A DNA stretch of 64,000 bases from Enterococcus hulanensis. GTDB lineage: Bacteria > Bacillota > Bacilli > Lactobacillales > Enterococcaceae. Of the stretch, positions 1-64,000 are shown piece after piece (the stretch's first letter is position 1; every line of letters begins with the position of its first letter). The position numbers were made by a program, and so were the translations under genes. Below the pieces are notes generated by a model. That model ran no database searches and was not told where the DNA came from. It was given only the letters and a program-made list of their open reading frames with translations. Where the stretch lies: the NCBI RefSeq assembly GCF_005405485.1, contig NZ_BJED01000014.1, positions 3,392 through 67,391 on the forward strand, in the 5' to 3' direction.

Positions 1-845
1 TTTTCCTTTGTCTCGATCAGTTGCTCGGCAGAGTCGAATAGTTCAAAGCTAAAGTCCTGATCTTTCAACTCGCGGCCGGTTAATTTTTTCTCCGCTTCTA
101 AAGAGACATCGATTGGTTTTGGTTTTTCTTTAAAGGTATTCTCGAATTGATTAGCGGTGTTTTCTTTGGCATCGTCATCTGTGTACGTGACTGTACTCTC
201 TAATTTATCATCCTTTTCAGTAATCACAATCGTTGCCGTGACGGTCTTGCCATCGTAGGTCATGCCAGCTTCATTGCCGGCTTTTTCTTTGATCGTATAT
301 ACATAAGTTCCCGTTTGATCAAACGTTAGCTTCTTGAACTCGATTGATGAACCATCGTTTTCCTTTGTCTCGATCAGTTGCTCGGCAGAGTCGAATAGTT
401 CAAAGCTAAAGTCCTGATCTTTCAACTCGCGGCCCGTTAATTTTTTCTCCGCTTCTAATAAGACATCGATCGGTTTTGGTTTTTCTTTGAAGCTATTCTC
501 GAATTGATTAGCAGTGTTTTCTTTGGCATCGTCATCTGTATATGTGATCTTACTTTCTAATTTATCATCCTTTTCAGTAATCTCAATCGTCGCTGTGACG
601 GTCTTGCCATCGTAGGTCATGCCAGCTTCATTGCCGGCTTTTTCTTTGATTGTATATACATAGGTTCCCGTTTGATCAAACGTTAGCTTCTTAAACTTGA
701 TCGATGAACCATCGTTCTCCTTCGTATCAATTAACTGACCATTTGAGTCGAATAGTTCAAAGCTAAAGTCTTTGTCTTTTAACTCGCGACCGGTTAATTT
801 TTTCTCCGCTTCTAATGAGACTTCGATCGGTTTTGGTTTTTCTTT
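1..845 (-). repeat. Tandem 357-bp (119-codon) intragenic repeats
   Basis: Units run 845–489, 488–132 and 131 to the edge, all in frame and exactly 357 bp apart; for example, the sequence at position 1 recurs at 358. The second and third units are nearly identical in DNA, while the first is more diverged (SNGQLID instead of SAEQLIE). This looks like recent duplication in a repeat array whose full length is not visible. Confidence 0.92.
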
Positions 846-2948
846 TTGATTATCGACCAAGAACTGATAGCTGCTAGTTTCTCCGCTGGCTACCGTAATG
901 GTATTGCCTGAGCTATATTCACCCGAATCGCCTTGGCGATGAGAATATTTTGGTTGATAGCCGTTCGTATCTATTTCTTCTAGCGTATACTGTTCTCCAG
1001 AAGTAAGGATTTTTTTCCAATCAGTGACTCTGCTTTCTTCTTCAAAGTTCGCTGAAGTATAAAAATCAATCGGGAATTCTTTGTCTTTTTCTGTCACCGT
1101 GGTTTTCCCGTATGCAACCGGACTTCCCTCATGCTTTAATTGGAAAGTAAAGACGGTCGGCTTACTCAGATTCGCAGTACCTGTGACAATCTTTTTCGCT
1201 TGTAGGTCGATCGTTGTTTGGTTCAGAATCAAAAAGTGTGTTCTTTTTTCAATGTTAGCATTGTAATCGTATTGATCCCCTTCACCAGTACCGCCCGTGA
1301 TCAATGGAGAATACTCCGGACTGCCTATCTCGCGGATCAAATAGCTGTGTCCATCGGTCAAAACCGAGCGCCAGCCATTTACTTCCCCATTACCATCGAT
1401 TTCATTTGTGTACTCTGCCTGAGAGCTTTTGTTTTTATAAAAATTAACTTTCACTCTTTCGCCTTTTTGAGTTACTTCTTTATCCGTAATCCCATAAGCG
1501 ATTGGATTTGTGGGATCAGCCTGATCTACGATTTCAAATTCAAAGTGACGAGGCTTAACAAGTGCACCAGTTCCTTCAACCTCTTTTTCCACTTGAATAA
1601 ACTCGCCAGTAACGCTTCCGCCAATTTGGTGGAAATGCGTATCCCATTCATCTTCTTCTGATCCATCTTCACCCCAAATAAACTGAGCCTTATTTGCATA
1701 TATTCCGTTTCCGTATCCTTCACCGACTTGCACATCTGCATTAAAGCTCAATCCATAAGCGACGATCCCACCGCCACCGGGACTATTCTCAGGATCGCAA
1801 TAGATCGTTTGTAAAGCTTCTTTTTGCTCTTGACTTAATGTGTCGTCGTTCATGATAGCATTCGCGATTGCTCCAGCATGAACCTCGTTATACAACGCGT
1901 GATCGCCCGGCATATTGCCAAAAGCAACGAACACCGTATCACTATTTTCGCTATCGGTGTAAACGCCATAAGCCAGACTGCCATTTTCTGTCGGATAGTT
2001 TCTCACACGATTCTGGAAATCCTCATATTCTTCACCTTCTTGAGGATAGACTCGGATAAACTGATCTTGGATTTGCAGATTGTTTGTTCCTTTTACGAAT
2101 CGCGTTCCCATATGACCTTCACTATTGATTATCTGAACAGGAATCGTTACAAACAGAGAACCATCTTGAAATTTCATTCCGGGATCTAATTTATCGATCA
2201 ATAAGCCATTTTCTCGTGGGATTATCTTATTATTCAATCCTGATTCCTGATTCGCTGAATATGTTTCAATCAATTCATTCAGACCTTGATTATTCACGAC
2301 AAAAGACCAGTTGATACTATTTTGTCCATGATTTTGTTTCCCTTTTTTATGGAAAGGAAGTTGGTCATCTGGAAATGCTTCATCGTCAGGATCATGCCCT
2401 TCACCACCGCCAGGATCAGTAATTTCTAGTTTAGGAATAGTGACCGCACCGTTACCGCCACCATCGATATTCGTTCCGGCTTTCAGCGCTTTTACATCAA
2501 CCGACAGCCAGCCATCGGCTAATACATCTTGTTTGGCTCCCTCTTCATTGATCTCTACAACAAAGTTATTTCCAATTAATGAATATTTTCCCAAACTGGG
2601 GCCATCATAAGGATTATCTAGGTCATAAGGACCTTCATCACCATAGCCGCCAAAATAAGTCGGGTCAGGTAAAGAGAGCGTAAAGCTATCTCCAGCTTCT
2701 ACTCCATCCATATTTTCTTTAGATACTTCCCAAAAGTACTTTATATGGATCGTATCTCCCTTCACTATCTTGTTTTCATCATTAATTTCATGACCATTCT
2801 TTGTCACCTCACAGCCAGTAATATCCACAAGATTCGTGATGTCCTTTGCGGCTGTCGACACACTGGGGGAAATAGTAACTAACGCGGAAATATAGGAACT
2901 AAGCAATAATACCAGCATAAAAATGTTTGATAATTTGTTTTTCTTCAT
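1..2948 (-). CDS. Large secreted surface adhesin with pilin-type isopeptide repeats (3' end outside window)
   Basis: The reading frame is open from ATG 2948 to the window edge (982 codons seen). The first ~33 residues form a signal peptide (basic start, hydrophobic core, then STAAKD). An adhesin-like N-terminal region follows, then a glycine/acid linker (GGGEGHDPDDEAF), a second globular region, and a domain of about 110 residues (FEFEIVD to THFLILNQT) that is shared with the next gene. The C-terminal part seen here is a series of 119-residue repeats with KKLTGREL and YTIKEKAG. These resemble the Spy0128/FctA streptococcal pilin isopeptide domain, in which such Lys and Glu residues flank intramolecular bonds. 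A sortase signal would lie beyond the window. The protein probably acts at the cell wall in adhesion; its ligand is unknown. Confidence 0.85.
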   Translation of the reverse strand, partial: MKKNKLSNIFMLVLLLSSYISALVTISPSVSTAAKDITNLVDITGCEVTKNGHEINDENKIVKGDTIHIKYFWEVSKENMDGVEAGDSFTLSLPDPTYFGGYGDEGPYDLDNPYDGPSLGKYSLIGNNFVVEINEEGAKQDVLADGWLSVDVKALKAGTNIDGGGNGAVTIPKLEITDPGGGEGHDPDDEAFPDDQLPFHKKGKQNHGQNSINWSFVVNNQGLNELIETYSANQESGLNNKIIPRENGLLIDKLDPGMKFQDGSLFVTIPVQIINSEGHMGTRFVKGTNNLQIQDQFIRVYPQEGEEYEDFQNRVRNYPTENGSLAYGVYTDSENSDTVFVAFGNMPGDHALYNEVHAGAIANAIMNDDTLSQEQKEALQTIYCDPENSPGGGGIVAYGLSFNADVQVGEGYGNGIYANKAQFIWGEDGSEEDEWDTHFHQIGGSVTGEFIQVEKEVEGTGALVKPRHFEFEIVDQADPTNPIAYGITDKEVTQKGERVKVNFYKNKSSQAEYTNEIDGNGEVNGWRSVLTDGHSYLIREIGSPEYSPLITGGTGEGDQYDYNANIEKRTHFLILNQTTIDLQAKKIVTGTANLSKPTVFTFQLKHEGSPVAYGKTTVTEKDKEFPIDFYTSANFEEESRVTDWKKILTSGEQYTLEEIDTNGYQPKYSHRQGDSGEYSSGNTITVASGETSSYQFLVDNQKEKPKPIEVSLEAEKKLTGRELKDKDFSFELFDSNGQLIDTKENDGSSIKFKKLTFDQTGTYVYTIKEKAGNEAGMTYDGKTVTATIEITEKDDKLESKITYTDDDAKENTANQFENSFKEKPKPIDVLLEAEKKLTGRELKDQDFSFELFDSAEQLIETKENDGSSIEFKKLTFDQTGTYVYTIKEKAGNEAGMTYDGKTVTATIVITEKDDKLESTVTYTDDDAKENTANQFENTFKEKPKPIDVSLEAEKKLTGRELKDQDFSFELFDSAEQLIETKE

Positions 2949-3152
2949 TTCTTCACACTCCTTATTTTTTAAGATAGAGATTAACAACAGTTTTTCGAAA
3001 AAATTATTATTAAATTATAATCAAACTAAAAGCCTCTTTGGATATCTTCTATTATTCATTTTCTCAAAATTTTTATCGTTTTTGAGCCTATTTATTAAAT
3101 ATATTTTTCAATTTTTTAATACAATATTAATAAATTGGATTTTCTAAAATAT

Positions 3153-3194
3153 AACTAAAGCTGATCAGCGATGGTCTGCTGATCAGCTTTAGTT
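3153..3194 (-). terminator. Hairpin between the two adhesin genes
   Basis: Perfect 17-bp arms (AACTAAAGCTGATCAGC and its complement) surround an 8-nt loop. The hairpin starts 4 bp past the stop codon of the 526-aa adhesin gene. On the minus strand a moderately T-rich tract follows, so it is a likely transcription end. Confidence 0.65.
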
Positions 3195-3198
3195 TTGA

Positions 3199-4779
3199 TT
3201 ATCTTTTTTTCTGATAAAATCCTAGACTAACAAGCAGCAGGCAACCGAGTATATAGAAAAAATTATTTGTTTTCATTCCTGTATTGGGATATTTCTTTTC
3301 GGTTGAAGAGGGGACTGTTTTGCTTGCTTGTTCACTACTTGCGGGTTTGCTAGATTCTGATTCCTTCGGGAAAACCTTTTTTACCGGTGCCGCTTTTTCT
3401 GTTTTTGCATTTTCTTTTGTTAGCGTTACTAGCTTATCCGCTTCATCAAAGGTAAATTCGATAGGCTGACTATCTCGTTCATAGCCTTCCGGTGCCGTTA
3501 TCTCCAGTAAGGAATATTTCCCATCCGGCAAGGAATTGATGTGCAGCTCTCCGTTCTCATCGGTGATCAGTTTCTTGCGAAGATACATCTTCTCCCCTTT
3601 GGCATTCTTTAATTCAAACTCGGCTCCTTGAAGCTTCTCTCCGCTGGCTGAATCTGTCTTAGTCAAAAGAATACCTTTCTTGTCATTTTCTGTTTGGTCG
3701 GTTTCATCAGTCGATGCTGGTGCCGCTATTCTCTTACGAGCAGTATCCTTAATTTTCAATTCTTCTTTGGGTTGTCGCGGCTGCTCGTCTTTACTCTGAG
3801 GGATCGCTATTGCAGGGACTTTTGCTAAGTTGTTGGGAAGCGGCTCTTTCAGCGCTGTCTGATTTAAGATTTTGAAGTGCGTGTGCTGCTGCGTATCCGT
3901 CTGATAATCGTACTGATATCCTTCACCCACACCCCCAGTAATCACCGCCAGATATTCTGGATCGGGAACTTCGCGAATCAAATAGCTGTGCTCATCCTTT
4001 AATAGCGAATACCAGCCTAAAGCGCCTGTATTTCCAGCGATCTCCTCTAGCAAATTCCCTTGAGCAGTTTTATTTTTATAAAAAGCGATGTTGACTGCTT
4101 CGCCTTTTTGCACGATCCTTCTCTCTGTAATGCCGTAAGCGATCGGCTTTGTTAGATTTTCTTTATCTAGGATCACGTATTCAAAATTCCGTGGACTGGT
4201 TAAACTTCCAACGCCTGCTACTTTTACTTCTGCTTGAATCAGTGTTTCCGACTCAACGATTTCTGCTTTAGGAATATTGGTTGAACCCATGCTGATTCCG
4301 CTGCCTGCTTGGATAGCTTTGGCTTTGATCGCGAGTTGGAGATTCAGCGTCTCTTTTTGCTTTGCATCCTGTTCATTGATGGTGACTAGCAGTTGATTCC
4401 CATTTCGTTTCGCTTGTCCGAATGTTTCATTCGTTAAGGTATTTTTCAGTTGCGGTGGCGGACTGTTCTCGTCAATCCGAAAATAGTGATTGTCTGGTAA
4501 GGAAAGAGTGAAGGTGTCGCCTGCCTTGATCTCAGCGCTTTTCTCTTGTTCGATCTTCCATGAATAAATCAGCTGCACCGTATCATTCACTCGAATCTTA
4601 TTTTCCTTTGATACCTCGCTGCCATCCTCCTTTATCACTTTCAAATCAAGCAAACGTACTTTCTCCGTAAGATCTCCCTCCGCATTCGAAACGATCGGAC
4701 ACATCATCCCCATGACCACCATAAAAGAGCAAAACATCCAAAAAAACATAAGAATCGACAACCGGCTTTTTCTCTTCAT
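3199..4779 (-). CDS. LPXTG-type cell-wall anchored adhesin with Cna-B/SpaA-like domain
   Basis: 526 aa. ATG 4779 is preceded by AGGGGGA at good spacing. A signal peptide covers ~1–33. Residues ~34–170 resemble a Gram-positive adhesin domain. Residues ~195–310 are the domain shared with the upstream-lying large adhesin (AYGITERR, YLIREV, HFKILNQT). Residues ~365–460 are a SpaA/Cna-B-type fold (GAEFELKNAKGEK, YSLLEITAPEGYE). A Ser/Pro/Lys spacer leads to the sorting signal YPNTG at ~497, a hydrophobic segment and a KKR tail, so sortase A should anchor it to peptidoglycan. It is transcribed toward the larger paralogue with 250 bp between them. The binding target cannot be told from sequence. Confidence 0.88.
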   Translation of the reverse strand: MKRKSRLSILMFFWMFCSFMVVMGMMCPIVSNAEGDLTEKVRLLDLKVIKEDGSEVSKENKIRVNDTVQLIYSWKIEQEKSAEIKAGDTFTLSLPDNHYFRIDENSPPPQLKNTLTNETFGQAKRNGNQLLVTINEQDAKQKETLNLQLAIKAKAIQAGSGISMGSTNIPKAEIVESETLIQAEVKVAGVGSLTSPRNFEYVILDKENLTKPIAYGITERRIVQKGEAVNIAFYKNKTAQGNLLEEIAGNTGALGWYSLLKDEHSYLIREVPDPEYLAVITGGVGEGYQYDYQTDTQQHTHFKILNQTALKEPLPNNLAKVPAIAIPQSKDEQPRQPKEELKIKDTARKRIAAPASTDETDQTENDKKGILLTKTDSASGEKLQGAEFELKNAKGEKMYLRKKLITDENGELHINSLPDGKYSLLEITAPEGYERDSQPIEFTFDEADKLVTLTKENAKTEKAAPVKKVFPKESESSKPASSEQASKTVPSSTEKKYPNTGMKTNNFFYILGCLLLVSLGFYQKKR

Positions 4780-4972
4780 TCTTATTCCCCCTAATAGCTA
4801 TCTTTCTGTTCAAACGACTCGCGATTTTCTTAGGAATTCTCTATTATGACTTTTACTCAAAAAGTCTTCTCTTTTTTATTTTCTCAGAATATGTGTCGCA
4901 ACTGAGCCGATTTTCAAATCTTATATTCCTTATTTTTTAGCCTCTGTAAGTAATCTGGTTTTTTGGGGAAAT

Positions 4973-5004
4973 AAAAAAAGACATGCTAAAAAGCACGCCT
5001 TTTT
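4973..5004 (-). terminator. Terminator of the higA/mazEF locus
   Basis: The hairpin AAGGCGTGCT / AGCATGTCTTT with an AAAA-type loop is followed by a T run on the minus strand, 37 bp after the higA stop. It is almost the same sequence as the terminator of hicAB at 22.67 kb. Confidence 0.7.
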
Positions 5005-5040
5005 ATAACCACGGATTCCCATTCACTTAATTATTCAATT

Positions 5041-5307
5041 CTATAAAAACTCAACTTTTAATTTTTTACCCATTGCATGTGCAATTTCAGATAATTTATC
5101 AAAAGATACATTATCACCACGCTCAATCCGAGCAATAGTAGCTTGTGTCGTGTGAGCTTTCTCAGCTAATTCCGCCTGCGTCAATCCTGCCTCTTCTCGA
5201 GCGCGATAAAGAGAAATTGCAGTTTGCAACTTCTCCCCCTCCTTCTCATAAGCTTCAGCAAATTCAGGGTCTTTCAATTCTTCTTTAATTAAATCATCTA
5301 TTTTCAT
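5041..5307 (-). CDS. higA: HigA-family XRE antitoxin
   Basis: 88 aa from ATG 5307 (MKIDDLIKEEL); a longer upstream extension in the same frame is just another frame of the toxin remnant and is not used. An XRE helix-turn-helix lies at ~40–80 (AGLTQAELAEKAHTTQATIARIERG) with the family's short C-terminus (MGKKLKVEFL). HigA antitoxins bind HigB mRNA-interferase toxins and repress their own promoter. The start overlaps the 3' end of a truncated higB-like frame by 14 bp, the normal toxin-first higBA order. The antitoxin looks intact although its toxin does not, so it may survive as a regulator or protect against other HigB toxins. Confidence 0.85.
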   Translation of the reverse strand: MKIDDLIKEELKDPEFAEAYEKEGEKLQTAISLYRAREEAGLTQAELAEKAHTTQATIARIERGDNVSFDKLSEIAHAMGKKLKVEFL

Positions 5308-5446
5308 TATCAAACCATTCCTTTCGCAATTCTTTAGCGTGATCAATTTCTCCTTTTGGCGTTTTCTCAGTTTTCTTTGTAAATCCATGAGTTATTACAT
5401 AACGACCCGTATCTACATGGAAATATACTCCCATCTTGAAGAGAAC
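5294..5446 (-). pseudogene. 3' remnant of a HigB/RelE-type toxin
   Basis: An open stretch of 50 codons ends with TGA at 5294. It reads VYFHVDTGRYVITHGFTKK, then TEKTPKGEIDHAKELRKEW. This is the characteristic C-terminal half of the phage-derived Gp49-like/HigB family (HGF-KKT-KTP-EI--A), which is normally ~110 aa. No N-terminal half is found: the mazF stop codon lies 3 bp upstream in another frame. The toxin has therefore been cut, apparently where mazEF now sits. An internal ATG at 5434 could still initiate a 46-aa peptide, but the first half of the fold is missing. Confidence 0.8.
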
Positions 5447-5448
5447 CC

Positions 5449-5799
5449 CTAGATAGGGAAATTGAAATTCATAAGAACATGTTGCGCAATGTTTGTAAAC
5501 TCTCTCGTTGAAACTTTTCCAAGGATTTCTACATTTCTTCCGCCTCGTTTAGTAAAATCCAAAGTGTATATCTGCTTCGCATTAACTTTGCTGCCGCTTT
5601 TCAAGGCCTCATTGTCAATACTGACAAAATAAGGTCGATTCTTATCGGTGCTAGTAACCGGGCATACGATGATTAGGTTAGAAGATAAACTGTATTCATC
5701 GCGGCTAATGACCACTGCTGGTCTCCTTTTTCTGATTTCACTCCCCTTTGAGGGTTCGAAGTCAATATAAACAATGGTTCCTTGTTCGATACTATTCAT
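5449..5799 (-). CDS. mazF: MazF/PemK-family endoribonuclease toxin
   Basis: 116 aa with the complete MazF fold: start motif QGTIVYIDFEPSKGSE, then RRPAVVISRDEY, VCPVTSTDK and KVNAKQIYTLDF. Members cleave single-stranded mRNA at short sites and are neutralised by MazE. The start overlaps the end of mazE by 8 bp, so the pair is translationally coupled. It differs strongly from the second mazF in this window (next to alr) and belongs to the accessory plasmid/chromosome PemK type. It ends 3 bp before the higB remnant. Confidence 0.92.
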   Translation of the reverse strand: MNSIEQGTIVYIDFEPSKGSEIRKRRPAVVISRDEYSLSSNLIIVCPVTSTDKNRPYFVSIDNEALKSGSKVNAKQIYTLDFTKRGGRNVEILGKVSTREFTNIAQHVLMNFNFPI

Positions 5800-6034
5800 C
5801 CAATGTCCCGCTTTCTACAGTAAACTCTCTTGCTAAATCATCTTCTTTATCGATATACTCATTCATTTTTGCACCAGCAAAATAATCCTCTACTTTTGGA
5901 ATCAATGAGATCGTCCCGTCAGCTTCTTGGGTAATATAGTAAATCTTGCCTTCTGGCACGTCAAACTTACTAGCGATCGTTACCATCACCGAATTTCCTT
6001 GCTTGCGTGTTTTGACTATATCCATAATAATCAC
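5792..6034 (-). CDS. mazE: MazE-type antitoxin (AbrB/SpoVT fold)
   Basis: 80 aa (or 77 from the second Met, MDIVKTRKQGNS). Residues ~4–45 form a swapped-hairpin AbrB-like DNA-binding domain (KTRKQGNSVMVTIASKFDV), and the acidic C-terminal tail (YIDKEDDLAREF) is the part that in MazE proteins wraps the toxin. It is the first gene of the mazEF pair and overlaps mazF by 8 bp. A 19-bp palindrome in its promoter is the likely site of autoregulation. Confidence 0.88.
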   Translation of the reverse strand: MIIMDIVKTRKQGNSVMVTIASKFDVPEGKIYYITQEADGTISLIPKVEDYFAGAKMNEYIDKEDDLAREFTVESGTLDE

Positions 6035-6060
6035 TGATCCTTTCTTGAACTCTTCGTGAC

Positions 6061-6089
6061 TATTATAACATGTAATTACAGTAATTACA
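6061..6089 (-). promoter_or_regulatory. mazEF promoter with palindromic operator
   Basis: On the minus strand an extended -10 (TGT-TATAAT, 6061–6066) has GTGTAA as a poor -35 with a 17-bp spacer. The palindrome TGTAATTACAGTAATTACA (6070–6088) covers the spacer and -35, where a bound MazE/MazEF complex would block RNA polymerase. Confidence 0.65.
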
Positions 6090-6370
6090 CGTTATCAATT
6101 CATAGGTACATTTTGAATTTCACTTCGAATCGGAATTATTCTGCTTTCCATTCTTGATCACGAGATTTTTCTACTTCCCTTAATGAATACCAAAGAAATT
6201 AGTTATTACATACTGCTATTCAAATAAATAAATGTTTGAATTGTCAATTTTGATTGTTATATAAGCAAAAACACAAGTTTTAGATTAACTATGATAACGC
6301 TTACTTAGTTAATAATCATTTCACAAAAATTCAGCAATAAAATCATTCCTAGATATTTAACGATTAGAAA
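6090..6370. other. AT-rich gene-free stretch
   Basis: No convincing gene. A 20-codon open stretch on the minus strand (6136–6198, reading FLWYSLREVEKSRDQEWKAE) looks protein-like and may be the tail of a decayed gene, but it is too short to assign. Confidence 0.4.
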
Positions 6371-6481
6371 GGCTTCGCGAACTCGCTCAGCTTTTGAGCA
6401 ATAAGACCAAAATATTTCTAAATTGCTTCTCAAATTTCGAAATATTTTTGCTTATTGCCGATAAAGCTAGTTCGTGAAGCC
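6371..6481. repeat. 111-bp long imperfect inverted repeat (MITE-like or hairpin element)
   Basis: Terminal arms GGCTTCGCGAACT (6371–6383) and AGTTCGTGAAGCC (6469–6481) match 12/13. Inside, GAGCAATAAG–AAAATATTTC pairs with GAAATATTTT–CTTATTGC. No ORF is enclosed and no target-site duplication is obvious. Confidence 0.75.
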
Positions 6482-6484
6482 AGA

Positions 6485-6514
6485 CAAAAAAGGCGCGTAT
6501 AAATACGCACCTTC
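6485..6514 (-). terminator. Terminator of tgt–yajC
   Basis: The minus-strand hairpin GGTGCGTAT–TTA–TACGCGCC is followed by TTTTTTG, 30 bp after the yajC stop. Confidence 0.8.
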
Positions 6515-6543
6515 ACTATGAATCAATCTAAGTAAGAACTTGA

Positions 6544-6912
6544 TTACTTGTCTTCAGTTTTATCTTCTGGTGTTTCTTCTACTACTGTTTCTTCTGGCAT
6601 AGTTGCTTCTGGTTCAACAACTTCTGTTTCTACAGGAGCTGCAGTCGGTCCTACACCTGCTTTAACAGTTCGGATTGATGAACGGTCAAATACTAGGAAG
6701 ATACCCTCACAGTCCAAAGTAACTGTTTTATCGCTGTTGTTGATTTCAGAGATCACACCGTGTAATCCGCCGATGGTTACAACGCCGTCTCCAACCTTCA
6801 TTGCTTCTAATAGATTTTGACGTTCTTGCTGTTGTTTCTTTTGAGAACGGTTCATCATAAAGAACATTCCCAGCATCAACACAAGTAAGATAATCATTGA
6901 AAAGTTTCCCAT
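6544..6912 (-). CDS. yajC: YajC, Sec translocase accessory subunit
   Basis: 122 aa, single-spanning membrane protein. A hydrophobic helix at ~4–20 is followed by the family motif RSQKKQQQERQNLL, MKVGDGVVTIGGLHGVI and then an acidic tail rich in E/T/P that is longer than in many homologues. YajC associates with SecDF–YidC in protein export. It lies 85 bp downstream of tgt, a common pairing in Firmicutes, and the start has a GAGGGGA ribosome site. Confidence 0.95.
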   Translation of the reverse strand: MGNFSMIILLVLMLGMFFMMNRSQKKQQQERQNLLEAMKVGDGVVTIGGLHGVISEINNSDKTVTLDCEGIFLVFDRSSIRTVKAGVGPTAAPVETEVVEPEATMPEETVVEETPEDKTEDK

Positions 6913-6997
6913 TTAAAATTTCCCCTCGCATTCTTAGTAATTCCACTTTTAACTGTAACAAAGTTTACAGTCTTACACTAGCGTTTTTATCTATCCT

Positions 6998-8143
<1,146 letters not shown>

Positions 8144-8483
8144 TTAATTTCCTACTTTCTTCTATATATGTATGTGTTTGCAACTTGTACCATAATACTG
8201 GTTTTACCCCGCTTTTGCAACTTTCTCTAAAGGGATTAAAGCTTCTCATAATATTTGAAAACCTATTTGTTCAAAGAAATACAAAGTTGAACATTTTCAT
8301 CCTTTTCAAATAAATGAACCATTTGTGCAATTTTCCATTTCGTCATTTTCACGATTCGAAAAAGCTTGGATTTATCAATAAAACCTAGACCAAATGAAAT
8401 AAAAAGGAAAATTCCATAAGTATTCTCATTTCATTTTTATCTTTAAATAGCATTGTGAAATAAATCTTTATTAAAATAAAGCG
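8144..8483. other. Gene-free divergent region between tgt and adhE
   Basis: About 340 bp upstream of both tgt (minus) and adhE (plus). It is AT-rich with no ORF. It contains a GTTCAA…TTGAAC dyad around 8268–8294 and, near adhE, a Rex-like half site described separately. Confidence 0.5.
8453..8472 (+). promoter_or_regulatory. Possible Rex (redox) operator half-site upstream of adhE
   Basis: TTGTGAAATAAATCTTTATT carries the left half of the Rex consensus (TTGTGAAAT) immediately upstream of the adhE -35, but the right half is poor. Rex represses adhE when NADH/NAD+ is low in related bacteria. Confidence 0.4.
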
Positions 8484-8512
8484 TTTACATTGTTAGGTGT
8501 ACCAATTATGAT
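8484..8512 (+). promoter_or_regulatory. adhE promoter
   Basis: -35 TTTACA (8484–8489), 17-bp spacer, -10 TATGAT (8507–8512). The start codon follows 33 bp downstream after TTAGGAGGAA. Confidence 0.8.
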
Positions 8513-8544
8513 GAATGTGTAAAAAAAATATTAGGAGGAAAAAA

Positions 8545-11148
8545 ATGGTTAAAGCAACTGACAAGAAAAAGACGGAAACAATCGATGTCGAGGCCATGAT
8601 CAATGATCTGGCAACGAAAGGAAACGACGCTTTAAAAGTTTTAGCACGCTTTGATCAAGAAAAAGTGGACCATATCGTTCACGAAATGGCCATGGCAGCA
8701 TTAGATAAACACATGTTGTTGGCTAAGATGGCAGTAGAAGAAACTGGTCGCGGAATCGTTGAAGACAAAGCGATCAAAAATATGTATGCTTCCGAATACA
8801 TTTGGAACAACATCAAAGATGACAAGACCGCCGGGGTGATCTATGAAGACAAGCAAAAACATCTTGTCCAGATAGCGGAGCCAGTTGGCGTTATTTGTGG
8901 TGTGACTCCTACGACCAATCCAACTTCAACTACTGTCTTTAAGTCGCTGATTGCTATTAAGACTCGGAATCCAATTGTCTTCGCCTTCCATCCAAGCGCG
9001 CAAAAATGTTCGGCTGAAGCGGCTCGGATCGTGCGCGATGCAGCTATTGCGGCAGGTGCTCCGGAAAATTGTATCCAATGGATCGAGCAGCCATCGCTTG
9101 ATGCCACGCAAGGATTAATGAATCATCCGGGAATCGCGATCGTCCTAGCAACGGGCGGCGGCGCCATGGTGAAATCCGCTTACTCAACTGGTAAGCCGGC
9201 TCTAGGGGTAGGGCCAGGAAACGTCCCTTCTTATATCGAAAAAACGGCGAATATCAAACGTGCGGTGAACGACCTGCTCGTTTCCAAAACATTTGATAGC
9301 GGAATGATCTGTGCTTCTGAACAAGCAGTGATTGTTGACAAAGAAATCTATGAAGATGTGAAGAAGGAGTTCCAAGCGCATCAAGTTTACTTTGTTAAGA
9401 AAAATGAATTGCGCCAGTTAGAAGCTGTTGTGATGAACGAAGGCAAATATGCCGTTAATCCAAAAATCGTCGGCTTCTCTGCAAAAGCGATCGCTGATTT
9501 AGCCGGTATCGGTGTACCAGAAGGAACAAAAATGCTCGTTGCTGAAATTGACGGTGTAGGACCAGATTATCCATTGTCTCGTGAAAAACTGTCTCCTGTC
9601 TTAGCAATGATCAAATCAAATAATACGGAGCACGGTCTTGATTTATCTGAGGCGATGTTGGAATTAGGCGGTCTAGGACATACCGCGGTCATCCATACCG
9701 AAGATTCCGATGTTGAATTGGAATTCAGCTTGCGGATGAAGGCTTGCCGGATCTTGGTGAATTCACCATCATCTGAAGGCGGTATCGGAGACATCTACAA
9801 TGAATTGATCCCATCTCTTACATTAGGGTGCGGCTCTTACGGAAAGAATTCAGTTTCTCATAACGTATCTGCCCTTGACTTGATCAACATCAAAACTGTA
9901 GCGAAACGGAGAAAAAACATGCAATGGTTTAAACTTCCACCAAAAATCTACTTTGAAAAGAACTCTTTGTTGTATTTGGCTCAAATGGAAAATGTGGAAC
10001 GCGTCATGCTTGTTTGTGATCCTGGGATGGTTCAATTCGGTTATGCAGATATCGTTCGCGAAGCTCTTGGACGGCGTAAAAATGACGTGAAGGTCGAGGT
10101 CTTCTCTGACGTTGAACCAAACCCTTCTACAAATACTGTTTATAAAGGCTTGGAAATGATCATCAACTTCCAACCAGATACGATCATCGCTCTGGGCGGC
10201 GGTTCTGCAATGGATGCGGCGAAAGGAATGTGGATGTTCTTTGAACACCCAGATACTTCATTCTTCGGCGCGAAACAAAAATTCTTGGATATCCGTAAAC
10301 GGACATACGGGATCGAACCACCAGAGAAAACACAGCTAGTATGTATTCCGACGACTTCGGGTACCGGTGCTGAGGTTACACCGTTTGCCGTTATCACAGA
10401 TAGCGAAACACATGTGAAATACCCGTTAGCAGACTATGCCTTGACTCCAAATGTAGCGATTATCGATCCGCAGTTTGTACTAACACTGCCTTCTTCAATC
10501 GCAGCGGATACGGGGATGGATGTGCTGACTCACGCGATCGAGTCTTATGTCTCTGTCATGGCATCTGACTATACCCGCGGACTGAGCCTGCAAGCGATCC
10601 AAATCGTCTTTGACTACTTAGAAAAATCAGTGAAAAATGGCGATGAGGAATCACGCGAGAAGATGCATAATGCTTCTGCGATGGCTGGGATGGCCTTTGC
10701 CAATGCCTTCTTAGGAATCTGTCACTCTGTCGCTCATAAGATCGGTGGCGAATACGGCATTCCTCATGGACGGACCAATGCGATCCTATTGCCGCATATC
10801 ATCCGTTACAATGCTAAGGACCCGCAAAAACATGCGATGTTCCCTAAATATGACTACTTCCGTGCGGATGCTGACTATGCAGCTATCGCGAAATTCTTAG
10901 GTCTTAAAGGCAAGACGACAGCTGAATTGGTCGAAGCTTTAGCAACGGCTGTCTACGATCTAGGCGTATCAGTTGGGATCGACATGAATCTGAAAGCACA
11001 AGGTGTGACACAAGAAAAACTAGATTCTACTGTTGACCGGATGGCTGAGTTGGCCTATGAAGACCAATGTACAACAGCAAATCCAAAAGAACCATTGATC
11101 AGTGAACTAAAAGAAATAATCGTTACCAGCTTCGATTACCAACCGTAA
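8545..11148 (+). CDS. adhE: Bifunctional acetaldehyde-CoA/alcohol dehydrogenase
   Basis: 867 aa from ATG 8545, chosen because TTAGGAGGAA lies at ideal spacing; a TTG-type upstream extension is not needed. It converts acetyl-CoA to acetaldehyde and then ethanol, regenerating two NAD+ in fermentation. The N-terminal half is an aldehyde dehydrogenase with nucleophile Cys256 (MICASEQ) and the glycine-rich GVGPGNVPSY. The C-terminal half is an iron-dependent alcohol dehydrogenase (IALGGGSAMDAAKGMW, HAIESYVS, HSVAHKIGGEYGIPHGRTN with metal-binding His residues). Full-length AdhE proteins are ~860–890 aa and form spirosomes. It is monocistronic between its own promoter and a strong terminator. Confidence 0.98.
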   Translation: MVKATDKKKTETIDVEAMINDLATKGNDALKVLARFDQEKVDHIVHEMAMAALDKHMLLAKMAVEETGRGIVEDKAIKNMYASEYIWNNIKDDKTAGVIYEDKQKHLVQIAEPVGVICGVTPTTNPTSTTVFKSLIAIKTRNPIVFAFHPSAQKCSAEAARIVRDAAIAAGAPENCIQWIEQPSLDATQGLMNHPGIAIVLATGGGAMVKSAYSTGKPALGVGPGNVPSYIEKTANIKRAVNDLLVSKTFDSGMICASEQAVIVDKEIYEDVKKEFQAHQVYFVKKNELRQLEAVVMNEGKYAVNPKIVGFSAKAIADLAGIGVPEGTKMLVAEIDGVGPDYPLSREKLSPVLAMIKSNNTEHGLDLSEAMLELGGLGHTAVIHTEDSDVELEFSLRMKACRILVNSPSSEGGIGDIYNELIPSLTLGCGSYGKNSVSHNVSALDLINIKTVAKRRKNMQWFKLPPKIYFEKNSLLYLAQMENVERVMLVCDPGMVQFGYADIVREALGRRKNDVKVEVFSDVEPNPSTNTVYKGLEMIINFQPDTIIALGGGSAMDAAKGMWMFFEHPDTSFFGAKQKFLDIRKRTYGIEPPEKTQLVCIPTTSGTGAEVTPFAVITDSETHVKYPLADYALTPNVAIIDPQFVLTLPSSIAADTGMDVLTHAIESYVSVMASDYTRGLSLQAIQIVFDYLEKSVKNGDEESREKMHNASAMAGMAFANAFLGICHSVAHKIGGEYGIPHGRTNAILLPHIIRYNAKDPQKHAMFPKYDYFRADADYAAIAKFLGLKGKTTAELVEALATAVYDLGVSVGIDMNLKAQGVTQEKLDSTVDRMAELAYEDQCTTANPKEPLISELKEIIVTSFDYQP

Positions 11149-11158
11149 CTCCATACAG

Positions 11159-11198
11159 CAAAAGCCCCGCGATGATTAAATTCATCGCAGGGCTTTTG
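11159..11198. terminator. Bidirectional terminator between adhE and the P-ATPase
   Basis: The hairpin AAAGCCCCGCGATGA / TCATCGCAGGGCTTT with A and T flanks serves the two convergent genes. Confidence 0.85.
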
Positions 11199-11224
11199 TC
11201 ATTTATAATAGAAGAAACACAGTC

Positions 11225-13867
11225 TTAAATTTCTTCTGGATCTACTTCTGGTGCTTTATGGAATTTGATCAGCTCGTTGACAATCAGCGGAACGATCGAT
11301 AATAAAATAGCGATGATCCAATGATTCATACTGATTGGAACAAGATAGAATAATTCTTGTGTCTGAGGAATCAAGGCGATCGCCGTTGTGATCCCAAGTG
11401 CCAACCAAGCCATTTGAGCCAATGATTTATTAGTTGCCAAATCGACTTTAAACATCGATTTGCTGCTGCGTACATTGAAGACGTGCAGGATAGATGAGTA
11501 AGCCAATACTAGAAACGCAACCGTTTGACCAACTTCTAAACTTGGCGGTGTAAAGTAGCTGATGTGCTCCACAAATGCGCCAATGTAAAAACCGATCAAG
11601 GTCACAACCGTAAACACGGCGGCATTCAAGCCGATCTTTTGCCATAGTCCTCGAGCAAAAATCCCCTCGTCATGAGGAATTGGTTTTTCATCCATGATCC
11701 CCGCCTCTGCAGGTTCTCTGCCTAGCGCAAAGCCTGGCAATCCATCCGCTACTACGTTAACAAATAATAGTTGAACAGCCGTAAACGGTGCTCCCCAGCC
11801 TAATAGCATAGCAATAACCACAATAAAAATCTCTGAGATATTACAGCTTAACAGGAAGTTGATCGCTTTACGTATCCCCTGATAAACAGAACGTCCACGA
11901 GCTACCGCATCAACGATGGTCGCGAAGTTATCATCCGTCAGCACCATATCCGCTGCCCCTTTTGCCACGTCGGTTCCGGTAATTCCCATGGCACAACCAA
12001 CATCACTGGCTTTCAACGCGGGTGCATCATTGACCCCGTCACCGGTCATAGCCACAACTGCGCCTGTCCGCTGCCAAGATTTAACGATTCGGATTTTATC
12101 TTCTGGTGTTACCCGTGCATAAACGGATAAGTCTTTGACGCGATCATCTAATTCTTCATCGCTCATCTTTTGCAGCTGAGCGCCGGAGATCGCCTCTTTC
12201 CGACTCTTCATGATGCCTAATTCTTTTGCAATCGCTCCTGCTGTTACTACGTGGTCACCAGTAATCATGACTGTTTTGATGCCCGCCTTTTTCGCACGCG
12301 CAATCGCCGCTTTTGATTCTGGACGCGGCGGATCGATCATCCCGATCAATCCCATCAAGCGTAAATTCTTTTCCAACGCTTCTGAGGTGATCTCTGTTGG
12401 TTCTTCCTCATGGATCGCATATCCCACAGCAATCACCCGCAATGCTTTTTTCCCAAAGCGGTCATTAACAATCGCTGCCTGATCGACATCACCATAATGG
12501 AATTTTGGTAATAATACGTCGAAAGCGCCTTTTGTGATGGAGATAAATTTCTTCCCGCGCTTATGTACAGTCGTCATCATTTTTCGATCAGAATCGAAAG
12601 GAATTTCACCGATCCGCGGATATTTTTCTTCCAGCTCAGCTTTCGTATGATAATTTTCTTCTACTGCGCGAACGATCGCCGCTTCTGTAGGATTGCCTTT
12701 GATTTCTAATTCATTGTCATCATTTTCCACGATAACATCGGTACACAAAGCCGCAATGCTTAACACCTCCATCGCTTCTTCCGTCATACCTTCTTCAGTA
12801 TCGACCACAGAATCACCATGTGTCCATACTCGTCGAACACGCATTTTATTTTGCGTCAATGTCCCTGTTTTATCGGAACAAATCACATTCGCTGAACCTA
12901 ACGTTTCTACAGCCGGCAATCTGCGAATGATCGCATTTTTCTGTGCCATCTTCTGAACGCCATAGGCCAACGTTAGCGTCACAATAACCGTCAGTGTTTC
13001 AGGAACCGCAGCGACTGCTAAAGAAATCGCCGTGATGAACATGTCCAACATCGGTTCGCCTTGCATCTCTCCAATGAAAAACACAAAAGCCGCAGCTGCC
13101 AAAGCGATCAAACTGATCCGTTTTCCTAACTGATTTAATCGTTTTTGCAGAGGTGTTTTTTGAGTTTCATCACTATTTAAAAGACCAGCAATTTTCCCCA
13201 TTTCAGTTTCCATACCAGTCGCCGTAACAATTGCTTTTCCGCGACCATTTACCACCGTTGAGCCTTTGTAAAGCATATTCAAACGATCGCCTAAGGAGTC
13301 ATCTTCTTCTCCAAGATAGTCGGCCTCTTTCATGACCGGTTCGCTTTCACCAGTCAAAGCTGATTCTTCTACTCGCAGCTGTGAAGCTTCCGCAATACGA
13401 GCATCCGCCGTGATCATCGTTCCTGATTCCAGCAGCAAGGTGTCTCCCGGCACCAGATCTTCTGCATCAATCTCAAGCTGCTTGCCGTCACGTATGACGG
13501 TCGCCGTCTGCTTGTTCATATCCTGCAATGCCGATAAGGCTTTTTCCGCATTTCCTTCTTGAACAATCGCTAAAACCGAATTAATAATAACAATCGCAAT
13601 AATCAGAAAGCTTTCAAAATAATCGCCGTGATCCGTGGCAATCGCTGTGTATAGCGAGATTATCGCTGCCACCAATAAAATAATCGTCGTGAAATCTGTT
13701 AGACTATGAAAAAATTTCTTTACCAGCGATTCTTTAGGCGCCTCTTCAAACTTATTTTTTCCGTTATTTTTTATCTTTTCTTCAACTTTTTTTTCCGTCA
13801 ATCCATTATCTAAATCTGCACCATACTCGCTTGTCACAGTATCTACTGTCTCTTTGTAGGGTTCCAT
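11225..13867 (-). CDS. P-type ATPase, Ca2+-transporting (type II) family
   Basis: 880 aa, membrane pump. The N-terminal cation-ATPase domain is followed by transmembrane pairs at ~55–100 and ~245–295, the actuator loop LTGES, the phosphorylation motif DKTGTLTQNKM with Asp332, nucleotide-binding KGAFDVLLP, TMTGDGVNDAPALKASD, and a C-terminal group of six helices. This layout matches PMCA/SERCA-type Ca2+ pumps. The M4 motif reads VAAVPETLTVIV where PEGL or PEAL is usual; the key Glu is kept. The start has AGGAGGAAT upstream. It probably exports Ca2+, though Mn2+ or another cation cannot be excluded. Confidence 0.92.
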   Translation of the reverse strand: MEPYKETVDTVTSEYGADLDNGLTEKKVEEKIKNNGKNKFEEAPKESLVKKFFHSLTDFTTIILLVAAIISLYTAIATDHGDYFESFLIIAIVIINSVLAIVQEGNAEKALSALQDMNKQTATVIRDGKQLEIDAEDLVPGDTLLLESGTMITADARIAEASQLRVEESALTGESEPVMKEADYLGEEDDSLGDRLNMLYKGSTVVNGRGKAIVTATGMETEMGKIAGLLNSDETQKTPLQKRLNQLGKRISLIALAAAAFVFFIGEMQGEPMLDMFITAISLAVAAVPETLTVIVTLTLAYGVQKMAQKNAIIRRLPAVETLGSANVICSDKTGTLTQNKMRVRRVWTHGDSVVDTEEGMTEEAMEVLSIAALCTDVIVENDDNELEIKGNPTEAAIVRAVEENYHTKAELEEKYPRIGEIPFDSDRKMMTTVHKRGKKFISITKGAFDVLLPKFHYGDVDQAAIVNDRFGKKALRVIAVGYAIHEEEPTEITSEALEKNLRLMGLIGMIDPPRPESKAAIARAKKAGIKTVMITGDHVVTAGAIAKELGIMKSRKEAISGAQLQKMSDEELDDRVKDLSVYARVTPEDKIRIVKSWQRTGAVVAMTGDGVNDAPALKASDVGCAMGITGTDVAKGAADMVLTDDNFATIVDAVARGRSVYQGIRKAINFLLSCNISEIFIVVIAMLLGWGAPFTAVQLLFVNVVADGLPGFALGREPAEAGIMDEKPIPHDEGIFARGLWQKIGLNAAVFTVVTLIGFYIGAFVEHISYFTPPSLEVGQTVAFLVLAYSSILHVFNVRSSKSMFKVDLATNKSLAQMAWLALGITTAIALIPQTQELFYLVPISMNHWIIAILLSIVPLIVNELIKFHKAPEVDPEEI

Positions 13868-13997
13868 CCTATTCCTCCTTTTGTTATAAAAAAACTACTT
13901 ATATTATTACTATAACATAGGAAAGTAAAAGAACTCAAAGCATACACCTTGCGAACTCTTCAAAAAGTAACAAAATAAATTATTCAAAATAACCAGT

Positions 13998-14012
13998 AGT
14001 AAACGCTTTCAA
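13998..14012 (-). promoter_or_regulatory. cre box (CcpA site) over the RNA promoter
   Basis: The minus strand reads TTGAAAGCGTTTACT, a full match to WTGNAANCGNWNNCW. It overlaps the -35 position of the promoter at 14007–14035, so carbon catabolite repression of that transcript is expected. Confidence 0.75.
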
Positions 14013-14035
14013 AAAATGACTAGTTGTGCTATATT
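14007..14035 (+). promoter_or_regulatory. Promoter of the candidate structured RNA
   Basis: An extended -10, TGC-TATATT (14027–14035), has a weak -35 (TTTCAA, 14007–14012). Transcription would begin near 14042. Confidence 0.6.
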
Positions 14036-14041
14036 ATAGAT

Positions 14042-14416
14042 ACAAGGAAGGAGGAACTTAGATCATTCGAAGGATTTCTCGATAAGGAAGTAGAAAAAAG
14101 TAAACAATAAAATTGTTAGTAATACAAGATTCACCTAAAAGTTGTCAAGAGTGTATGTGTGAAGTATTTCTTTATAAATAGTGAATGCGTATCAGAGGTT
14201 GAGTAGTACATCAAACACACAAGTAAAAAGATACGTAAGTAAGAAAAGTTTCTTAAAACTGAATAAAAGTGAAAACGTAGTAAAAACAAATATTTATGTT
14301 TATAGTCAAGAAATTCATGTAATACTTTGCATGTATCATATAAAGTAATATAAAATTCGAATGAACTAATCCTTCCGATATTCTAAGAGCCAGGCAGTCG
14401 AGAGCCTGGCTTTTTT
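14042..14416 (+). ncRNA. Candidate ~375-nt structured non-coding RNA
   Basis: No ORF of note lies between the promoter (14007–14035) and a strong terminator (14387–14416). The two ends can pair over a long distance. GGAAGGA (14046–14052) complements TCCTTCC (14370–14376), and TCATTCGAA (14063–14071) complements TTCGAATGA (14356–14364), in nested order, as in closed RNAs such as 6S or SRP RNA. I do not recognise it as tmRNA, RNase P, 6S or SRP RNA. A long regulatory leader is less likely because the terminator precedes the next gene by ~195 bp. Confidence 0.6.
14387..14416 (+). terminator. Terminator of the candidate RNA
   Basis: GCCAGGC–AGTCGAGA–GCCTGGC is followed by TTTTTT. Confidence 0.85.
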
Positions 14417-14489
14417 GTGTTTAAGTTTGCAATCCATTGAAACAACAACGATTTGAAGCGGTTTTGTAAAAATTGATTGCCAAAAGTTT

Positions 14490-14553
14490 GCACTGAATTG
14501 CACTGTTTTGAACATCAATTTTAGCCAAGTTTTAGCCACTTTCTAAGACCTAA
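14490..14553 (+). repeat. Two short tandem doublets upstream of the 108-aa ORF
   Basis: TGCACTGAATTGCACTG contains TGCACTG twice (10 bp apart), and TTTTAGCCAAGTTTTAGCCA contains TTTTAGCCA twice (11 bp apart). Spacing near one helical turn suggests protein binding sites, such as integrase-arm or regulator sites. Their function is not established. Confidence 0.4.
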
Positions 14554-14611
14554 AAACGAGGCTTACGCCCTATGAAATCACCGAAAATAAAACATAGGGA
14601 GTGGCTTAAAT

Positions 14612-14938
14612 ATGGGATTCAATTACGATCAAAAAAGAAAAGATTATCTCGTTGGCGAGATTTCACATGAAGAATTTTATTTAGAATTTGCAGACGCGAT
14701 CAATTTCGATGACCTTGCATCGTTAGTGCCAGCGGATGCTTGTAAATCGCGTGATCCACATCTAAATGATGTTCCATTAAGATTGTGGGATTATCGGTTC
14801 TCTGAGGTACGGTTCTTACTATCACGAGCAATCAACCAAGGGCGTCTCATCAAACGATTAAACGGACTATCAGCAGCGGAATCTGCTTGCTTGTTGAAAG
14901 ACGTTGCTAGAGAATGTATGACTGCTGTATTAATTTAA
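14612..14938 (+). CDS. Small hypothetical protein of mobile-element type
   Basis: 108 aa with AGGGAG upstream of ATG 14612. There is no signal peptide or membrane helix. It opens with MGFNYDQKRKDYLVGEISHEEFY-like helical sequence, followed by a distinctive SRDPHLNDVPLRLWDYRF and a helical C-terminus. From memory, similar small proteins with DPH-ND-PL--WD occur in conjugative plasmids and integrative elements of Firmicutes, but I cannot name a function. It stands alone, flanked by gene-free DNA and preceded by doublet repeats, which fits a remnant of an integrated element. Confidence 0.6.
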   Translation: MGFNYDQKRKDYLVGEISHEEFYLEFADAINFDDLASLVPADACKSRDPHLNDVPLRLWDYRFSEVRFLLSRAINQGRLIKRLNGLSAAESACLLKDVARECMTAVLI

Positions 14939-15180
14939 AAAGCATTCCGGTATCATATATCGGGCGGTATGCCAATCAGACATCTAATTCAATAGAAGCA
15001 TGGCTTTTCCTATTGAATCTATATAAATAATCCGAGCTGCATCATTTTATTGATTTATTTGTCATACACTAAAAATTATCTTACTTACTTAAGAAAAGTT
15101 TCATAAACTAACTTATGTGACTAATAAGCTAATTCATGAAACAAGAAAATAGTAAATTTGTTGATTCATATTTTGGTCTA
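14939..15180. other. Gene-free stretch with two hairpins
   Basis: ATTCAATAG…CTATTGAAT (about 14988–15018) lies after the small ORF and may end its transcript. A second dyad, GTTTCAT (15098–15104) with ATGAAAC (15136–15142), contains inner pairing ACTTAT/ATAAGC. No gene is seen. Confidence 0.45.
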
Positions 15181-15211
15181 AAGAAAAAAGACGACTATAT
15201 TTTAGTCGCCT
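15181..15211 (-). terminator. Terminator of the LevR-controlled PTS operon
   Basis: The minus-strand hairpin GGCGACT–AAAATAT–AGTCGTC is followed by TTTTTTCTT, ~100 bp after the dehydrogenase stop. Confidence 0.8.
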
Positions 15212-15313
15212 TACAGTTATTACTTCTATTTTTTCAGAAAGCTGAATAACTACTTATGCAAAATAATTACTCAACATTTTACAGATTTTTAAAAAGAGCT
15301 TTATAATACACTC

Positions 15314-16471
15314 TTAAATAACATTATAATATTCTAAAACTTGATTAAACATATCTGATCCTTTTTGAAGTCCAGAAAATCTTTCGATTGCGGCCTCAAT
15401 ACCATTTTCTTTGATGTACTCTTGCAATTCTACTGCTTCTTCATCATCAGAATTATCGTACTTAAAGGCATACGCAGCACCATACAACAAATGATCATTT
15501 GATAGATTATACTCAGCAGCAATATATGCAGGTCCCATTATTCTATCATCTGATGATAATTTGCGAATAGGTTGACGTGCAACTCTGGCGATTGGATCAT
15601 TGATTCCTTCTTGATTATAATCGTCATATCGTTTTAGAATCATTTCACTGATATAATTATTCATTTCATCATTAGAAAAGCCAAATTTCTTTTCCAAGCC
15701 CGCTGCAGATTCAATTACTGCTTTTTTCACTATTTTCTGAATATCTTCATCACGAAGTGCTTCATCAACCATTTTGTATCCTTTTGTATGTCCGATATAA
15801 CTAGTTATTGCAAGCCAACAGTTCACTAAATAGATTTTTCTTTTAAGTACTGCTTCTAAATTATCTACATACTCAGCACCTGAAATAGGTTTACTATCCG
15901 GATCATCCAATTTTTGACGTTCGATCGCAAGTTCATGAGAGTCACTAACTGCTGTGCCTTCTCTCCCCTTATAAATTCCACCAAATACGAACCTATCAAC
16001 ACCTGTATTAGGATACGAACCAATCTCTTTTAACTGATCCAAAGTAATAATACTTGTATCAGTCATAAGATTTACTAACGTATCTGTTCCCATGATGGCA
16101 TTTTCGCACGCCATTACAAGTACTCTGCTTCGTCCCTCATCTAATCGTCTCTTTAAGCCTTTAGCTAAAATGGGGGCAACACTCACTAAATTGCTTTTCA
16201 TAACAGACGTCATAATAATATCTACTTGCGTAATAGCTTCAAGTATCACCTCTTGATTTTTCAAAAGTGATAATGCGGAAACATTATCAATAATCTTTTC
16301 TTCATAATTATGGTTAGTTAGAAACAAACTATAACGGTTGTTTTCGTTTATTTCTTCGATCACTTCATTAGAAACATCTGCAAAGATAATTTCATACCCA
16401 TCCTCATGAAGAAGATCTCCAAGAAAACCCTGACCAATTTTTCCGGCTCCAAAGATTAGTGCTTTTTTCAT
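15314..16471 (-). CDS. Mannitol-1-phosphate 5-dehydrogenase family (polyol-phosphate dehydrogenase)
   Basis: 385 aa from ATG 16471 (MKKALIFGAGKIGQGFLG), with AAGGTGG upstream; a GTG 15 bp earlier is possible but overlaps that ribosome site. The N-terminal Rossmann motif GAGKIGQGF and the C-terminal mannitol dehydrogenase fold with the family's K-LVNC/GHTKGY catalytic region are visible. The family oxidises hexitol- or pentitol-phosphates to ketose-phosphates with NAD+. Genuine MtlD normally sits with a mannitol PTS. Here it is last in an operon with a mannose-type PTS and a 3-epimerase, so allitol/altritol-6-phosphate or ribitol-phosphate are better guesses than mannitol. Confidence 0.85.
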   Translation of the reverse strand: MKKALIFGAGKIGQGFLGDLLHEDGYEIIFADVSNEVIEEINENNRYSLFLTNHNYEEKIIDNVSALSLLKNQEVILEAITQVDIIMTSVMKSNLVSVAPILAKGLKRRLDEGRSRVLVMACENAIMGTDTLVNLMTDTSIITLDQLKEIGSYPNTGVDRFVFGGIYKGREGTAVSDSHELAIERQKLDDPDSKPISGAEYVDNLEAVLKRKIYLVNCWLAITSYIGHTKGYKMVDEALRDEDIQKIVKKAVIESAAGLEKKFGFSNDEMNNYISEMILKRYDDYNQEGINDPIARVARQPIRKLSSDDRIMGPAYIAAEYNLSNDHLLYGAAYAFKYDNSDDEEAVELQEYIKENGIEAAIERFSGLQKGSDMFNQVLEYYNVI

Positions 16472-16519
16472 TTTCAAATAGACCACCTTCTCTTTAACGT
16501 TAAATCATTTATCTATTCA

Positions 16520-17191
16520 TTAACCCAGTACATGCATAAAATCATCGTAATATTTTCCAAAAGTACTTGGATCTTTAAGAATTTTTGAGGCACTACCTAC
16601 TACAAACCCATTGGCACCGCTTTCAAACATTTTTTTACTATTCTCTGGTGTTGTATTACCGTCAACTAAAAGATCTATGTCAGGATTATATGAATCTAGT
16701 AATTGTCTAATTCTCTTTAATTTATCGAAAGAATTAGGAACCAATGTCTGTCCTGCGAATCCTGGATTTACTGTCATTAAGGTCACGTAATCTAATTGAT
16801 CAACACACTCTTCTAAATAAGAAATAGGAGTTCCTGGACTAATTACCAGCCCAGCTCTACAGCCCATATCCTTTATCGTTTGGAGTAATCGATAGGATTG
16901 ATTCGTTGTTTCTGGATGAAAACTAATCCAATCATCTTTTCTGGTATTAAACATAGAAATGTATTTCTCAGGTTCGTTAACCATCAAGTGAAGATCTATC
17001 GGAATTTGGGTCATCTGCTTTAAATCGTTAAAAACAGATGTACCTAACATGATATTTGGAACAAAATGACCATCCATTACATCAAAATGAATGACAGAGA
17101 GATTATACTTATCAAATTGTTTCATGTACTCTTTATATTCATAAATTTTTGGAACCATTATTGATGGAGATATAAATCTGCTTAATCCCAT
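16520..17191 (-). CDS. Ribulose-/allulose-phosphate 3-epimerase family protein
   Basis: 223 aa TIM-barrel of the Rpe/AlsE family. Metal and catalytic motifs are visible: ISPSIM at the start, VIHFDVMDGHFVPNI (His and Asp), DLHLMVNEP, MTVNPGFAGQT, and LLVDGNTTPEN followed by GANGFVVGSA. Rpe converts ribulose-5-P to xylulose-5-P, while AlsE converts D-allulose-6-P to fructose-6-P. The divergence from housekeeping Rpe (DWISFHPETT, DGNTTPEN rather than DGGI) and the PTS/MtlD context favour the AlsE type. It lies between PTS IID (128 bp away) and the dehydrogenase. Confidence 0.85.
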   Translation of the reverse strand: MGLSRFISPSIMVPKIYEYKEYMKQFDKYNLSVIHFDVMDGHFVPNIMLGTSVFNDLKQMTQIPIDLHLMVNEPEKYISMFNTRKDDWISFHPETTNQSYRLLQTIKDMGCRAGLVISPGTPISYLEECVDQLDYVTLMTVNPGFAGQTLVPNSFDKLKRIRQLLDSYNPDIDLLVDGNTTPENSKKMFESGANGFVVGSASKILKDPSTFGKYYDDFMHVLG

Positions 17192-17250
17192 ACACTGTAC
17201 ACGTCCTTTATTTTTTATAGCAGTTTAAATGACTTACATCTTTGTTTGTA

Positions 17251-17279
17251 AATATGATGATGTATTTGATCAGAGTCAA
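17251..17279 (-). promoter_or_regulatory. Possible internal promoter before the epimerase
   Basis: TTGACT (17274–17279), 17-bp spacer, CATATT (17251–17256) in the 128-bp gap after IID. It would allow expression of the two enzymes apart from sigma-54. Confidence 0.35.
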
Positions 17280-17319
17280 TTCAAGACCGTTTACACGAGT
17301 CCCCTTGTTTTTGCTAAAT

Positions 17320-18144
17320 TTAAAAGATCCCAATGATCGCTCCGACGGCTGAGATCAATACTAAGATCATGAGCACAGTCGTAGACTTCATTTTTTTATT
17401 CAAACAGAACAAGGCTATCATCGTTACAGCTAATGGCAGCATCCCTTTTAGTAATTTATCTAAAATATCAGTTTGTACATTCAGCTTTAAATCACCAAAT
17501 TTAAATACTAATCCTGTACTCAAGCTGACATAATTCGCTGTCAATGCACCGATAACGACGCCACCCATAACTTTGGCTCCCAGCATTACTTTTTTCAGCA
17601 AGTCGCCACCCATTAGTTTCTGGATTCCTTCTTTCCCGTAACTATAACCTTGCATCCACAAGTAATACGCAAGACCTAACATAATGACGAACATTGATAC
17701 GACGTAGAAAATCGGACCAAAGACATTTCCTTCTGAACCGATACTAATCGCAATCGATAAAAGAATTGGTACAAGTGTTCCCTGCCACAGCGTATCTCCG
17801 ATTCCGGCCAATGGCCCCATCAAACCTGTCTTAATTGAATTGATCGCGTCCCCTGTAATGGGTGCCCCAGCCGCTTTTTCCTCTTCTAAGGCAATTGTTA
17901 ATCCGCCGATGATTCCTCCAAAATGAGGTTCTGTATTAAAAAATTCCAAATGACGATGATAGCTTTTACGGAGAGCTTCTTTGTCATCACCGTAAAGTTT
18001 ATCTAAGGCCGGTAGCATGGCATGTAAAAAACCAGATGATTGCATACGCTCATAGTTGTAATTTGAATGAGAGAAACATGTCCAACGCCAGAAACTTTTT
18101 TTGATATCCTTTTTCGTTAATTTCTTTTCTACTGTCTTTTCCAT
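17320..18144 (-). CDS. PTS mannose/sorbose family, component IID
   Basis: 274 aa membrane protein. The N-terminal family signature LTKKDIKKSFWRW precedes SNYNYERMQSSGFLHAML and FFNTEPHFGGIIGGLTIALEEE, then GLMGPLAGIGDTLWQGTLVPI. Hydrophobic segments cover the C-terminal half. With IIC it forms the transport channel that phosphorylates sugars or hexitols on entry. IIC lies 21 bp upstream in the same operon. Confidence 0.95.
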   Translation of the reverse strand: MEKTVEKKLTKKDIKKSFWRWTCFSHSNYNYERMQSSGFLHAMLPALDKLYGDDKEALRKSYHRHLEFFNTEPHFGGIIGGLTIALEEEKAAGAPITGDAINSIKTGLMGPLAGIGDTLWQGTLVPILLSIAISIGSEGNVFGPIFYVVSMFVIMLGLAYYLWMQGYSYGKEGIQKLMGGDLLKKVMLGAKVMGGVVIGALTANYVSLSTGLVFKFGDLKLNVQTDILDKLLKGMLPLAVTMIALFCLNKKMKSTTVLMILVLISAVGAIIGIF

Positions 18145-18165
18145 TGATCTGTCACACTCCTTTAG

Positions 18166-18924
18166 TTAAGCTTGATTAGGTTTAAAGAATAATTGTGTAT
18201 AAACAAACGCCGTGATAAAGGCTAAGATTGATACGGCAATGATCGGCAATTCTAAATACACTGCCAAAACAAATCCTAAGAAGTAGAACGCTGCGGTATC
18301 TTTGCTCATAATTGATTTCAAGATCATCGCAACCCCCAGTGCTGGTAAAACACCACCAATTACTTCTAGTATATGCAACGGTTTGCCTTCTAATGCATCA
18401 AGAACATCCTTCACAACCCCTGATCCGAAATAGGCAACAATAAATACTGGAATCACTGAGATCAGCATTAAAAAGAGTTGAGGCATAAACATTTGGATAC
18501 GATCAATTTTTTTAGAATCTACTTCATCCGCTGCCTTATCGATCATATGCAAGAACGAAATATCGACTGTCATATGAGCAATCCAGATTACAGTTCCTAA
18601 TAAACCAATCGGTACTGCCATCGAAACTGCCACTTCTGGTGAAGCATTTGCTGCCATCGCTAGAGCCGTTCCCAATGTTCCTGCCAATCCTGGATCCATC
18701 GGTACAGTCCCCCCGGCAGAAATATAAGCGAGATATGGCAAACTAATCGCCGCGCCAATCACACAACCTTGAACGACATCTCCAAGTACTAAGCCTACCA
18801 ATGTTCCACAAATCAACGGACGGGCTAATATTGTACTTCCTAACAATGTAAGCCAAGGTGTCCCATTAATACTCAGATAATAAATCAAACCAATCAACAA
18901 AGCTTGAAAGACATTAATTTCCAT
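18166..18924 (-). CDS. PTS mannose/sorbose family, component IIC
   Basis: 252 aa with at least six hydrophobic segments and the family motif RPLICGTLVGLVLGDVVQG, followed by the conserved AYISAGGTVPMDPGLAGTLGTA. It makes up the membrane channel together with IID. It follows IIB by 15 bp in the LevR-controlled operon. Confidence 0.95.
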   Translation of the reverse strand: MEINVFQALLIGLIYYLSINGTPWLTLLGSTILARPLICGTLVGLVLGDVVQGCVIGAAISLPYLAYISAGGTVPMDPGLAGTLGTALAMAANASPEVAVSMAVPIGLLGTVIWIAHMTVDISFLHMIDKAADEVDSKKIDRIQMFMPQLFLMLISVIPVFIVAYFGSGVVKDVLDALEGKPLHILEVIGGVLPALGVAMILKSIMSKDTAAFYFLGFVLAVYLELPIIAVSILAFITAFVYTQLFFKPNQA

Positions 18925-18939
18925 TTTTTTCGCTCCTCT

Positions 18940-19413
18940 TTATAAGTATTGTTCGATATTCGCACTCTTTTCTTCTGGAATTACTTGAACATATACAGAA
19001 GTTCCACCTAGCATAATTTGCTTGAAACACGCGCGCTCTTCATCACTGACAGAAATATTGCGATATAATTGCGTGCGGTCTTTTCGTGCACCCATTCCAC
19101 CAACGTTTAATTCTTCGATCTTCACACCGCCATCAATAACATTTTTAATCACCTTTGGATTCTTCGCTAAAACGATCAACTTATTTCCATCCGCTTCCTG
19201 TGTCAGATAATTGATTGCTTCTTCTTCGGACATGATTAATACCTTGATTCCCGCAGGAGCTGATGAAGTCATGATCATCTTCAAAAAATCATCCTGTGCT
19301 ACTTCATTATCAATAATAACGATTTCATTTGCTTTTGTTTCATGAACCCATGCAGTCATAACTTGACCATGGATCAAGCGATCGTCGATTCGAGTAAATA
19401 CAATATTTCTCAT
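18940..19413 (-). CDS. PTS mannose/sorbose family, component IIB
   Basis: 157 aa soluble phosphocarrier. FTRIDDRLIHGQVMTAW holds the phosphorylated His15; it passes phosphate from IIA to the sugar bound at IIC/IID. The C-terminal YVQVIPEEKSANIEQYL is typical. The start shares its first base with the end of IIA. IIA and IIB are separate genes here, not a fused IIAB as in ManX/ManL, which is usual for fructose (Lev), sorbose and other accessory systems. Confidence 0.96.
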   Translation of the reverse strand: MRNIVFTRIDDRLIHGQVMTAWVHETKANEIVIIDNEVAQDDFLKMIMTSSAPAGIKVLIMSEEEAINYLTQEADGNKLIVLAKNPKVIKNVIDGGVKIEELNVGGMGARKDRTQLYRNISVSDEERACFKQIMLGGTSVYVQVIPEEKSANIEQYL

Positions 19414-19838
19414 TATGCTTCCTCCTCAGTAAATGTTTTTGCTTCTGTAAATAGCTCTTTGATTCCCTGTTTTCCTGTATCCATCACATGTTCGCTTAAT
19501 TCTTCTAATCCCATCGTTTCTCTAAGCAGGACACTTTCGATAAACATTGAAAAATTGATTCCTGAAACAGAACGATAGAATGTATTTGGCAGTTTCTTCA
19601 CACAATATGCCGTTGCCTTAAATGGACTGGCACCATATAAATCAGAAAAAACCAGCACACCATCACCATCGTCCAGTTCCTTGATCTTTTCCGCCGTTTG
19701 GTCGTAAAACTCATCAATATTGTTGCCTTCATACAGCCCTAAGTAATCCACTTTCTCATTTGTTCCAACGATCATTTTTCCACTTTCTACTACTCCTTGA
19801 GAAAGATTTCCGTGGCTTAACACTAAAATCCCAATCAT
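19413..19838 (-). CDS. PTS mannose/sorbose family, component IIA
   Basis: 141 aa. The active His9 lies in ILVLSHGNLSQGV, and GVLVFSDLYGASPFKA is the conserved partner motif. It receives phosphate from HPr. It is the first gene of the operon, with a perfect sigma-54 promoter 42 bp before its start and AAAGAGGTGAG as ribosome site. Confidence 0.96.
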   Translation of the reverse strand: MIGILVLSHGNLSQGVVESGKMIVGTNEKVDYLGLYEGNNIDEFYDQTAEKIKELDDGDGVLVFSDLYGASPFKATAYCVKKLPNTFYRSVSGINFSMFIESVLLRETMGLEELSEHVMDTGKQGIKELFTEAKTFTEEEA

Positions 19839-19879
19839 ACTCTCACCTCTTTACAAAATTCTTCTTACACCTTTACTAA

Positions 19880-19896
19880 AGCAAGAGCCGTGCCAA
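19880..19896 (-). promoter_or_regulatory. Sigma-54 (-24/-12) promoter of the PTS operon
   Basis: The minus strand reads TTGGCACGGCTCTTGCT, a full match to the RpoN consensus TTGGCACNNNNNTTGCW. An AAA+ activator gene lies directly upstream. Confidence 0.93.
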
Positions 19897-19954
19897 CTTT
19901 TTCGCACACATCTTTTTCCAGCTACAGCAAGCGTTTCCAAATATTCGATCCACG

Positions 19955-20043
19955 ATGTGTAACAGATTTTGTCACACATTAGGATTTTTTTCATGTGTGC
20001 GTAACCAAAAAAATATCTGTCACACATGATGTGTGACAGATAT
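19955..20043. promoter_or_regulatory. Upstream activator sites (repeated TGTCACACAT)
   Basis: Two palindromic sites lie 60–160 bp upstream of the sigma-54 promoter. The first, 19955–19979, pairs ATGTGTAACA with TGTCACACAT. The second, 20013–20043, is a perfect dyad with 15-bp arms (ATATCTGTCACACAT) around one base. They are probable binding sites for the LevR-type activator. The second reaches into its stop codon and could also act as its terminator. Confidence 0.75.
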
Positions 20044-22505
20044 TAGATAAAGGGACGAATAATTTTGGTTACATATAGGATTTCACTAGCAGAAAGCTCT
20101 GCACCATAAGTTCTTTCTAGTATATTGAGCTCTTTAGCAACAAGTTGATATAGCTCATCTTTCTCTTCTTCCTCCACTTCGAACTGCAGTCCTTCTTTTC
20201 GGATCGCCCTCTCGATCATTCCTAAACAGTGAAAATAGAATTTGATGACTAAGGTGTCAATAATCTCAAATTTGAATTGTTTTGATAACGAAATAAGAAT
20301 CTCATCAAGAATTTCTGTCGCACCATAAACGTTTAAGAAAATGACGCTCTTTTCCAAAGAATGGTAAAACAAATGGTCTTTGTTTTTAATCAGCCTACGA
20401 CTGGAGTAATCAAAGATGTTCGTATTTTTTCGATTGGCAGTATAATAATTTGCTTCCTCCAAAAGCTCATTGACTAGTTGCTGCAAACCCATATTGGCAA
20501 ACAAGGCTTTTCTAGTCGCCTCGATAATGATTGGCGACGTAACATTATCAATAATCATCGTATCGATGCCCGTATCTTTTATTATCTTGGCCGGAAAAGT
20601 TGCTAATGAACCCATGTCGGCTAAAAGAAGAACACCAGAACCTTGATCCAGCGTTTTGACTACAGCAACTGCCTTTTGATACACGTTTTCCACTGAATCA
20701 TCTAGCGGCATATCAACACCCACCGCATGATTGATCCCTAATAAATCATTTACCATTTTAGCCAAATTCGTTGCGACACCAATTCCATGCATTAAAATTA
20801 ATATTCCAATTGGATTTTTCCGTACATCCTTATAGATTGTATCTAAAAACAGCTCAATAATATCTTGCTCTTCTGCTGGGACTTCAATATTCATTTGTTT
20901 GTTCACTTCAGCAATCAGTTTATCGGCATATTTTCTTAACGGAGAACCAGAGACCTTCTCGACAACCTTCGTTGCACGATAGGAAATCGTACTCGTTTGA
21001 AGCTTCAATACCAAAGCTTCGATGTGAAGGGCTAAGTTATAAGTAACATGGGGATCACACTCAACTTCTAGCTCATTAGATATTTCTTGAATTACTTTGT
21101 CTACGATTTCTAATACTTCTATGGAGACTAGCTTTTCAATACCTTTATTTCGCGGTCTTTCGATGATTTCGGGCTTCAAATCTACGGCAAAAAAATCATC
21201 CAAAAAATAAGTGATCTTTTGTTGGATTTCTTTTATTGAACGGCCTTCTCTTAGAAGTGTAGAGTACTTTTCTAGAATCGACTTATAGAAGGAACTTTCA
21301 TTGCCGGTGACGACTGCATAGTTAATTTCTTGCTGCTGATTCTCTTGTTTTTTCTTACCTTGATAATAAATACTGTCTCTAAATAACTCATTTCTCTTAT
21401 TCTTTTCATTTTCCTGCAGTACGCGTTCGATTTCTATATCTTCGCCAGTGATTTCGATTCTTTCCTGCTTTTTAATCATCGCTTGGGCAAATTCCTTGGC
21501 GCAAAAGATTTGAATATCATTTTTCAACTGTCCAATATTTCCTAGACAATGATAAGTCGATAAATATTCTAATACATTCGCTTTGACTAGAATTTCAAGA
21601 TCGATTTTTTCGGATTCTAAACAAAAGAAATAGTCAATCAACTGTAGGCGTTCTTGCGTACTTCGATCCTTTAAATCCGGTAAAGTCAGAACCATAGGAA
21701 AGCGTCGCTTAAACGTTTGAAGAAGTGAACTCTCGATATTTTCAGTAGTTGCACAAATTATCAATACATCTACTTCTCGAGCAACACTTTCAGTTTCTCC
21801 CAACCTGCGGTATTTCCGCGTATCGATGATCGTAAAAAGCATTTCTTGTCCTTCTGGGGGAAGTCGATGGATTTCATCTAAAAATAGAACACCATGATTC
21901 GCCTGTTCGATCATTCCGGATTTATCAGCTTCTGCACCGGTAAACGCACCTTTCACATAACCAAAAAGAACTGATAATAATAATTGCGGATTATTGGAAT
22001 AGTCTGAACAATTAAAATGAAGAAATGGACTTTTGTCATTAAAACGACCAATTTCTTGACCATACTGAAACATGATTTTTGCAAAAGTTGTTTTACCAAC
22101 TCCAGTAGAACCAAGAATGATTGTATGTAATCCGTTTGGCGGATACATGATAGCAGCTTTTGCAAGGTTGGTATGTACCTCCATACTCCCTTTTGCTCCG
22201 ATAAAATCGGAAAATATACTTGTCTCTTTAATTTCTTTTGATGCTTGTTCACTTTTTTTCGTTGGGATTGATGCTGGTTCAATTGCAGTATTTTCACCAA
22301 GATAATAGTACTTGACTGGTTTTCCCTTCAATTTCCCCAGTCTTTTCTCTCGAACCAACGCATTCAACTCGCGACTCGCAGCCGTTCTACTAAGAGCTAG
22401 ATTTTCACTGACATCGAGTGTCGTAACTTCTAAATCAGACTGCTTTGCAGAACCTAACGCCTTTCTTTCCCGTACAAAAGCTAGTATTTCCTCTTTCCTA
22501 CTCAC
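20043..22505 (-). CDS. LevR/MtlR-type sigma-54 activator with PTS regulation domains
   Basis: 820 aa from GTG 22505. A winged-helix DNA-binding region at ~1–70 (LSRTAASRELNALVREK) precedes an AAA+ domain with Walker A GSTGVGKTTF (~131–140), the sigma-54 contact loop GAFTGA (~186–191) and Walker B GVLFLDEIHRLP. Then come PRD1, an EIIA-Man-like domain with His573 (LILMHGIGVATN), and PRD2 at the end. It melts RpoN promoters when phosphorylated by HPr and is silenced through its own PTS, so it reports sugar availability. It directly precedes the PTS operon it should control. No EIIB-like domain is obvious, unlike B. subtilis LevR. Confidence 0.94.
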   Translation of the reverse strand: MSRKEEILAFVRERKALGSAKQSDLEVTTLDVSENLALSRTAASRELNALVREKRLGKLKGKPVKYYYLGENTAIEPASIPTKKSEQASKEIKETSIFSDFIGAKGSMEVHTNLAKAAIMYPPNGLHTIILGSTGVGKTTFAKIMFQYGQEIGRFNDKSPFLHFNCSDYSNNPQLLLSVLFGYVKGAFTGAEADKSGMIEQANHGVLFLDEIHRLPPEGQEMLFTIIDTRKYRRLGETESVAREVDVLIICATTENIESSLLQTFKRRFPMVLTLPDLKDRSTQERLQLIDYFFCLESEKIDLEILVKANVLEYLSTYHCLGNIGQLKNDIQIFCAKEFAQAMIKKQERIEITGEDIEIERVLQENEKNKRNELFRDSIYYQGKKKQENQQQEINYAVVTGNESSFYKSILEKYSTLLREGRSIKEIQQKITYFLDDFFAVDLKPEIIERPRNKGIEKLVSIEVLEIVDKVIQEISNELEVECDPHVTYNLALHIEALVLKLQTSTISYRATKVVEKVSGSPLRKYADKLIAEVNKQMNIEVPAEEQDIIELFLDTIYKDVRKNPIGILILMHGIGVATNLAKMVNDLLGINHAVGVDMPLDDSVENVYQKAVAVVKTLDQGSGVLLLADMGSLATFPAKIIKDTGIDTMIIDNVTSPIIIEATRKALFANMGLQQLVNELLEEANYYTANRKNTNIFDYSSRRLIKNKDHLFYHSLEKSVIFLNVYGATEILDEILISLSKQFKFEIIDTLVIKFYFHCLGMIERAIRKEGLQFEVEEEEKDELYQLVAKELNILERTYGAELSASEILYVTKIIRPFI

Positions 22506-22667
22506 AACTCCACGTCCTTCCGAAGAGAATGTATTCTATGTCAGATTATATTTTAATTAGAACATAAGTCAAACGCCTAAAATACATTTTTTCAGGAAAA
22601 GAAAAACTATGTAAGCAAACACTTTCCTAGGAAAAGCAGGTACTTACACAGTTAATATTGCACTCTC
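22506..22667. other. Intergenic region upstream of the LevR-type gene
   Basis: Short AT-rich region between the activator start and the hicB terminator. A -10-like TATAAT (minus strand, around 22545–22550) may serve the activator gene. Nothing else is clear. Confidence 0.3.
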
Positions 22668-22697
22668 AAAAGACATGCTGAAAAGCACGTCTTTTTT
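22668..22697 (-). terminator. Terminator of hicAB
   Basis: AAAGACGTGCT–TTTC–AGCATGTCTTT is followed by T residues, 12 bp after the hicB stop. It is a near copy of the terminator at 4973–5004. Confidence 0.75.
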
Positions 22698-22709
22698 ACT
22701 TTGTTAAAT

Positions 22710-23159
22710 CTATGCACCTATCTTTTTTTCTACAATCGCATCAGTAAGTGTTTTTGAAAAATTCAAGTGTAACTCCTTACCTAACTTGTCAGCCCATTTA
22801 GGAATGGTCAAAGTTTTCTTTATAGGCTCATTAGCACTTAAATATTCATCTAATTCAACACTCACCATTGAGATAAATGACTTTGCAGCATTAAAAGTAA
22901 ATTTAAAATCATCATCATCTTGAAACGGTCTATTTTTTACCAAACTAAGAGAATTTATGTCAGAAGGTTCAGCAATAGAACGCTCATTTTCAATATCATC
23001 TGCCAAGCGAATGCCTAATAAATCAGAAGCCATAAAGATAGAATCTGAAATATCACGTCCTTGCGTCATCGCGTCCAAATCAGGAATATAAACTTGATAA
23101 CTTGCTTCTAAACCGTCACTATCATCAAAAAAGAATAAAGCTGGATAACTAACTAACAT
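22710..23159 (-). CDS. hicB: HicB-family antitoxin
   Basis: 149 aa from ATG 23159 (MLVSYPALF), preceded by AAAGGGGGC at good spacing; a TTG 18 bp earlier is not needed. The N-terminal partial RNase-H-like fold (YQVYIPDLDAMTQGRDISDSIFMASDLLG) masks the toxin. The C-terminal part (KKTLTIPKWADKLGKEL…FSKTLTDAI) is a helical DNA-binding segment of ribbon-helix-helix or HTH type. It follows hicA by 31 bp in the usual order and should repress the shared promoter. Confidence 0.92.
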   Translation of the reverse strand: MLVSYPALFFFDDSDGLEASYQVYIPDLDAMTQGRDISDSIFMASDLLGIRLADDIENERSIAEPSDINSLSLVKNRPFQDDDDFKFTFNAAKSFISMVSVELDEYLSANEPIKKTLTIPKWADKLGKELHLNFSKTLTDAIVEKKIGA

Positions 23160-23190
23160 TTCAATGCCCCCTTTCAAAATTCGGAGCTAG

Positions 23191-23376
23191 CTACAGTAAG
23201 CCAGCATCCTTTAAAATACTCCGCTCAGTTCCTTTTTTTAATTCACCATGCGGAACAATCAATGGTCTTGTTAATCCCTCTTGTGTCATTTTTATGTGAG
23301 AACCTTTCCCACCCTCAGTTTTTTCAAACCCATGACTTTGAAGTAACTTCACCATCTCTCTTTGTGTCATTGGCAT
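23191..23376 (-). CDS. hicA: HicA mRNA interferase toxin
   Basis: 61 aa double-stranded-RNA-binding-like toxin. MTQREMVKLLQSHGFE, then GGKGSHIKMTQ with the catalytic His, and VPHGELKKGTERSILKDAGL are all typical and complete. It cuts mRNA independent of translation and is held by HicB. The start at 23376 has AGGAGG about 10 bp upstream; a second ATG two codons on is also possible. Confidence 0.93.
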   Translation of the reverse strand: MPMTQREMVKLLQSHGFEKTEGGKGSHIKMTQEGLTRPLIVPHGELKKGTERSILKDAGLL

Positions 23377-23403
23377 TGTGCATCATACCTCCTGACAACA
23401 AAA

Positions 23404-23457
23404 AGTATAACACGTGTTACACGTATAGTCGATAGTTTCATACGTGTAATACGTGCT
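23404..23457 (-). promoter_or_regulatory. hicAB promoter and inverted operator repeats
   Basis: Extended -10 TG-T-TATACT (23404–23409) with a weak TCGACT -35 (23427–23432). TACACGTAT (23418–23426) and ATACGTGTA (23441–23449) form an inverted pair, each beside a further CACGTG/TACGTG half site, consistent with HicB autoregulation. Confidence 0.6.
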
Positions 23458-23527
23458 AAATTTAAGAATTACTCAAAACCCTATCACTTCCTCCTAGACT
23501 AATAGATAAAATTCCCACGTAATCATT

Positions 23528-24100
23528 TCAGCTTTGTTTATAAGGAAAGACGTCTTCTAAGGAGAGCTGCTGACTAGCAAACACGCTAGTCGTCATCGCT
23601 GTGACTAACTCAGCTAATTTATCGGGCGGCTGCAGCGGTTTTTCATTCAGCCAAGCCATCACCACTCCGATATGGGCATTCACAACATAATTACTCAATA
23701 CCTGACTCAGCGTTTGATCGCTTGTTTTACTATAAATAAAATTGCGATAGACATCGATCCCGATTTGGTTCATTTTATAATGAAATTGCGGCCACATTGA
23801 GCTATTGTTAAAGGTTTTAAAGTAAATAGCATGATCATAAATATAGGTGAAATAATGGTGATAAAACTCTAGCGGACTGTTGGCGGTATATTTTGCGACC
23901 CCGGACAATCCTTTCATGTGATAATCCAAGACCCATTGGAAAAACTCTTCTTTTGTCTCAAACAAACGATAAAACGTCGAACGACTCACTTCTGCCTTGC
24001 GAATCAATTCAGAAACTTTGATTTCTTCTACGGATTTAAACGTTAAAAAATAGGCAAATGCTTCCAGCAAGCTTTGTTTACTCCCAGATAATTTTTCCAT
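23528..24100 (-). CDS. TetR-family regulator
   Basis: 190 aa. The N-terminal HTH reads VEEIKVSELIRKAEVSRSTFYRLFETKEEFFQWVLDY (~19–55); the C-terminal ligand domain is helical and of the TetR_C type found with DhaS-like regulators. It is divergent from the amidohydrolase/hydrolase operon with a 19-bp palindrome between them, so it should repress that operon and itself. Ligand unknown. Confidence 0.9.
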   Translation of the reverse strand: MEKLSGSKQSLLEAFAYFLTFKSVEEIKVSELIRKAEVSRSTFYRLFETKEEFFQWVLDYHMKGLSGVAKYTANSPLEFYHHYFTYIYDHAIYFKTFNNSSMWPQFHYKMNQIGIDVYRNFIYSKTSDQTLSQVLSNYVVNAHIGVVMAWLNEKPLQPPDKLAELVTAMTTSVFASQQLSLEDVFPYKQS

Positions 24101-24107
24101 AAATGAA

Positions 24108-24126
24108 ACAGAATTAGAAATTCTGT
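24108..24126. promoter_or_regulatory. Operator for the TetR-family regulator
   Basis: ACAGAATTAGAAATTCTGT is a perfect dyad with 8-bp arms and 3-bp centre, 8 bp upstream of the regulator start and ~60 bp before the divergent operon. Confidence 0.7.
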
Positions 24127-24188
24127 ACCTCCTTTTTTCCTCTGACCTCTCTTAAAATAAAGGTACATTAATGAAAGAGGGAATACAA

Positions 24189-25133
24189 ATGTTTAACAAA
24201 ATCGATTTTCATACCCACTTCATTCCTAGAGCTTATGAAGCTTACTTGGAAAAATACTATGCTGGCAAAGCAGACGGCGTAGCTACTCCCCATTGGTCAG
24301 TAGAAGATCATTTGCAATTAATGAAGGATAATCAGACCACTCATTCAGTTCTTTCCTTATCCAGTCCACATCCGAGTCTCGGAACAGCGGAAGAAACAAA
24401 AGAATTGATCCAGAATATAAATCAAGAGGCGGAAAAAATCTGCCAAGCTTATCCAGAAAAATTTTCTTTTTGTGCCAGCCTTCCTTTACCTTCAATTGAA
24501 GACTGCCTAGAAAGCATCGATCGTTTCGCTGATACTGCATTTGGTTTTTCATTTCCGACGAATTGCCAGGGGCTTTATCTTGGCGATGAAAAACTAGAGC
24601 CCTTGATGTCCGAATTAAACAAGCGGCAAGCAAAAATTATGATCCACCCAACTGAGCCTCATAAACAGACGATTCATGCTGGTGAGCTGGTGAAGACACC
24701 TTTAATGGAATTCTTCTTTGATACAACTCGGGCAATCGTAAATTTGGCGCAAAACCAAGTCTTTTCTCGTTATCCAAAAATCACTTGGATTCTTCCCCAC
24801 GCAGGCGCCCTGCTGCCGATCATCGCCCAACGAATCAGCGAAGGAAATAAATTCTTAGCCGATCCTGATACACCCAAACCTGATGATCTGTTAGCTGTCT
24901 TAGCGCAAAAAAATCTTTATTTTGATTTAGCGGGAATGGTCTTGCCTTATCAATTGCCGACCTTATTACAAATCATTGACACCGAACAATTACTATATGG
25001 TGGTGATTTCCCTTATACACCCGCCAAAGCTGTGCAAAATTATGCTAGAAAAATCGAAGAAACCGATTTGTTTTCTCAACTAGAAAAGCAAAAGCTTTTT
25101 TATGACAACGGTCAAAAACTTTTACAAAAATAA
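24189..25133 (+). CDS. Amidohydrolase-2 family metal-dependent hydrolase/decarboxylase
   Basis: 314 aa from ATG 24189 (MFNKIDFHTHF), with AGAGGG 7 bp upstream; an upstream ATG 18 bp earlier overlaps that ribosome site. The metal-binding pattern of the ACMSD-like branch is complete: DFHTHFIP near the start, IMIHPTEPH, ILPHAGALLP, and YGGDFPYTP with the final Asp. Members hydrolyse or decarboxylate small cyclic or aromatic acids. The substrate here is unknown. It is the first gene of a two-gene operon behind a TetR regulator, followed after 22 bp by an alpha/beta hydrolase. Confidence 0.88.
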   Translation: MFNKIDFHTHFIPRAYEAYLEKYYAGKADGVATPHWSVEDHLQLMKDNQTTHSVLSLSSPHPSLGTAEETKELIQNINQEAEKICQAYPEKFSFCASLPLPSIEDCLESIDRFADTAFGFSFPTNCQGLYLGDEKLEPLMSELNKRQAKIMIHPTEPHKQTIHAGELVKTPLMEFFFDTTRAIVNLAQNQVFSRYPKITWILPHAGALLPIIAQRISEGNKFLADPDTPKPDDLLAVLAQKNLYFDLAGMVLPYQLPTLLQIIDTEQLLYGGDFPYTPAKAVQNYARKIEETDLFSQLEKQKLFYDNGQKLLQK

Positions 25134-25155
25134 TTTCTTTAAGGAGCGAATACAA

Positions 25156-26094
25156 ATGACCTATCAACAACCGCGTTTAGATCATGAAAGTGAATCTTAT
25201 AAAACCGCAGCACAAGCAGAAAAAGAACTATTAGCCGTTTACGGCTTAACGGAAAAGGAGCATTGGTTTACTGAGCAAAAGGAAAACCTGCGTATTCGCG
25301 TATCTGAAATTGGCGAAGGCACTCCAGTCCTAGTGGTACCGGGAAATACTGGCGATATGTTTCCCTTCACGCCCTTACTGGCACAAATGAAGGACAATAA
25401 ATTCTTCCTATTTAATCGTCCCGGCGGCGGGCTCAGTGATGGAATGAATCATGAAAAAGTCGCGATTCGACCATTTATCATCGATTTGTTTGATCAGCTG
25501 CTGGCGGAGCTGCGCTTGGAAAAAGTGACCATTATGGCTCATTCAATGGGCTGTCATTGGTCATTATGGTATGCTATGGCTCGACCTGAACGGGTGGAAA
25601 AGCTGGTGCTGATCGGAAATCCGGGCCGCGTAATGCTGGGCAAAACACCTCTTCCGCTTAAAATGATGGTAAAACCAGTCATTGGTGAACACGCAGTGAA
25701 AAAGATGGTGCCAAAGGATTATGACCATGCCTTAAATGGCTTAAAGATGATGGGGACCAATGAAGACGTTTTGGCTAACATGCCAAATGAGTTTCGCGAA
25801 TGCTACTATCGTTTCCAAAATCTGCCAAACTATCAAGAATCGACCCTTTCTTTACTCCGGGCCTTTAACGCCAATGACCAAAATGAAATCAAAGCGGCTG
25901 AACTTTCTGCGTTAAACTTCCCAGTGGAAATGATCTGGGGCGCAAAGGATACGTTCGCCTCTGTTGAGAAAGGACAAGAAATCGCTGCGGCTTTTCCAAA
26001 TTGTCAGTTTAAATTGATCGAAGACGCTGGACATATGCCGTGGATCGATCAGCCTGTGATTTGCGCTAGATTAATTTCACAGTTCATTAATTAG
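25156..26094 (+). CDS. Alpha/beta-fold hydrolase
   Basis: 312 aa from ATG 25156, preceded by AAGGAGCG; the upstream extension lies in the end of the previous gene. The catalytic triad is visible: nucleophile Ser in MAHSMGCHWS, Asp in IWGAKDTF, and His in DAGHMPWIDQP. The oxyanion region reads VVPGNTGDM. There is no signal peptide, so it acts in the cytoplasm. Likely an esterase or C–C/amide hydrolase that works with the preceding amidohydrolase on a compound sensed by the TetR regulator. Confidence 0.88.
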   Translation: MTYQQPRLDHESESYKTAAQAEKELLAVYGLTEKEHWFTEQKENLRIRVSEIGEGTPVLVVPGNTGDMFPFTPLLAQMKDNKFFLFNRPGGGLSDGMNHEKVAIRPFIIDLFDQLLAELRLEKVTIMAHSMGCHWSLWYAMARPERVEKLVLIGNPGRVMLGKTPLPLKMMVKPVIGEHAVKKMVPKDYDHALNGLKMMGTNEDVLANMPNEFRECYYRFQNLPNYQESTLSLLRAFNANDQNEIKAAELSALNFPVEMIWGAKDTFASVEKGQEIAAAFPNCQFKLIEDAGHMPWIDQPVICARLISQFIN

Positions 26095-26108
26095 CAGCTT
26101 TTTCAATA

Positions 26109-26147
26109 CAAAAAAGTCAGCGAGTTATTTTCGCTGACTTTTCTTCT
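26109..26147. terminator. Bidirectional terminator
   Basis: AAAAGTCAGCGA–GTTATTTT–CGCTGACTTTT lies between the hydrolase gene and convergent queA. Confidence 0.85.
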
Positions 26148-26156
26148 ATTACTATA

Positions 26157-27188
26157 TTATTTTACAAACATCGCATCACCGAAGCTAAAGAAGCGATAAC
26201 GTTCTTCAATCGCATGGTGATATGCCGCTAATGTTTTTTCACGGCCGGCAAATGCACTCACTAACATCACTAAAGTGGATTTTGGCAAATGGAAGTTCGT
26301 CGAAAATGCTTGAACGATCTTAAACTCATAGCCCGGTGTGATGAAGATATCCGTCCAGCCGCTATCCGCTTTGATCTTCCCATTGAATTTCGTACCGATG
26401 GTTTCCAGTGTGCGGATCGACGTTGTTCCAACGGCGATAATCTTTCCGCCATTGTCACGAACCTCATTCAGCTCAGCAGCCGCTTCTTCTGTTAAACGAT
26501 AAAATTCACTGTGCATTTGATGCTCCGCGATATTATCCACACTCACGGGACGGAAAGTTCCCAGTCCAACATGCAAGGTTAAGTAGACTAGTCTTACGCC
26601 CTTTGCGGCGATTTTTTCTAATAGTTCTGGTGTGAAGTGCAACCCAGCAGTCGGTGCTGCGGCCGAACCGTTTTCCTTGGCATAAACGGTTTGATAACGT
26701 TCTGGGTCTTCCAGACGTTCTTTGATGTATGGCGGCAGCGGCATTTCGCCTAATGATTCTAGATTTTCTAAAAATATTCCTTCATATGAAAATTCTACGA
26801 TTCGCCCACCGTGTTCCAGCTCTTTTTTCACTTCTGCTCGTAAACGACCGTCGCCAAAAACGATTTGAGTCCCGACTTTTGCGCGGCGTGCGGGTTTAAT
26901 CAAGGTTTCCCATTCGTCTTTCTGCGTATTGTTTAGCAATAATACTTCTAAATGCCCCCCGGTTTCTGGCTTCTCACCATATAAACGAGCCGGCAACACC
27001 CGAGTATCATTCATCACCAAGGCGTCTCCTGAGTTTAATTCATCAATAATCTCATCAAAATGTTTATCCGCGATCTGACCAGTTTCCCGATCTAAAACTA
27101 ATAAGCGCGAACTATCACGTTTTTCTAGAGGGGTTTGGGCAATTAATTCTTCAGGTAAATCAAAATCAAAATCTTCTGTGGTTAACAT
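26157..27188 (-). CDS. queA: S-adenosylmethionine:tRNA ribosyltransferase-isomerase
   Basis: 343 aa, full length. It transfers the ribosyl group of SAM to preQ1-tRNA, making epoxyqueuosine, the step after Tgt. Motifs: [13 protein letters not shown] at the start, [62 protein letters not shown] and [10 protein letters not shown]. It is monocistronic here, 18 kb from tgt. Confidence 0.97.
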
Positions 27189-27606
27189 AGCTTCTCCTCT
27201 TTTCCTCGGCTATTTTATCATGGGTAACATACAAAGAAAAGTCTCTTGCAGTTTGGTTCGGCTCGCCGTTAAATTAGAAAAGCTCTCATTTTCAGGAAAA
27301 TTTTCCTTTAAATTTAATATTTCGTTTTTTTTAAATCCTCTTTAACTATGCTTATGATAAAAAATGATTGTCTTCCAAAAATCATAAAGGTTATTTTATA
27401 ATCTCCAAAAAAGGATGTTATCACCTTGAAAACAGTCCCAAATGAGCCGGTCATTTGCTTTTTTATCCGCTTTTGTAGCATACTGAAATTATAAGTCTGT
27501 TAAATTTTTTATATTTAAGATACTAAATTCTCTTTGATTAATTACTTCAACGGGAAATTTCTTGTTTAAAAATTTGAACAGACAAAACAGGAATAGGAGT
27601 GTAAAA
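27189..27606. other. Divergent intergenic region of queA and opuC
   Basis: Roughly 420 bp, AT-rich. It holds a short hairpin with T run (AAATGA–GCCGG–TCATTT, then GCTTTTTT; 27440–27465) that could attenuate the opuC transcript, and a weak promoter-like TTGCTT–N18–CATACT (27455–27484). No ORF. Confidence 0.4.
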
Positions 27607-28779
27607 ATGATTGAGTTTGACCACGTTTCTAAGATATACAATGGAAACAAAGTAGCAGTTGAAGACATCAACCTCTCTTTTGATAAAGGAGAATTCATTT
27701 GTTTGATTGGTACCAGCGGCAGCGGAAAAACCACGACGATGCGCATGATCAATCGGATGATCGATCCGACAAAAGGAACGATCAAAATCAATGGTGAAGA
27801 TATCCAAAAGAAAAATCCGGTTGAGTTACGCCGTCAGATCGGTTACGTGATTCAAAATATCGGCCTAATGCCCCATATGACAATCCGCGACAATATTACT
27901 CTTGTCCAACGATTATTAAAGGTAGACAAGGCAGAGCAAAACAAGACAGCAGAAAAAATGATTGATTTAGTCGAGTTGCCTCGCGATATGCTAGATCGCT
28001 ATCCCCATGAATTATCTGGTGGACAGCAGCAGCGGATCGGGGTTGTTCGTGCGCTTGCAGCCGACCAAGATGTCATTTTGATGGATGAACCCTTTGGCGC
28101 TCTTGACCCGATCACCCGTGATTCTTTACAGGACCTTGTGAAAGACCTGCAAGAACGTTTAGGTAAAACCATCGTTTTCGTTACTCACGATATGGATGAA
28201 GCCTTGAAGTTAGCTAGCCGGATCGCCATCATGGATAACGGAAAAGTGATCCAATTTGATACACCGGAAAACATTTTACAAAAACCAGCAAACGAATTCG
28301 TCGAAGAGCTTTTAGGCGAGGACCGTCTATTACAGGCAAAACCTGATACGACAACCGTTGGCGAAATCATGATGCATACTGCCGTTTCCATTACACCAGA
28401 AAAGAGTCTGCAAAACGCGATTCGTCTGATGCGTGAAAAACGGGTGGATACATTATTGGTCGTAGATGAAGAAAAAATCCTAAAAGGATTTGTGGATGTG
28501 GAAACAATTGACCGGGAACGTCGTCATGGCAAAGCTACTAGTATCGGCGATATCATCAATCCGAACGTTTTCTACGTGAAAGAAGCTGCGTTAGTGCGCG
28601 ATAGTTTGCAGCGCATTCTAAAACGCGGCGTAAAATATGTTCCCGTAGTGGACGACAGCAAGCATCTGGTCGGCATCTTAACCAGAGTGTCCTTAGTAGA
28701 TATCATCTATGATGTCCTTTGGGGCGAAGAAGATACTTTTGGCGATGCGGCTGAAAGCATCACCAGCGAGGAGGCGTAA
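27607..28779 (+). CDS. opuCA: Osmoprotectant (betaine/carnitine/choline) ABC transporter, ATPase
   Basis: 390 aa from ATG 27607 ([11 protein letters not shown]) with TAGGAG upstream. Walker A is [10 protein letters not shown], the signature [15 protein letters not shown], Walker [13 protein letters not shown]. Two CBS domains follow at ~255–375 ([13 protein letters not shown]…; VLRD-like [14 protein letters not shown]), as in OpuCA/OpuA ATPases, where they sense ionic strength or c-di-AMP. It starts a four-gene operon with permease, binding lipoprotein and second permease, a complete OpuC layout. Confidence 0.95.
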
Positions 28780-28781
28780 TC

Positions 28782-29417
28782 ATGCAAGCATTCATCAATG
28801 AATATGGTGGGCAAATGCTGACAAAGAGCGCTGAACATTTGTATATCTCCGCCATCGCTCTAGGCCTTGGTATCTTAGTCGCTGTCCCTTTAGGAATCTT
28901 ATTGACTCGGCTGCCAAAAATCGCGAACTTTGTGATCGGGATCGCTAGCGTTTTACAAACTGTCCCTTCGCTTGCTTTATTGGCCTTAATGATTCCCTTT
29001 TTTGGCGTCGGAAAATTACCGGCAGTCGTTGCCCTTTTTATCTATTCGCTCTTACCGATTTTACGAAACACCTTTATCGGAATGAAGAATGTCGATCGCA
29101 ATTATCGTGATGTGGCTAAGGGGATGGGGATGACGAACTTACAGTCGATTTTCTCCGTTGAACTACCAATCGCAATCCCGACTATTATGGCTGGGATTCG
29201 TCTAGCTGCCGTTTATGTTATCGCTTGGGCTACACTAGCTGCCTACATCGGTGCAGGCGGTTTAGGAGATTTGATTTTCAGCGGTTTGAACAACTTCCAA
29301 CCGCCTTTGATTATCGCTGGGACCGTACCAGTCATTTTGATGGCACTGATCGTGGACCTATTATTAGGTTTCTTAGAAGATCGCATGACTCCAGCAGCAT
29401 TAAAGGAGGAGAAGTAA
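28782..29417 (+). CDS. opuCB: OpuC permease subunit 1
   Basis: 211 aa inner-membrane permease with about five to six helices and the coupling-loop region [20 protein letters not shown], which contacts OpuCA. Begins 2 bp after opuCA. Partner of the second permease opuCD. Confidence 0.93.
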
Positions 29418-29420
29418 AGA

Positions 29421-30338
29421 ATGAAAAAACTAAAAATAGTTGCTTTACTCGGACTTTCCCTGCTTCTGCTTAGCAGCTGCTCATTTCCTGGTTTAGCCTC
29501 TAACGATAGCGAAGATACGATCGGGATCACTGGCGGAATTACTTCTGAAGCGCAGATTTTGGCTAGTTTAGCCTCTGGCATGATCAAGCATTATACCGAT
29601 CTGGACACGACGATCATTAATAACTTAGCGACAACAACGATCAATCATCAGGCGATGATGAACAATGATGCCTCCATCTCGGCTGCACGTTATACCGGAA
29701 CTGATTTGACGACTACTTTAGGTTTGCCGGCGGAAAAAGATCCGAAAAAAGCCTTCAATACGGTGCAAACTGAATTTGAGAAACGCTATCACCAAACTTG
29801 GTTCACTTCTTACGGTTTTGACAATACGTATGTGTTTCTTGTTCGTAAAGACACCGCAGAAAAATATAATCTGAAAAAAGTCAGCGATTTGAAAAAACAT
29901 GCTGGTGAATTAAAAGCTGGAGTCGATACCGCTTGGATCACTCGTGAAGGCGACGGGTATGACGGCTTCAAAAATGCTTACGGCTTTGAATTTTCTTCAA
30001 TCTTACCCATGCAGATCGGGCTCGTTTACGATGCCGTCGATGCGGGTAAGATGGATATCGTTTTAGGCTATTCAACAGATGGTCGGATCGCCAGCTATGA
30101 TCTTGTGATGCTGGAGGATGATTTGCACTTCTTCCCGCCTTACGATGCTGCTGCAGTTGCCACTGATGAGGTCTTGAAGAAAAATCCGAAGATCCGCACC
30201 GCTTTAAAACGTTTAGAAGGAACCATCACGACCAAAGAAATGCAAAAATTGAACTATCGTGCCGATAACGATTTAGTAGAGCCTTCTGTGGTCGCAGAAG
30301 ATTTCTTGAAGCAGCACAATTATTTCGAAAAGGAGTGA
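29421..30338 (+). CDS. opuCC: OpuC substrate-binding lipoprotein
   Basis: 305 aa. The signal peptide ends in a lipobox, LLLLSSC (Cys ~22), so it is tethered outside the membrane. The mature part has the glycine-betaine-binding fold (GITGGITSEAQILASL, DAVDAGKMDIVLGYSTDGRI, FFPPYDAAAV). Aromatic residues for cation–pi binding of quaternary amines are plausible but cannot be located with certainty. Starts 3 bp after opuCB. Confidence 0.94.
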   Translation: MKKLKIVALLGLSLLLLSSCSFPGLASNDSEDTIGITGGITSEAQILASLASGMIKHYTDLDTTIINNLATTTINHQAMMNNDASISAARYTGTDLTTTLGLPAEKDPKKAFNTVQTEFEKRYHQTWFTSYGFDNTYVFLVRKDTAEKYNLKKVSDLKKHAGELKAGVDTAWITREGDGYDGFKNAYGFEFSSILPMQIGLVYDAVDAGKMDIVLGYSTDGRIASYDLVMLEDDLHFFPPYDAAAVATDEVLKKNPKIRTALKRLEGTITTKEMQKLNYRADNDLVEPSVVAEDFLKQHNYFEKE

Positions 30339-30345
30339 GGCAAAA

Positions 30346-31008
30346 ATGGAAAACATGAATACCCTTCAACAATTCATCACCTATTTCCAAACCAACGGTG
30401 CCTACGTTTTCAGTCAGTTTGTGCGTCACTTCCTGATTTCGATTTATGGGGTGCTGTTTGCATCAATCGTGGGGATTCCAATCGGGATCTTCATTTCAAA
30501 GCATTATAAATTAGCTAACTGGGTGATCCGAATCGCCAATGTCATTCAGACGATTCCTTCACTAGCCATGATCTCGATTTTAATGATCGGTTTAGGCTTA
30601 GGGGTCAACGTCGTCATTTTGACCGTCTTCCTATATTCATTACTGCCGATCATCAAAAATACTTACACCGGCATGCGTCAAGTCGATAAAAATGCGCTGG
30701 ATGTCGGAACTGGAATGGGGATGACATCGTGGCAGCGGCTTTATATGATTGAACTGCCGCTTTCGGTCTCTGTTATTATGGCGGGGATTCGTAATGCGCT
30801 AGTTGTCGCAATTGGGATAACTGCCATCGGTGCTTTCGTCGGAGCCGGCGGTCTGGGGGATATCATTATCCGCGGAACCAATGCCACAGACGGGACTTCC
30901 TTGATTTTAGCCGGTGCATTGCCAACAGCTTTAATGGCGATCATGACCGACTGGATTCTAGGAATCGTAGAACGGAAATTAGACCCCGCGACAAAGACAA
31001 GTAAATAG
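30346..31008 (+). CDS. opuCD: OpuC permease subunit 2
   Basis: 220 aa permease with the same plan as opuCB and coupling loop GMRQVDKNALDVGTGMGMTS. Last gene of the operon, followed by a strong terminator. Confidence 0.93.
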   Translation: MENMNTLQQFITYFQTNGAYVFSQFVRHFLISIYGVLFASIVGIPIGIFISKHYKLANWVIRIANVIQTIPSLAMISILMIGLGLGVNVVILTVFLYSLLPIIKNTYTGMRQVDKNALDVGTGMGMTSWQRLYMIELPLSVSVIMAGIRNALVVAIGITAIGAFVGAGGLGDIIIRGTNATDGTSLILAGALPTALMAIMTDWILGIVERKLDPATKTSK

Positions 31009-31059
31009 AAAAAAGCAATGCTGTTAGAAGTTTTCCCTTCAAACAGCATTGCTTTTTTT
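31009..31059. terminator. Bidirectional terminator after opuCD
   Basis: AAAAGCAATGCTGTT and AACAGCATTGCTTTT arms around a 16-nt loop, with T runs on both sides; it also serves the convergent SorC-type gene. Confidence 0.88.
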
Positions 31060-31062
31060 CAT

Positions 31063-31998
31063 TTAACTATTCAACAATTCATACCCAACTTCTTCATCGC
31101 AAATCAGGACGTTGATCAATTTCCCATTGATTGCTCCCAAGGTTGCCGTCGCTCGCTTCTTCGAGCAGACCGCCCCAATACTGATGGGCGCTAATCGTAG
31201 AGAATCCAGCCCGCTGGAAATCGGAAATTGATTGCGGTATTGAATTTCTTTTCCGTTGATATCAAAAGCACGTCCGATCATCGTTCCCACCGCACCTTCA
31301 GCGACTAGATCATTCAGATCGCGATTGTCTAAGATACCTGAGGAGACCAACGTGTTGCGGGTCGTCTCAATATTTCCGATCCCGCTAAAGGCCACATCGA
31401 TTTTCCGGCCGAGGGAAATATTCAAATCAATTTGCGGCTGCGCCAATAATTCTTCCTGTAATTTCCGCGAATTAACAAAGGCCGGAGCGTTGAAAAATTC
31501 GTGGCGGCCATCTAATTTCTGCGCCAAGCGGAAAACCAGCTCGTTGCCATCCATGACAGTCCGATTGGGACCTAAACTACCGGTTAATTGGACCACATGA
31601 ACATTCTTCAAATCATGAGCCGGGAAGTTTTTCACCATTTTTTCGACGGTCACTCCCCATGAGATCCCCAGCAGCCGATCATTCGCCAATACACCGCTGA
31701 TATAATCTGCCGAAGCCTTCCCCACGTTGTTTAAATCATAGTCATATTCGCCTAAGCCCTTGACCACAATGACTTCTAATAAATCAAACTTTTCCTTTAA
31801 CTGCATCATCAGGGTGTTGTTCCGTTCGAAAGGCGCTTCGATCGAGATTTTAACAATTTGTTTTTCCCGTGCTTCTTCCAGCATTCTGGAAATGGATGGA
31901 CGTGATACCCCAATTATTTTCGCAATATCATTTTGGTTCATCCTATCTAAATAATACAGTTCTGCTACTTTTAATAATGTAGAAATATCATTCGCCAT
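31063..31998 (-). CDS. SorC/DeoR-type sugar-binding regulator
   Basis: 311 aa. The N-terminal HTH (DRMNQNDIAKIIGVSRPSISRMLEEAREK, ~17–45) is followed by the SorC sugar-phosphate-binding domain (ISWGVTVEKMVKNFP, VVQLTGSLGPN, GAVGTMIGRAFDINGK). These regulators sense phosphorylated intermediates of the pathway they control. It is last in an operon with a HAD phosphatase, PTS IIB/IIA, dehydrogenase and IIC, and is the obvious regulator for both arms of the divergent cluster. Confidence 0.92.
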   Translation of the reverse strand: MANDISTLLKVAELYYLDRMNQNDIAKIIGVSRPSISRMLEEAREKQIVKISIEAPFERNNTLMMQLKEKFDLLEVIVVKGLGEYDYDLNNVGKASADYISGVLANDRLLGISWGVTVEKMVKNFPAHDLKNVHVVQLTGSLGPNRTVMDGNELVFRLAQKLDGRHEFFNAPAFVNSRKLQEELLAQPQIDLNISLGRKIDVAFSGIGNIETTRNTLVSSGILDNRDLNDLVAEGAVGTMIGRAFDINGKEIQYRNQFPISSGLDSLRLAPISIGAVCSKKRATATLGAINGKLINVLICDEEVGYELLNS

Positions 31999-32038
31999 TT
32001 TTTCCTCCTAGTTCAAATACCGGTCGAGCATCCTCTAA

Positions 32039-32845
32039 TCATGTAATAAAATCGTCGATCATTTCCAACGCTTTTACTACGCCGTCTTCATCATTTGTTG
32101 GACAATGCCATTTAGCTGCCTGCTTTAATTCAGGTGTAGCATTTCCCATCGCGATCGATTGCGAAAATCTTTCGAACATCGAGAGATCATTTCCATTATC
32201 ACCAACCACAAACACCTGATCATCAGAAATACCGTAATAATTCGCCAGCTCAGCTAAAGCATTTCCTTTACTAACATTTTTCTTGGCAAATTCGATCATG
32301 GTGGGATAGCCCTGAACACATGAATAGTCCTGTGAAAAACGTTGTTCTACCATACTTTTATTCTGTTTAATTATATCGGGGTTATCACAAATAAGCAATT
32401 TGGAATATTTATCATTTGAATCAAGTTCGTTCATTGCACAAACCTTTAAATGATTATTCGTCAAAAAGCAAAATTCCAATGTTCCAACATTGATCATTGG
32501 GAAGGTAGTGGTCGCCCCCTGATCATTCACCGCAATACAGGATAAGCCATTCTCACGACAAAAAATAGTCAGCTCTCGATAATCTGCAAAATCAAGCAGC
32601 TCTTCAGCTAGTTTCTGTCCATGGCCGTTTTGCACCACCGCACCATTGGCGATGACATGATAATCATCGGCAATCCCAGCCGTTTTCGCATGAGGCAAGA
32701 CGCCTGACATTGGGCGTCCCGAACAAAAGGCAAATCGATATGTATCGCAAGCGGCTCTTCGTTGAATCGCCTCAGCTACTTTTTCAGTTAATTTTCCGGT
32801 AGAATCTAGTGCCGTGCCATCAAGATCTAAAGCAATTAAATTCAT
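32039..32845 (-). CDS. HAD-superfamily (Cof-type) phosphatase
   Basis: 268 aa. DLDGTALD at residues 6–13 with the catalytic Asp, the second motif FCSGRP, and VVGDNGNDLSMFE near the end with SIAMGNA. Type IIB cap. Cof-type enzymes dephosphorylate sugar phosphates or flavin nucleotides. In this operon it may relieve accumulation of a polyol- or sugar-phosphate. Confidence 0.9.
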   Translation of the reverse strand: MNLIALDLDGTALDSTGKLTEKVAEAIQRRAACDTYRFAFCSGRPMSGVLPHAKTAGIADDYHVIANGAVVQNGHGQKLAEELLDFADYRELTIFCRENGLSCIAVNDQGATTTFPMINVGTLEFCFLTNNHLKVCAMNELDSNDKYSKLLICDNPDIIKQNKSMVEQRFSQDYSCVQGYPTMIEFAKKNVSKGNALAELANYYGISDDQVFVVGDNGNDLSMFERFSQSIAMGNATPELKQAAKWHCPTNDEDGVVKALEMIDDFIT

Positions 32846-32899
32846 CAGGATTTCCTTTCAAAAAAAAGACTGGACATTCTTATCCAGCCTTTCAAAATA

Positions 32900-33205
32900 T
32901 TATTTTCCCATCTCTTTTAAGGCTTTCAACGCTGCATCTAAAAATGTTTCTTCATCTAATCCAGTCAGCAGCCCAACAGAATTTATTTGCGGAATTCCTT
33001 CTGCGTCTGCTGGATCAATCGGACTAGTGAAAGCGACTAAATCAATATCGCCATTTGCGACTGCCCCTTTGACCATTCCAGGATTGACCTCTTGGATCTC
33101 TACTTCATACCCGTGTTCTTCTAACAATTCTATGATCCGTTCGCCAACCATAGCCGAACTAACTGTACCTGAGCCGCATACAGATAAAACTTTTATTTCT
33201 GTCAT
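32900..33205 (-). CDS. PTS galactitol-type component IIB
   Basis: 101 aa. The phosphorylated Cys lies in VLSVCGSGTVSSAMV (residue ~10), the GatB/lactose-like P-loop. Then a DIDLVAFTSPI segment. It hands phosphate from IIA to the substrate in IIC; its partners are in the same operon. Confidence 0.92.
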   Translation of the reverse strand: MTEIKVLSVCGSGTVSSAMVGERIIELLEEHGYEVEIQEVNPGMVKGAVANGDIDLVAFTSPIDPADAEGIPQINSVGLLTGLDEETFLDAALKALKEMGK

Positions 33206-33283
33206 CGCTATCCCTCCTATTTTAAATAATCTACTGTGTGCTTTTTTTCATTATAGTATAACGCTTACAGCAAATGTTGCTTT

Positions 33284-33748
33284 TTAGAATTTAATTTTGC
33301 TGGTCACCGCTAAAACTTCCTCTGGTGTCTTAGCTGAGCCGATCGCATCCAAGTCTTCTCTGTTTTTAAAAACACTCATTAATTGCCGCAGCAAAGCCAG
33401 CTGCTTCTTCGGATGTTCCATCGCCAGCGGGAAAAAGATATTGCTTTGCAGCTTGATATCGGGACTTCCCATCATAGAAACCTCGATTGGCTCCTTTGTA
33501 ACAACGACACCCATCCCTGGTCGCAAAACATGTTCAGGATCAGTATGAGGAATCGCGATATTATGACCATCCGCCGCTAAGCCAGTCGGAAATACTTTTT
33601 CTCTGGCAATCACTGCATCTACATAGGATGGTTTGACGATCTGCGCCTTTTCAAACTCAGCACCGATCAACTGAATAACTTCTTCAAAGGAATGAATATC
33701 CTGATCGAGTAAAATACAATTTCTTTCAACGAGATTTTTTTCTTCCAT
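33284..33748 (-). CDS. PTS fructose/galactitol-type component IIA
   Basis: 154 aa of the EIIA-Ntr/Fru/Gat fold. The active His is in GHNIAIPHTDPEHV, followed by FFPLAMEHPKKQLALLRQLM. Receives phosphate from HPr for the IIB/IIC pair. 14 bp from the dehydrogenase gene. Confidence 0.93.
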   Translation of the reverse strand: MEEKNLVERNCILLDQDIHSFEEVIQLIGAEFEKAQIVKPSYVDAVIAREKVFPTGLAADGHNIAIPHTDPEHVLRPGMGVVVTKEPIEVSMMGSPDIKLQSNIFFPLAMEHPKKQLALLRQLMSVFKNREDLDAIGSAKTPEEVLAVTSKIKF

Positions 33749-33762
33749 CGCTGCACCTCACC

Positions 33763-34803
33763 TTATTCTTTGTTCGGCTGTAAAACAACTTTGATTTCAT
33801 CGCCAGCCATCACTTGTTCAATCGCTTCTTCCCATTTATCTAATGGATAGATTTTGGTAATCAAACGCTCCGCGTCGATCTTGCCTTGCCTCATCAACTC
33901 TAAAGTCAAATGCCAAGTAGAAGGTTTTTGCGACCGTGAGCCAATGACATTCATTTCTCTTTGAACGATCGAATTCATGTCTAGTTCGTTTAAACTTTTG
34001 GCAAAGACACCCATTTGTACCAGCGTTCCTTTTTGTTTTAAATAATCAAAGATTTTTTTGATCGCCGGCGCCGCACCTGAGCATTCAAAGCAATAATCTG
34101 CGCCTTTTCCGTTGGTAAATTCTTTGATGAGCGCTGTTGCATCTTCTTTCAGCGAATCAATTACCATATCTGCACCTAACTCTTTAGCCGTTTTCAGACG
34201 CTCCGCATCTTGAGTGATCCCTACGACGATTACTTTGGCCTCGACACTTTTTAATACCTGGCTTAAGCATAACCCAATCGGACCAGGCCCGACAATCACT
34301 GCCACATCATTTTTTTCGACTTGCGCTTTTTCCAGACTGGCATGAACACCGCAGGCAATCGGTTCCGTGATTGACGCAGCTAACAGACTGATCTTATCAT
34401 CTAAAATATGAACACTTTCTTCGCGAGTTAGTACATACTCCGCAAAACTGCCATTTACTTGGCTGCCTAAGCCTTTGCGATTCAAGCAAAGGTTGTACTC
34501 TTTGTTATGGCAAGATTCGCACTCGCCGCAAGTAGCAAAGGTCGTTTCGCTGGTGACTAATTGACCTTCTTGTACTTCTGTTACCTTTTCTCCCACCGCT
34601 TCCACAATTCCGGAAAATTCGTGACCCAATACTAACGGAGTCTTCAAGCGGTCATATTCTCCTTTGAAGCCATGAATATCTGTTCCGCAGATGCCGGTAT
34701 AGATAACTTTGATCAAAACTTCTTTGTCTTTTGGAACAGGTTTTTCAATCTCCAGCAACTTCATTTTGTTGTAGCCAGGTTCTGTTTTGACTAGCGCCTT
34801 CAT
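33763..34803 (-). CDS. Zinc-dependent polyol(-phosphate) dehydrogenase, MDR family
   Basis: 346 aa. The catalytic zinc ligands are in GICGTDIHG and LGHEFSG; the structural zinc lobe is CGECESCHNKEYNLC (four Cys). The NAD-binding motif is VGPGPIGLCLSQ. It overlaps IIC by 4 bp. It is similar in layout to sorbitol/threonine dehydrogenases and to the D-arabitol-phosphate dehydrogenase described in Enterococcus avium, and the PTS context means its substrate is probably phosphorylated. A galactitol-1-phosphate dehydrogenase role is the alternative. Confidence 0.87.
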   Translation of the reverse strand: MKALVKTEPGYNKMKLLEIEKPVPKDKEVLIKVIYTGICGTDIHGFKGEYDRLKTPLVLGHEFSGIVEAVGEKVTEVQEGQLVTSETTFATCGECESCHNKEYNLCLNRKGLGSQVNGSFAEYVLTREESVHILDDKISLLAASITEPIACGVHASLEKAQVEKNDVAVIVGPGPIGLCLSQVLKSVEAKVIVVGITQDAERLKTAKELGADMVIDSLKEDATALIKEFTNGKGADYCFECSGAAPAIKKIFDYLKQKGTLVQMGVFAKSLNELDMNSIVQREMNVIGSRSQKPSTWHLTLELMRQGKIDAERLITKIYPLDKWEEAIEQVMAGDEIKVVLQPNKE

Positions 34804-36203
34804 GCAACCACCTTTTCTTTGGGACCATCATTTTTTTCACCTTCCAAGAAACTCCAAACAGCTTGTTTGTTTTTCTTGAATAAGACATACATCGCTAAGT
34901 AAAGCACGACCACGATACCCATCCATAAGAAGTTCCCCGACAAGAATGCTAAGAAAATCAATGCCATTACCGGATTGTATAAAATCCCGAAACTAGTAAT
35001 CATCATGGCACCCTCAGGAATATTCACACCAACCTGAGCGGCAACTTCTGTAAAGTAAGGAGCAGTTAAAGTACAAACATATAATCCGATCGTAAACCAG
35101 ATAATACCTGAGATCACGCCTTTGAAGATGTTCCCTTTTGAAATACAAATAATCATTTCTACCATATATGGCAAGGCGATCAAGTCAACCAGCGGCAAGG
35201 TTTCGTTGCCTGGCAAGATCATCGCCAACAATACCATGATCGGAATCAAAATCAGACCTGTCATCAACGTTGCCGGTTCGCCATAGCCAACCGCATCATT
35301 CACTGAAAGCATCCATTCACGATTCTTTCCGCTGCCTTTTGCCGTTTTCTTACTAGCGTTCGTCAAGCTGGTAAATGCTGAAGCAAAGATACTCGCAACC
35401 CGCGGGAAAATCGCCATAACTGCTGATACGGCAAGTCCCATTGTCAGAACACTGCCCCAGCCGTCTAATGTAGTTAACGTATTCAAATTCCCCATGATCC
35501 CAATCAGCAAACCAAGAAACAGTCCTAAAGTGACCGGCTCTCCTAAGAAGCCTAATTTCTTCTTCAAGGTTGCCGGGTCCCAATTGATCTTGCCTGCACC
35601 TAATTTGTCTAAAATCCAATTCATTATGATCGCATAAGGTACCGAGGTGACGTGGTGGGGTGCCGTCAAGGTCGTTCCTGGTAGATTGTAGTAATTCGCC
35701 CAGCGTTTGGCGATCACTTCTCCCAGCAGCATCACGTATAAGTTCTGAACGATCATACAAGCCATCGCTAATGCCATGTTGTCTGTGATCAGATAAATCA
35801 TTGACCCCCAGACCATGAAGGAATAGTTATTCCACATGTCACTCGGCATAAATACATCGGTCCATTTAATTAAGAATAATGCCACTTGCAGGACCAATCC
35901 TACTACTAAGAAAACCACACCTACTTGAGTAGAGTAAGCAATAACGGAAGTCGCCTGCCAACCTGTATCAAATACTGGCAATTTGACACCTGTTTGCTCA
36001 ACCATATTATTGATAACTGGTGTAACGATTGGAACAAATGAATTAACGATCAAATTGAATCCCGTTAATCCGATCCCAGCATTCAAAGCAGACTGGAAGG
36101 CCTTTTTAGGTTTGACCTTTAAAAATAAGGCCACGATGAACAACATCACTGGTACGACGACGGCAGCACCAAATGAACTTAAGATATTTTGTAACAACTC
36201 CAC
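34800..36203 (-). CDS. PTS galactitol-type component IIC
   Basis: 467 aa from GTG 36203 (reading MELLQNILSSFG), preceded by AAAGGAGG; a longer frame from further upstream would lack a ribosome site. It is a polytopic membrane protein with the GatC family features FLKVKPKKAFQSALNAGIGLTGFN, WNNYSFMVWGSMIYL and NDAVGYGEPATLMTGLI. First gene of the operon IIC–dehydrogenase–IIA–IIB–HAD–SorC. Confidence 0.93.
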   Translation of the reverse strand: MELLQNILSSFGAAVVVPVMLFIVALFLKVKPKKAFQSALNAGIGLTGFNLIVNSFVPIVTPVINNMVEQTGVKLPVFDTGWQATSVIAYSTQVGVVFLVVGLVLQVALFLIKWTDVFMPSDMWNNYSFMVWGSMIYLITDNMALAMACMIVQNLYVMLLGEVIAKRWANYYNLPGTTLTAPHHVTSVPYAIIMNWILDKLGAGKINWDPATLKKKLGFLGEPVTLGLFLGLLIGIMGNLNTLTTLDGWGSVLTMGLAVSAVMAIFPRVASIFASAFTSLTNASKKTAKGSGKNREWMLSVNDAVGYGEPATLMTGLILIPIMVLLAMILPGNETLPLVDLIALPYMVEMIICISKGNIFKGVISGIIWFTIGLYVCTLTAPYFTEVAAQVGVNIPEGAMMITSFGILYNPVMALIFLAFLSGNFLWMGIVVVLYLAMYVLFKKNKQAVWSFLEGEKNDGPKEKVVA

Positions 36204-36254
36204 AATAATTCCTCCTTTTATTGAACTTTTTTTCACTTGTTAGAACTTATGAAA

Positions 36255-36283
36255 AGTATCGCATGGGTTTTTCGTTCTGTCAA
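36255..36283 (-). promoter_or_regulatory. Promoter of the Gat-type PTS operon
   Basis: Minus strand: TTGACA (36278–36283), 17-bp spacer, GATACT (36255–36260) with extended TG. Confidence 0.7.
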
Positions 36284-36292
36284 CACTTTTAT

Positions 36293-36306
36293 TGAAAACG
36301 ATTGCA
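36293..36306. promoter_or_regulatory. cre-like box in the divergent promoter region
   Basis: TGAAAACGATTGCA matches the CcpA consensus except one weak position. It lies 10 bp upstream of the minus-strand -35 and 57 bp upstream of the plus-strand -35, so glucose control of both arms is likely. Confidence 0.6.
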
Positions 36307-36362
36307 CTGGACTTATATCTATCGTTATTACTATTAAAGGATGAAAAACGACAAAAGATATA

Positions 36363-36391
36363 TTGACATTTGTTCTTTATGATGAAATAAT
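36363..36391 (+). promoter_or_regulatory. Promoter of the aldolase–transketolase operon
   Basis: TTGACA (36363–36368), 17-bp spacer, AATAAT (36386–36391); GGAGG follows at 36407–36411. Confidence 0.75.
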
Positions 36392-36418
36392 GTAAAAAAC
36401 AACATTGGAGGTATCGTT

Positions 36419-37072
36419 ATGCTTGAACAATTGAAAGAGACCGTCTGCAAAGACAATAAAGCGCTTCCTAAAAATGGATTGGTTTTATGGACGAGCGGAA
36501 ATGTCAGTGCAAAAGATCCAGAAACAGAATATGTGGTCATCAAACCCAGCGGAATTCATTTTGATGATTTGACTCCGGACAACATGATCGTTGTAGATTT
36601 GGCAGGTAACGTAATCGAAGGAGAACTGACTCCATCTGTCGATACGGAATCGCATCTATATGTATACAATCACTGTCCAGACGTTTTAGGGATTACTCAC
36701 ACACACTCTCCATACGCTACTGCCTTTTCAATCGCCGGAGAATCATTACCTATTTATACAACAACTTCTGCTGCTGTTTTCGGCAGAGAGATTCCTTTAT
36801 CTGAAGTTGCGGCAGTTGGCGAAAAAGCGATTGGTGCTGAAATCGTACGCTGTTACCAAGAAACGAACTGTCCGGCAATTTTGTTAAAAAATCACGGCGT
36901 CTTTACAGTAGGAAAATCCGCTACAAACTCTCTGAAAAACGCGGTCATTCTTGAAGAAACCGCTCAAAGTGTCTATTATGCCAGAACATTGAATGCGAAG
37001 CTTGAACCGTTGGAATCCTCATATACTTCTGAGGTATATGATTTTTATCAAAATAATTATGGTCAAAAATAA
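36419..37072 (+). CDS. Class II aldolase/L-ribulose-5-phosphate 4-epimerase family
   Basis: 217 aa with GGAGG upstream. Zinc-binding motifs are ITHTHSPYATAF (two His) and the later LLKNHGVFT; the substrate-phosphate region WTSGNVSAKD and IKPSGIHFDDL is typical of AraD/FucA proteins. SVDTESHLYVYN near the zinc site resembles AraD-type 4-epimerases, which convert L-ribulose-5-P to D-xylulose-5-P. With a transketolase behind it, epimerase is the better guess than aldolase. Confidence 0.85.
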   Translation: MLEQLKETVCKDNKALPKNGLVLWTSGNVSAKDPETEYVVIKPSGIHFDDLTPDNMIVVDLAGNVIEGELTPSVDTESHLYVYNHCPDVLGITHTHSPYATAFSIAGESLPIYTTTSAAVFGREIPLSEVAAVGEKAIGAEIVRCYQETNCPAILLKNHGVFTVGKSATNSLKNAVILEETAQSVYYARTLNAKLEPLESSYTSEVYDFYQNNYGQK

Positions 37073-37101
37073 AGACAATAAATCGAAAAAGGAGTTTTAT
37101 C

Positions 37102-38007
37102 ATGGCAAATAATTATACAATCGCTGATGTAGAAAAAGCTGCAACGAACATTCGCAAACACGTACTAAAACTAACGATCGAAAGAAACGGCTGCTACCTG
37201 TCACAGGCTTGTTCTTCCGCAGAGCTTTTCGCGACCCTCTACTTGCGGGTACTAAATTTAAGCGAAAGCAAAGCACCTCGGTTACCGGAAAAATTCCCAG
37301 GAACCCCTTCAAAAGACAATATGGATTATATTCAAGGAGCAGCATACCACGGATCATTAAAGGCACCCTATGATCGCTTCTTCGTCTCCCCGGCACACTA
37401 TGCGGCACCTGTTTATGCGGCATTGATCGAAGCGAACCGCTTAGATGAAAAAGCCTTAGAAATGTTCAATCGCGACGGCTACTCAATGGAAATGATCGGA
37501 GCAAATCATACACCCGGATTTGAAAACGCTGCCGGCACATTGGACCAAGCGATCAGCGTCGCTGGCGGAACAGCCCATGCAAGAAAACTGCGTGGCGAAG
37601 AAGGTCGCGTGTTTGTCATGATGTCCGACGGCGAGATGCAAGAAGGACAATTATGGGAAGCGCTCCAAGCCGCCGTTTTTTACGAACTAGATAATCTGGT
37701 GCTGCTAGTCGATGTCAATGGACAGCAGGTCGAAGGTGAAACGAAAAAAGTTATGAACGTCGAACCATTAGAAAGTCGCTTCACCGCATTCGGTGCAAAA
37801 GCCGTTTCAGTAGACGGACACGACATTCAAGCCATCGAAGAAGCTGCTAAACAGGGAGAAAAAAATAAACCATTAGTCATTCTTTGCTACACCGATCCAA
37901 CTCAAGGAATCCCCTACTTAAACGAAAGAAGACCGATTCTGCATTTTGTTCGTTTAAAACAAGGGGAAGAAATCGAAAAATATACTAAATTCTACAATGA
38001 AATGTAA
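37102..38007 (+). CDS. Transketolase, N-terminal (TPP-binding) subunit
   Basis: 301 aa. It contains the thiamine-diphosphate/Mg site MSDGEMQEGQLWEAL…VDVNGQQVEGET (Asp and Asn ligands) and the GANHTPGFENAAGTLDQ substrate region. It is only the first half of a transketolase (usual single chain ~660 aa); the other half is the next gene, 24 bp on. Two-subunit transketolases like this occur in archaea and in accessory carbohydrate operons. Confidence 0.93.
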   Translation: MANNYTIADVEKAATNIRKHVLKLTIERNGCYLSQACSSAELFATLYLRVLNLSESKAPRLPEKFPGTPSKDNMDYIQGAAYHGSLKAPYDRFFVSPAHYAAPVYAALIEANRLDEKALEMFNRDGYSMEMIGANHTPGFENAAGTLDQAISVAGGTAHARKLRGEEGRVFVMMSDGEMQEGQLWEALQAAVFYELDNLVLLVDVNGQQVEGETKKVMNVEPLESRFTAFGAKAVSVDGHDIQAIEEAAKQGEKNKPLVILCYTDPTQGIPYLNERRPILHFVRLKQGEEIEKYTKFYNEM

Positions 38008-38031
38008 TCGAGACTAGGAAGGAGTTTTATT

Positions 38032-39021
38032 ATGAAAATTGAATCGGATGTTCATTCAAAAAATATGATTAAATTTGCTCAGGAAAATGAGGATGTTTTA
38101 GTTTTATCTGCCGATCTCGGCACTTCTTGCGAGGTAAAGGAATTTCCAAAAGTCTTCCCTGAAAAATACTTATCCATGGGAATAGCGGAACAAAATATGC
38201 TAAGCTGGGCAGCCGGTTTAGCACGGGAAGGCTTCCGACCATTTTTGCACACTTTCGCTGTTTTTCTATATCGCAGACCGTTAGACCAATTAGAAATGTC
38301 GATCGCCTACCCTAATCTGCCGGTTTCACTTTTAGGTTTCGTCCCTGGGATCACTACTCCTGGCGGGGTTACCCATCAATCGATTGAAGATGTAGGTATT
38401 TTGCGAACGATTCCCAACATGACGATTTTCGATTGCGGGGATGCGACAGATGTGGAATCAGCATTGGAGATCTGCAAGGAAGTAAATGGACCGATCTATG
38501 TCCGGATGCTTCGTGGACAAATGCCGCGGCTCTTTTCTCCTGACAAACCAACCGAGTTTAACAAAGGCCGAGTAATTTCTGAAGGCGATGATGTCGCACT
38601 ATTTTCCAGCAGCATCTGTACCGAAGAAGCGATGCGGGCAACTCAATGGTTAGAAAAACAAGGCGTTTCTGTCCAACACGTTCATATCACGACCCTCAAG
38701 CCATTTACTGATCCATTAGTAGTGGAATCTATTCAAAAAGTAAAACACGGAGTAGTGACAATGGAAAACCACGTAACGATCGGCGGCCTAGGCACCGCTG
38801 TCGGAGAAGTGATGTTAGAGAATCAGCTCCATAAGCAATTGATTAAAGTCGGAATCAACGACGAATGGACCCATGGTGCTTCAAAACCTTATTTACTGAA
38901 AAAATACGGGTTAGATGCTGCTTCGTTAATCAAAGCTGTTGAAAAAATCTTAGACAAAGACCTCGGCTTCAAAGAAGAGGAATTAGAAGATATCCGTTTA
39001 GAAGATTACGATCGCGTATAA
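38032..39021 (+). CDS. Transketolase, C-terminal (pyrimidine-binding) subunit
   Basis: 329 aa. The Glu that activates thiamine is in SMGIAEQNMLSWAAGLA; PGITTPGGVTHQSIEDVGILR and the C-terminal HITTLKPFTDP fold follow. It forms the active enzyme with the preceding subunit, moving two-carbon units between pentose phosphates and glyceraldehyde-3-P. The end carries ~25 extra acidic residues (EEELEDIRLEDY). Confidence 0.93.
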   Translation: MKIESDVHSKNMIKFAQENEDVLVLSADLGTSCEVKEFPKVFPEKYLSMGIAEQNMLSWAAGLAREGFRPFLHTFAVFLYRRPLDQLEMSIAYPNLPVSLLGFVPGITTPGGVTHQSIEDVGILRTIPNMTIFDCGDATDVESALEICKEVNGPIYVRMLRGQMPRLFSPDKPTEFNKGRVISEGDDVALFSSSICTEEAMRATQWLEKQGVSVQHVHITTLKPFTDPLVVESIQKVKHGVVTMENHVTIGGLGTAVGEVMLENQLHKQLIKVGINDEWTHGASKPYLLKKYGLDAASLIKAVEKILDKDLGFKEEELEDIRLEDYDRV

Positions 39022-39025
39022 AACA

Positions 39026-39065
39026 AAAAGTGATCCTGAGAAAAAATCTCAGGATCATTTTTTTA
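39026..39065. terminator. Terminator between convergent transketolase and dehydrogenase genes
   Basis: TGATCCTGAG–AAAAAAT–CTCAGGATCA then T run; it reaches the stop codon of the minus-strand gene. Confidence 0.85.
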
Positions 39066-40103
39066 AATGATAAATTCACTCTCGCCAGTCTTTACATACT
39101 CTCTCACCTTTCGCGCTAACAAGAAAGGCGAATTTGGGATCGCATCTACAGTATCTCCCGCAATATGCGAAGTAATAACTAAATTGTCTAAATCCAGCAA
39201 CGGATCATCCGAATGCATCGGCTCCTGCCACACCACATCGATTGCTGCTCCAGCGATTTTCCGTTTCTTCAACACATCAATAAAAGCCTCTTTATCAAGA
39301 ATTCCTGGTCGAGCAGTATTAATCAAATAGGCGTTAGGTTTCATCAACTCCAATAATTTCTCATCCACCAGCTTTTCTGTTTCTGGTGTCACCCGCATGT
39401 GAAGAGAAACTATATCAGCCTCGGTAAATAATTCCTCCAAAGAAACAAAACGCAGCTCAAGTCCTGAAGCCAGCACCTTCTTTTGATCAATAAACGGATC
39501 ATAAGCGATGACGTTTACCCCCAGACTGATTAGACGTTGGGCTACCATTTTCCCAATATGACCTAAACCTACCAGTCCAACCGTTTGTTCAGAAAGCGTC
39601 GTCCGATATGCGTCATTCGGAAATTTTTTAGGCCACTTGCCCTGCATCACCGCCGCATGGGATAAGGCAATATTTCTAGTCACCGTGTAGATCAAACCTA
39701 TCGTGTAGTCTGCAACCGGCTCGGCATTTCGAATGATATGAATGACTGGTATATCTTTTTCCCGCGCAGAATCAACAGCGATATGCTCCACCCCGCCGCG
39801 ACACGTACCGATCAGTTTTAATTTCTCTGCCCTTTCCAGCATTTGTCGTGTTACTGGTGCAAGATGAACGAACAAATACTCTACATCTGCGATTTCTTTC
39901 ATGATCCCCTCAGGAAGATCTACTGACTCCGGACCATGCTCTTCGATCAATTTCAAGTTTCGTTGAAATTCTTCTGGCGAATCTTCTCCGTGCCATTCTA
40001 GCATGACGATCTCTAATGGTTCAGGAAGCCCCATTGACTCAGTCGCTCTTTTCAAAGTATCTACCGCGACAAATGCATCTCCGACGACAACTACTTTACT
40101 CAT
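39063..40103 (-). CDS. D-isomer-specific 2-hydroxyacid dehydrogenase
   Basis: 346 aa. The NAD motif is VGLVGLGHIGKMVAQ; catalytic residues are Arg in TCRGGVEH, Glu in DVVWQEPMHSDDP, and His in VITSHIAGDT. Members reduce 2-keto acids or oxidise D-2-hydroxyacids (phosphoglycerate dehydrogenase-like). It follows a class II aldolase by 32 bp, so both probably handle a sugar-acid or keto-acid intermediate. No kinase accompanies them, unlike the tetronate pathways. Substrate unknown. Confidence 0.9.
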   Translation of the reverse strand: MSKVVVVGDAFVAVDTLKRATESMGLPEPLEIVMLEWHGEDSPEEFQRNLKLIEEHGPESVDLPEGIMKEIADVEYLFVHLAPVTRQMLERAEKLKLIGTCRGGVEHIAVDSAREKDIPVIHIIRNAEPVADYTIGLIYTVTRNIALSHAAVMQGKWPKKFPNDAYRTTLSEQTVGLVGLGHIGKMVAQRLISLGVNVIAYDPFIDQKKVLASGLELRFVSLEELFTEADIVSLHMRVTPETEKLVDEKLLELMKPNAYLINTARPGILDKEAFIDVLKKRKIAGAAIDVVWQEPMHSDDPLLDLDNLVITSHIAGDTVDAIPNSPFLLARKVREYVKTGESEFII

Positions 40104-40135
40104 TTCCCCACCTCTTCACTAGTATTAAGATCAGC

Positions 40136-40777
40136 CTATTGACCATAACTTGGAAATTGTTCATGTACTTTTGCCATATCTGACTGCGCTAGTACCACTG
40201 GATTACCTAACAATGACGCTCCCACATGCAGTCCAGCCAATCGTTCAATCTCACTCGCCACCGAAAAAGCCTCCTTGAGCGTCGGACCGCAAGTCAGCAA
40301 ACCATGATTTGCTAAGAAACAAGCATAGCGGTCTTCCATCGCCTCAAAAGCATATTCTGCTAATTCTTCTGTTCCAAAAGTAGCATATTTAGAGCAGCGA
40401 ACATCATCTCCGCCTGCAACCGCTATCATATAATTGGTAGCTGGCAGGTCTTTTCGGCAAGTCGCAAGGATCGTGCTAAATGTCGAATGCGCATGTACGA
40501 CAGCCCGAATCTCTTCTCCACGTTTCTGATAATTGATTAAATGCATCTGCCATTCACTCGACGGCTTACGAGTACCTTCAACAATTTCACCAGCAAGATT
40601 CAGCAAGACAATATCGTCTACCGTCATCTCAAAATAATCAATCCCGCTCGGCGTGATAGCCATCAACTGCCTTTCGGGATCATATACACTGATATTCCCG
40701 CCAGTGCCAGCCGTTAATCCTGTCGAAATCAACCTTTTGCCATATTCAACCAGCAGCGCTTTTTCTTCTTCCATCAT
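40136..40777 (-). CDS. Class II aldolase (fuculose-phosphate aldolase-like)
   Basis: 213 aa. GGNISVYDPERQLMAITPSGIDY (substrate phosphate region), zinc ligands in AVVHAHSTFSTILA and LANHGLLTCG, and ASEIERLAGLHVGA at the end. FucA-type enzymes cleave L-fuculose-1-P or related sugar phosphates to dihydroxyacetone phosphate and an aldehyde; if coupled to the 2-hydroxyacid dehydrogenase, the product aldehyde/acid differs. It is the first of two genes, behind duplicated operator-like repeats. Confidence 0.88.
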   Translation of the reverse strand: MMEEEKALLVEYGKRLISTGLTAGTGGNISVYDPERQLMAITPSGIDYFEMTVDDIVLLNLAGEIVEGTRKPSSEWQMHLINYQKRGEEIRAVVHAHSTFSTILATCRKDLPATNYMIAVAGGDDVRCSKYATFGTEELAEYAFEAMEDRYACFLANHGLLTCGPTLKEAFSVASEIERLAGLHVGASLLGNPVVLAQSDMAKVHEQFPSYGQ

Positions 40778-40815
40778 TTAGAAACAGCTCTTTTATGAAA
40801 TTTTGTTCTTTATAA

Positions 40816-40902
40816 AGAAATTATTCTCTAGACAGACCCTAACACCTCGACGATAAATAGTCAATCTAGAACTAAAGTTTAATCTATAGAAATTATTCTC
40901 TA
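40816..40902. repeat. Direct 15-bp repeats upstream of the aldolase gene
   Basis: AGAAATTATTCTCTA occurs at 40816–40830 and again at 40888–40902, exactly 72 bp apart, in the promoter region of the minus-strand aldolase. Possible operators for an unidentified regulator. Confidence 0.6.
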
Positions 40903-41019
40903 AAAATAAAAATCAGCGAGCGAATAATCCAATCTCTTCTTTTCCCAAGTGATTGCCCCATGGTATCATTGGTAAAAAGTTATTCACTTGATGACTATCA
41001 ATAAACTTGGAGAGAAAAA

Positions 41020-42006
41020 ATGAAGGGTCTAGTTTGTAAATATTGCGGCGGGAACCACTTTACTAAAACAGAAGAAGGCTATGAGTGTACCTACTGTCAT
41101 GCCGTGTATGAATTTGATGATGAAATTGAGCGAAAGAATGTTCAGCGAAAGAAACCACCGATCATGCGGTTGGCTTTGCTGCTTATTTTCGTGATCCTTG
41201 TGGTCAGCGGTTTGCTCATAGCAGGTACAAAAGAAAAAACTAGTTCTTCTTTAAGCACGACTAAGGCTAATGGTACGAAAGACACTTATTCAGCCAGCCA
41301 ATTAAAAAATCCCGAACGAAATGTTCGAATCGCAGAGCTTTCTTTAAATCAAGCCGATATCAAGCAAGCCAAAGCTTCTGTAAAGGAATATGGCGGAGAG
41401 AAAACGGAAGCATTCGAAGAACGATTGACGAATGCGCAAAAGGAACATGAATCGTTAAAAAAGAAGAGAACAAAAACGGCCCCAAAAGCAGATATGATTA
41501 TCGAAAACCCGGATTCTGAATTTGCTGTAACGACCTACTATCGCGAAGCAGGTTTTTTAAGTGCTTATGGACCCGACTTCGATCAATACTCCGCCGCAGA
41601 TATTTTGCGCATTTGGGGGCAGCCGGATGAAATCATTACCGATTCCCAACAAATCCAAAAAAATATTACGCTGGAATTCGATGAAAATAATAATCCAGTA
41701 AGCTACGAAGCCAAAAATCTTAGAGAACAATGGCAGCAAGGCCAAATGACGTGGCGAGAGGTCAGAGCTTTTATTGCACTCATTCAAGATAATTCTTATG
41801 CTGGCTATACTAAACAATTCGTTTATGAGAAACAGGGGAAACCCAATGTCTATTTTTCAGAAGATCAAGTAGGTTACGTGACGCCGATAGTGCGCTACGT
41901 CTCCTTTAGCCGATTGCCTGAAAAATATCCTCGAGCAGGATTAGGCAAATACCCGGATGACTTCCCTGAAAACTATGGATCGGATGGACTCTATCATGAA
42001 AAGTAA
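41020..42006 (+). CDS. Zinc-ribbon, single-span membrane protein (unknown function)
   Basis: 328 aa. An N-terminal zinc ribbon (CKYCGGNHF…CTYCHAVYEF, two CxxC pairs in residues 6–27) precedes a transmembrane helix at ~49–68, a Lys/Glu-rich coil (~100–150), and a C-terminal globular domain with ADILRIWGQPDEII, reminiscent of small BLIP/SmpA-like folds. The zinc ribbon would face the cytoplasm. Followed by a second protein of the same design. Confidence 0.8.
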   Translation: MKGLVCKYCGGNHFTKTEEGYECTYCHAVYEFDDEIERKNVQRKKPPIMRLALLLIFVILVVSGLLIAGTKEKTSSSLSTTKANGTKDTYSASQLKNPERNVRIAELSLNQADIKQAKASVKEYGGEKTEAFEERLTNAQKEHESLKKKRTKTAPKADMIIENPDSEFAVTTYYREAGFLSAYGPDFDQYSAADILRIWGQPDEIITDSQQIQKNITLEFDENNNPVSYEAKNLREQWQQGQMTWREVRAFIALIQDNSYAGYTKQFVYEKQGKPNVYFSEDQVGYVTPIVRYVSFSRLPEKYPRAGLGKYPDDFPENYGSDGLYHEK

Positions 42007-42589
42007 GGAATGTATGAATTGCGGCAGCACTAAATTCAATAAAGTGGAAAATGGCTGGAAGTGCGATTATTGCGGCACGCTTTATTTGAATCCGAAAAAA
42101 GAAACGGCAACAACAGAAAAAAACACCAGCGAGCAACCTGGTCTTCAAAAGAAAAAGACCCGAATCCTCATTGGTGTTGTACTGGCGATCATTTTTGTTT
42201 TGGTCGGCCCGCTGGGATACCTGACCGTTAGTCTCAACAATACAAACACTGCCTATGAACCAATCGAACCTGGAACAGTAGATTCTTCAGAAGAAGAATT
42301 TCCCGGTGAATGGAACCAAAGCATCTACGAATCAATAAAAGTAGCCACAGAGAATTATGATGCCGATAATGAAAAGTATTCTTTTACAGGCGGTTCGAGC
42401 TATGAGGAACTAGAAAAACTCGTCGGCACTCCAGACACAGTAACTAGTTGGGAAAAAGAAAATTACGGCATGCCGCCAAGATCAATGGCTACTTGGAACA
42501 AAACCAAAAATGGTGATTTCACTAGTCATTCGATCACAGTCACTTACGAAAAGAAAACTAAGATGATCACGGACAAAGATCATCATTAA
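41996..42589 (+). CDS. Second zinc-ribbon membrane protein, paralogue of the preceding gene
   Basis: 197 aa from ATG 41996, overlapping the end of the first gene by 11 bp; no good ribosome site is visible, so translational coupling is likely. Zinc ribbon CMNCGSTKF…CDYCGTLYL (residues ~6–28), a helix at ~58–80, then an extracellular domain with EELEKLVGTPDTVT, the small lipoprotein-like motif also in its neighbour. Function unknown; the pair probably acts as a complex. Confidence 0.75.
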   Translation: MKSKECMNCGSTKFNKVENGWKCDYCGTLYLNPKKETATTEKNTSEQPGLQKKKTRILIGVVLAIIFVLVGPLGYLTVSLNNTNTAYEPIEPGTVDSSEEEFPGEWNQSIYESIKVATENYDADNEKYSFTGGSSYEELEKLVGTPDTVTSWEKENYGMPPRSMATWNKTKNGDFTSHSITVTYEKKTKMITDKDHH

Positions 42590-42603
42590 TACCCGCTCAG
42601 CGT

Positions 42604-42644
42604 AAAAAAGAACCAAGCATCCAATAGCGATGCTTGGTTCTTTC
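42604..42644. terminator. Terminator after the zinc-ribbon pair and the ABC operon
   Basis: AAGAACCAAGCAT / ATGCTTGGTTCTT stem, with flanking A and T runs, serves both convergent transcripts. Confidence 0.85.
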
Positions 42645-42646
42645 GT

Positions 42647-44491
42647 TTATTCAGTTAATTCTTCAAATTGTGAATTATACAATGCGGCATAAAGTCCATT
42701 TTGAGCCAGTAATTCTTCGTGGCTACCTTGTTCCTTGATATCCCCGCCTTGCATATAAAGAATCTTATCTGCGTCTTTGATTGTTGATAGACGGTGAGCG
42801 ATAACGAAGGATGTCCGGCCAGCCATTAAATTATTCATAGCTTCTTGAATCAATCCTTCTGTTCGGGTATCAACAGAAGACGTTGCTTCGTCTAAAATCA
42901 AAATCGGTTTGTCTGCTAAAATCGCACGCGCGATCGTCAACAATTGTTTTTGACCTTGTGAGATATTTGAAGATTCTTCATTTAATTCCATGTCATAGCC
43001 GCCAGGCAATGTCTTGATGAAGTGATCCACATGAGCGGCTTTCGCTGCTGCATAAACTTCTTCATCCGTAGCGTCTAAACGTCCATAGCGCAGATTGTCC
43101 ATGATCGTTCCTTTAAACAACCACGTATCCTGCAGGACCATCCCGATATTTTTACGCAAATCGGCACGATTGAAGTCTTTGATATTATGACCATCGATCT
43201 TGATTGCACCAGAATTAACATCGTAAAAGCGCATCAACAATTTGACCATTGTTGTTTTACCAGCACCCGTCGGTCCCACGATGGCAACTGTCTGCCCCGG
43301 ATCAACATGGGAGGTAAAATCTTGGATAACGATCTTATCCGCTGTGTAACCGAATTGAACGTGATCGAAATCAACCATTCCTTCAGCCTTATCAAGTTGA
43401 ACAGGATTTTCTGCCGTTTGTTCTTCTTCATCTTCTGCTAAGAATTCAAAGACCCGTTCAGCTGCCGCAGCCATTGATTGGAGCATGTTTGATACTTGAG
43501 CAAGCTGTGCGATTGGTTGCGTCAAGTTACGTACGTATTGGATGAACGCTTGGATATCTCCGACAGTGATCGTCCCATTATAAGCCATGATCCCACCGGC
43601 AATCGCTACACCAACGTAACCTAAGTTACCGACAAAGTTCATGATCGGCTGCATCAAACCAGATAGAAATTGTGATTTCCACGCTGATTTGAACAGAACT
43701 TCATTTTGTTCTTTAAATTCTTTCAATGAATTTTCTTCTTCATTGAACAAACGAACGATCGTATACCCGCCGATAGTTTCTTCAACTTTACCATTAATTA
43801 CACCAAGATATTCTTGTTGTGTCTTAAAGTATTTTTGCGAGTTCTTCACGACGACCATGATCAGCAATAATGATATCGGTACGATTAGGATCGCGATCCC
43901 TGTCATTTTTACTGAAATCGAAAGCATCATCACGATGACTCCGATAATCGTAAAGGTCGAAGTAATCAATTGCGTCAAACTTTGGTTCAATGATTGACCC
44001 AAAGTATCCACGTCATTGGTGATCCGTGATAGAACTTCACCAGTCGTGCGGCTTTCAAAATAGTTCATTGGCATGCGGTCGATTTTTTCAGAAATCTCTT
44101 TTCGCATCCGATACGTGATTTTTTGCGAAATCGTCGACATGATCCAGCCCTGGATGATCCCGAATAAGGAAGCTACCACATACAGGCCTAACATGAAGAG
44201 CAGGATGCCGCCGATTTTGTCAAAGTCGATCCCACCGGTTCCCTGATACTTTTTGATCAACCCATTAAATAATTCAGTAATCGCTTTTGATAAGATTTTG
44301 GGACCCCAAATATTGAAGATCGTTGAGGCGATCGCAAAAATCATTACAAAGAAAACCGCGATTTTATATGCACCAAGATACGATACTAATTTTTTGATTG
44401 TACCTTTGAAGTCTTTGGCTTTTTCTACTGGCGCAGCCATTCCTCGGCCAGGTCCGCCACCACGAGGGCGATTTTGTTTTTGTTCTGCCAT
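42647..44491 (-). CDS. ABC exporter half-transporter with canonical ATPase (drug efflux, EfrD/LmrD-like)
   Basis: 614 aa: a type IV ABC exporter with six helices (~35–330) and an ATPase at ~375–610. Walker A GPTGAGKTT, signature NISQGQKQLL, Walker B ILILDEATSSVD with the catalytic Glu, and the H-loop AHRLS are all intact. The N-terminus is an unusual RPRGGGPGRGMAAP stretch. It forms a heterodimer with the next gene, which has a degenerate site, and sits behind a MarR regulator as in the enterococcal EfrCD operon. Expected to export drugs or other amphiphiles. Confidence 0.92.
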   Translation of the reverse strand: MAEQKQNRPRGGGPGRGMAAPVEKAKDFKGTIKKLVSYLGAYKIAVFFVMIFAIASTIFNIWGPKILSKAITELFNGLIKKYQGTGGIDFDKIGGILLFMLGLYVVASLFGIIQGWIMSTISQKITYRMRKEISEKIDRMPMNYFESRTTGEVLSRITNDVDTLGQSLNQSLTQLITSTFTIIGVIVMMLSISVKMTGIAILIVPISLLLIMVVVKNSQKYFKTQQEYLGVINGKVEETIGGYTIVRLFNEEENSLKEFKEQNEVLFKSAWKSQFLSGLMQPIMNFVGNLGYVGVAIAGGIMAYNGTITVGDIQAFIQYVRNLTQPIAQLAQVSNMLQSMAAAAERVFEFLAEDEEEQTAENPVQLDKAEGMVDFDHVQFGYTADKIVIQDFTSHVDPGQTVAIVGPTGAGKTTMVKLLMRFYDVNSGAIKIDGHNIKDFNRADLRKNIGMVLQDTWLFKGTIMDNLRYGRLDATDEEVYAAAKAAHVDHFIKTLPGGYDMELNEESSNISQGQKQLLTIARAILADKPILILDEATSSVDTRTEGLIQEAMNNLMAGRTSFVIAHRLSTIKDADKILYMQGGDIKEQGSHEELLAQNGLYAALYNSQFEELTE

Positions 44492-44506
44492 TCTTCTCGC
44501 TCCTCC

Positions 44507-46888
44507 TTAATCCGCTTCTTCTATGCCCAATTCAGCATTGCTTAACTGTGACTGAGCAATTTCTTGATAGACCGCTGATGATGCCATCAATTCTTCATGA
44601 CGTCCTTGAGCAACGACACGGCCTTCATCTAAGACGATGATGTTATCCGCATGCAGGATCGTTGATATTTTTTGCGCCACGATGATTTGAGTCGCATCCT
44701 TGATGTTTTCAGCCAATGCTTTACGCAAGGCTACATCGGTTTTGTTATCAAGGGCTGAGAATGAGTCATCAAAGATCAAAATCTTAGGATTCTTCGCTAA
44801 TGCTCGAGCGATTGATAAACGTTGCTTTTGTCCACCAGAAACATTGGTACCGCCTTGAGAAATCGCACGATCAAAGCCCTGTTCATTCGAATTGATGAAT
44901 TCAGTTGCCTGTGCGATCTCAGCAGCTTTTTTCATTTGCTCATCTGAGATATCCCCATCGCCAAATTTAATATTTGAAGCAATATCACCAGAGAACAGTA
45001 CCCCTTTTTGCGGTACAAAGCCCATGATCTCATGCAGCTTATGCATACTCATCTCACGAATATCGATCCCATCGATCGTGATTCTTCCGCCGGTCACATC
45101 AAATAGACGCGGAATTAAATTGACGATCGTAGACTTCCCTGAACCTGTCGAACCGATCAAGGCTGTAGTTTCACCCGGCTTGGCTACAAAATTAATATGA
45201 TGCAGCACATCGGCATCGGCATCGCCATAACGGAATTGAACACCTTCAAATTTCACTTCGCCTTTAAAGTCGTGGTCGTCTTTTGGCTGTTCTGGATCTT
45301 TAATGGTTGGTTCTGTGTTCAGCACTTCATCCACACGACCAGCAGCCACATTTGAACGCGGCAAGATGATCGATACCATTGACAGCATCATGAAGGCCAT
45401 AACGATTTGCATCGTGTATGTGATAAACGCCATCATGTCTCCGACTTGCAACTGACCGCTATCCATATTATGTCCGCCGACCCAAACGATCAAGACAGAG
45501 ATACCGTTCATTAATAGCATCATGATCGGCATCATTAATGACATCGCCCGGTTAACAAACATTTGTGTTTTCATCAAGTTCGTATTAGCCACATCAAAAC
45601 GTTCTTCTTCATATTTTTCACGAGAGAACGCACGAATAACTGGCAGACCGGTAATGATCTCACGAGAAACCAAGTTGACCCGGTCAACTAATGTTTGCAG
45701 AGCCTTGAATTTAGGCATCGTTGTCAGCAGCAGAGTCACCACTAGGACTAAAACACCTGCTACAGCTACGCCGACGATCCAGCCCATGCCTGTACCTGTT
45801 TTATACACGCGATAAACGCCGCCGATACCTAAGATTGGTGCGTATAAAACGATCCGCATGATCATTACGATCCCCATTTGGATTTGTTGGATATCATTGG
45901 TATTTCGAGTGATCAATGAAGCTGGCGAGAATTTCTCCATTTCATTGTTTGAAAATTCCAAGGTCCGTTCATATTGACCAACCCGCAGGTTTTTACCCAC
46001 GGTTGCGGCAACTAATGCAGCGATCAAACCAACGATGATTGCAGCAACTGCTGATACCAAAGTCAGACCGAGCATTTTAGCACCCGTTTTGATCATGTAG
46101 TCTGTTTGAATTTTCCCGGTATTGACATCTAAGGCTTTGTATTCCGCTAAGGTCAATTGGATACCCACTGTTTTCAATGAGTCTTCACCCATATCGCCTA
46201 AGCTTTCCTTCGTTGCTTTTCGAGCAGCGTCCACTTTTGCGGGCATGGCGTCATTTTTTGCTTTGAGCTCATCTCCAAGCTTCTGCGCTTCCGCACCTTT
46301 GGCTTGAGCTTCCGCCGCTAGGCTTTGAGCTTCTGCACCTTTAGCGGCCGCAGTCGCAGCATCCGTTGCAGCAGCAGCTTCTTGTCCGGCAGCTTGCGCT
46401 TGTTCGCCCAGTTCTTTGGCTTCTTGTCCCAATGCTTGTGCTTTAGCTGCGTCTTTTGAGATCGCTGTATAGTCATTGATGACTTCTTTGGCTTCTTTTG
46501 CATTGCTGGAATCCTTTGATCGAGTAGACGCGATCATCATCATTGGCAGATTAAAGATTTTAGCTAACTTATCTTTTGTCATGCCATCTTGAAGATCTAA
46601 CTTATAAATTTCAACTTTCTTACCGTCAACGGTTTGAGTTGCTTCCTTATAATTATCTTTGATCGTCTGCTTCTCTTTTTCAGTCATGAAAATCTCGATT
46701 CCCTGAAGCGTTGATTTTCTGATTTTATCTGGAGTCGACTGTTCAAGCCCTCCTTGTTGAATACCAACATCGACGATATCCGATGTCAAACTTGGCAAAC
46801 TAAGATCACTAGATGCTTGTACGATTAAAAGTAAAAATACGGCGATGATCGCATACCAGTATTTACCAAGATATTTAAAAATCTTCAC
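44507..46888 (-). CDS. ABC exporter half-transporter with degenerate ATPase and long coiled-coil insert (EfrC/LmrC-like)
   Basis: 793 aa, ~200 longer than usual. The extra part (~60–250, between helices 1 and 2) is extracellular and very rich in Ala, Glu, Gln, and Lys (KDAAKAQALGQEAKELGEQ region), so a helical coiled coil. The ATPase has Walker A GSTGSGKST and signature NVSGGQKQRL, but Walker B reads ILIFDDSFSALD, with Asp in place of the catalytic Glu, and the H-loop His is replaced (VAQKIST). These are the marks of the non-hydrolysing half of a heterodimer. Overlaps the marR end by 1 bp. Confidence 0.92.
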   Translation of the reverse strand: MKIFKYLGKYWYAIIAVFLLLIVQASSDLSLPSLTSDIVDVGIQQGGLEQSTPDKIRKSTLQGIEIFMTEKEKQTIKDNYKEATQTVDGKKVEIYKLDLQDGMTKDKLAKIFNLPMMMIASTRSKDSSNAKEAKEVINDYTAISKDAAKAQALGQEAKELGEQAQAAGQEAAAATDAATAAAKGAEAQSLAAEAQAKGAEAQKLGDELKAKNDAMPAKVDAARKATKESLGDMGEDSLKTVGIQLTLAEYKALDVNTGKIQTDYMIKTGAKMLGLTLVSAVAAIIVGLIAALVAATVGKNLRVGQYERTLEFSNNEMEKFSPASLITRNTNDIQQIQMGIVMIMRIVLYAPILGIGGVYRVYKTGTGMGWIVGVAVAGVLVLVVTLLLTTMPKFKALQTLVDRVNLVSREIITGLPVIRAFSREKYEEERFDVANTNLMKTQMFVNRAMSLMMPIMMLLMNGISVLIVWVGGHNMDSGQLQVGDMMAFITYTMQIVMAFMMLSMVSIILPRSNVAAGRVDEVLNTEPTIKDPEQPKDDHDFKGEVKFEGVQFRYGDADADVLHHINFVAKPGETTALIGSTGSGKSTIVNLIPRLFDVTGGRITIDGIDIREMSMHKLHEIMGFVPQKGVLFSGDIASNIKFGDGDISDEQMKKAAEIAQATEFINSNEQGFDRAISQGGTNVSGGQKQRLSIARALAKNPKILIFDDSFSALDNKTDVALRKALAENIKDATQIIVAQKISTILHADNIIVLDEGRVVAQGRHEELMASSAVYQEIAQSQLSNAELGIEEAD

Positions 46889-47334
46889 TATTGATCACCT
46901 TCCCCTTCCGTGGATAATTTTTGAGAGTAGTTGACAAACTTGGTAGTTAATTCGAGATATTTGTTAGTATCTTCTTCTCCCATAAGTTCAAACACTCGAA
47001 TAATTTTATTTCGCATCTCCTGCTTTTCAGCTTTGGCTACTTTTTTCCCGCATTCCGTTAAACTGACATTAATTCGACGTCGATCATCAGGATCCATTGT
47101 TCGACTAATTAATCCGCGCTTCTCCAAATTTCCCAGCACGGCAGCAATTCGAGCAGTTGACAGATTAAGCGTATCAGCTAATTGTTTCGGGTTCGTAGGT
47201 TCGCCTAATCGATCAAGTACTTTGATAACGATATTGGCACCTTTGCTGCTTTTTTCGATCTTACTGAATGCGCCGTGGCGATTTTTGACCATCAGCTGCA
47301 TCAGCTCACGTTCAGCATCTTCTGCGAATGTCAT
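46888..47334 (-). CDS. MarR-family regulator
   Basis: 148 aa from ATG 47334, preceded by GGAGGAGGAG. A winged HTH at ~55–105 (NPKQLADTLNLSTARIAAVLGNLEKRGLISRTMDPDDRRRINV) with the DDRR wing typical of MarR. It is the first gene of the efflux operon and should repress it until a drug-like ligand binds. Confidence 0.93.
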   Translation of the reverse strand: MTFAEDAERELMQLMVKNRHGAFSKIEKSSKGANIVIKVLDRLGEPTNPKQLADTLNLSTARIAAVLGNLEKRGLISRTMDPDDRRRINVSLTECGKKVAKAEKQEMRNKIIRVFELMGEEDTNKYLELTTKFVNYSQKLSTEGEGDQ

Positions 47335-47375
47335 CAAACTCCTCCTCCTTCTTTTCGAAAAATAATTTCTCTTTC

Positions 47376-47404
47376 ATTAATACCTAATAGTGTTAGTAAT
47401 TAAT
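47376..47404. promoter_or_regulatory. Candidate MarR operator
   Basis: An imperfect dyad ATTAAT…ATTAAT spans CTAATAGTGTTAG. CTAATAG recurs 43 bp further upstream at 47422–47428, still in the marR promoter region. Confidence 0.5.
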
Positions 47405-47521
47405 GCTGTTTGATATTACATCTAATAGGAATTAAAATCAACCTTTTTTGCTCAAAAAAAGAATGAATACGTTTTAATATTTATAGTCTTTGACTTTTTT
47501 TAAAAAAGACACTGACTCCTC

Positions 47522-47553
47522 AAAAAAGAAGCGCACCTGAACAACGGTACGCT
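47522..47553 (-). terminator. Terminator of kimA
   Basis: Minus-strand stem AGCGTACC / GGTGCGCT followed by TCTTTTTT. Confidence 0.7.
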
Positions 47554-47570
47554 CCTGTTAAAAAAACATG

Positions 47571-49403
47571 CTATTTCTTCAAATGGTAGTTGTAAGTACT
47601 AATGATGATATCATCGCGATAAGACAATCGGAAGCGTAATCGCAGCGCCGTTTGGTTGTGCAATGACCGTTTCCACGTTCTGTTAGGAACAAATTCCGGA
47701 ATCAAAACAGTCGTAGTATAGTTGTGCTGTTTGGCGTTTTTACTTACACGGTCAACATAACGGCTGACCGGGTTGACGATTGAACGATAAGGTGAGCGAA
47801 CGACTGAGAAGCGGACATCTGGGAATTTTTCACGGAATTCACGCCGGATCTCCCGTTCCTTCTCTTCGTTTTCCTCCAAGGAAACATGCATCGCAATCAC
47901 ATAATCGCCAATCGAACGAGCATAATTGATTGCCCCAATATTGACTTGCGTCACATTGCCGACTAGTACGATCACGGTGTTTCCGTCGTAATCATGCAAT
48001 TCTACATCATCCGCCAAACGAAGCTGCTCTGCCACGTTCTTATAATGAGTATGGACTTTATAAAAAGCATAAATCAAAATCGGCATAATAATGAAAAATG
48101 GCCAAATGTCTGGCAGACGATAAATAAACAGAATCAGAACGATCGCAAATGAGATCAACGCACCAATGATATTGGCAATAGATTTTCTGATCCAATGCTG
48201 TCCTTCTTTACGCCATTTCAAAACCATCCCTGTTTGCGACAAGGTAAATGGAATGAACACACCGACTGAATACAAGGGAATCAAACGTTCCGTCGAACCT
48301 TGGAAGATCAAAAGCAAAACGATTGAGCCTAAAGCCAATGTGATGATGCCGTTAGAGTAGCCTAAACGGTCTCCACGGTCTTGATAACGATGGGGCAGGA
48401 ATTTATCCTTAGCCAAGTTATAAGCCAAGACAGGAAAGGCTGAGAAGCCTGTGTTCGCCGCTACCGCTAAAATCAAAGCTGTTACGAATTGTAAAAGGTA
48501 ATACATGATGCCTTTGCCAAAGACGGCTTCACCAACTTGTGACAAAACAGTGACTTCAGCCGTTGGAACAATCCCGAACCAATAGTTCAAGAAGGTGATC
48601 CCTGTAAAGAAGAACCCAAGAATCAAGCCCATCATCGCTAATGTTCCCGCCGCATTTTTAGCGCGCGGCTTTTTAAAGAAAGGCACGGCATTACTAATAG
48701 CTTCCACCCCGGTCAACGAAGAGGAACCAGATGAGAATGCTCGCAGCAACAGTGCGATAGAAATTCCCGGTACCACAGCCCCGACTTGCGCTGTCGCATG
48801 CACAGGTGCCGCACCAGAAATGATTTTCACTAAGCCGACAATAATCAAGATCGTAATGACCGCGATAAAGCTGTAAACCGGCACCATCAATAACCCAGCA
48901 CTTTCACGCAGTCCGCGTAAGTTCATCAGCATCAATAATAAAACAATAATAACGGAAATCAGGACGCGATGATGATACAAAGCAGGGACCGCAGAAGCGA
49001 TGGCCTCCGCACCGGCCGATACAGATACGGCAACGGTCAGCATGTAATCCACTAAAAGCGAGCCTCCAGCGATCAAGCCGGCGTTCTTCCCTAAGTTCTC
49101 ACTGCTGACGACATACGCGCCGCCGCCATGAGGATAGGCATGAATAATTTGACGATAAGATAAAATCAATGAAGTCAATAAAACCAATACCACAAATGCG
49201 ATCGGTAATGAATACCAAATCGCCGCTGCGGATAAGGTAACCAGAACAACGACGATCTGTTCTGTCCCATACGCAACAGAGGATAACGCATCTGAGGACA
49301 GCATCGCCAAAGCCGCAAAGCGCGACAGATTTTGATCATCATTTTCAGACGACTTCAGTGGCCGGCCAACCAGCAAGCGTTTAAGATAATCCACTAGACT
49401 CAC
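47571..49403 (-). CDS. kimA: KimA-type high-affinity potassium importer (APC/KUP superfamily)
   Basis: 610 aa with 12 hydrophobic helices (to ~460) and a cytosolic C-terminal domain of ~150 residues (VELHDYDGNTVIVLVGNV…). The sequence follows B. subtilis KimA closely: KALAMLSSDALSS-like AALAMLSSDALSSVAYGTEQI, SYRQIIHAYPHGGGAYVVS, FSSGSSSLTGVEAISNAVP, and HNQTALRLRFRL near the end. KimA takes up K+ by proton symport and is inhibited by c-di-AMP. The leader is only ~245 bp to the next gene and shows no ydaO-type riboswitch. An amino-acid permease label is the likely automated annotation. Confidence 0.88.
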   Translation of the reverse strand: MSLVDYLKRLLVGRPLKSSENDDQNLSRFAALAMLSSDALSSVAYGTEQIVVVLVTLSAAAIWYSLPIAFVVLVLLTSLILSYRQIIHAYPHGGGAYVVSSENLGKNAGLIAGGSLLVDYMLTVAVSVSAGAEAIASAVPALYHHRVLISVIIVLLLMLMNLRGLRESAGLLMVPVYSFIAVITILIIVGLVKIISGAAPVHATAQVGAVVPGISIALLLRAFSSGSSSLTGVEAISNAVPFFKKPRAKNAAGTLAMMGLILGFFFTGITFLNYWFGIVPTAEVTVLSQVGEAVFGKGIMYYLLQFVTALILAVAANTGFSAFPVLAYNLAKDKFLPHRYQDRGDRLGYSNGIITLALGSIVLLLIFQGSTERLIPLYSVGVFIPFTLSQTGMVLKWRKEGQHWIRKSIANIIGALISFAIVLILFIYRLPDIWPFFIIMPILIYAFYKVHTHYKNVAEQLRLADDVELHDYDGNTVIVLVGNVTQVNIGAINYARSIGDYVIAMHVSLEENEEKEREIRREFREKFPDVRFSVVRSPYRSIVNPVSRYVDRVSKNAKQHNYTTTVLIPEFVPNRTWKRSLHNQTALRLRFRLSYRDDIIISTYNYHLKK

Positions 49404-49549
49404 TCCTTTTCATTTTAGAGGAATTAACCTCTTTGTCTTTCTTAATAAACAGCTTTTAAAAAAGACAAACAAGCGAAATATTACTCGCACTCAAACTAAA
49501 TGTCAATGATTTTTTCAACGATTTTTCGTAACCTAAGTAAAACACGAAA

Positions 49550-49588
49550 GCAGGCAAAACAACAGCAATACGCTGTCATCTTGCCTGC
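49550..49588. terminator. Terminator of the YhgE gene
   Basis: GCAGGCAA–…–TTGCCTGC with an inner ACAGC/GCTGT stem, between yhgE and kimA. Confidence 0.65.
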
Positions 49589-49649
49589 CTCATTTGCGAG
49601 TTCTACTTTTGTAATTTTACGAAAATCCATACTAAAATTATAAGCTAGC

Positions 49650-52394
49650 TTAATGGAATATTTTACTTTCATGAGCCACTTTTGTAAGCTTCGTCAAATG
49701 CGGCTGCAGAAGCGGATATGCCCAAGTTCCTAAGATACCAAATACAATGAACAGTCCGATCATAATAATGATATCGCCGGTCGCGTTAGGCCAGTAGATC
49801 CCGCCGGCACTTTCACGCAGCAAGTTGACCGCGTGGGTAAATGGCAGCCACGGATTCACGGCTTGGAAGAACTTGCCCGATACTTGGATCGGATAGTTCC
49901 CGCCACCACCAGAAATGGAAAGCACCAGAATAATAATCGCGATTCCTTTCCCGACAGTTCCAAAGAGCGCCACAAGCGTATAAACAATCATCATGAAGGC
50001 TAATGCCACTAAGACAGCAAACAATACGCTGTACACTGGATTCTTCACATAAACACCCAACAAGAACATGTTTCCGAGTGTTACGATCAGGGCTTGTCCG
50101 ACACTTACAACTAAGTACGTCAGCATCCGCGCGCCAAATTGTTCACGTTTTGTGTATTTGCCGCGATCTTTCTTATCCAAGAAAAATTCCGTTGTCGTCA
50201 CACTTGAGAAGAGTACCGCACCTACCCACAAACACAAGGCTGTGTAAAAAGGCGTACTAGCCGAACCATTATTCGCGATTGGATACATCGTATTGGTTTG
50301 CAGTTCTACCGGAGTGGTGAAGAAGTCACTTTCCTTTTGTGCATCCAATTTCAATAATTTCAATACTTGACCGAAGTCGATTGTCTTATCCCCTTGCTGA
50401 ATTGCGTTCGCCGCTTTTTGAATACCTGCCCGCAAGGTTGGATAATCGTTTTGAATCAAATCCGTCGCAAGATTCAAGGCTTGCTCAACCTCCGGCATTT
50501 TATCATTCGCTACTTTCAAGCCGCCGGTCAAATCTTTTTTCACACCTGGCCAATCATTTTGCATGAAGTCCGCAGCCAAGCCTAATTTTTGCTCAACTAC
50601 CGGCAGCTCATTATTGTACAGATCTGCGCCAGTGTTGATGCCGTTGACAATCTCGTTCATATGTCCATTTAATAGTACATTTGCATCATGGACTTCTTGT
50701 CCGATCGCCGGCATTTGTTTTTGGTATTTTTCTAAGAAGGTAATCGCATTGCTGACGGTTCCTTCAGTTGAATTCAATAATGAAGCAAAATCAATTTGCT
50801 GCGCTTGGTTCAAGACACCTTGCGCGGTAGTGATCGTGTTGATTAATTTATCAAGGATCGTGCTGACAGTTTGACCTATTTGCTGCGGATCAATACTTCC
50901 AACTAAATCAGCAACATGCTTAGCTGCTGTTTGAACTTGTTGTAAGAAAGTTCTCGCTTGATCAATATTGCCGCTTTGGATAGCATTATTTAAATCACCC
51001 AATCGACCATTCAGATCGTCTAATGCTTGTTTAGCACTTGCAAGCATTGTTAAAATATTGGCAAGTTTTTGACTAGCGTCAGCATCACCATTTTTATCAG
51101 CTAAATCTTTCATGCTTTGAATCAAATTAGAGACCGAATCAATAGCGGCTTGCTGATCTTTATTTCCTTGAATAAAACTATTGATTAATTTCCCTAAATT
51201 ATCTTTTTCTTCTTGACTTAATTGATTATCTTCCAGAGCGGTTTGCAAAGATGCCGCTAAAGAATCGGTCGTATTCGCAACCTCTCCTATCGATTGCAGC
51301 GTAATTTGAACGCTATTTGAAATACTTGGTACGGCTGATTTTAATTGCTCCGCACCATTTTTAGTGGTCGCCGCAAAATCATCTGCCTGATTGCCCAGCT
51401 TTTGAATATCCGGCAAGATCGTTTGGACTTGATGAATGATGTTCAAGCCTTGTTTGGCTTCGTTGATGCCGTCGTTCATCGTCTTTTCGATTTGAGCAAA
51501 GTCGCTATCGACTTGGGCGATTTGATTACCGGCCTGTTGAATTTCGGGAATTTTTTGTTGTAAGGTCAAAATCACACTGGCTTGCTGTTTGATTTCCGGC
51601 ATTTTCTGATTCAAGGTGATCAGTTTTTGCCCCATTTCATCGACTTGCGGCAAGTAGGCTTGGATTTCATTGGCCTTGGCTAATTTTTCTTTCAGCTCAG
51701 GCAGTTTGCCGTGAACCTCTACGACCTCCTGTGTGTACTTATCGATCTCTCCTAAATTATCATTCGTCGTCAAAATCAAATCTTTGACTTTATTGATGCT
51801 GACTAAGTTCTCGTCAATGTTATAGCCAATCTCGTTAAAAACTTTCAGCAATGTTGAGCTGGCAGTTTTAATAAATTCTTGGCTGATCTCCTGCTGGATC
51901 GATCCGGCACCTTTATCAGTGATTTTTGGTGCGATCGCGTTGATCTTTTGATTCAAATAATACTCGATCTTTGGTTTTTGGATATCTCCGGATGTGAAAC
52001 TCAATAAGTCCTTAGAGAATTCTTTGGGTAAATAGATACCCGCATAATACTTTCCGGACTTTACGCCTTCGACGACTTGTTCTTTTGAATCGACAAAGCG
52101 CCAGCCTAATTGCTTATTCTTGTGGAGGTTTTTGATTACTTCATTTCCGATCTCGACATCCTTGTCTTGAAACTTCGCGCCGGTATCGGCACTATAAACG
52201 GCGATCGGCAATTCGCCGGTATTTGAATATGGGTCCCATAAAGCCTTGATATTGAACCAAGCATAAAGCGATGGGATGATGACCAATGCGGCCATCAGAA
52301 AAATGGCGATCGGATTTTTGAAAATTCGACGCCAATCTAATTTGAATAGACTCCATGTGTGTTTAAGAGATTGAAAAACTTTCATTGATTTCAC
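49650..52394 (-). CDS. YhgE/Pip-family membrane protein
   Basis: 914 aa. One helix near the N-terminus (~28–48, [18 protein letters not shown]) and the signature [23 protein letters not shown]; a long extracytoplasmic part (~60–690) with heptad and ‘Q-x-L’ coiled-coil pattern; five to six helices at the end ([13 protein letters not shown] … [10 protein letters not shown]). The family includes the phage receptor Pip of Lactococcus and YhgE, and is related in topology to type VII-secretion EsaA. It stands alone with its own terminator. Confidence 0.92.
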
Positions 52395-52539
52395 CTACTA
52401 TTTTTTCTCGCTGAACTAATGTAGCACGGAATTTCGGCTAATTTCAATTCTCGTGAGCAGCTGAAATCACCTTTTTTGACATTCCTAACGATTTGTCACA
52501 ATTGTATCCCTTTTCACCTATGAAATACTAAAGAAATGC

Positions 52540-52857
52540 TTAAAGACTAAGGTTCTTTATCCTTATAAAGCGATCTAAAAGTTGATCTGTCAGCGCCTCA
52601 AGCTTGTCTAAATCATTTTCTTCCGATAAGTTCAAAATGGGTGTTTCTTCCCAATCTCGCAAACGAATCGGCCGCACAAGATTTCCTTCCTGATGCAGCG
52701 TCACTTCTGGATGAGGATTTTTATCGCCGCAGGGTCCCGCGACTAAATAAGCAAATTGATAGCCGTCGTCAACTTCCCGTATACGATAATACCCATCCGA
52801 CAAGGTCTCTGTTCCGTCAAAATTTGCTTTTATTAATTGCCATTTTTGTTGATTCAT
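52540..52857 (-). CDS. Small hypothetical protein
   Basis: 105 aa, soluble and acidic, with no motif I recognise (MNQQKWQLIKANFDGTETL, then AYLVAGPCGDKNPHPEVTL). It starts 1 bp after the end of the quinone-oxidoreductase-like gene, so is co-transcribed with it and the GNAT gene. Confidence 0.7.
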   Translation of the reverse strand: MNQQKWQLIKANFDGTETLSDGYYRIREVDDGYQFAYLVAGPCGDKNPHPEVTLHQEGNLVRPIRLRDWEETPILNLSEENDLDKLEALTDQLLDRFIRIKNLSL

Positions 52858-52858
52858 T

Positions 52859-53791
52859 TTATCCCACCTTCTTGATAATGATTTTTCCTGCTGATGGATG
52901 ACCTTCTAATTTTTCATGACCGACAATCACACTTGCTAAAGTAAAAGGCAATACTTCGGCGATCGTCAGCTGAAGCTTGTCTGTCAACTTGGTCAAAGCA
53001 GTTAGAGCCTCAAAATCAGAGTAATCTTTAGATGGACCGAAGGATAGATAATTTCCTGTCTTCTTTTGATCACTTGGCAGATCATTCAAGGCAACGAAAT
53101 TACCGCCCGCTTTCATAATCTGCATCCCCGCTTCGCCAGCACGCCCGCCCTTCGTCGCGTCGATCACTGTATCGGCCTGATCAGCAAAAAATGATCCTGC
53201 ATCCTCTACATCATAGGCCGCAAACTGATCGGCTCCTAGCTGCCGGACCAACTCCTTGTTTCGCTTAGAAGCCGAAGCTAAGACCGTTTTTCCTTGCTCT
53301 TTTAAATATTGGACCAGCAATGAACCAACTGCTCCAGATGCACCTTGTACCATCACCGTTTCACCGATTTTGTCTCCTAATAAATGCGTCACTAAATTAT
53401 ACGCAGTTAACCACGGCGTGACTGCACCAGCAGCAGCTTCCCAAGTCATGGAGGCAGGTTTTTTCACTATTTTCTTGCCGGGAACCACGACTTCTTCACC
53501 ATAAGTCCCGCCAACTGCATGAAGGATCACTTCGTCGCCGACCTTTACATGAGTGATCTCACTGCCGACTTCGGTCACGATTCCTGCACCATCATTACCT
53601 AGCACATAAGGAAATTTTAGCGTCCGAAAATCACGCATCGCTCCTTGTCGCAAGGCAATATCATAAGGATTGATTGCAAAAGCCTTAAGCTCAACACGCA
53701 CATGAGTGTCATCAACAGGGCGAGGTTCCGCCTCGATTTCGATCAATACATCTTTCGCTGCTCCATAATCTTTTATCGCAAAACGTTTCAT
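52859..53791 (-). CDS. Zinc-less MDR oxidoreductase (quinone oxidoreductase-like)
   Basis: 310 aa. Nucleotide motif VQGASGAVGSLLVQYLKEQGK; ALRQGAMRDF and YVLGNDGAGIVTEVG at the front; no catalytic zinc Cys/His set. NADPH-dependent reduction of quinones or enals is likely. It starts 2 bp after the GNAT gene. Confidence 0.9.
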   Translation of the reverse strand: MKRFAIKDYGAAKDVLIEIEAEPRPVDDTHVRVELKAFAINPYDIALRQGAMRDFRTLKFPYVLGNDGAGIVTEVGSEITHVKVGDEVILHAVGGTYGEEVVVPGKKIVKKPASMTWEAAAGAVTPWLTAYNLVTHLLGDKIGETVMVQGASGAVGSLLVQYLKEQGKTVLASASKRNKELVRQLGADQFAAYDVEDAGSFFADQADTVIDATKGGRAGEAGMQIMKAGGNFVALNDLPSDQKKTGNYLSFGPSKDYSDFEALTALTKLTDKLQLTIAEVLPFTLASVIVGHEKLEGHPSAGKIIIKKVG

Positions 53792-53793
53792 CT

Positions 53794-54252
53794 TTATACT
53801 TCCTCTCTGATAAAAACCATTGGCTGAAATCGAATTCCTGAAACGGTCTCCTCTTCGCCATTTAACTGAAATCCTAATTTTTCATAAGCTGGTACGGCAT
53901 AAGGTGACGAATTGACGGTCATTCGTTCTGGCGACAACTCTGAAATCATCGCTTGATACATTCTCTTTGCGATTCCTTGACGATGATACGCTTCGTCAAC
54001 AAAAAGCAGTGCGATATGAGCAGGTAAACGGACAGCTAATATACCTACGATTTGCTGATCGTATTTTCCGCACCAAACCTGAACCTGATTAGCCGACATT
54101 TCTTTTTCCAGCTCTTCATCCAAATAGGTCAAAAAATGAGTTACACCTTCGTCAGAATAATCCGGTGCCTCAAAAGTCATGAAGACTTTTTTGATCAATT
54201 CTTTCGCTTCAGCTAATTCTGAAAAATCCAACTGTGAAATTTCAAGTGCCAT
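53794..54252 (-). CDS. GNAT-family N-acetyltransferase
   Basis: 152 aa. The acetyl-CoA loop RQGIAKRMYQA follows LLFVDEAYH, then SSPYAVPAYEKLGFQ at the end. Substrate unknown. First of a three-gene set with a quinone-oxidoreductase-like protein and a hypothetical. Confidence 0.9.
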   Translation of the reverse strand: MALEISQLDFSELAEAKELIKKVFMTFEAPDYSDEGVTHFLTYLDEELEKEMSANQVQVWCGKYDQQIVGILAVRLPAHIALLFVDEAYHRQGIAKRMYQAMISELSPERMTVNSSPYAVPAYEKLGFQLNGEEETVSGIRFQPMVFIREEV

Positions 54253-54315
54253 ACCACCGCTTCCTTTCCGAGTCCTTTCTTTTCATTGTAGCGATTATTT
54301 TGTGCTTGTTCCAAC

Positions 54316-54353
54316 AAAAAGGTGTGCCCCGCTTATGCAGGACACACCTTTTC
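54316..54353. terminator. Terminator of the second ABC exporter operon
   Basis: AAAAGGTGTGCC / GACACACCTTTT stem with A and T flanks, 9 bp from the ABC gene stop. Confidence 0.8.
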
Positions 54354-54361
54354 TTGAATTG

Positions 54362-56242
54362 CTAATCCAATTCAACTTTTCCGGTATACAGTTGATAATA
54401 CATTCCATGTTCCGCTAATAGACTTTCGTGGTCTCCTCTTTCAATGATTCGACCATGATCCATTACCATGATAACATCAGAATTTTGAATCGTTGATAAC
54501 CGATGGGCGATCACAAATACCGTCCGTCCCTCCATCAAGCGATCCATTCCTGATTGAACGATGCTTTCTGTGCGGGTATCGATACTTGAAGTTGCTTCAT
54601 CCATGATCATAACCGGCGGGTCAGCGATCGCCGCACGAGCAATCGCCAGTAATTGGCGCTGACCTTGCGATAATCCTTCACCATCACCAGTAATTACGGT
54701 GTCATATTTTTCTGGCAAATGCTGGATAAAGGTGTCTGCATTCGATAATTTGGCTGCCTGATAGACTTCTTCATCCGTCGCGCTCAGATTTCCGTAACGA
54801 ATATTTTCTTTAACCGTTCCAGTAAATAAATGAGTGTCTTGCAAAACGATTCCTAAAGAAGTCCGCAGAGAACTCTTTTTGATCTTTTTAACATTGACGC
54901 CATCGTAACGAATTTTCCCTTCTTGGATATCGTAAAAACGATTGATCAAATTCGTGATGGTCGTCTTGCCTGCTCCCGTTGCTCCAACAAAAGCCACCTT
55001 TTGTCCAGGTTCCGCATAAAGATTGATGTTATGCAGCACCAGCTGGTCGTCGTTATATCCGAAGTTCACATCTTCAAATCGTACATCTCCGGTCAAGCGC
55101 ACATAAGAGGTCGTTCCATCCTCATGGGGATGTTTCCATGCCCAGATTCCAGTCCGTTCTTTGGTTTCGATTAGTTCGCCGTTGACCTCTTTAACATTGA
55201 CGAGCGTCACGTAGCCATCATCAACTTCCGATTCTTCATCTAATAATTGGAAGATTCGATCAGCTCCGGCTAAGGCCATAATGACAAAATTGATCTGCTG
55301 CGAAATTTGACTAATCGGTCCATTTAATGAGCGGCTCAACTGTAAGAAGGACGCAATCATCCCAACGGTCAAAGCTGAAACACCATAAACCGCGAACAAT
55401 CCTCCAATAATCGCTACTAACACATATTGGATATTCAGGAGATTCATCATGATCGGCATCAAGGTATTCGCCGTAGCGTTGGCCTTTGAAGCACTTTCTT
55501 GCAATTGGTCATTGATAACATCGAATTCCTTCATTGCGTTTTCTTCATGGTTGAAGACCTTTACCACTTTTTGACCGTGCATCATTTCTTCGATATAGCC
55601 GTTGACCTTACCAAGCGAATGCTGCTGCTCACCGAAATATCGTCCGCTGCGGTTAGTAATGAAACGAAGCATCACAAACATCAACGAAACTGAAACGATG
55701 ACAAAGCAAGTCAAAGGGATACTCAAGGAGAACATCGCGATAAAAACTGAGATGAAGGTCACCAGCGCCATCATCAAGTTGGGAATACTCTGCGAGATCA
55801 TTTGCCGCAATGTATCGGTATCATTGGTAAAGTGGCTCATGATATCGCCATCGGCATTTGAATCAAAATAGCGTAAAGGCAATGTTTCTAAATGAGTAAA
55901 CATCTGATCACGGATTTTCTTTTGCGTCCCTTCGGATACTTTTACCATGATCAAATTATAAGATAGTGTCCCGATGATCCCGACGACATAGATCAGGGCC
56001 ATCATCATGATCGCTTTCAGCAACCCCGTAAAATTCGGATTGCTTTGACCAATTAAGGGTGTGATATAGTCATCGATCACGACTTGCAAGAACAGCGAGC
56101 CTCGCACGTTAGCAAATGCACTGATCAAAATCATGAAAAAGACAATGACCAGCTGCAGCTTATGCTCTTTCGCCATAATTTTTAATAGTCGCTTAATGGT
56201 TTTCATCGGATTGGATTTGGGCATTGTCGCTTTATTCATCAT
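54362..56242 (-). CDS. ABC exporter half-transporter with canonical ATPase (second pair)
   Basis: 626 aa from ATG 56242, overlapping the previous gene by 11 bp with AAAGGA upstream. Six helices to ~340; ATPase with Walker A GATGAGKTT, signature GLSQGQRQLL, Walker B VMIMDEATSSID (catalytic Glu present) and AHRLST. A ~35-residue insert (VNVKEVNGELIETKERTGI) lies between the membrane and ATPase domains. Heterodimer partner of the next gene, similar in design to enterococcal EfrAB/LmrCD-type exporters. Confidence 0.9.
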   Translation of the reverse strand: MMNKATMPKSNPMKTIKRLLKIMAKEHKLQLVIVFFMILISAFANVRGSLFLQVVIDDYITPLIGQSNPNFTGLLKAIMMMALIYVVGIIGTLSYNLIMVKVSEGTQKKIRDQMFTHLETLPLRYFDSNADGDIMSHFTNDTDTLRQMISQSIPNLMMALVTFISVFIAMFSLSIPLTCFVIVSVSLMFVMLRFITNRSGRYFGEQQHSLGKVNGYIEEMMHGQKVVKVFNHEENAMKEFDVINDQLQESASKANATANTLMPIMMNLLNIQYVLVAIIGGLFAVYGVSALTVGMIASFLQLSRSLNGPISQISQQINFVIMALAGADRIFQLLDEESEVDDGYVTLVNVKEVNGELIETKERTGIWAWKHPHEDGTTSYVRLTGDVRFEDVNFGYNDDQLVLHNINLYAEPGQKVAFVGATGAGKTTITNLINRFYDIQEGKIRYDGVNVKKIKKSSLRTSLGIVLQDTHLFTGTVKENIRYGNLSATDEEVYQAAKLSNADTFIQHLPEKYDTVITGDGEGLSQGQRQLLAIARAAIADPPVMIMDEATSSIDTRTESIVQSGMDRLMEGRTVFVIAHRLSTIQNSDVIMVMDHGRIIERGDHESLLAEHGMYYQLYTGKVELD

Positions 56243-57971
56243 GATCACCAAATCCTTTCTGTTGAGAATCAAAGACTTCTTGATAGATCACATTATTTTC
56301 CAGCAGCTCATCGTGTGTTCCGATGCCATCGATTTTCCCATCATCCAACACGATGATTCGATCGGCATCTTGGATCGAACTGATTCGCTGAGAAATAATG
56401 AAAGTGGTCGTCCCAGGGATTTCTTTGGCTAAGCCTTCGCGAATCGCGCGATCGGTTTTTGTATCTACGGCACTGGTGGAATCGTCTAAGATCAAAATCT
56501 TCGGCTTCTTCAATAATGCACGCGCGATCGTCAATCGTTGCTTCTGTCCGCCGGAAACATTATTCCCGCCTTCAGAGATCATCGTGTCATACTTATTGGG
56601 AAACTCTTGGATGAATGAATCTGCCTGTGCGATCGTTGCGGCATGAATCACGTCTTCTTCCGACGCATGTTCATCGCCCCATCGCAGGTTGTCTGTGATA
56701 GTTCCGCTGAACAAGACATTGTTTTGCAAAACCATCCCGACTTGATCACGTAACGTTTCCAAGTCATAGCTTCGTACATCATGTCCGCCAACCTTGATCT
56801 CACCATGTGTGACATCATAAAGACGCGGAATCAGCTGTACCAGACTGGATTTTGAACTCCCAGTCCCGCCGACGATCCCGATCACTTCACCAGAAGCAAT
56901 GTTCAAATCAATATTTTCCAATACTAATTTATCCATATCGTCTTTGTAGCTAAAGCAGACATTCTTAAATTCCACTGATCCGTCAGGAACTTCCGTCAAC
57001 GGATTTTCGCCGTTTTTCAGATCGCTTTCCTCATTAAGCACTTCCGTGATCCGTTCCGCCGATGTGCGGGCGATCATCAATTGGACAAAGGTCATAGACA
57101 TCATCATCAGACTCATCAAAATCTGCATCGTGTAGTTAAACATGCTGACCAGTTCTCCGGTCGATAGCGTCCCCTTGTTCACGATCACTTCCGCACCTAA
57201 CCAAGAGAGCAGCAGCATACACGTATAGACTGCTACTTGCAAAAGAGGCATATTGAAGGCAACGATGCGCTGCGCCTTCGTAAAATTGTCAAAAACCTTT
57301 TTGGATACACGGCTGAATTTTTCTTCTTCGTGTTCTTCTCTTACATAAGATTTTACGACACGAATCCCTTGCAGATTTTCATGAACCACATTGTTCAATC
57401 GATCATACGTCCGAAAAACTTTTTCAAATAGCGGATGGGCAAAACGAATGATCAGCCCAAGTCCCACGATCATAATCGGTACGATCACTAAATAGATCAT
57501 GGATAATTCCCGATTGATGTGAAACGTCATCACTAAAGAAAAAATCAAAATTAACGGGGAACGCACCAAAATCCGTATCACCATCTGATAGGCATTTTGT
57601 ACATTGGTCACATCGGTTGTTAAACGAGTAATCAAGCTCGAACTCGAAAAACGATCAATATTCGAGAAAGAAAAGCTTTGGATTCGTTCAAACAGGTTGT
57701 GACGCAAATTTTTTGCGAAACCGGCTGAAGCGATTGCAGCGGTTCGTCCGCCTAATGTTCCTGAGCCCAACGCAAATAGCGCGCACAAAAATAATAAACC
57801 GCCATAGCGTAAAATCGTATTGGTGTCGCTTTTTTCGATTCCATTGTCGATCAAGCCTGCCATTATCAAGGGCATGATCACATCCATCAATACTTCCCCC
57901 ATCGTAAACAGCGGGGTCTGCAAGCTCTGCTTCTTATATTCACCGACATTTGCCAGTAATTTTTTTAGCAT
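56232..57971 (-). CDS. ABC exporter half-transporter with degenerate ATPase (second pair)
   Basis: 579 aa from ATG 57971, preceded by AAAGGACGTGAG. Six helices, then ATPase with Walker A GGTGSSKSS (Gly changed to Ser), signature NVSGGQKQRL and Walker B ILILDDSTSAVD, where Asp replaces the catalytic Glu, and SQRISS instead of the H-loop His. Degenerate half of a heterodimer, first in the operon. No regulator gene is adjacent except a divergent-side Mga-like gene upstream. Confidence 0.9.
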   Translation of the reverse strand: MLKKLLANVGEYKKQSLQTPLFTMGEVLMDVIMPLIMAGLIDNGIEKSDTNTILRYGGLLFLCALFALGSGTLGGRTAAIASAGFAKNLRHNLFERIQSFSFSNIDRFSSSSLITRLTTDVTNVQNAYQMVIRILVRSPLILIFSLVMTFHINRELSMIYLVIVPIMIVGLGLIIRFAHPLFEKVFRTYDRLNNVVHENLQGIRVVKSYVREEHEEEKFSRVSKKVFDNFTKAQRIVAFNMPLLQVAVYTCMLLLSWLGAEVIVNKGTLSTGELVSMFNYTMQILMSLMMMSMTFVQLMIARTSAERITEVLNEESDLKNGENPLTEVPDGSVEFKNVCFSYKDDMDKLVLENIDLNIASGEVIGIVGGTGSSKSSLVQLIPRLYDVTHGEIKVGGHDVRSYDLETLRDQVGMVLQNNVLFSGTITDNLRWGDEHASEEDVIHAATIAQADSFIQEFPNKYDTMISEGGNNVSGGQKQRLTIARALLKKPKILILDDSTSAVDTKTDRAIREGLAKEIPGTTTFIISQRISSIQDADRIIVLDDGKIDGIGTHDELLENNVIYQEVFDSQQKGFGDHDE

Positions 57972-58109
57972 GTACTCACGTCCTTTCATTTTTTTATTAA
58001 CGATTGCTTACTATAGTATAGAGACTTTTTCCCAAAAGTTCTAATAAATTTATTCCTTTCCATAAAAAATTTACCAATAGTGTAACGAAATTTTTTAAGA
58101 ATTAAAACC

Positions 58110-58138
58110 TAAAAAAGAAGACTCACAACGAGCCTTCT
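58110..58138 (-). terminator. Terminator of the Mga-like regulator gene
   Basis: Minus strand GAAGGCTC–GTTGT–GAGTCTTC followed by TTTTTT, overlapping the stop region. Confidence 0.8.
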
Positions 58139-59591
58139 AACGAACTTCTTTGATGAAAGAGCCGATCGATGATAGATCACTCTCCGTCAAAAAATCATCA
58201 ACAACTTTTAAATTACCATAGGAATAATTTTTTATCGGATAATTAGCGATTACTAAATCATACTCTTTAAAACTCTCATCCGGACCAAAATCCAGTATCG
58301 ACCCTTGATGGGCTTCGATTCCCACACGATAATAGAATCGATTTTTGATCAATTCTGCGATCATCTCCGCATGACTCTTACCAGAATCACTCACTACTAA
58401 AATCTGAACCTTCGCCGAGTGAACATCCAGTGAGTGCGCCAGTCCTTCCCACTCTTTAAATAGAATCGTCAAAACGGAAAACTGAAATTGACTAAACCAA
58501 GGATCCCCGAGGGTTCGCTCCAAGCGTAATAATAATTGATGCACGGACTTCGTAAAGTACGGATATTGCTGTTTCGCATTTCTTGAAAAATATGCTGATG
58601 AATCGAATAAAATCGAGCGAGGGTAAGGACATACCTGATAAGCAGCCTGAAGCTGCACTAATTTTTGTAAAATGTTCTTCCGCCTTTCATCTGACAGCGT
58701 TAATTCATAAAGATGCTCCAGCTCTTTTAGAAAACTGTCCAAATGTTTCAAGGTAATTTGACAGCTGGGTTCAAAGCGGGTAATAAAACAAGAACAGAAC
58801 AAACTATTCGCCACTTCATAGTACCATTGATCCGTCACCGTATATTTAGTCCCTTGAACGATTTGATCCGCCGCTGAGCGTAAAGTCAAAATTTTATCGA
58901 TCAGCGCTTGATTTAGATTCATTTTTTCTCTTTCTGTTAAAACAAATCCCTGCGAAGTCCGCACGATGATGACTGCCAGCAAGTAGCTGCTTTCTAAAAT
59001 CTCGCGATCATTGTAGACAATATCGAAGGAACGATTCGCATTTTTTATAAAATTGATCATTCTTTCCCGCCCAATATCAAAGGGCCATTCATTCAAACCG
59101 TATTTTTCTAAAAACAATTGAACATAAAAAACTCGCACCCAGCGTTCATTTTTCGCAGAGATGCGAAACGGCCTTCGCTCCAAAGCGAGTCCTTTTTCTT
59201 TTAAGACCTTGTCGATCTGCTTGATCATTCGATAAAAGGTTGCTTCGCTGATATACAGCTCATTGATCCAATAATCCATGTCTTCATTCGGTTGAAAGAA
59301 TATCCGCTCTAAAAAAGTAAAGGCCTCAGACTCCTCCATCAAGTTCCTGGCTAATTGCCGTGTTTTATTATGAAGGGCATCATTCAACCGTAAACCATTC
59401 GTACGGGAATACTCTACTCCGACATGCTCGCCCCAATGCTCATTGATTGCCTCGACATCAGATAGAACCGTTCTCATCGAACAATCCAGCAAGTCTGCCA
59501 CCATCTCTGGATTCTGCCAGCCAATTAAATCTCGTAAAACGCCAATAATGGCTAACCGTCGTTGTGTTGTATTTTTTAATAGTCTCCGCAC
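58137..59591 (-). CDS. Mga/AtxA-like virulence-type regulator
   Basis: 484 aa. Two N-terminal helix-turn-helix segments (~15–55, NPEMVADLLDCSMRTVLSDVEAIN; ~105–135, ISEATFYRMIKQIDKVLKEKG), a central Mga/PRD-like helical region, and a C-terminal EIIB-like fold with VQILVVSDSGKSHAEMIAELI and a conserved LVIANYP. This is the layout of Mga-family regulators, which control surface proteins and sugar-linked virulence genes in streptococci and enterococci. A divergent sortase-like gene lies next to it and may be its target. Confidence 0.85.
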   Translation of the reverse strand: MRRLLKNTTQRRLAIIGVLRDLIGWQNPEMVADLLDCSMRTVLSDVEAINEHWGEHVGVEYSRTNGLRLNDALHNKTRQLARNLMEESEAFTFLERIFFQPNEDMDYWINELYISEATFYRMIKQIDKVLKEKGLALERRPFRISAKNERWVRVFYVQLFLEKYGLNEWPFDIGRERMINFIKNANRSFDIVYNDREILESSYLLAVIIVRTSQGFVLTEREKMNLNQALIDKILTLRSAADQIVQGTKYTVTDQWYYEVANSLFCSCFITRFEPSCQITLKHLDSFLKELEHLYELTLSDERRKNILQKLVQLQAAYQVCPYPRSILFDSSAYFSRNAKQQYPYFTKSVHQLLLRLERTLGDPWFSQFQFSVLTILFKEWEGLAHSLDVHSAKVQILVVSDSGKSHAEMIAELIKNRFYYRVGIEAHQGSILDFGPDESFKEYDLVIANYPIKNYSYGNLKVVDDFLTESDLSSIGSFIKEVR

Positions 59592-59834
59592 AAAAGTACC
59601 CTCCTCAGCCAGTTGTCACAAATCTTCAAATACGAAAATCAATTTTAAGTTTTTGGATTATAACATTCTTTGGTCATTATATCATAAAATAACCCTAGTA
59701 AAACGGAAAAATATTGATATTTATTAAACTAAAATTCACAAATAACAACCCTTTTTAACAATTACGTTATTTTTATTTTCTATTATTGCTTCATCCCTTA
59801 TCATTTAAGCAAATAAGAAAAAGGAGGGATTTTC

Positions 59835-60863
59835 TTGAAACCATCGAGAAGAAAGAAAATCATTTTTTCTGCTGTTATTGTATGTCTCCTCTTATTATTT
59901 GTCCCGATCATTTTTTCTTCTATTTCAGATGCTCAAGCTGAAAAAAAGGAAGGCTACGAGGACCATGTAAAAATCTATGGTGAAGATGTGATCACCATTA
60001 CCGAAAATGATTCCTTTCATCCAAAACAGTATTACAAAGCTGTTGGTGATGACTATCAGCCGGTTCAACTGAACTACACCAACGTCAATACTAGCAAGTC
60101 CGGACGCTACTCCTTAATTTTGACTGCAAAAAATAAAAAAGACTATGACAAGCGAACAGCCCTGATCATTGTTGAAAAAGATAAACCCCACAACGTTGCC
60201 AAAGCTGAAAAGAAAACGCAGCCCAGTCAACCACCTGCCTCAACAACTCCTAAAGAAGTTCCAACAGAGCCAGCCAAAAACCCAACCATTCAAGAAGCAA
60301 CTCCTTCAGCAGAAGCGCAGCAAGCGCCAATAGAAAATACCCAAGAAACCGTACCTCAACAACAACAAACCGCAAGCCCGCAAGAAGCACAGCCGACTGC
60401 TCCAGCACACACACAACCCGCAGTTGAACCTCCTGCCCCACAACAGCCCGTGCTGCAGCCAAATCAAATTTCCTTTCATGGACAGTCCATCCCTTATCAA
60501 AATGCCGGACAAGGCAGTGGGCAAGGAGTCATCAATGGCGGATCAATCGCTGCCACCTGGGGCGGAAATCCAATACAATCTGGTACGGATAATCAAAACA
60601 CTCATTTCATCGGACACAATCCCGGTATTTTCTCACCAGTACTAGCGCTTGGCGGCGGGGATGCCATCACAGTTACAGACAGTGCAGGAAATGCAACAAC
60701 CTATATAGTAAACGGCTTGGTCCAAGTTGACGACAGCGGCAGAGACATCGCTTCTGGTATAGACAATTGGGATCAAATTACATCTGCTGGCGGCGGCGAA
60801 CGCATTACATTACAAACCTGTATTGGCGATTCCGTCAATCTGATCGTCTACGCTCAAGCATAA
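59835..60863 (+). CDS. Secreted sortase-fold protein with Ig-like N-domain
   Basis: 342 aa from TTG 59835 with AAGGAGGG upstream. N-terminal signal/anchor helix ~9–30; a small Ig-like domain ~40–115; a long Pro/Gln/Glu-rich linker ~116–215; then a sortase-like beta-barrel (IPYQNAG, HFIGHNPGIF with His261, GERITLQTC with Cys329). The Arg that usually follows the sortase Cys is replaced (CIGDSVNLIVY), so catalysis would need another residue. Probably a cell-surface protein anchored by its N-terminus that acts on the wall or on LPXTG proteins. Divergent from the Mga-like gene. Confidence 0.8.
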   Translation: MKPSRRKKIIFSAVIVCLLLLFVPIIFSSISDAQAEKKEGYEDHVKIYGEDVITITENDSFHPKQYYKAVGDDYQPVQLNYTNVNTSKSGRYSLILTAKNKKDYDKRTALIIVEKDKPHNVAKAEKKTQPSQPPASTTPKEVPTEPAKNPTIQEATPSAEAQQAPIENTQETVPQQQQTASPQEAQPTAPAHTQPAVEPPAPQQPVLQPNQISFHGQSIPYQNAGQGSGQGVINGGSIAATWGGNPIQSGTDNQNTHFIGHNPGIFSPVLALGGGDAITVTDSAGNATTYIVNGLVQVDDSGRDIASGIDNWDQITSAGGGERITLQTCIGDSVNLIVYAQA

Positions 60864-60897
60864 AAACAGGCTGACACACTTGTGTCAGCCTGTTTTA
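60862..60897. terminator. Terminator of the sortase-like gene
   Basis: AAAACAGGCTGACACA / TGTGTCAGCCTGTTTT stem; it also overlaps the end of the minus-strand small membrane ORF. Confidence 0.85.
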
Positions 60898-61123
60898 CTC
60901 ATTCTCCGCTCCAAAATGTAGCGGACGATATGACCGATGATCATTGTTGAGAACACCATCGCAGTAATGATCTTCACCCATACTGGAAGATAGCCTGGAG
61001 GTGCGCCGATACCTACCATTTAGAAATGGTTTGTGGCGTAACATGTAAAAATTCAGCAATTTGTTTTTGACTCATTCCTTTTCTTTGGCGAAAATATTTA
61101 AGCTGTTCACCGATCTCAACCAT
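60885..61123 (-). pseudogene. Broken XRE regulator with membrane tail
   Basis: From ATG 61123 a 36-residue frame encodes a normal XRE helix-turn-helix start (LKYFRQRKGMSQKQIAEFL, then HVTPQTISKW) but stops at 61013. A different frame beginning at ATG 61019 continues with VGIGAPPGYLPVWVKIITAM, then a hydrophobic helix and a basic end (44 aa, to 60885). Together they look like an HTH–membrane protein that lost its middle by deletion. The second part could alternatively be translated as a small membrane peptide. Confidence 0.65.
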
Positions 61124-61223
61124 CGTCTTCCCCCGCTTTTCTATCCTTTATTTCTGCTTATATTATACAACGGCCAACTTCGGGTTTACTACAAATCGTC
61201 GCTAGATGATTCGTTGAACAGAC

Positions 61224-61254
61224 AAAAATAGGACGCAACGAAACGTTGCGTCCT
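61224..61254. terminator. Terminator downstream of mazF
   Basis: GGACGCAAC–GAAAC–GTTGCGTCC, followed on the minus strand by TATTTTTG. Ends the acpS–alr–mazF transcript. Confidence 0.75.
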
Positions 61255-61392
61255 TAACAGCTAGCCTAATATTCTATTTTTACGCATCCGAACCAACTAT
61301 GCTGGCCGATTGATAAGCTCATTTAATTCATGATCTTCCCTTCAGCCAAGAAAGCGGCAAAAAGTTGGCTTCGCAAATCAACCATGTTGACT

Positions 61393-61764
61393 TTATGTAA
61401 GATTCGTTGTAACGGCAGACATCGTCTCGATGCCCACACTGATTCGTAAAGCAGCATCGACTTCTGCCATCAAGCAGCGATCTAAATGACAAACCTTTTC
61501 CTTCAAACGTGATTTGTCGATCGTGCGAATCTGCTCTAATAAAATGACCGAATCTCGCTCAATTCCGGTACCATTTGATTTGATTCCAATATGTGTCGGT
61601 AATTTAGGCTTCGCCATTTTTGCCGTAATTGCAGCAATGATGATCGTTGGACTAAAATGATTGCCCAGATTATTTTGGATCACCAACACCGGGCGAATCC
61701 CTCCTTGTTCAGAACCAATAACTGGCGATAAATCCGCGAAATAGATATCACCACGTTTAACCAT
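61393..61764 (-). CDS. mazF: Chromosomal MazF/EndoA-type endoribonuclease
   Basis: 123 aa, close in layout to B. subtilis EndoA: VKRGDIYFADLSPVIGSEQGG, RPVLVIQNNLGNHFSPTIIIAAITAK, then QIRTIDKSRL. Cleaves mRNA at a short site. In B. subtilis and staphylococci the antitoxin gene lies between alr and mazF; here the gap is only 99 bp and holds no ORF of normal MazE length. The ribosome site is AAGGAG. Part of the acpS–alr–mazF set. Confidence 0.93.
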   Translation of the reverse strand: MVKRGDIYFADLSPVIGSEQGGIRPVLVIQNNLGNHFSPTIIIAAITAKMAKPKLPTHIGIKSNGTGIERDSVILLEQIRTIDKSRLKEKVCHLDRCLMAEVDAALRISVGIETMSAVTTNLT

Positions 61765-61863
61765 AATATTCTCCTTACTCTTTTTTTAGTTTATACGAGA
61801 GTTGTTCTTTGATAATTGCTGATAAAGGAGGAGCAGATGTCCTCCAAAGTTCCAAAATATTTT

Positions 61864-62991
61864 TTACTCTTGATAAATTCTTGGTACACGTTCCGAAAGC
61901 ATACAACAAACTTCATAATGGATCGTTCCTAAATGATCCGCCACATCTTGCATCGTAATCTCTTGCCCCTTACTTCTGCCGATCAACGTGACTTTTGTCC
62001 CAACCTTAAATTCTCGCGGCAGCCGGATCATTAATTGATCCATGCAAACACGCCCAACAATTTCGCAGAACTCACCTTCAACTAATAACGAAAACCCCTG
62101 CATCTTCCGCAGCCAGCCATCCGCATAACCGATGGGGATCGTTCCAATCCATTCTTTTTCCGGTGTGTCGTAGGTTTTCCCGTAACCCACGCCTTCACCA
62201 GCTGCTAATTCCTTCACCTGAATCAATTCAGAAACTAATTCCATCGCTGGTTTTAATGGATAGCTCTCAGGCAATTCATGACCTGATGGATTCAACCCAT
62301 ACATGCCAACACCGTAACGAATCATATTTCCCGGCATTTCTTTATCATGCCATAAGGCCGTCGCGCTGTTGCTTGAATGGACATAACGCGGCAAATGATC
62401 TAATGCAGCAATCACTTCGTTAAAGCGATCCGCTTGCTTATGCCAATAAGTAGCATCTTTTTCATCCGCCGTAGCAAAGTGGGTAAATAGCCCCTCCCAA
62501 ACCATATTCGATGAAGCTTCAATCATGTCCGCCGCTTCTTTGACTTCTTCTGGGGTCACAAAACCGATCCGCCCCATGCCAGTATCTGCTTTGATATGAA
62601 TTTTTATCGGTGCCGTTGTTTCTTCTAAAACGTTCAATACTTCTTGGGCTTCGACCAACCATTCCTTTGTCGCTACCGTGATCGATAAATCATAGTCGAC
62701 GACCAATGACAGGTAGCTTGGGAAGACCACACTTAATACTAAAATGGGTTCAGTGATTCCCGCTTCTCGTAATTCGATCGCTTCGTCCAATGTCGCTACA
62801 CAAAAACCTGCAGCGCCGACAGACAAGGCCATTTGGGCAGTGGCGATCGCTCCATGACCATAGCCGTCTGCTTTAACTACGGCAAATAACTCGACTCCTT
62901 TCGGCAAACGCTCAATTTCGTTCTTAATGTTCTCTCTCAATGCTTTCCTATGTATGATGGCTCTTGTAGGTCGATGATAGGTTACAACCAT
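61864..62991 (-). CDS. alr: Alanine racemase
   Basis: 375 aa, full length. The pyridoxal-phosphate Lys40 is in VVKADGYGHG, and the catalytic Tyr near 270 in GVGYGKTYDTPE; MGRIGF and DQLMIRLP are conserved. Makes D-alanine for peptidoglycan and teichoic acids. Starts 19 bp after acpS. Confidence 0.97.
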   Translation of the reverse strand: MVVTYHRPTRAIIHRKALRENIKNEIERLPKGVELFAVVKADGYGHGAIATAQMALSVGAAGFCVATLDEAIELREAGITEPILVLSVVFPSYLSLVVDYDLSITVATKEWLVEAQEVLNVLEETTAPIKIHIKADTGMGRIGFVTPEEVKEAADMIEASSNMVWEGLFTHFATADEKDATYWHKQADRFNEVIAALDHLPRYVHSSNSATALWHDKEMPGNMIRYGVGMYGLNPSGHELPESYPLKPAMELVSELIQVKELAAGEGVGYGKTYDTPEKEWIGTIPIGYADGWLRKMQGFSLLVEGEFCEIVGRVCMDQLMIRLPREFKVGTKVTLIGRSKGQEITMQDVADHLGTIHYEVCCMLSERVPRIYQE

Positions 62992-63010
62992 AAACTAAGT
63001 GTCCTTCTTT

Positions 63011-63361
63011 CTATTCCTCCAGCAATACTTGTGCGATTGCTAGTTCCTCTGTGTGGGTTAAGCTGACAAAAACTTTTCCCTGATGAGGTGATTTTGTAAA
63101 GGCGGGTGCACCATGATCATCTCGTAAAATCTCCAAATCTTGAAAACTGACTTTTCCGATGCCGGTCCCCCAGGCTTTAGAAAAAGCTTCTTTACATGCA
63201 TACCGTCCTGCTAGAAATTCTACCTGACGATGAGGAGAATGGCTAGCAAAAAGGGTCTGTTCCGCCGGAGTTAATATTCGTTCCACAAAATGCGGGCGGC
63301 GTTCAATGATTTTTGCAACTCGTTCCAGCTCGGTCGCATCGATCCCGATTCCTTTAATCAT
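63011..63361 (-). CDS. acpS: Holo-[acyl-carrier-protein] synthase
   Basis: 116 aa from ATG 63361 (MIKGIGIDATELERV), with AAAGGG upstream; a longer in-frame start 24 bp upstream is unlikely. Mg2+-binding Asp8 and Glu in RYACKEAFSKAWG are present, plus VSLTHTEELAIAQVLL. Transfers the phosphopantetheine arm to ACP. First of the acpS–alr–mazF set. Confidence 0.96.
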   Translation of the reverse strand: MIKGIGIDATELERVAKIIERRPHFVERILTPAEQTLFASHSPHRQVEFLAGRYACKEAFSKAWGTGIGKVSFQDLEILRDDHGAPAFTKSPHQGKVFVSLTHTEELAIAQVLLEE

Positions 63362-63458
63362 ACTCTCAACCCTTTCAAGTAACATCTTTATTTTACCAAA
63401 GACTTCTTTAAATGCTACGATTTTTTTTTAATAATCCGTGCAAAGTCTTTTAAATCAA

Positions 63459-63493
63459 GAAAAAAGCTATCAATCAAAAAGATTGATAGCTTT
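63459..63493 (-). terminator. Terminator of cshA
   Basis: AAAGCTATCAATC / GATTGATAGCTTT then TTTTTC on the minus strand, 16 bp after the helicase stop. Confidence 0.85.
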
Positions 63494-63509
63494 GATAGTC
63501 AAACTTAAC

Positions 63510-64000
63510 TTAGTCGTTTGTGTTCGTGCGAATCACAAATCCACGTTTTTTGTCGTTATTACGGTTCGTACTTTTATTGTTGCTGCGTTGTTTGTTGCCG
63601 CCGTAATTTTTGTTTTTATTGCTGCTGTTGCGGTCACGATCTTTACGGTAGTTGTCTTTACCACGTCCGCCGCCACGGTTGCTTCCGCCACCACGTTTAC
63701 CACCGCCGCGATTGAAGCCGCCGCCTTTTTTATTTGAAGGCAATGGGCGTTCAGGAGTGATCTTCACAGGAACAGCGTCAGAAGGATCTTTTGCTGTTGT
63801 CTTTAATAATAAAGCAGCAAGTTCTTCTGGTGAATAAGTCGCTAATAATTCTTTTGCTGACTCATTGTATTTTTCCAGACTGTCGGAATTTTCTTCCATT
63901 TGACTTTGGATTTGTTCCATCGCCGCGCCTAGTTGTCCTTTGAAGGCTTCTTTTTCGGTTGGCGGACGCATTGGATTCATGCGTTTTTTCGTCAAGTTTT
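63510..64000 (-). CDS. cshA: DEAD-box RNA helicase CshA, C-terminal part
   Basis: Frame open to the window edge; only the last ~163 codons are seen. They hold the helicase C-terminal extension (QLGAAMEQIQSQMEENSDSLEKY, LLATYSPEELAALLLKTTA) and a low-complexity RNA-binding tail of Gly/Arg/Asn repeats (KRGGGSNRGGGRGKDNYRK) ending RGFVIRTNTND. This is the CshA/DeaD arrangement of enterococci, where the gene lies upstream of acpS. The motor domains lie outside the window. Confidence 0.88.
   Translation of the reverse strand, partial: NLTKKRMNPMRPPTEKEAFKGQLGAAMEQIQSQMEENSDSLEKYNESAKELLATYSPEELAALLLKTTAKDPSDAVPVKITPERPLPSNKKGGGFNRGGGKRGGGSNRGGGRGKDNYRKDRDRNSSNKNKNYGGNKQRSNNKSTNRNNDKKRGFVIRTNTND

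Follow-up and report, generated by a model that had tools for sequence, protein, structure and literature searches.

A divergent gene cluster in the window (the whole stretch of Enterococcus hulanensis DNA analysed here, 64,000 nucleotides) may well be a regulon for taking up and degrading a pentitol-class polyol, repressed by a SorC/DeoR-type factor, subject to catabolite repression and equipped with a non-standard back end; we put the probability of this reading at roughly one half. A Gat-type phosphotransferase system (PTS; IIA, IIB and IIC) would import the polyol as polyol-phosphate, which a zinc dehydrogenase would oxidise to a ketose-phosphate. An AraD-like enzyme with a changed active site (AldII) could convert this product into a D-xylulose-5-phosphate-like ketose, via epimerisation or another retro-aldol reaction, and the two-chain enzyme TktN-TktC (TktNC) would cleave that ketose between C2 and C3, yielding glyceraldehyde-3-phosphate and a C2 unit that is passed on. 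A second transcript, FucA2-D2HDH, apparently governed by the same repressor, may serve a ketose-1-phosphate branch that leads to DHAP and an aldehyde. Two key enzymes have lost residues on which their textbook namesakes depend, so an ordinary substrate and ordinary final steps are improbable, and sequence alone cannot discriminate pentitols from other polyols. The features are as follows.

31063..31998, minus strand: SorC/DeoR-type repressor (PF04198, 188 bits)
32039..32845, minus strand: HAD-IIB (Cof-type) phosphatase, a variable accessory (TIGR00099, 175 bits against a cut-off of 137)
32900..33205, minus strand: PTS IIB, SVCGSGTV subtype (PF02302, 32.5 bits against a cut-off of 23.6)
33284..33748, minus strand: PTS IIA (EIIA_2; PF00359, 112 bits; His motif AIPHTD)
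33763..34803, minus strand: zinc medium-chain polyol-phosphate dehydrogenase, TDH-like (PF08240 and PF00107)
34800..36203, minus strand: PTS IIC, EIIC-GAT family (PF03611, 234 bits against a cut-off of 24.2)
36222..36235, strand not given: DeoR/SorC-type operator-like site TGAAC-N4-TTTCA in the IIC leader
36255..36283, minus strand: promoter of the IIC-dehydrogenase-IIA-IIB-HAD-SorC operon (TTGACA-17-GATACT with TG)
36292-36306, plus strand: cre-like box TTGAAAACGATTGCA between the divergent arms
36363..36391, plus strand: promoter of the AldII-TktN-TktC operon (TTGACA-17-AATAAT with TG)
36419..37072, plus strand: AldII, AraD-like class II aldolase/epimerase (class II aldolase Pfam domain; PRK06557)
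37102..38007, plus strand: TktN, ThDP-binding half of a non-canonical split transketolase (Transketolase_N)
38032..39021, plus strand: TktC, pyrimidine-binding and C-terminal half (Transket_pyr and Transketolase_C)
39031..39057, listed on the minus strand: terminator-like hairpin between the convergent TktC and D2HDH
39063..40103, minus strand: D2HDH, D-2-hydroxyacid dehydrogenase family, probable regulon member (PF02826 and PF00389)
40136..40777, minus strand: FucA2, L-fuculose-1-phosphate/DrdA-type aldolase, probable regulon member (PRK06833, 290 bits against 264)
40795..40810, minus strand: DeoR/SorC-type operator-like site AAGAACAAAATTTCAT upstream of FucA2

The position, strand and order of every gene of 31063-39021 agree with the sequence-only reading, and each gene has its Pfam domain. 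The cluster is syntenic in four named relatives of the E. avium group (E. raffinosus, E. malodoratus, Enterococcus sp. MJM16 and E. avium), and its core genes recur in another genus of the same family (locus L072) and in another family (L077); it is thus more than a chance neighbourhood. The HAD phosphatase has 74-82% identity to its counterparts in the four relatives, where the remaining genes of 31063-39021 reach 89-98%, and no counterpart was found in the sequence stretches around the L072 and L077 clusters. The IIC reading frame is open up to 36236, and the GTG at 36203, preceded by AAAGGAGG, is the more likely start. No Rfam family matches a leader RNA at gathering scores in the 64-kb window.

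The two promoters and the cre-like box that had been proposed between the arms are indeed found there. Both promoters are conserved across five genomes, and the -35 region of the AldII promoter overlaps TTGACATTTGTTCT, an element resembling a DeoR right half-operator; a promoter scan of the window returns 20 sites where 17.7 are expected, so that the count as such is not above chance. The cre match is weak by itself, because the window holds four such matches (1.9 expected) and 12 of 100 shuffles reach at least four, though each of the four named relatives has a cre-like box in this position. The operator-like site in the IIC leader is the window's only zero-mismatch match to its pattern, and a similar sequence occupies the same place in the four relatives; the site upstream of FucA2 is present in five genomes and reads TTGAACATAATTTCAA in E. 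raffinosus. Taken alone these matches are modest: their observed scores are reached by 9 and 12 of 500 shuffles, at least four other window sites score equally high, relaxed scans of the window find sites no more numerous than in shuffles, and no good operator-like site was found upstream of the fucA gene of L072. The repressor combines a PF04198 effector domain with an N-terminal HTH, with SorC (2w48) and DeoR (8r7y) as relatives in the PDB. In the alignment a threonine replaces the DeoR Schiff-base lysine, which we take to bind deoxyribose-5-phosphate; the repressor therefore probably responds to another effector, and we rejected deoxyribose-5-phosphate in that role.

The regulon probably extends to 40777 and takes in D2HDH and FucA2. 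Both genes adjoin the cluster in all four named relatives, a FucA-type aldolase lies within the PTS operon of L072 and D2HDH within that of L077, and of 12 other places where D2HDH has a match with E<=1e-80, the 10 inspected all have a Gat IIC no more than about 3 kb away. Together with the operator-like site upstream of FucA2, these observations make it unlikely that the pair is an unrelated neighbour and that the system ends at 39021, which is nevertheless what one might conclude from its being transcribed separately and convergently, with a terminator-like hairpin in between, from its lower identity to the relatives (75-90%, below most core genes) and from the failure to find D2HDH in the sequence stretch around the L072 cluster. 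The earlier description stopped at 39021, without 39063-40777. Its term 'self-contained' is doubtful, because the FucA2-D2HDH arm seems to be co-regulated. Enzymes of the D2HDH type ordinarily have 2-hydroxy acids as substrates, a poor fit to a plain pentitol route.

The uptake arm is of the proposed type, with an EIIC-GAT domain (PF03611) and separate IIA (PF00359) and IIB (PF02302) proteins, together with a medium-chain dehydrogenase whose nearest relatives in the plasmid collection belong to Gat-PTS operons of Listeria (55% identity) and Ligilactobacillus (L. salivarius, 54%); it is 77% identical to the L072 copy and 66% to that of L077. The genome holds 18 EIIC-GAT matches, and the IICs of Listeria, E. 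gilvus and L. salivarius share only 31-32% identity with that of the window. Galactitol is rejected as the substrate: IIC scores 280 bits with TIGR00827 (galactitol PTS; cut-off 542) and the dehydrogenase 144 with PRK10309 (galactitol-1-phosphate 5-dehydrogenase; cut-off 550).

With the pentitol operons of Listeria (presumably the one named Axl), B. methanolicus (atlABCD) and E. avium (arabitol), the cluster has in common a Gat-type PTS and, behind it, a zinc medium-chain polyol-phosphate dehydrogenase, and the PTS operons of Listeria and L. salivarius, like the window cluster, also contain a transketolase gene. The window cluster differs from them in its divergent arms, in a SorC repressor in place of an antiterminator or activator, in an AraD-like enzyme without Asp120 and in a non-canonical split transketolase. 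The resemblance in context and plan to the E. avium arabitol system is not supported, and neither is D-arabitol as the substrate on the ground of likeness to arpD. According to PMC6685057, the PTS genes of the E. avium (arp) and Listeria arabitol clusters are preceded by a gene for an antiterminator, whereas the window has none there and its SorC gene lies at the far end. An operon of the E. avium plan sits elsewhere in the same genome (L045), with a dehydrogenase that shares 93.7% identity with the one in an E. gilvus megaplasmid operon, which leaves D-arabitol unsupported here; L045 and L101 are better candidates for D-arabitol and L-arabitol/ribitol in this genome.

The aldolase arm departs from its annotation. 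AldII reaches the PRK06557 cut-off (277.5 against 251) and falls below those of PRK08193 (197 against 257) and TIGR00760 araD (181 against 389). It keeps the AraD zinc site (His95, His97, His171 and the acidic residue 76) and the C-terminal YGQ with the AraD tyrosine, and belongs to the AraD fold family; its identity as a 4-epimerase is doubtful. Asp120, which we take to be the catalytic residue of AraD, is absent in all nine TktNC-linked AldII proteins (five of them from one species group) and present in all eight unlinked AraD-like comparators, including a Gat-linked copy in the genome of L077; another Gat operon of the window's own genome also carries an AraD that keeps it. The position holds Ala in the window, L001-L004, L072 and L077, His in the alphaproteobacterial L035 and L054, and Asn in the AraD structure 1k0w. 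The alignment places a threonine where FucA has its tyrosine, presumably a functional residue, and without either residue AldII may not epimerise at all.

For the proposed two-subunit transketolase the two-chain layout, the ThDP motif (SDGE...VDVNG) and the catalytic Glu (GIAEQ) are as expected. The equivalents of E. coli H26, H100, H461 and D469, which we take to contact the substrate, are absent in 18 of 18 aligned members, replaced by Tyr (18), Ile (18), Leu (12) or Val (6), and Gly (18), respectively; L082, whose TktC holds a stop, was left out of these counts and of the tree, which also omits L037 and L039 with their full-length transketolases. The losses make canonical chemistry on D-xylulose-5-phosphate doubtful. 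The Carboxydothermus hydrogenoformans transketolase (6yaj/6yak) shares the two-chain layout, the ThDP motif, the catalytic Glu and the THQ/SHQ His, but keeps all four residues. We regard the apulose-4-phosphate transketolase (AptAB) and SqwGH as conceivable closest relatives.

By these residue tests neither the '4-epimerase' nor the 'transketolase' is canonical, which undermines the ordinary route into the pentose-phosphate pathway that had been envisaged. Passage of D- or L-arabitol, ribitol or xylitol through an arabitol-phosphate dehydrogenase, a true 4-epimerase and a true transketolase accords with the annotated families, with the AldII score, zinc ligands and YGQ, and with three loci that place TktNC beside Listeria-like pentitol PTS genes, yet it is unlikely given the missing residues, the L045 and L101 operons and an arrangement unlike the E. 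avium plan of PMC6685057.

The preferred reading, a regulon with a non-standard back end, also draws on the company that TktNC keeps elsewhere. At 18 other loci its neighbours are a RuBisCO-like protein (RLP; 11), AldII (4) or a PTS with a dehydrogenase (3), and RLP and AldII never occur together (0/18). The three PTS-linked loci (L073, L074 and L076, of one genus) lie directly beside a Gat PTS and dehydrogenase, without RLP or AldII, and their IIC and dehydrogenase are 53% and 51-54% identical to those of the Listeria pentitol PTS. In the TktNC tree the RLP-linked L075 groups with the window, L072 and L073/L074/L076 (bootstrap 100), and the RLP-linked L033 and L034 with the AldII-linked L035 and L054 (bootstrap 99); within the window clade, bootstrap support is weak (59 and 63). 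RLP and AldII thus seem to swap on the tree, and the alternation and tree placement suggest that they probably supply the same kind of ketose-phosphate.

In other genomes mtnA, and sometimes mtnK, accompany RLP at TktNC loci. For the characterised DeepYkr RLP, PMC5893883 gives 1-(methylthio)xylulose-5-phosphate as the product. The natural donor at loci with RLP and mtnK/mtnA would then be a 1-deoxy or 1-methylthio sugar, and that in the window may be too. Known RLP-dependent salvage of 5-methylthioribose (the MTA-isoprenoid shunt) and of 5-deoxyribose is linked to the cluster by the TktNC family, which adjoins RLP in other genomes; the difference is that the window cluster lacks RLP. It is a rather improbable proposal that TktN-TktC is a separate ThDP family cleaving 1-modified (1-deoxy or 1-methylthio) xylulose-5-phosphates, the missing last step of both salvage routes, and that in Enterococcus it belongs to a deoxy-pentitol PTS with AldII replacing RLP as the ketose supplier.

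There is likewise a slender chance that the PTS takes up a 1-deoxypentitol (or a 5-deoxy or 5-methylthio relative), which is then oxidised in two ways: next to the methyl end, giving 1-deoxy-pentulose-5-phosphate for AldII and TktNC, or next to the phosphate, giving 5-deoxy-pentulose-1-phosphate, which a DrdA-like FucA2 would split into DHAP and acetaldehyde. The shared clade with RLP/mtnK/mtnA clusters points this way, as does the Ile in place of H100, which presumably contacts the donor C1-OH, but a conserved His nearby (HTPG/HSPG) may stand in for it, and DeepYkr activity of the RLPs beside TktNC is an assumption. FucA2 matches DrdA (6btd, 217 bits) but is slightly nearer to fuculose-phosphate aldolase (4c24, 232 bits). 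Sister Gat loci, one of them beside a rha operon, combine D2HDH with a RhaD-like aldolase and, in many cases, FucO, both enzymes of 6-deoxy-sugar metabolism; we know of no PTS for deoxypentitols.

Very unlikely is an aldonate-importing PTS whose TDH-like dehydrogenase forms a 3-keto acid phosphate that AldII, like OtnC of the class II aldolase family, decarboxylates to a pentulose phosphate, with D2HDH acting on a 2-hydroxy acid: D2HDH is a frequent partner of the window IIC subclade, AldII lacks Asp120 and, among NCBIfam models, the dehydrogenase scores best with L-threonine 3-dehydrogenase and scyllo-inosose 3-dehydrogenase, though always short of the cut-off, but AldII scores 74 bits with OtnC against 197 with PRK08193, the relatives sit in polyol-type operons, and the arabitol-type dehydrogenase of L045 has the same top models, which are thus no acid marker.

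The main texts of PMC5893883, PMC6302742 and PMC6079011 nowhere use the term 'transketolase', and among open-licence papers on RLP or methylthioribose kinase with a transketolase, on split transketolases, or on pentitol and galactitol PTS genes with a transketolase (Enterococcus included), no listing describes this combination. Family-level annotation names a 4-epimerase and a transketolase, and the residue tests disagree on both. That either RLP or AldII accompanies the same two-chain ThDP enzyme suggests a ketose-phosphate step common to both settings, of which we found no description; if this is true, the fate of the RLP product would be directly testable in organisms with TktNC.

The cluster at 31063-39021 consists of two divergent arms, the minus-strand arm running IIC, DH, IIA, IIB, HAD and SorC and the plus-strand arm AldII, TktN and TktC. 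The sequence-only reading had the positions of its ORFs exactly right and named their families correctly. The features on which the argument turns are these:

33763-34803, minus strand, zinc dehydrogenase (DH)
34800-36203, minus strand, IIC component of a Gat-type PTS (EIIC-GAT family)
36419-37072, plus strand, AraD-like class II aldolase/epimerase (AldII)
37102-38007, plus strand, TktN, first half of a split transketolase
38032-39021, plus strand, TktC, its second half (the pair being TktNC)
39063-40103, 2-hydroxyacid dehydrogenase (D2HDH)
40136-40777, fucA-like aldolase (FucA2)

Synteny with E. raffinosus, E. malodoratus, Enterococcus sp. MJM16 and E. avium covers every gene of 31063-39021, at identities of 89-98% except for HAD (74-82%). 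The arms are 215 bp apart, and this gap has, as had been proposed, a cre-like box and two promoters of the extended -10 type, which are conserved in the same four species; window-wide, promoter and cre matches are no more numerous than expected by chance. Three more cre-like matches lie outside the cluster (13998-14012, 16612-16626 and 19926-19940). The sorC gene directly adjoins the opuC genes in the window and in L002, one of the comparison stretches from E. avium-group relatives; in the other three (L001, L003 and L004, ~11850-15580) they are separated by genes assigned by eye as GntR-like regulator, EIIC-like transporter and glycosidase-like.

Close TktC homologues (E<=1e-60 or 1e-70) occur in 6/395 genomes of the order, 4/398 of the class and 6/398 of the phylum, the genome under study being included each time. 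All 13 other matches were fetched with their surroundings, and two encode the complete core (SorC, IIC, DH, IIA, IIB, AldII, TktN and TktC): L072, which belongs to a different genus of the family, and L077, which belongs to a different family. Five more loci are a chosen sample of plasmid records, L033-L036 being hand-picked from the best 40 of 488 records matching TktC; L054, also among the TktC plasmid matches listed, was reached through an AldII search and is thus biased towards AldII.

Both enzymes of the plus-strand arm depart from their textbook relatives. AldII scores above the cut-off of PRK06557 and below those of PRK08193 and TIGR00760 (araD), and its zinc ligands and C-terminal YGQ are intact. 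The position of AraD Asp120, a residue that we take to be catalytic, is occupied by alanine in the AldII of the window, L001-L004, L072 and L077, and by histidine in that of the alphaproteobacterial L035 and L054. Asp120 is absent from all nine TktNC-linked copies (five of the nine from one species group) and kept in all eight unlinked comparators: E. coli (1jdi), L044, L045, L055, L056, L057, L109 and L110, the last being a second AldII-like protein of the L077 genome in another Gat operon. Not included in these counts are FucA-type proteins and the more remote class II aldolase L046, which has asparagine; the solved AraD variant 1k0w likewise has asparagine at position 120. In TktNC, with numbering and residue roles presumed to be those of E. 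coli transketolase, H26 is replaced by tyrosine, H100 by isoleucine, H461 by leucine (12) or valine (6) and D469 by glycine in 18/18 aligned members (the window, 12 Firmicutes and five plasmid loci; L082 omitted). The catalytic glutamate, the ThDP motif and H473 are retained, and four members have glutamine at H66. H26, H100, H461 and D469 are all present in the split transketolase of known structure (6yaj/6yak). L040, another split pair of the same genome, has H461 changed to aspartate and D469 to asparagine, so the loss of those two is not unique to the TktNC family. The role of H100 could be taken over by a conserved histidine in HTPG/HSPG. Judging from these residues, AldII is not a standard 4-epimerase and TktNC is not a standard transketolase; the plain 4-epimerase and transketolase proposed earlier lose their support with the missing Asp120 and the four replaced positions.

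A RuBisCO-like protein (RLP) adjoins TktNC in 11/18 loci (L033, L034, L036, L075 and L078-L084), in Firmicutes and Proteobacteria, and AldII does so in four (L035, L054, L072 and L077). The remaining three (L073, L074 and L076, one genus) have a Gat PTS and DH beside TktNC, without RLP or AldII, and their IIC is 53% identical to that of the Listeria pentitol operon. RLP and AldII were not found together in any of the 18 stretches, each of 10-19 kb. A tree of TktN plus TktC places the RLP-linked L075 in a clade with the window, L072 and L073/L074/L076 (bootstrap 100), the AldII-linked L077 outside it (88), and the RLP-linked L033/L034 with the AldII-linked L035/L054 (99); support is weak at inner nodes around the window (59, 63). 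Most simply, AldII and RLP would be interchangeable sources of a single type of ketose-phosphate. MtnA is encoded in five and MtnK in three of the 11 RLP loci; one or both accompany RLP-TktNC in L075 (4473-9968), L078, L079, L033 and L034. DeepYkr RLPs are described as converting 5-(methylthio)ribulose-1-P to 1-(methylthio)xylulose-5-P (PMC5893883). The best model matches of the L075 RLP are enolase-type and below cut-off. RLP-TktNC loci, with or without mtnA/mtnK, suggest one way in which the RLP product might be used; no description of such loci, or of a transketolase in a DeepYkr-type setting, was found in the open-licence literature searched. Elsewhere in the genome under study (L101, contig C5, 8863-11834), MtnK, MtnA-like and FucA-type genes stand in a row, resembling the 5-deoxyribose salvage cluster of PMC6079011.

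In Listeria and E. avium, according to PMC6685057, the arabitol cluster has an antiterminator gene ahead of its PTS genes. An operon of this E. avium plan is found at L045 in the same genome: a regulator of the antiterminator/MtlR kind (by eye), then IIA, IIB, IIC and a DH 93.7% identical to that of E. gilvus pCR1A, 65% to the Listeria and 51% to the window enzyme. It is this operon, and not the window cluster, that matches the context and plan of the E. avium D-arabitol enzyme, to which the window DH had been likened. Adjoining it is a second Gat operon (IIC 55% identical to the window IIC), which also encodes a D2HDH, a RhaD-like aldolase, a GatD-like DH and an AraD in which Asp120 is retained. 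D-arabitol/xylitol and L-arabitol/ribitol are more likely to be handled by these two operons than by the window cluster, which therefore probably serves another substrate or is a redundant third system. The 4.74 Mb genome has 18 EIIC-GAT matches, making the cluster one of many such systems. The window and L045 DHs are both TDH-like; the former is 77% identical to that of L072 and 66% to that of L077, and its best matches beyond these, in the plasmid collection, are DHs of Gat-PTS operons (Listeria 55%, L. salivarius 54%), so a pentitol-class polyol stays the first guess. The expression table of PMC6685057 lists, in an arabitol-induced operon of B. methanolicus, a gene annotated as methylthioribose-1-P isomerase, an annotation that would again link pentitol PTS operons to MtnA-like enzymes.

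The regulon is probably larger than 31063-39021, with FucA2-D2HDH as a second arm, since D2HDH recurs near Gat IIC and the operons of L077 and L072 hold D2HDH and a FucA-type aldolase, respectively (the L072 operon has no D2HDH). Relatives of D2HDH (E<=1e-80) occur in 11/385 genomes; of the 13 places, the genome under study accounts for three. At the ten inspected of the 12 places besides the window (L049 and L101-L109; those in genomes G339 and G272 left out), Gat IIC lies within ~3 kb in 10/10 and a RhaD- or FucA-type aldolase is present in nine. Structural matches to FucA2 include fuculose-phosphate aldolase 4c24 (232 bits) and DrdA 6btd (217 bits). B. subtilis DeoR is reported to bind ATTGAACAAAATTTCAAT, the right half ending TTACATATGTTCAA (PMC11229326). 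The IIC leader contains TGAACTTTTTTTCA (36222-36235), the sole exact TGAAC-N4-TTTCA of the window; upstream of FucA2 lies AAGAACAAAATTTCAT (40795-40810), with TTGAACATAATTTCAA at the same place in E. raffinosus (15/16 to the DeoR core), and the AldII promoter carries TTGACATTTGTTCT (L072 counterpart TTGACATATGTTCT). Several results weaken the case for these sites: the observed score was reached by 9/500 and 12/500 shuffles, at least four other window sites match the core at 13/16, relaxed scans gave no more sites than shuffles, and no site better than 11/16 was found upstream of the L072 fucA gene. Several Gat loci (L049, on contig C11 of the same genome, and L102-L107) combine a Gat PTS, a rhamnulose-1-P-aldolase-like protein and D2HDH, with a FucO-like reductase in all except L107; L049 adjoins rha genes. 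They are candidates for a PTS route for a 6-deoxyhexitol.

From the computed families, residues, synteny and contexts we infer the substrate and every reaction of the following putative pathway. The PTS would deliver a polyol as polyol-phosphate, DH would oxidise this to a ketose-phosphate, AldII would convert it to a xylulose-5-P-like ketose and TktNC would cleave the latter into glyceraldehyde-3-P and a C2 unit, with an aldolase side arm leading to DHAP. The cluster recognised in the sequence-only reading is real, and its outline of PTS, dehydrogenase and polyol is plausible; the comparison with arpD and the conventional final steps lack support. The significance of the locus lies mainly in the TktNC family and in the alternation of RLP and AldII beside it.
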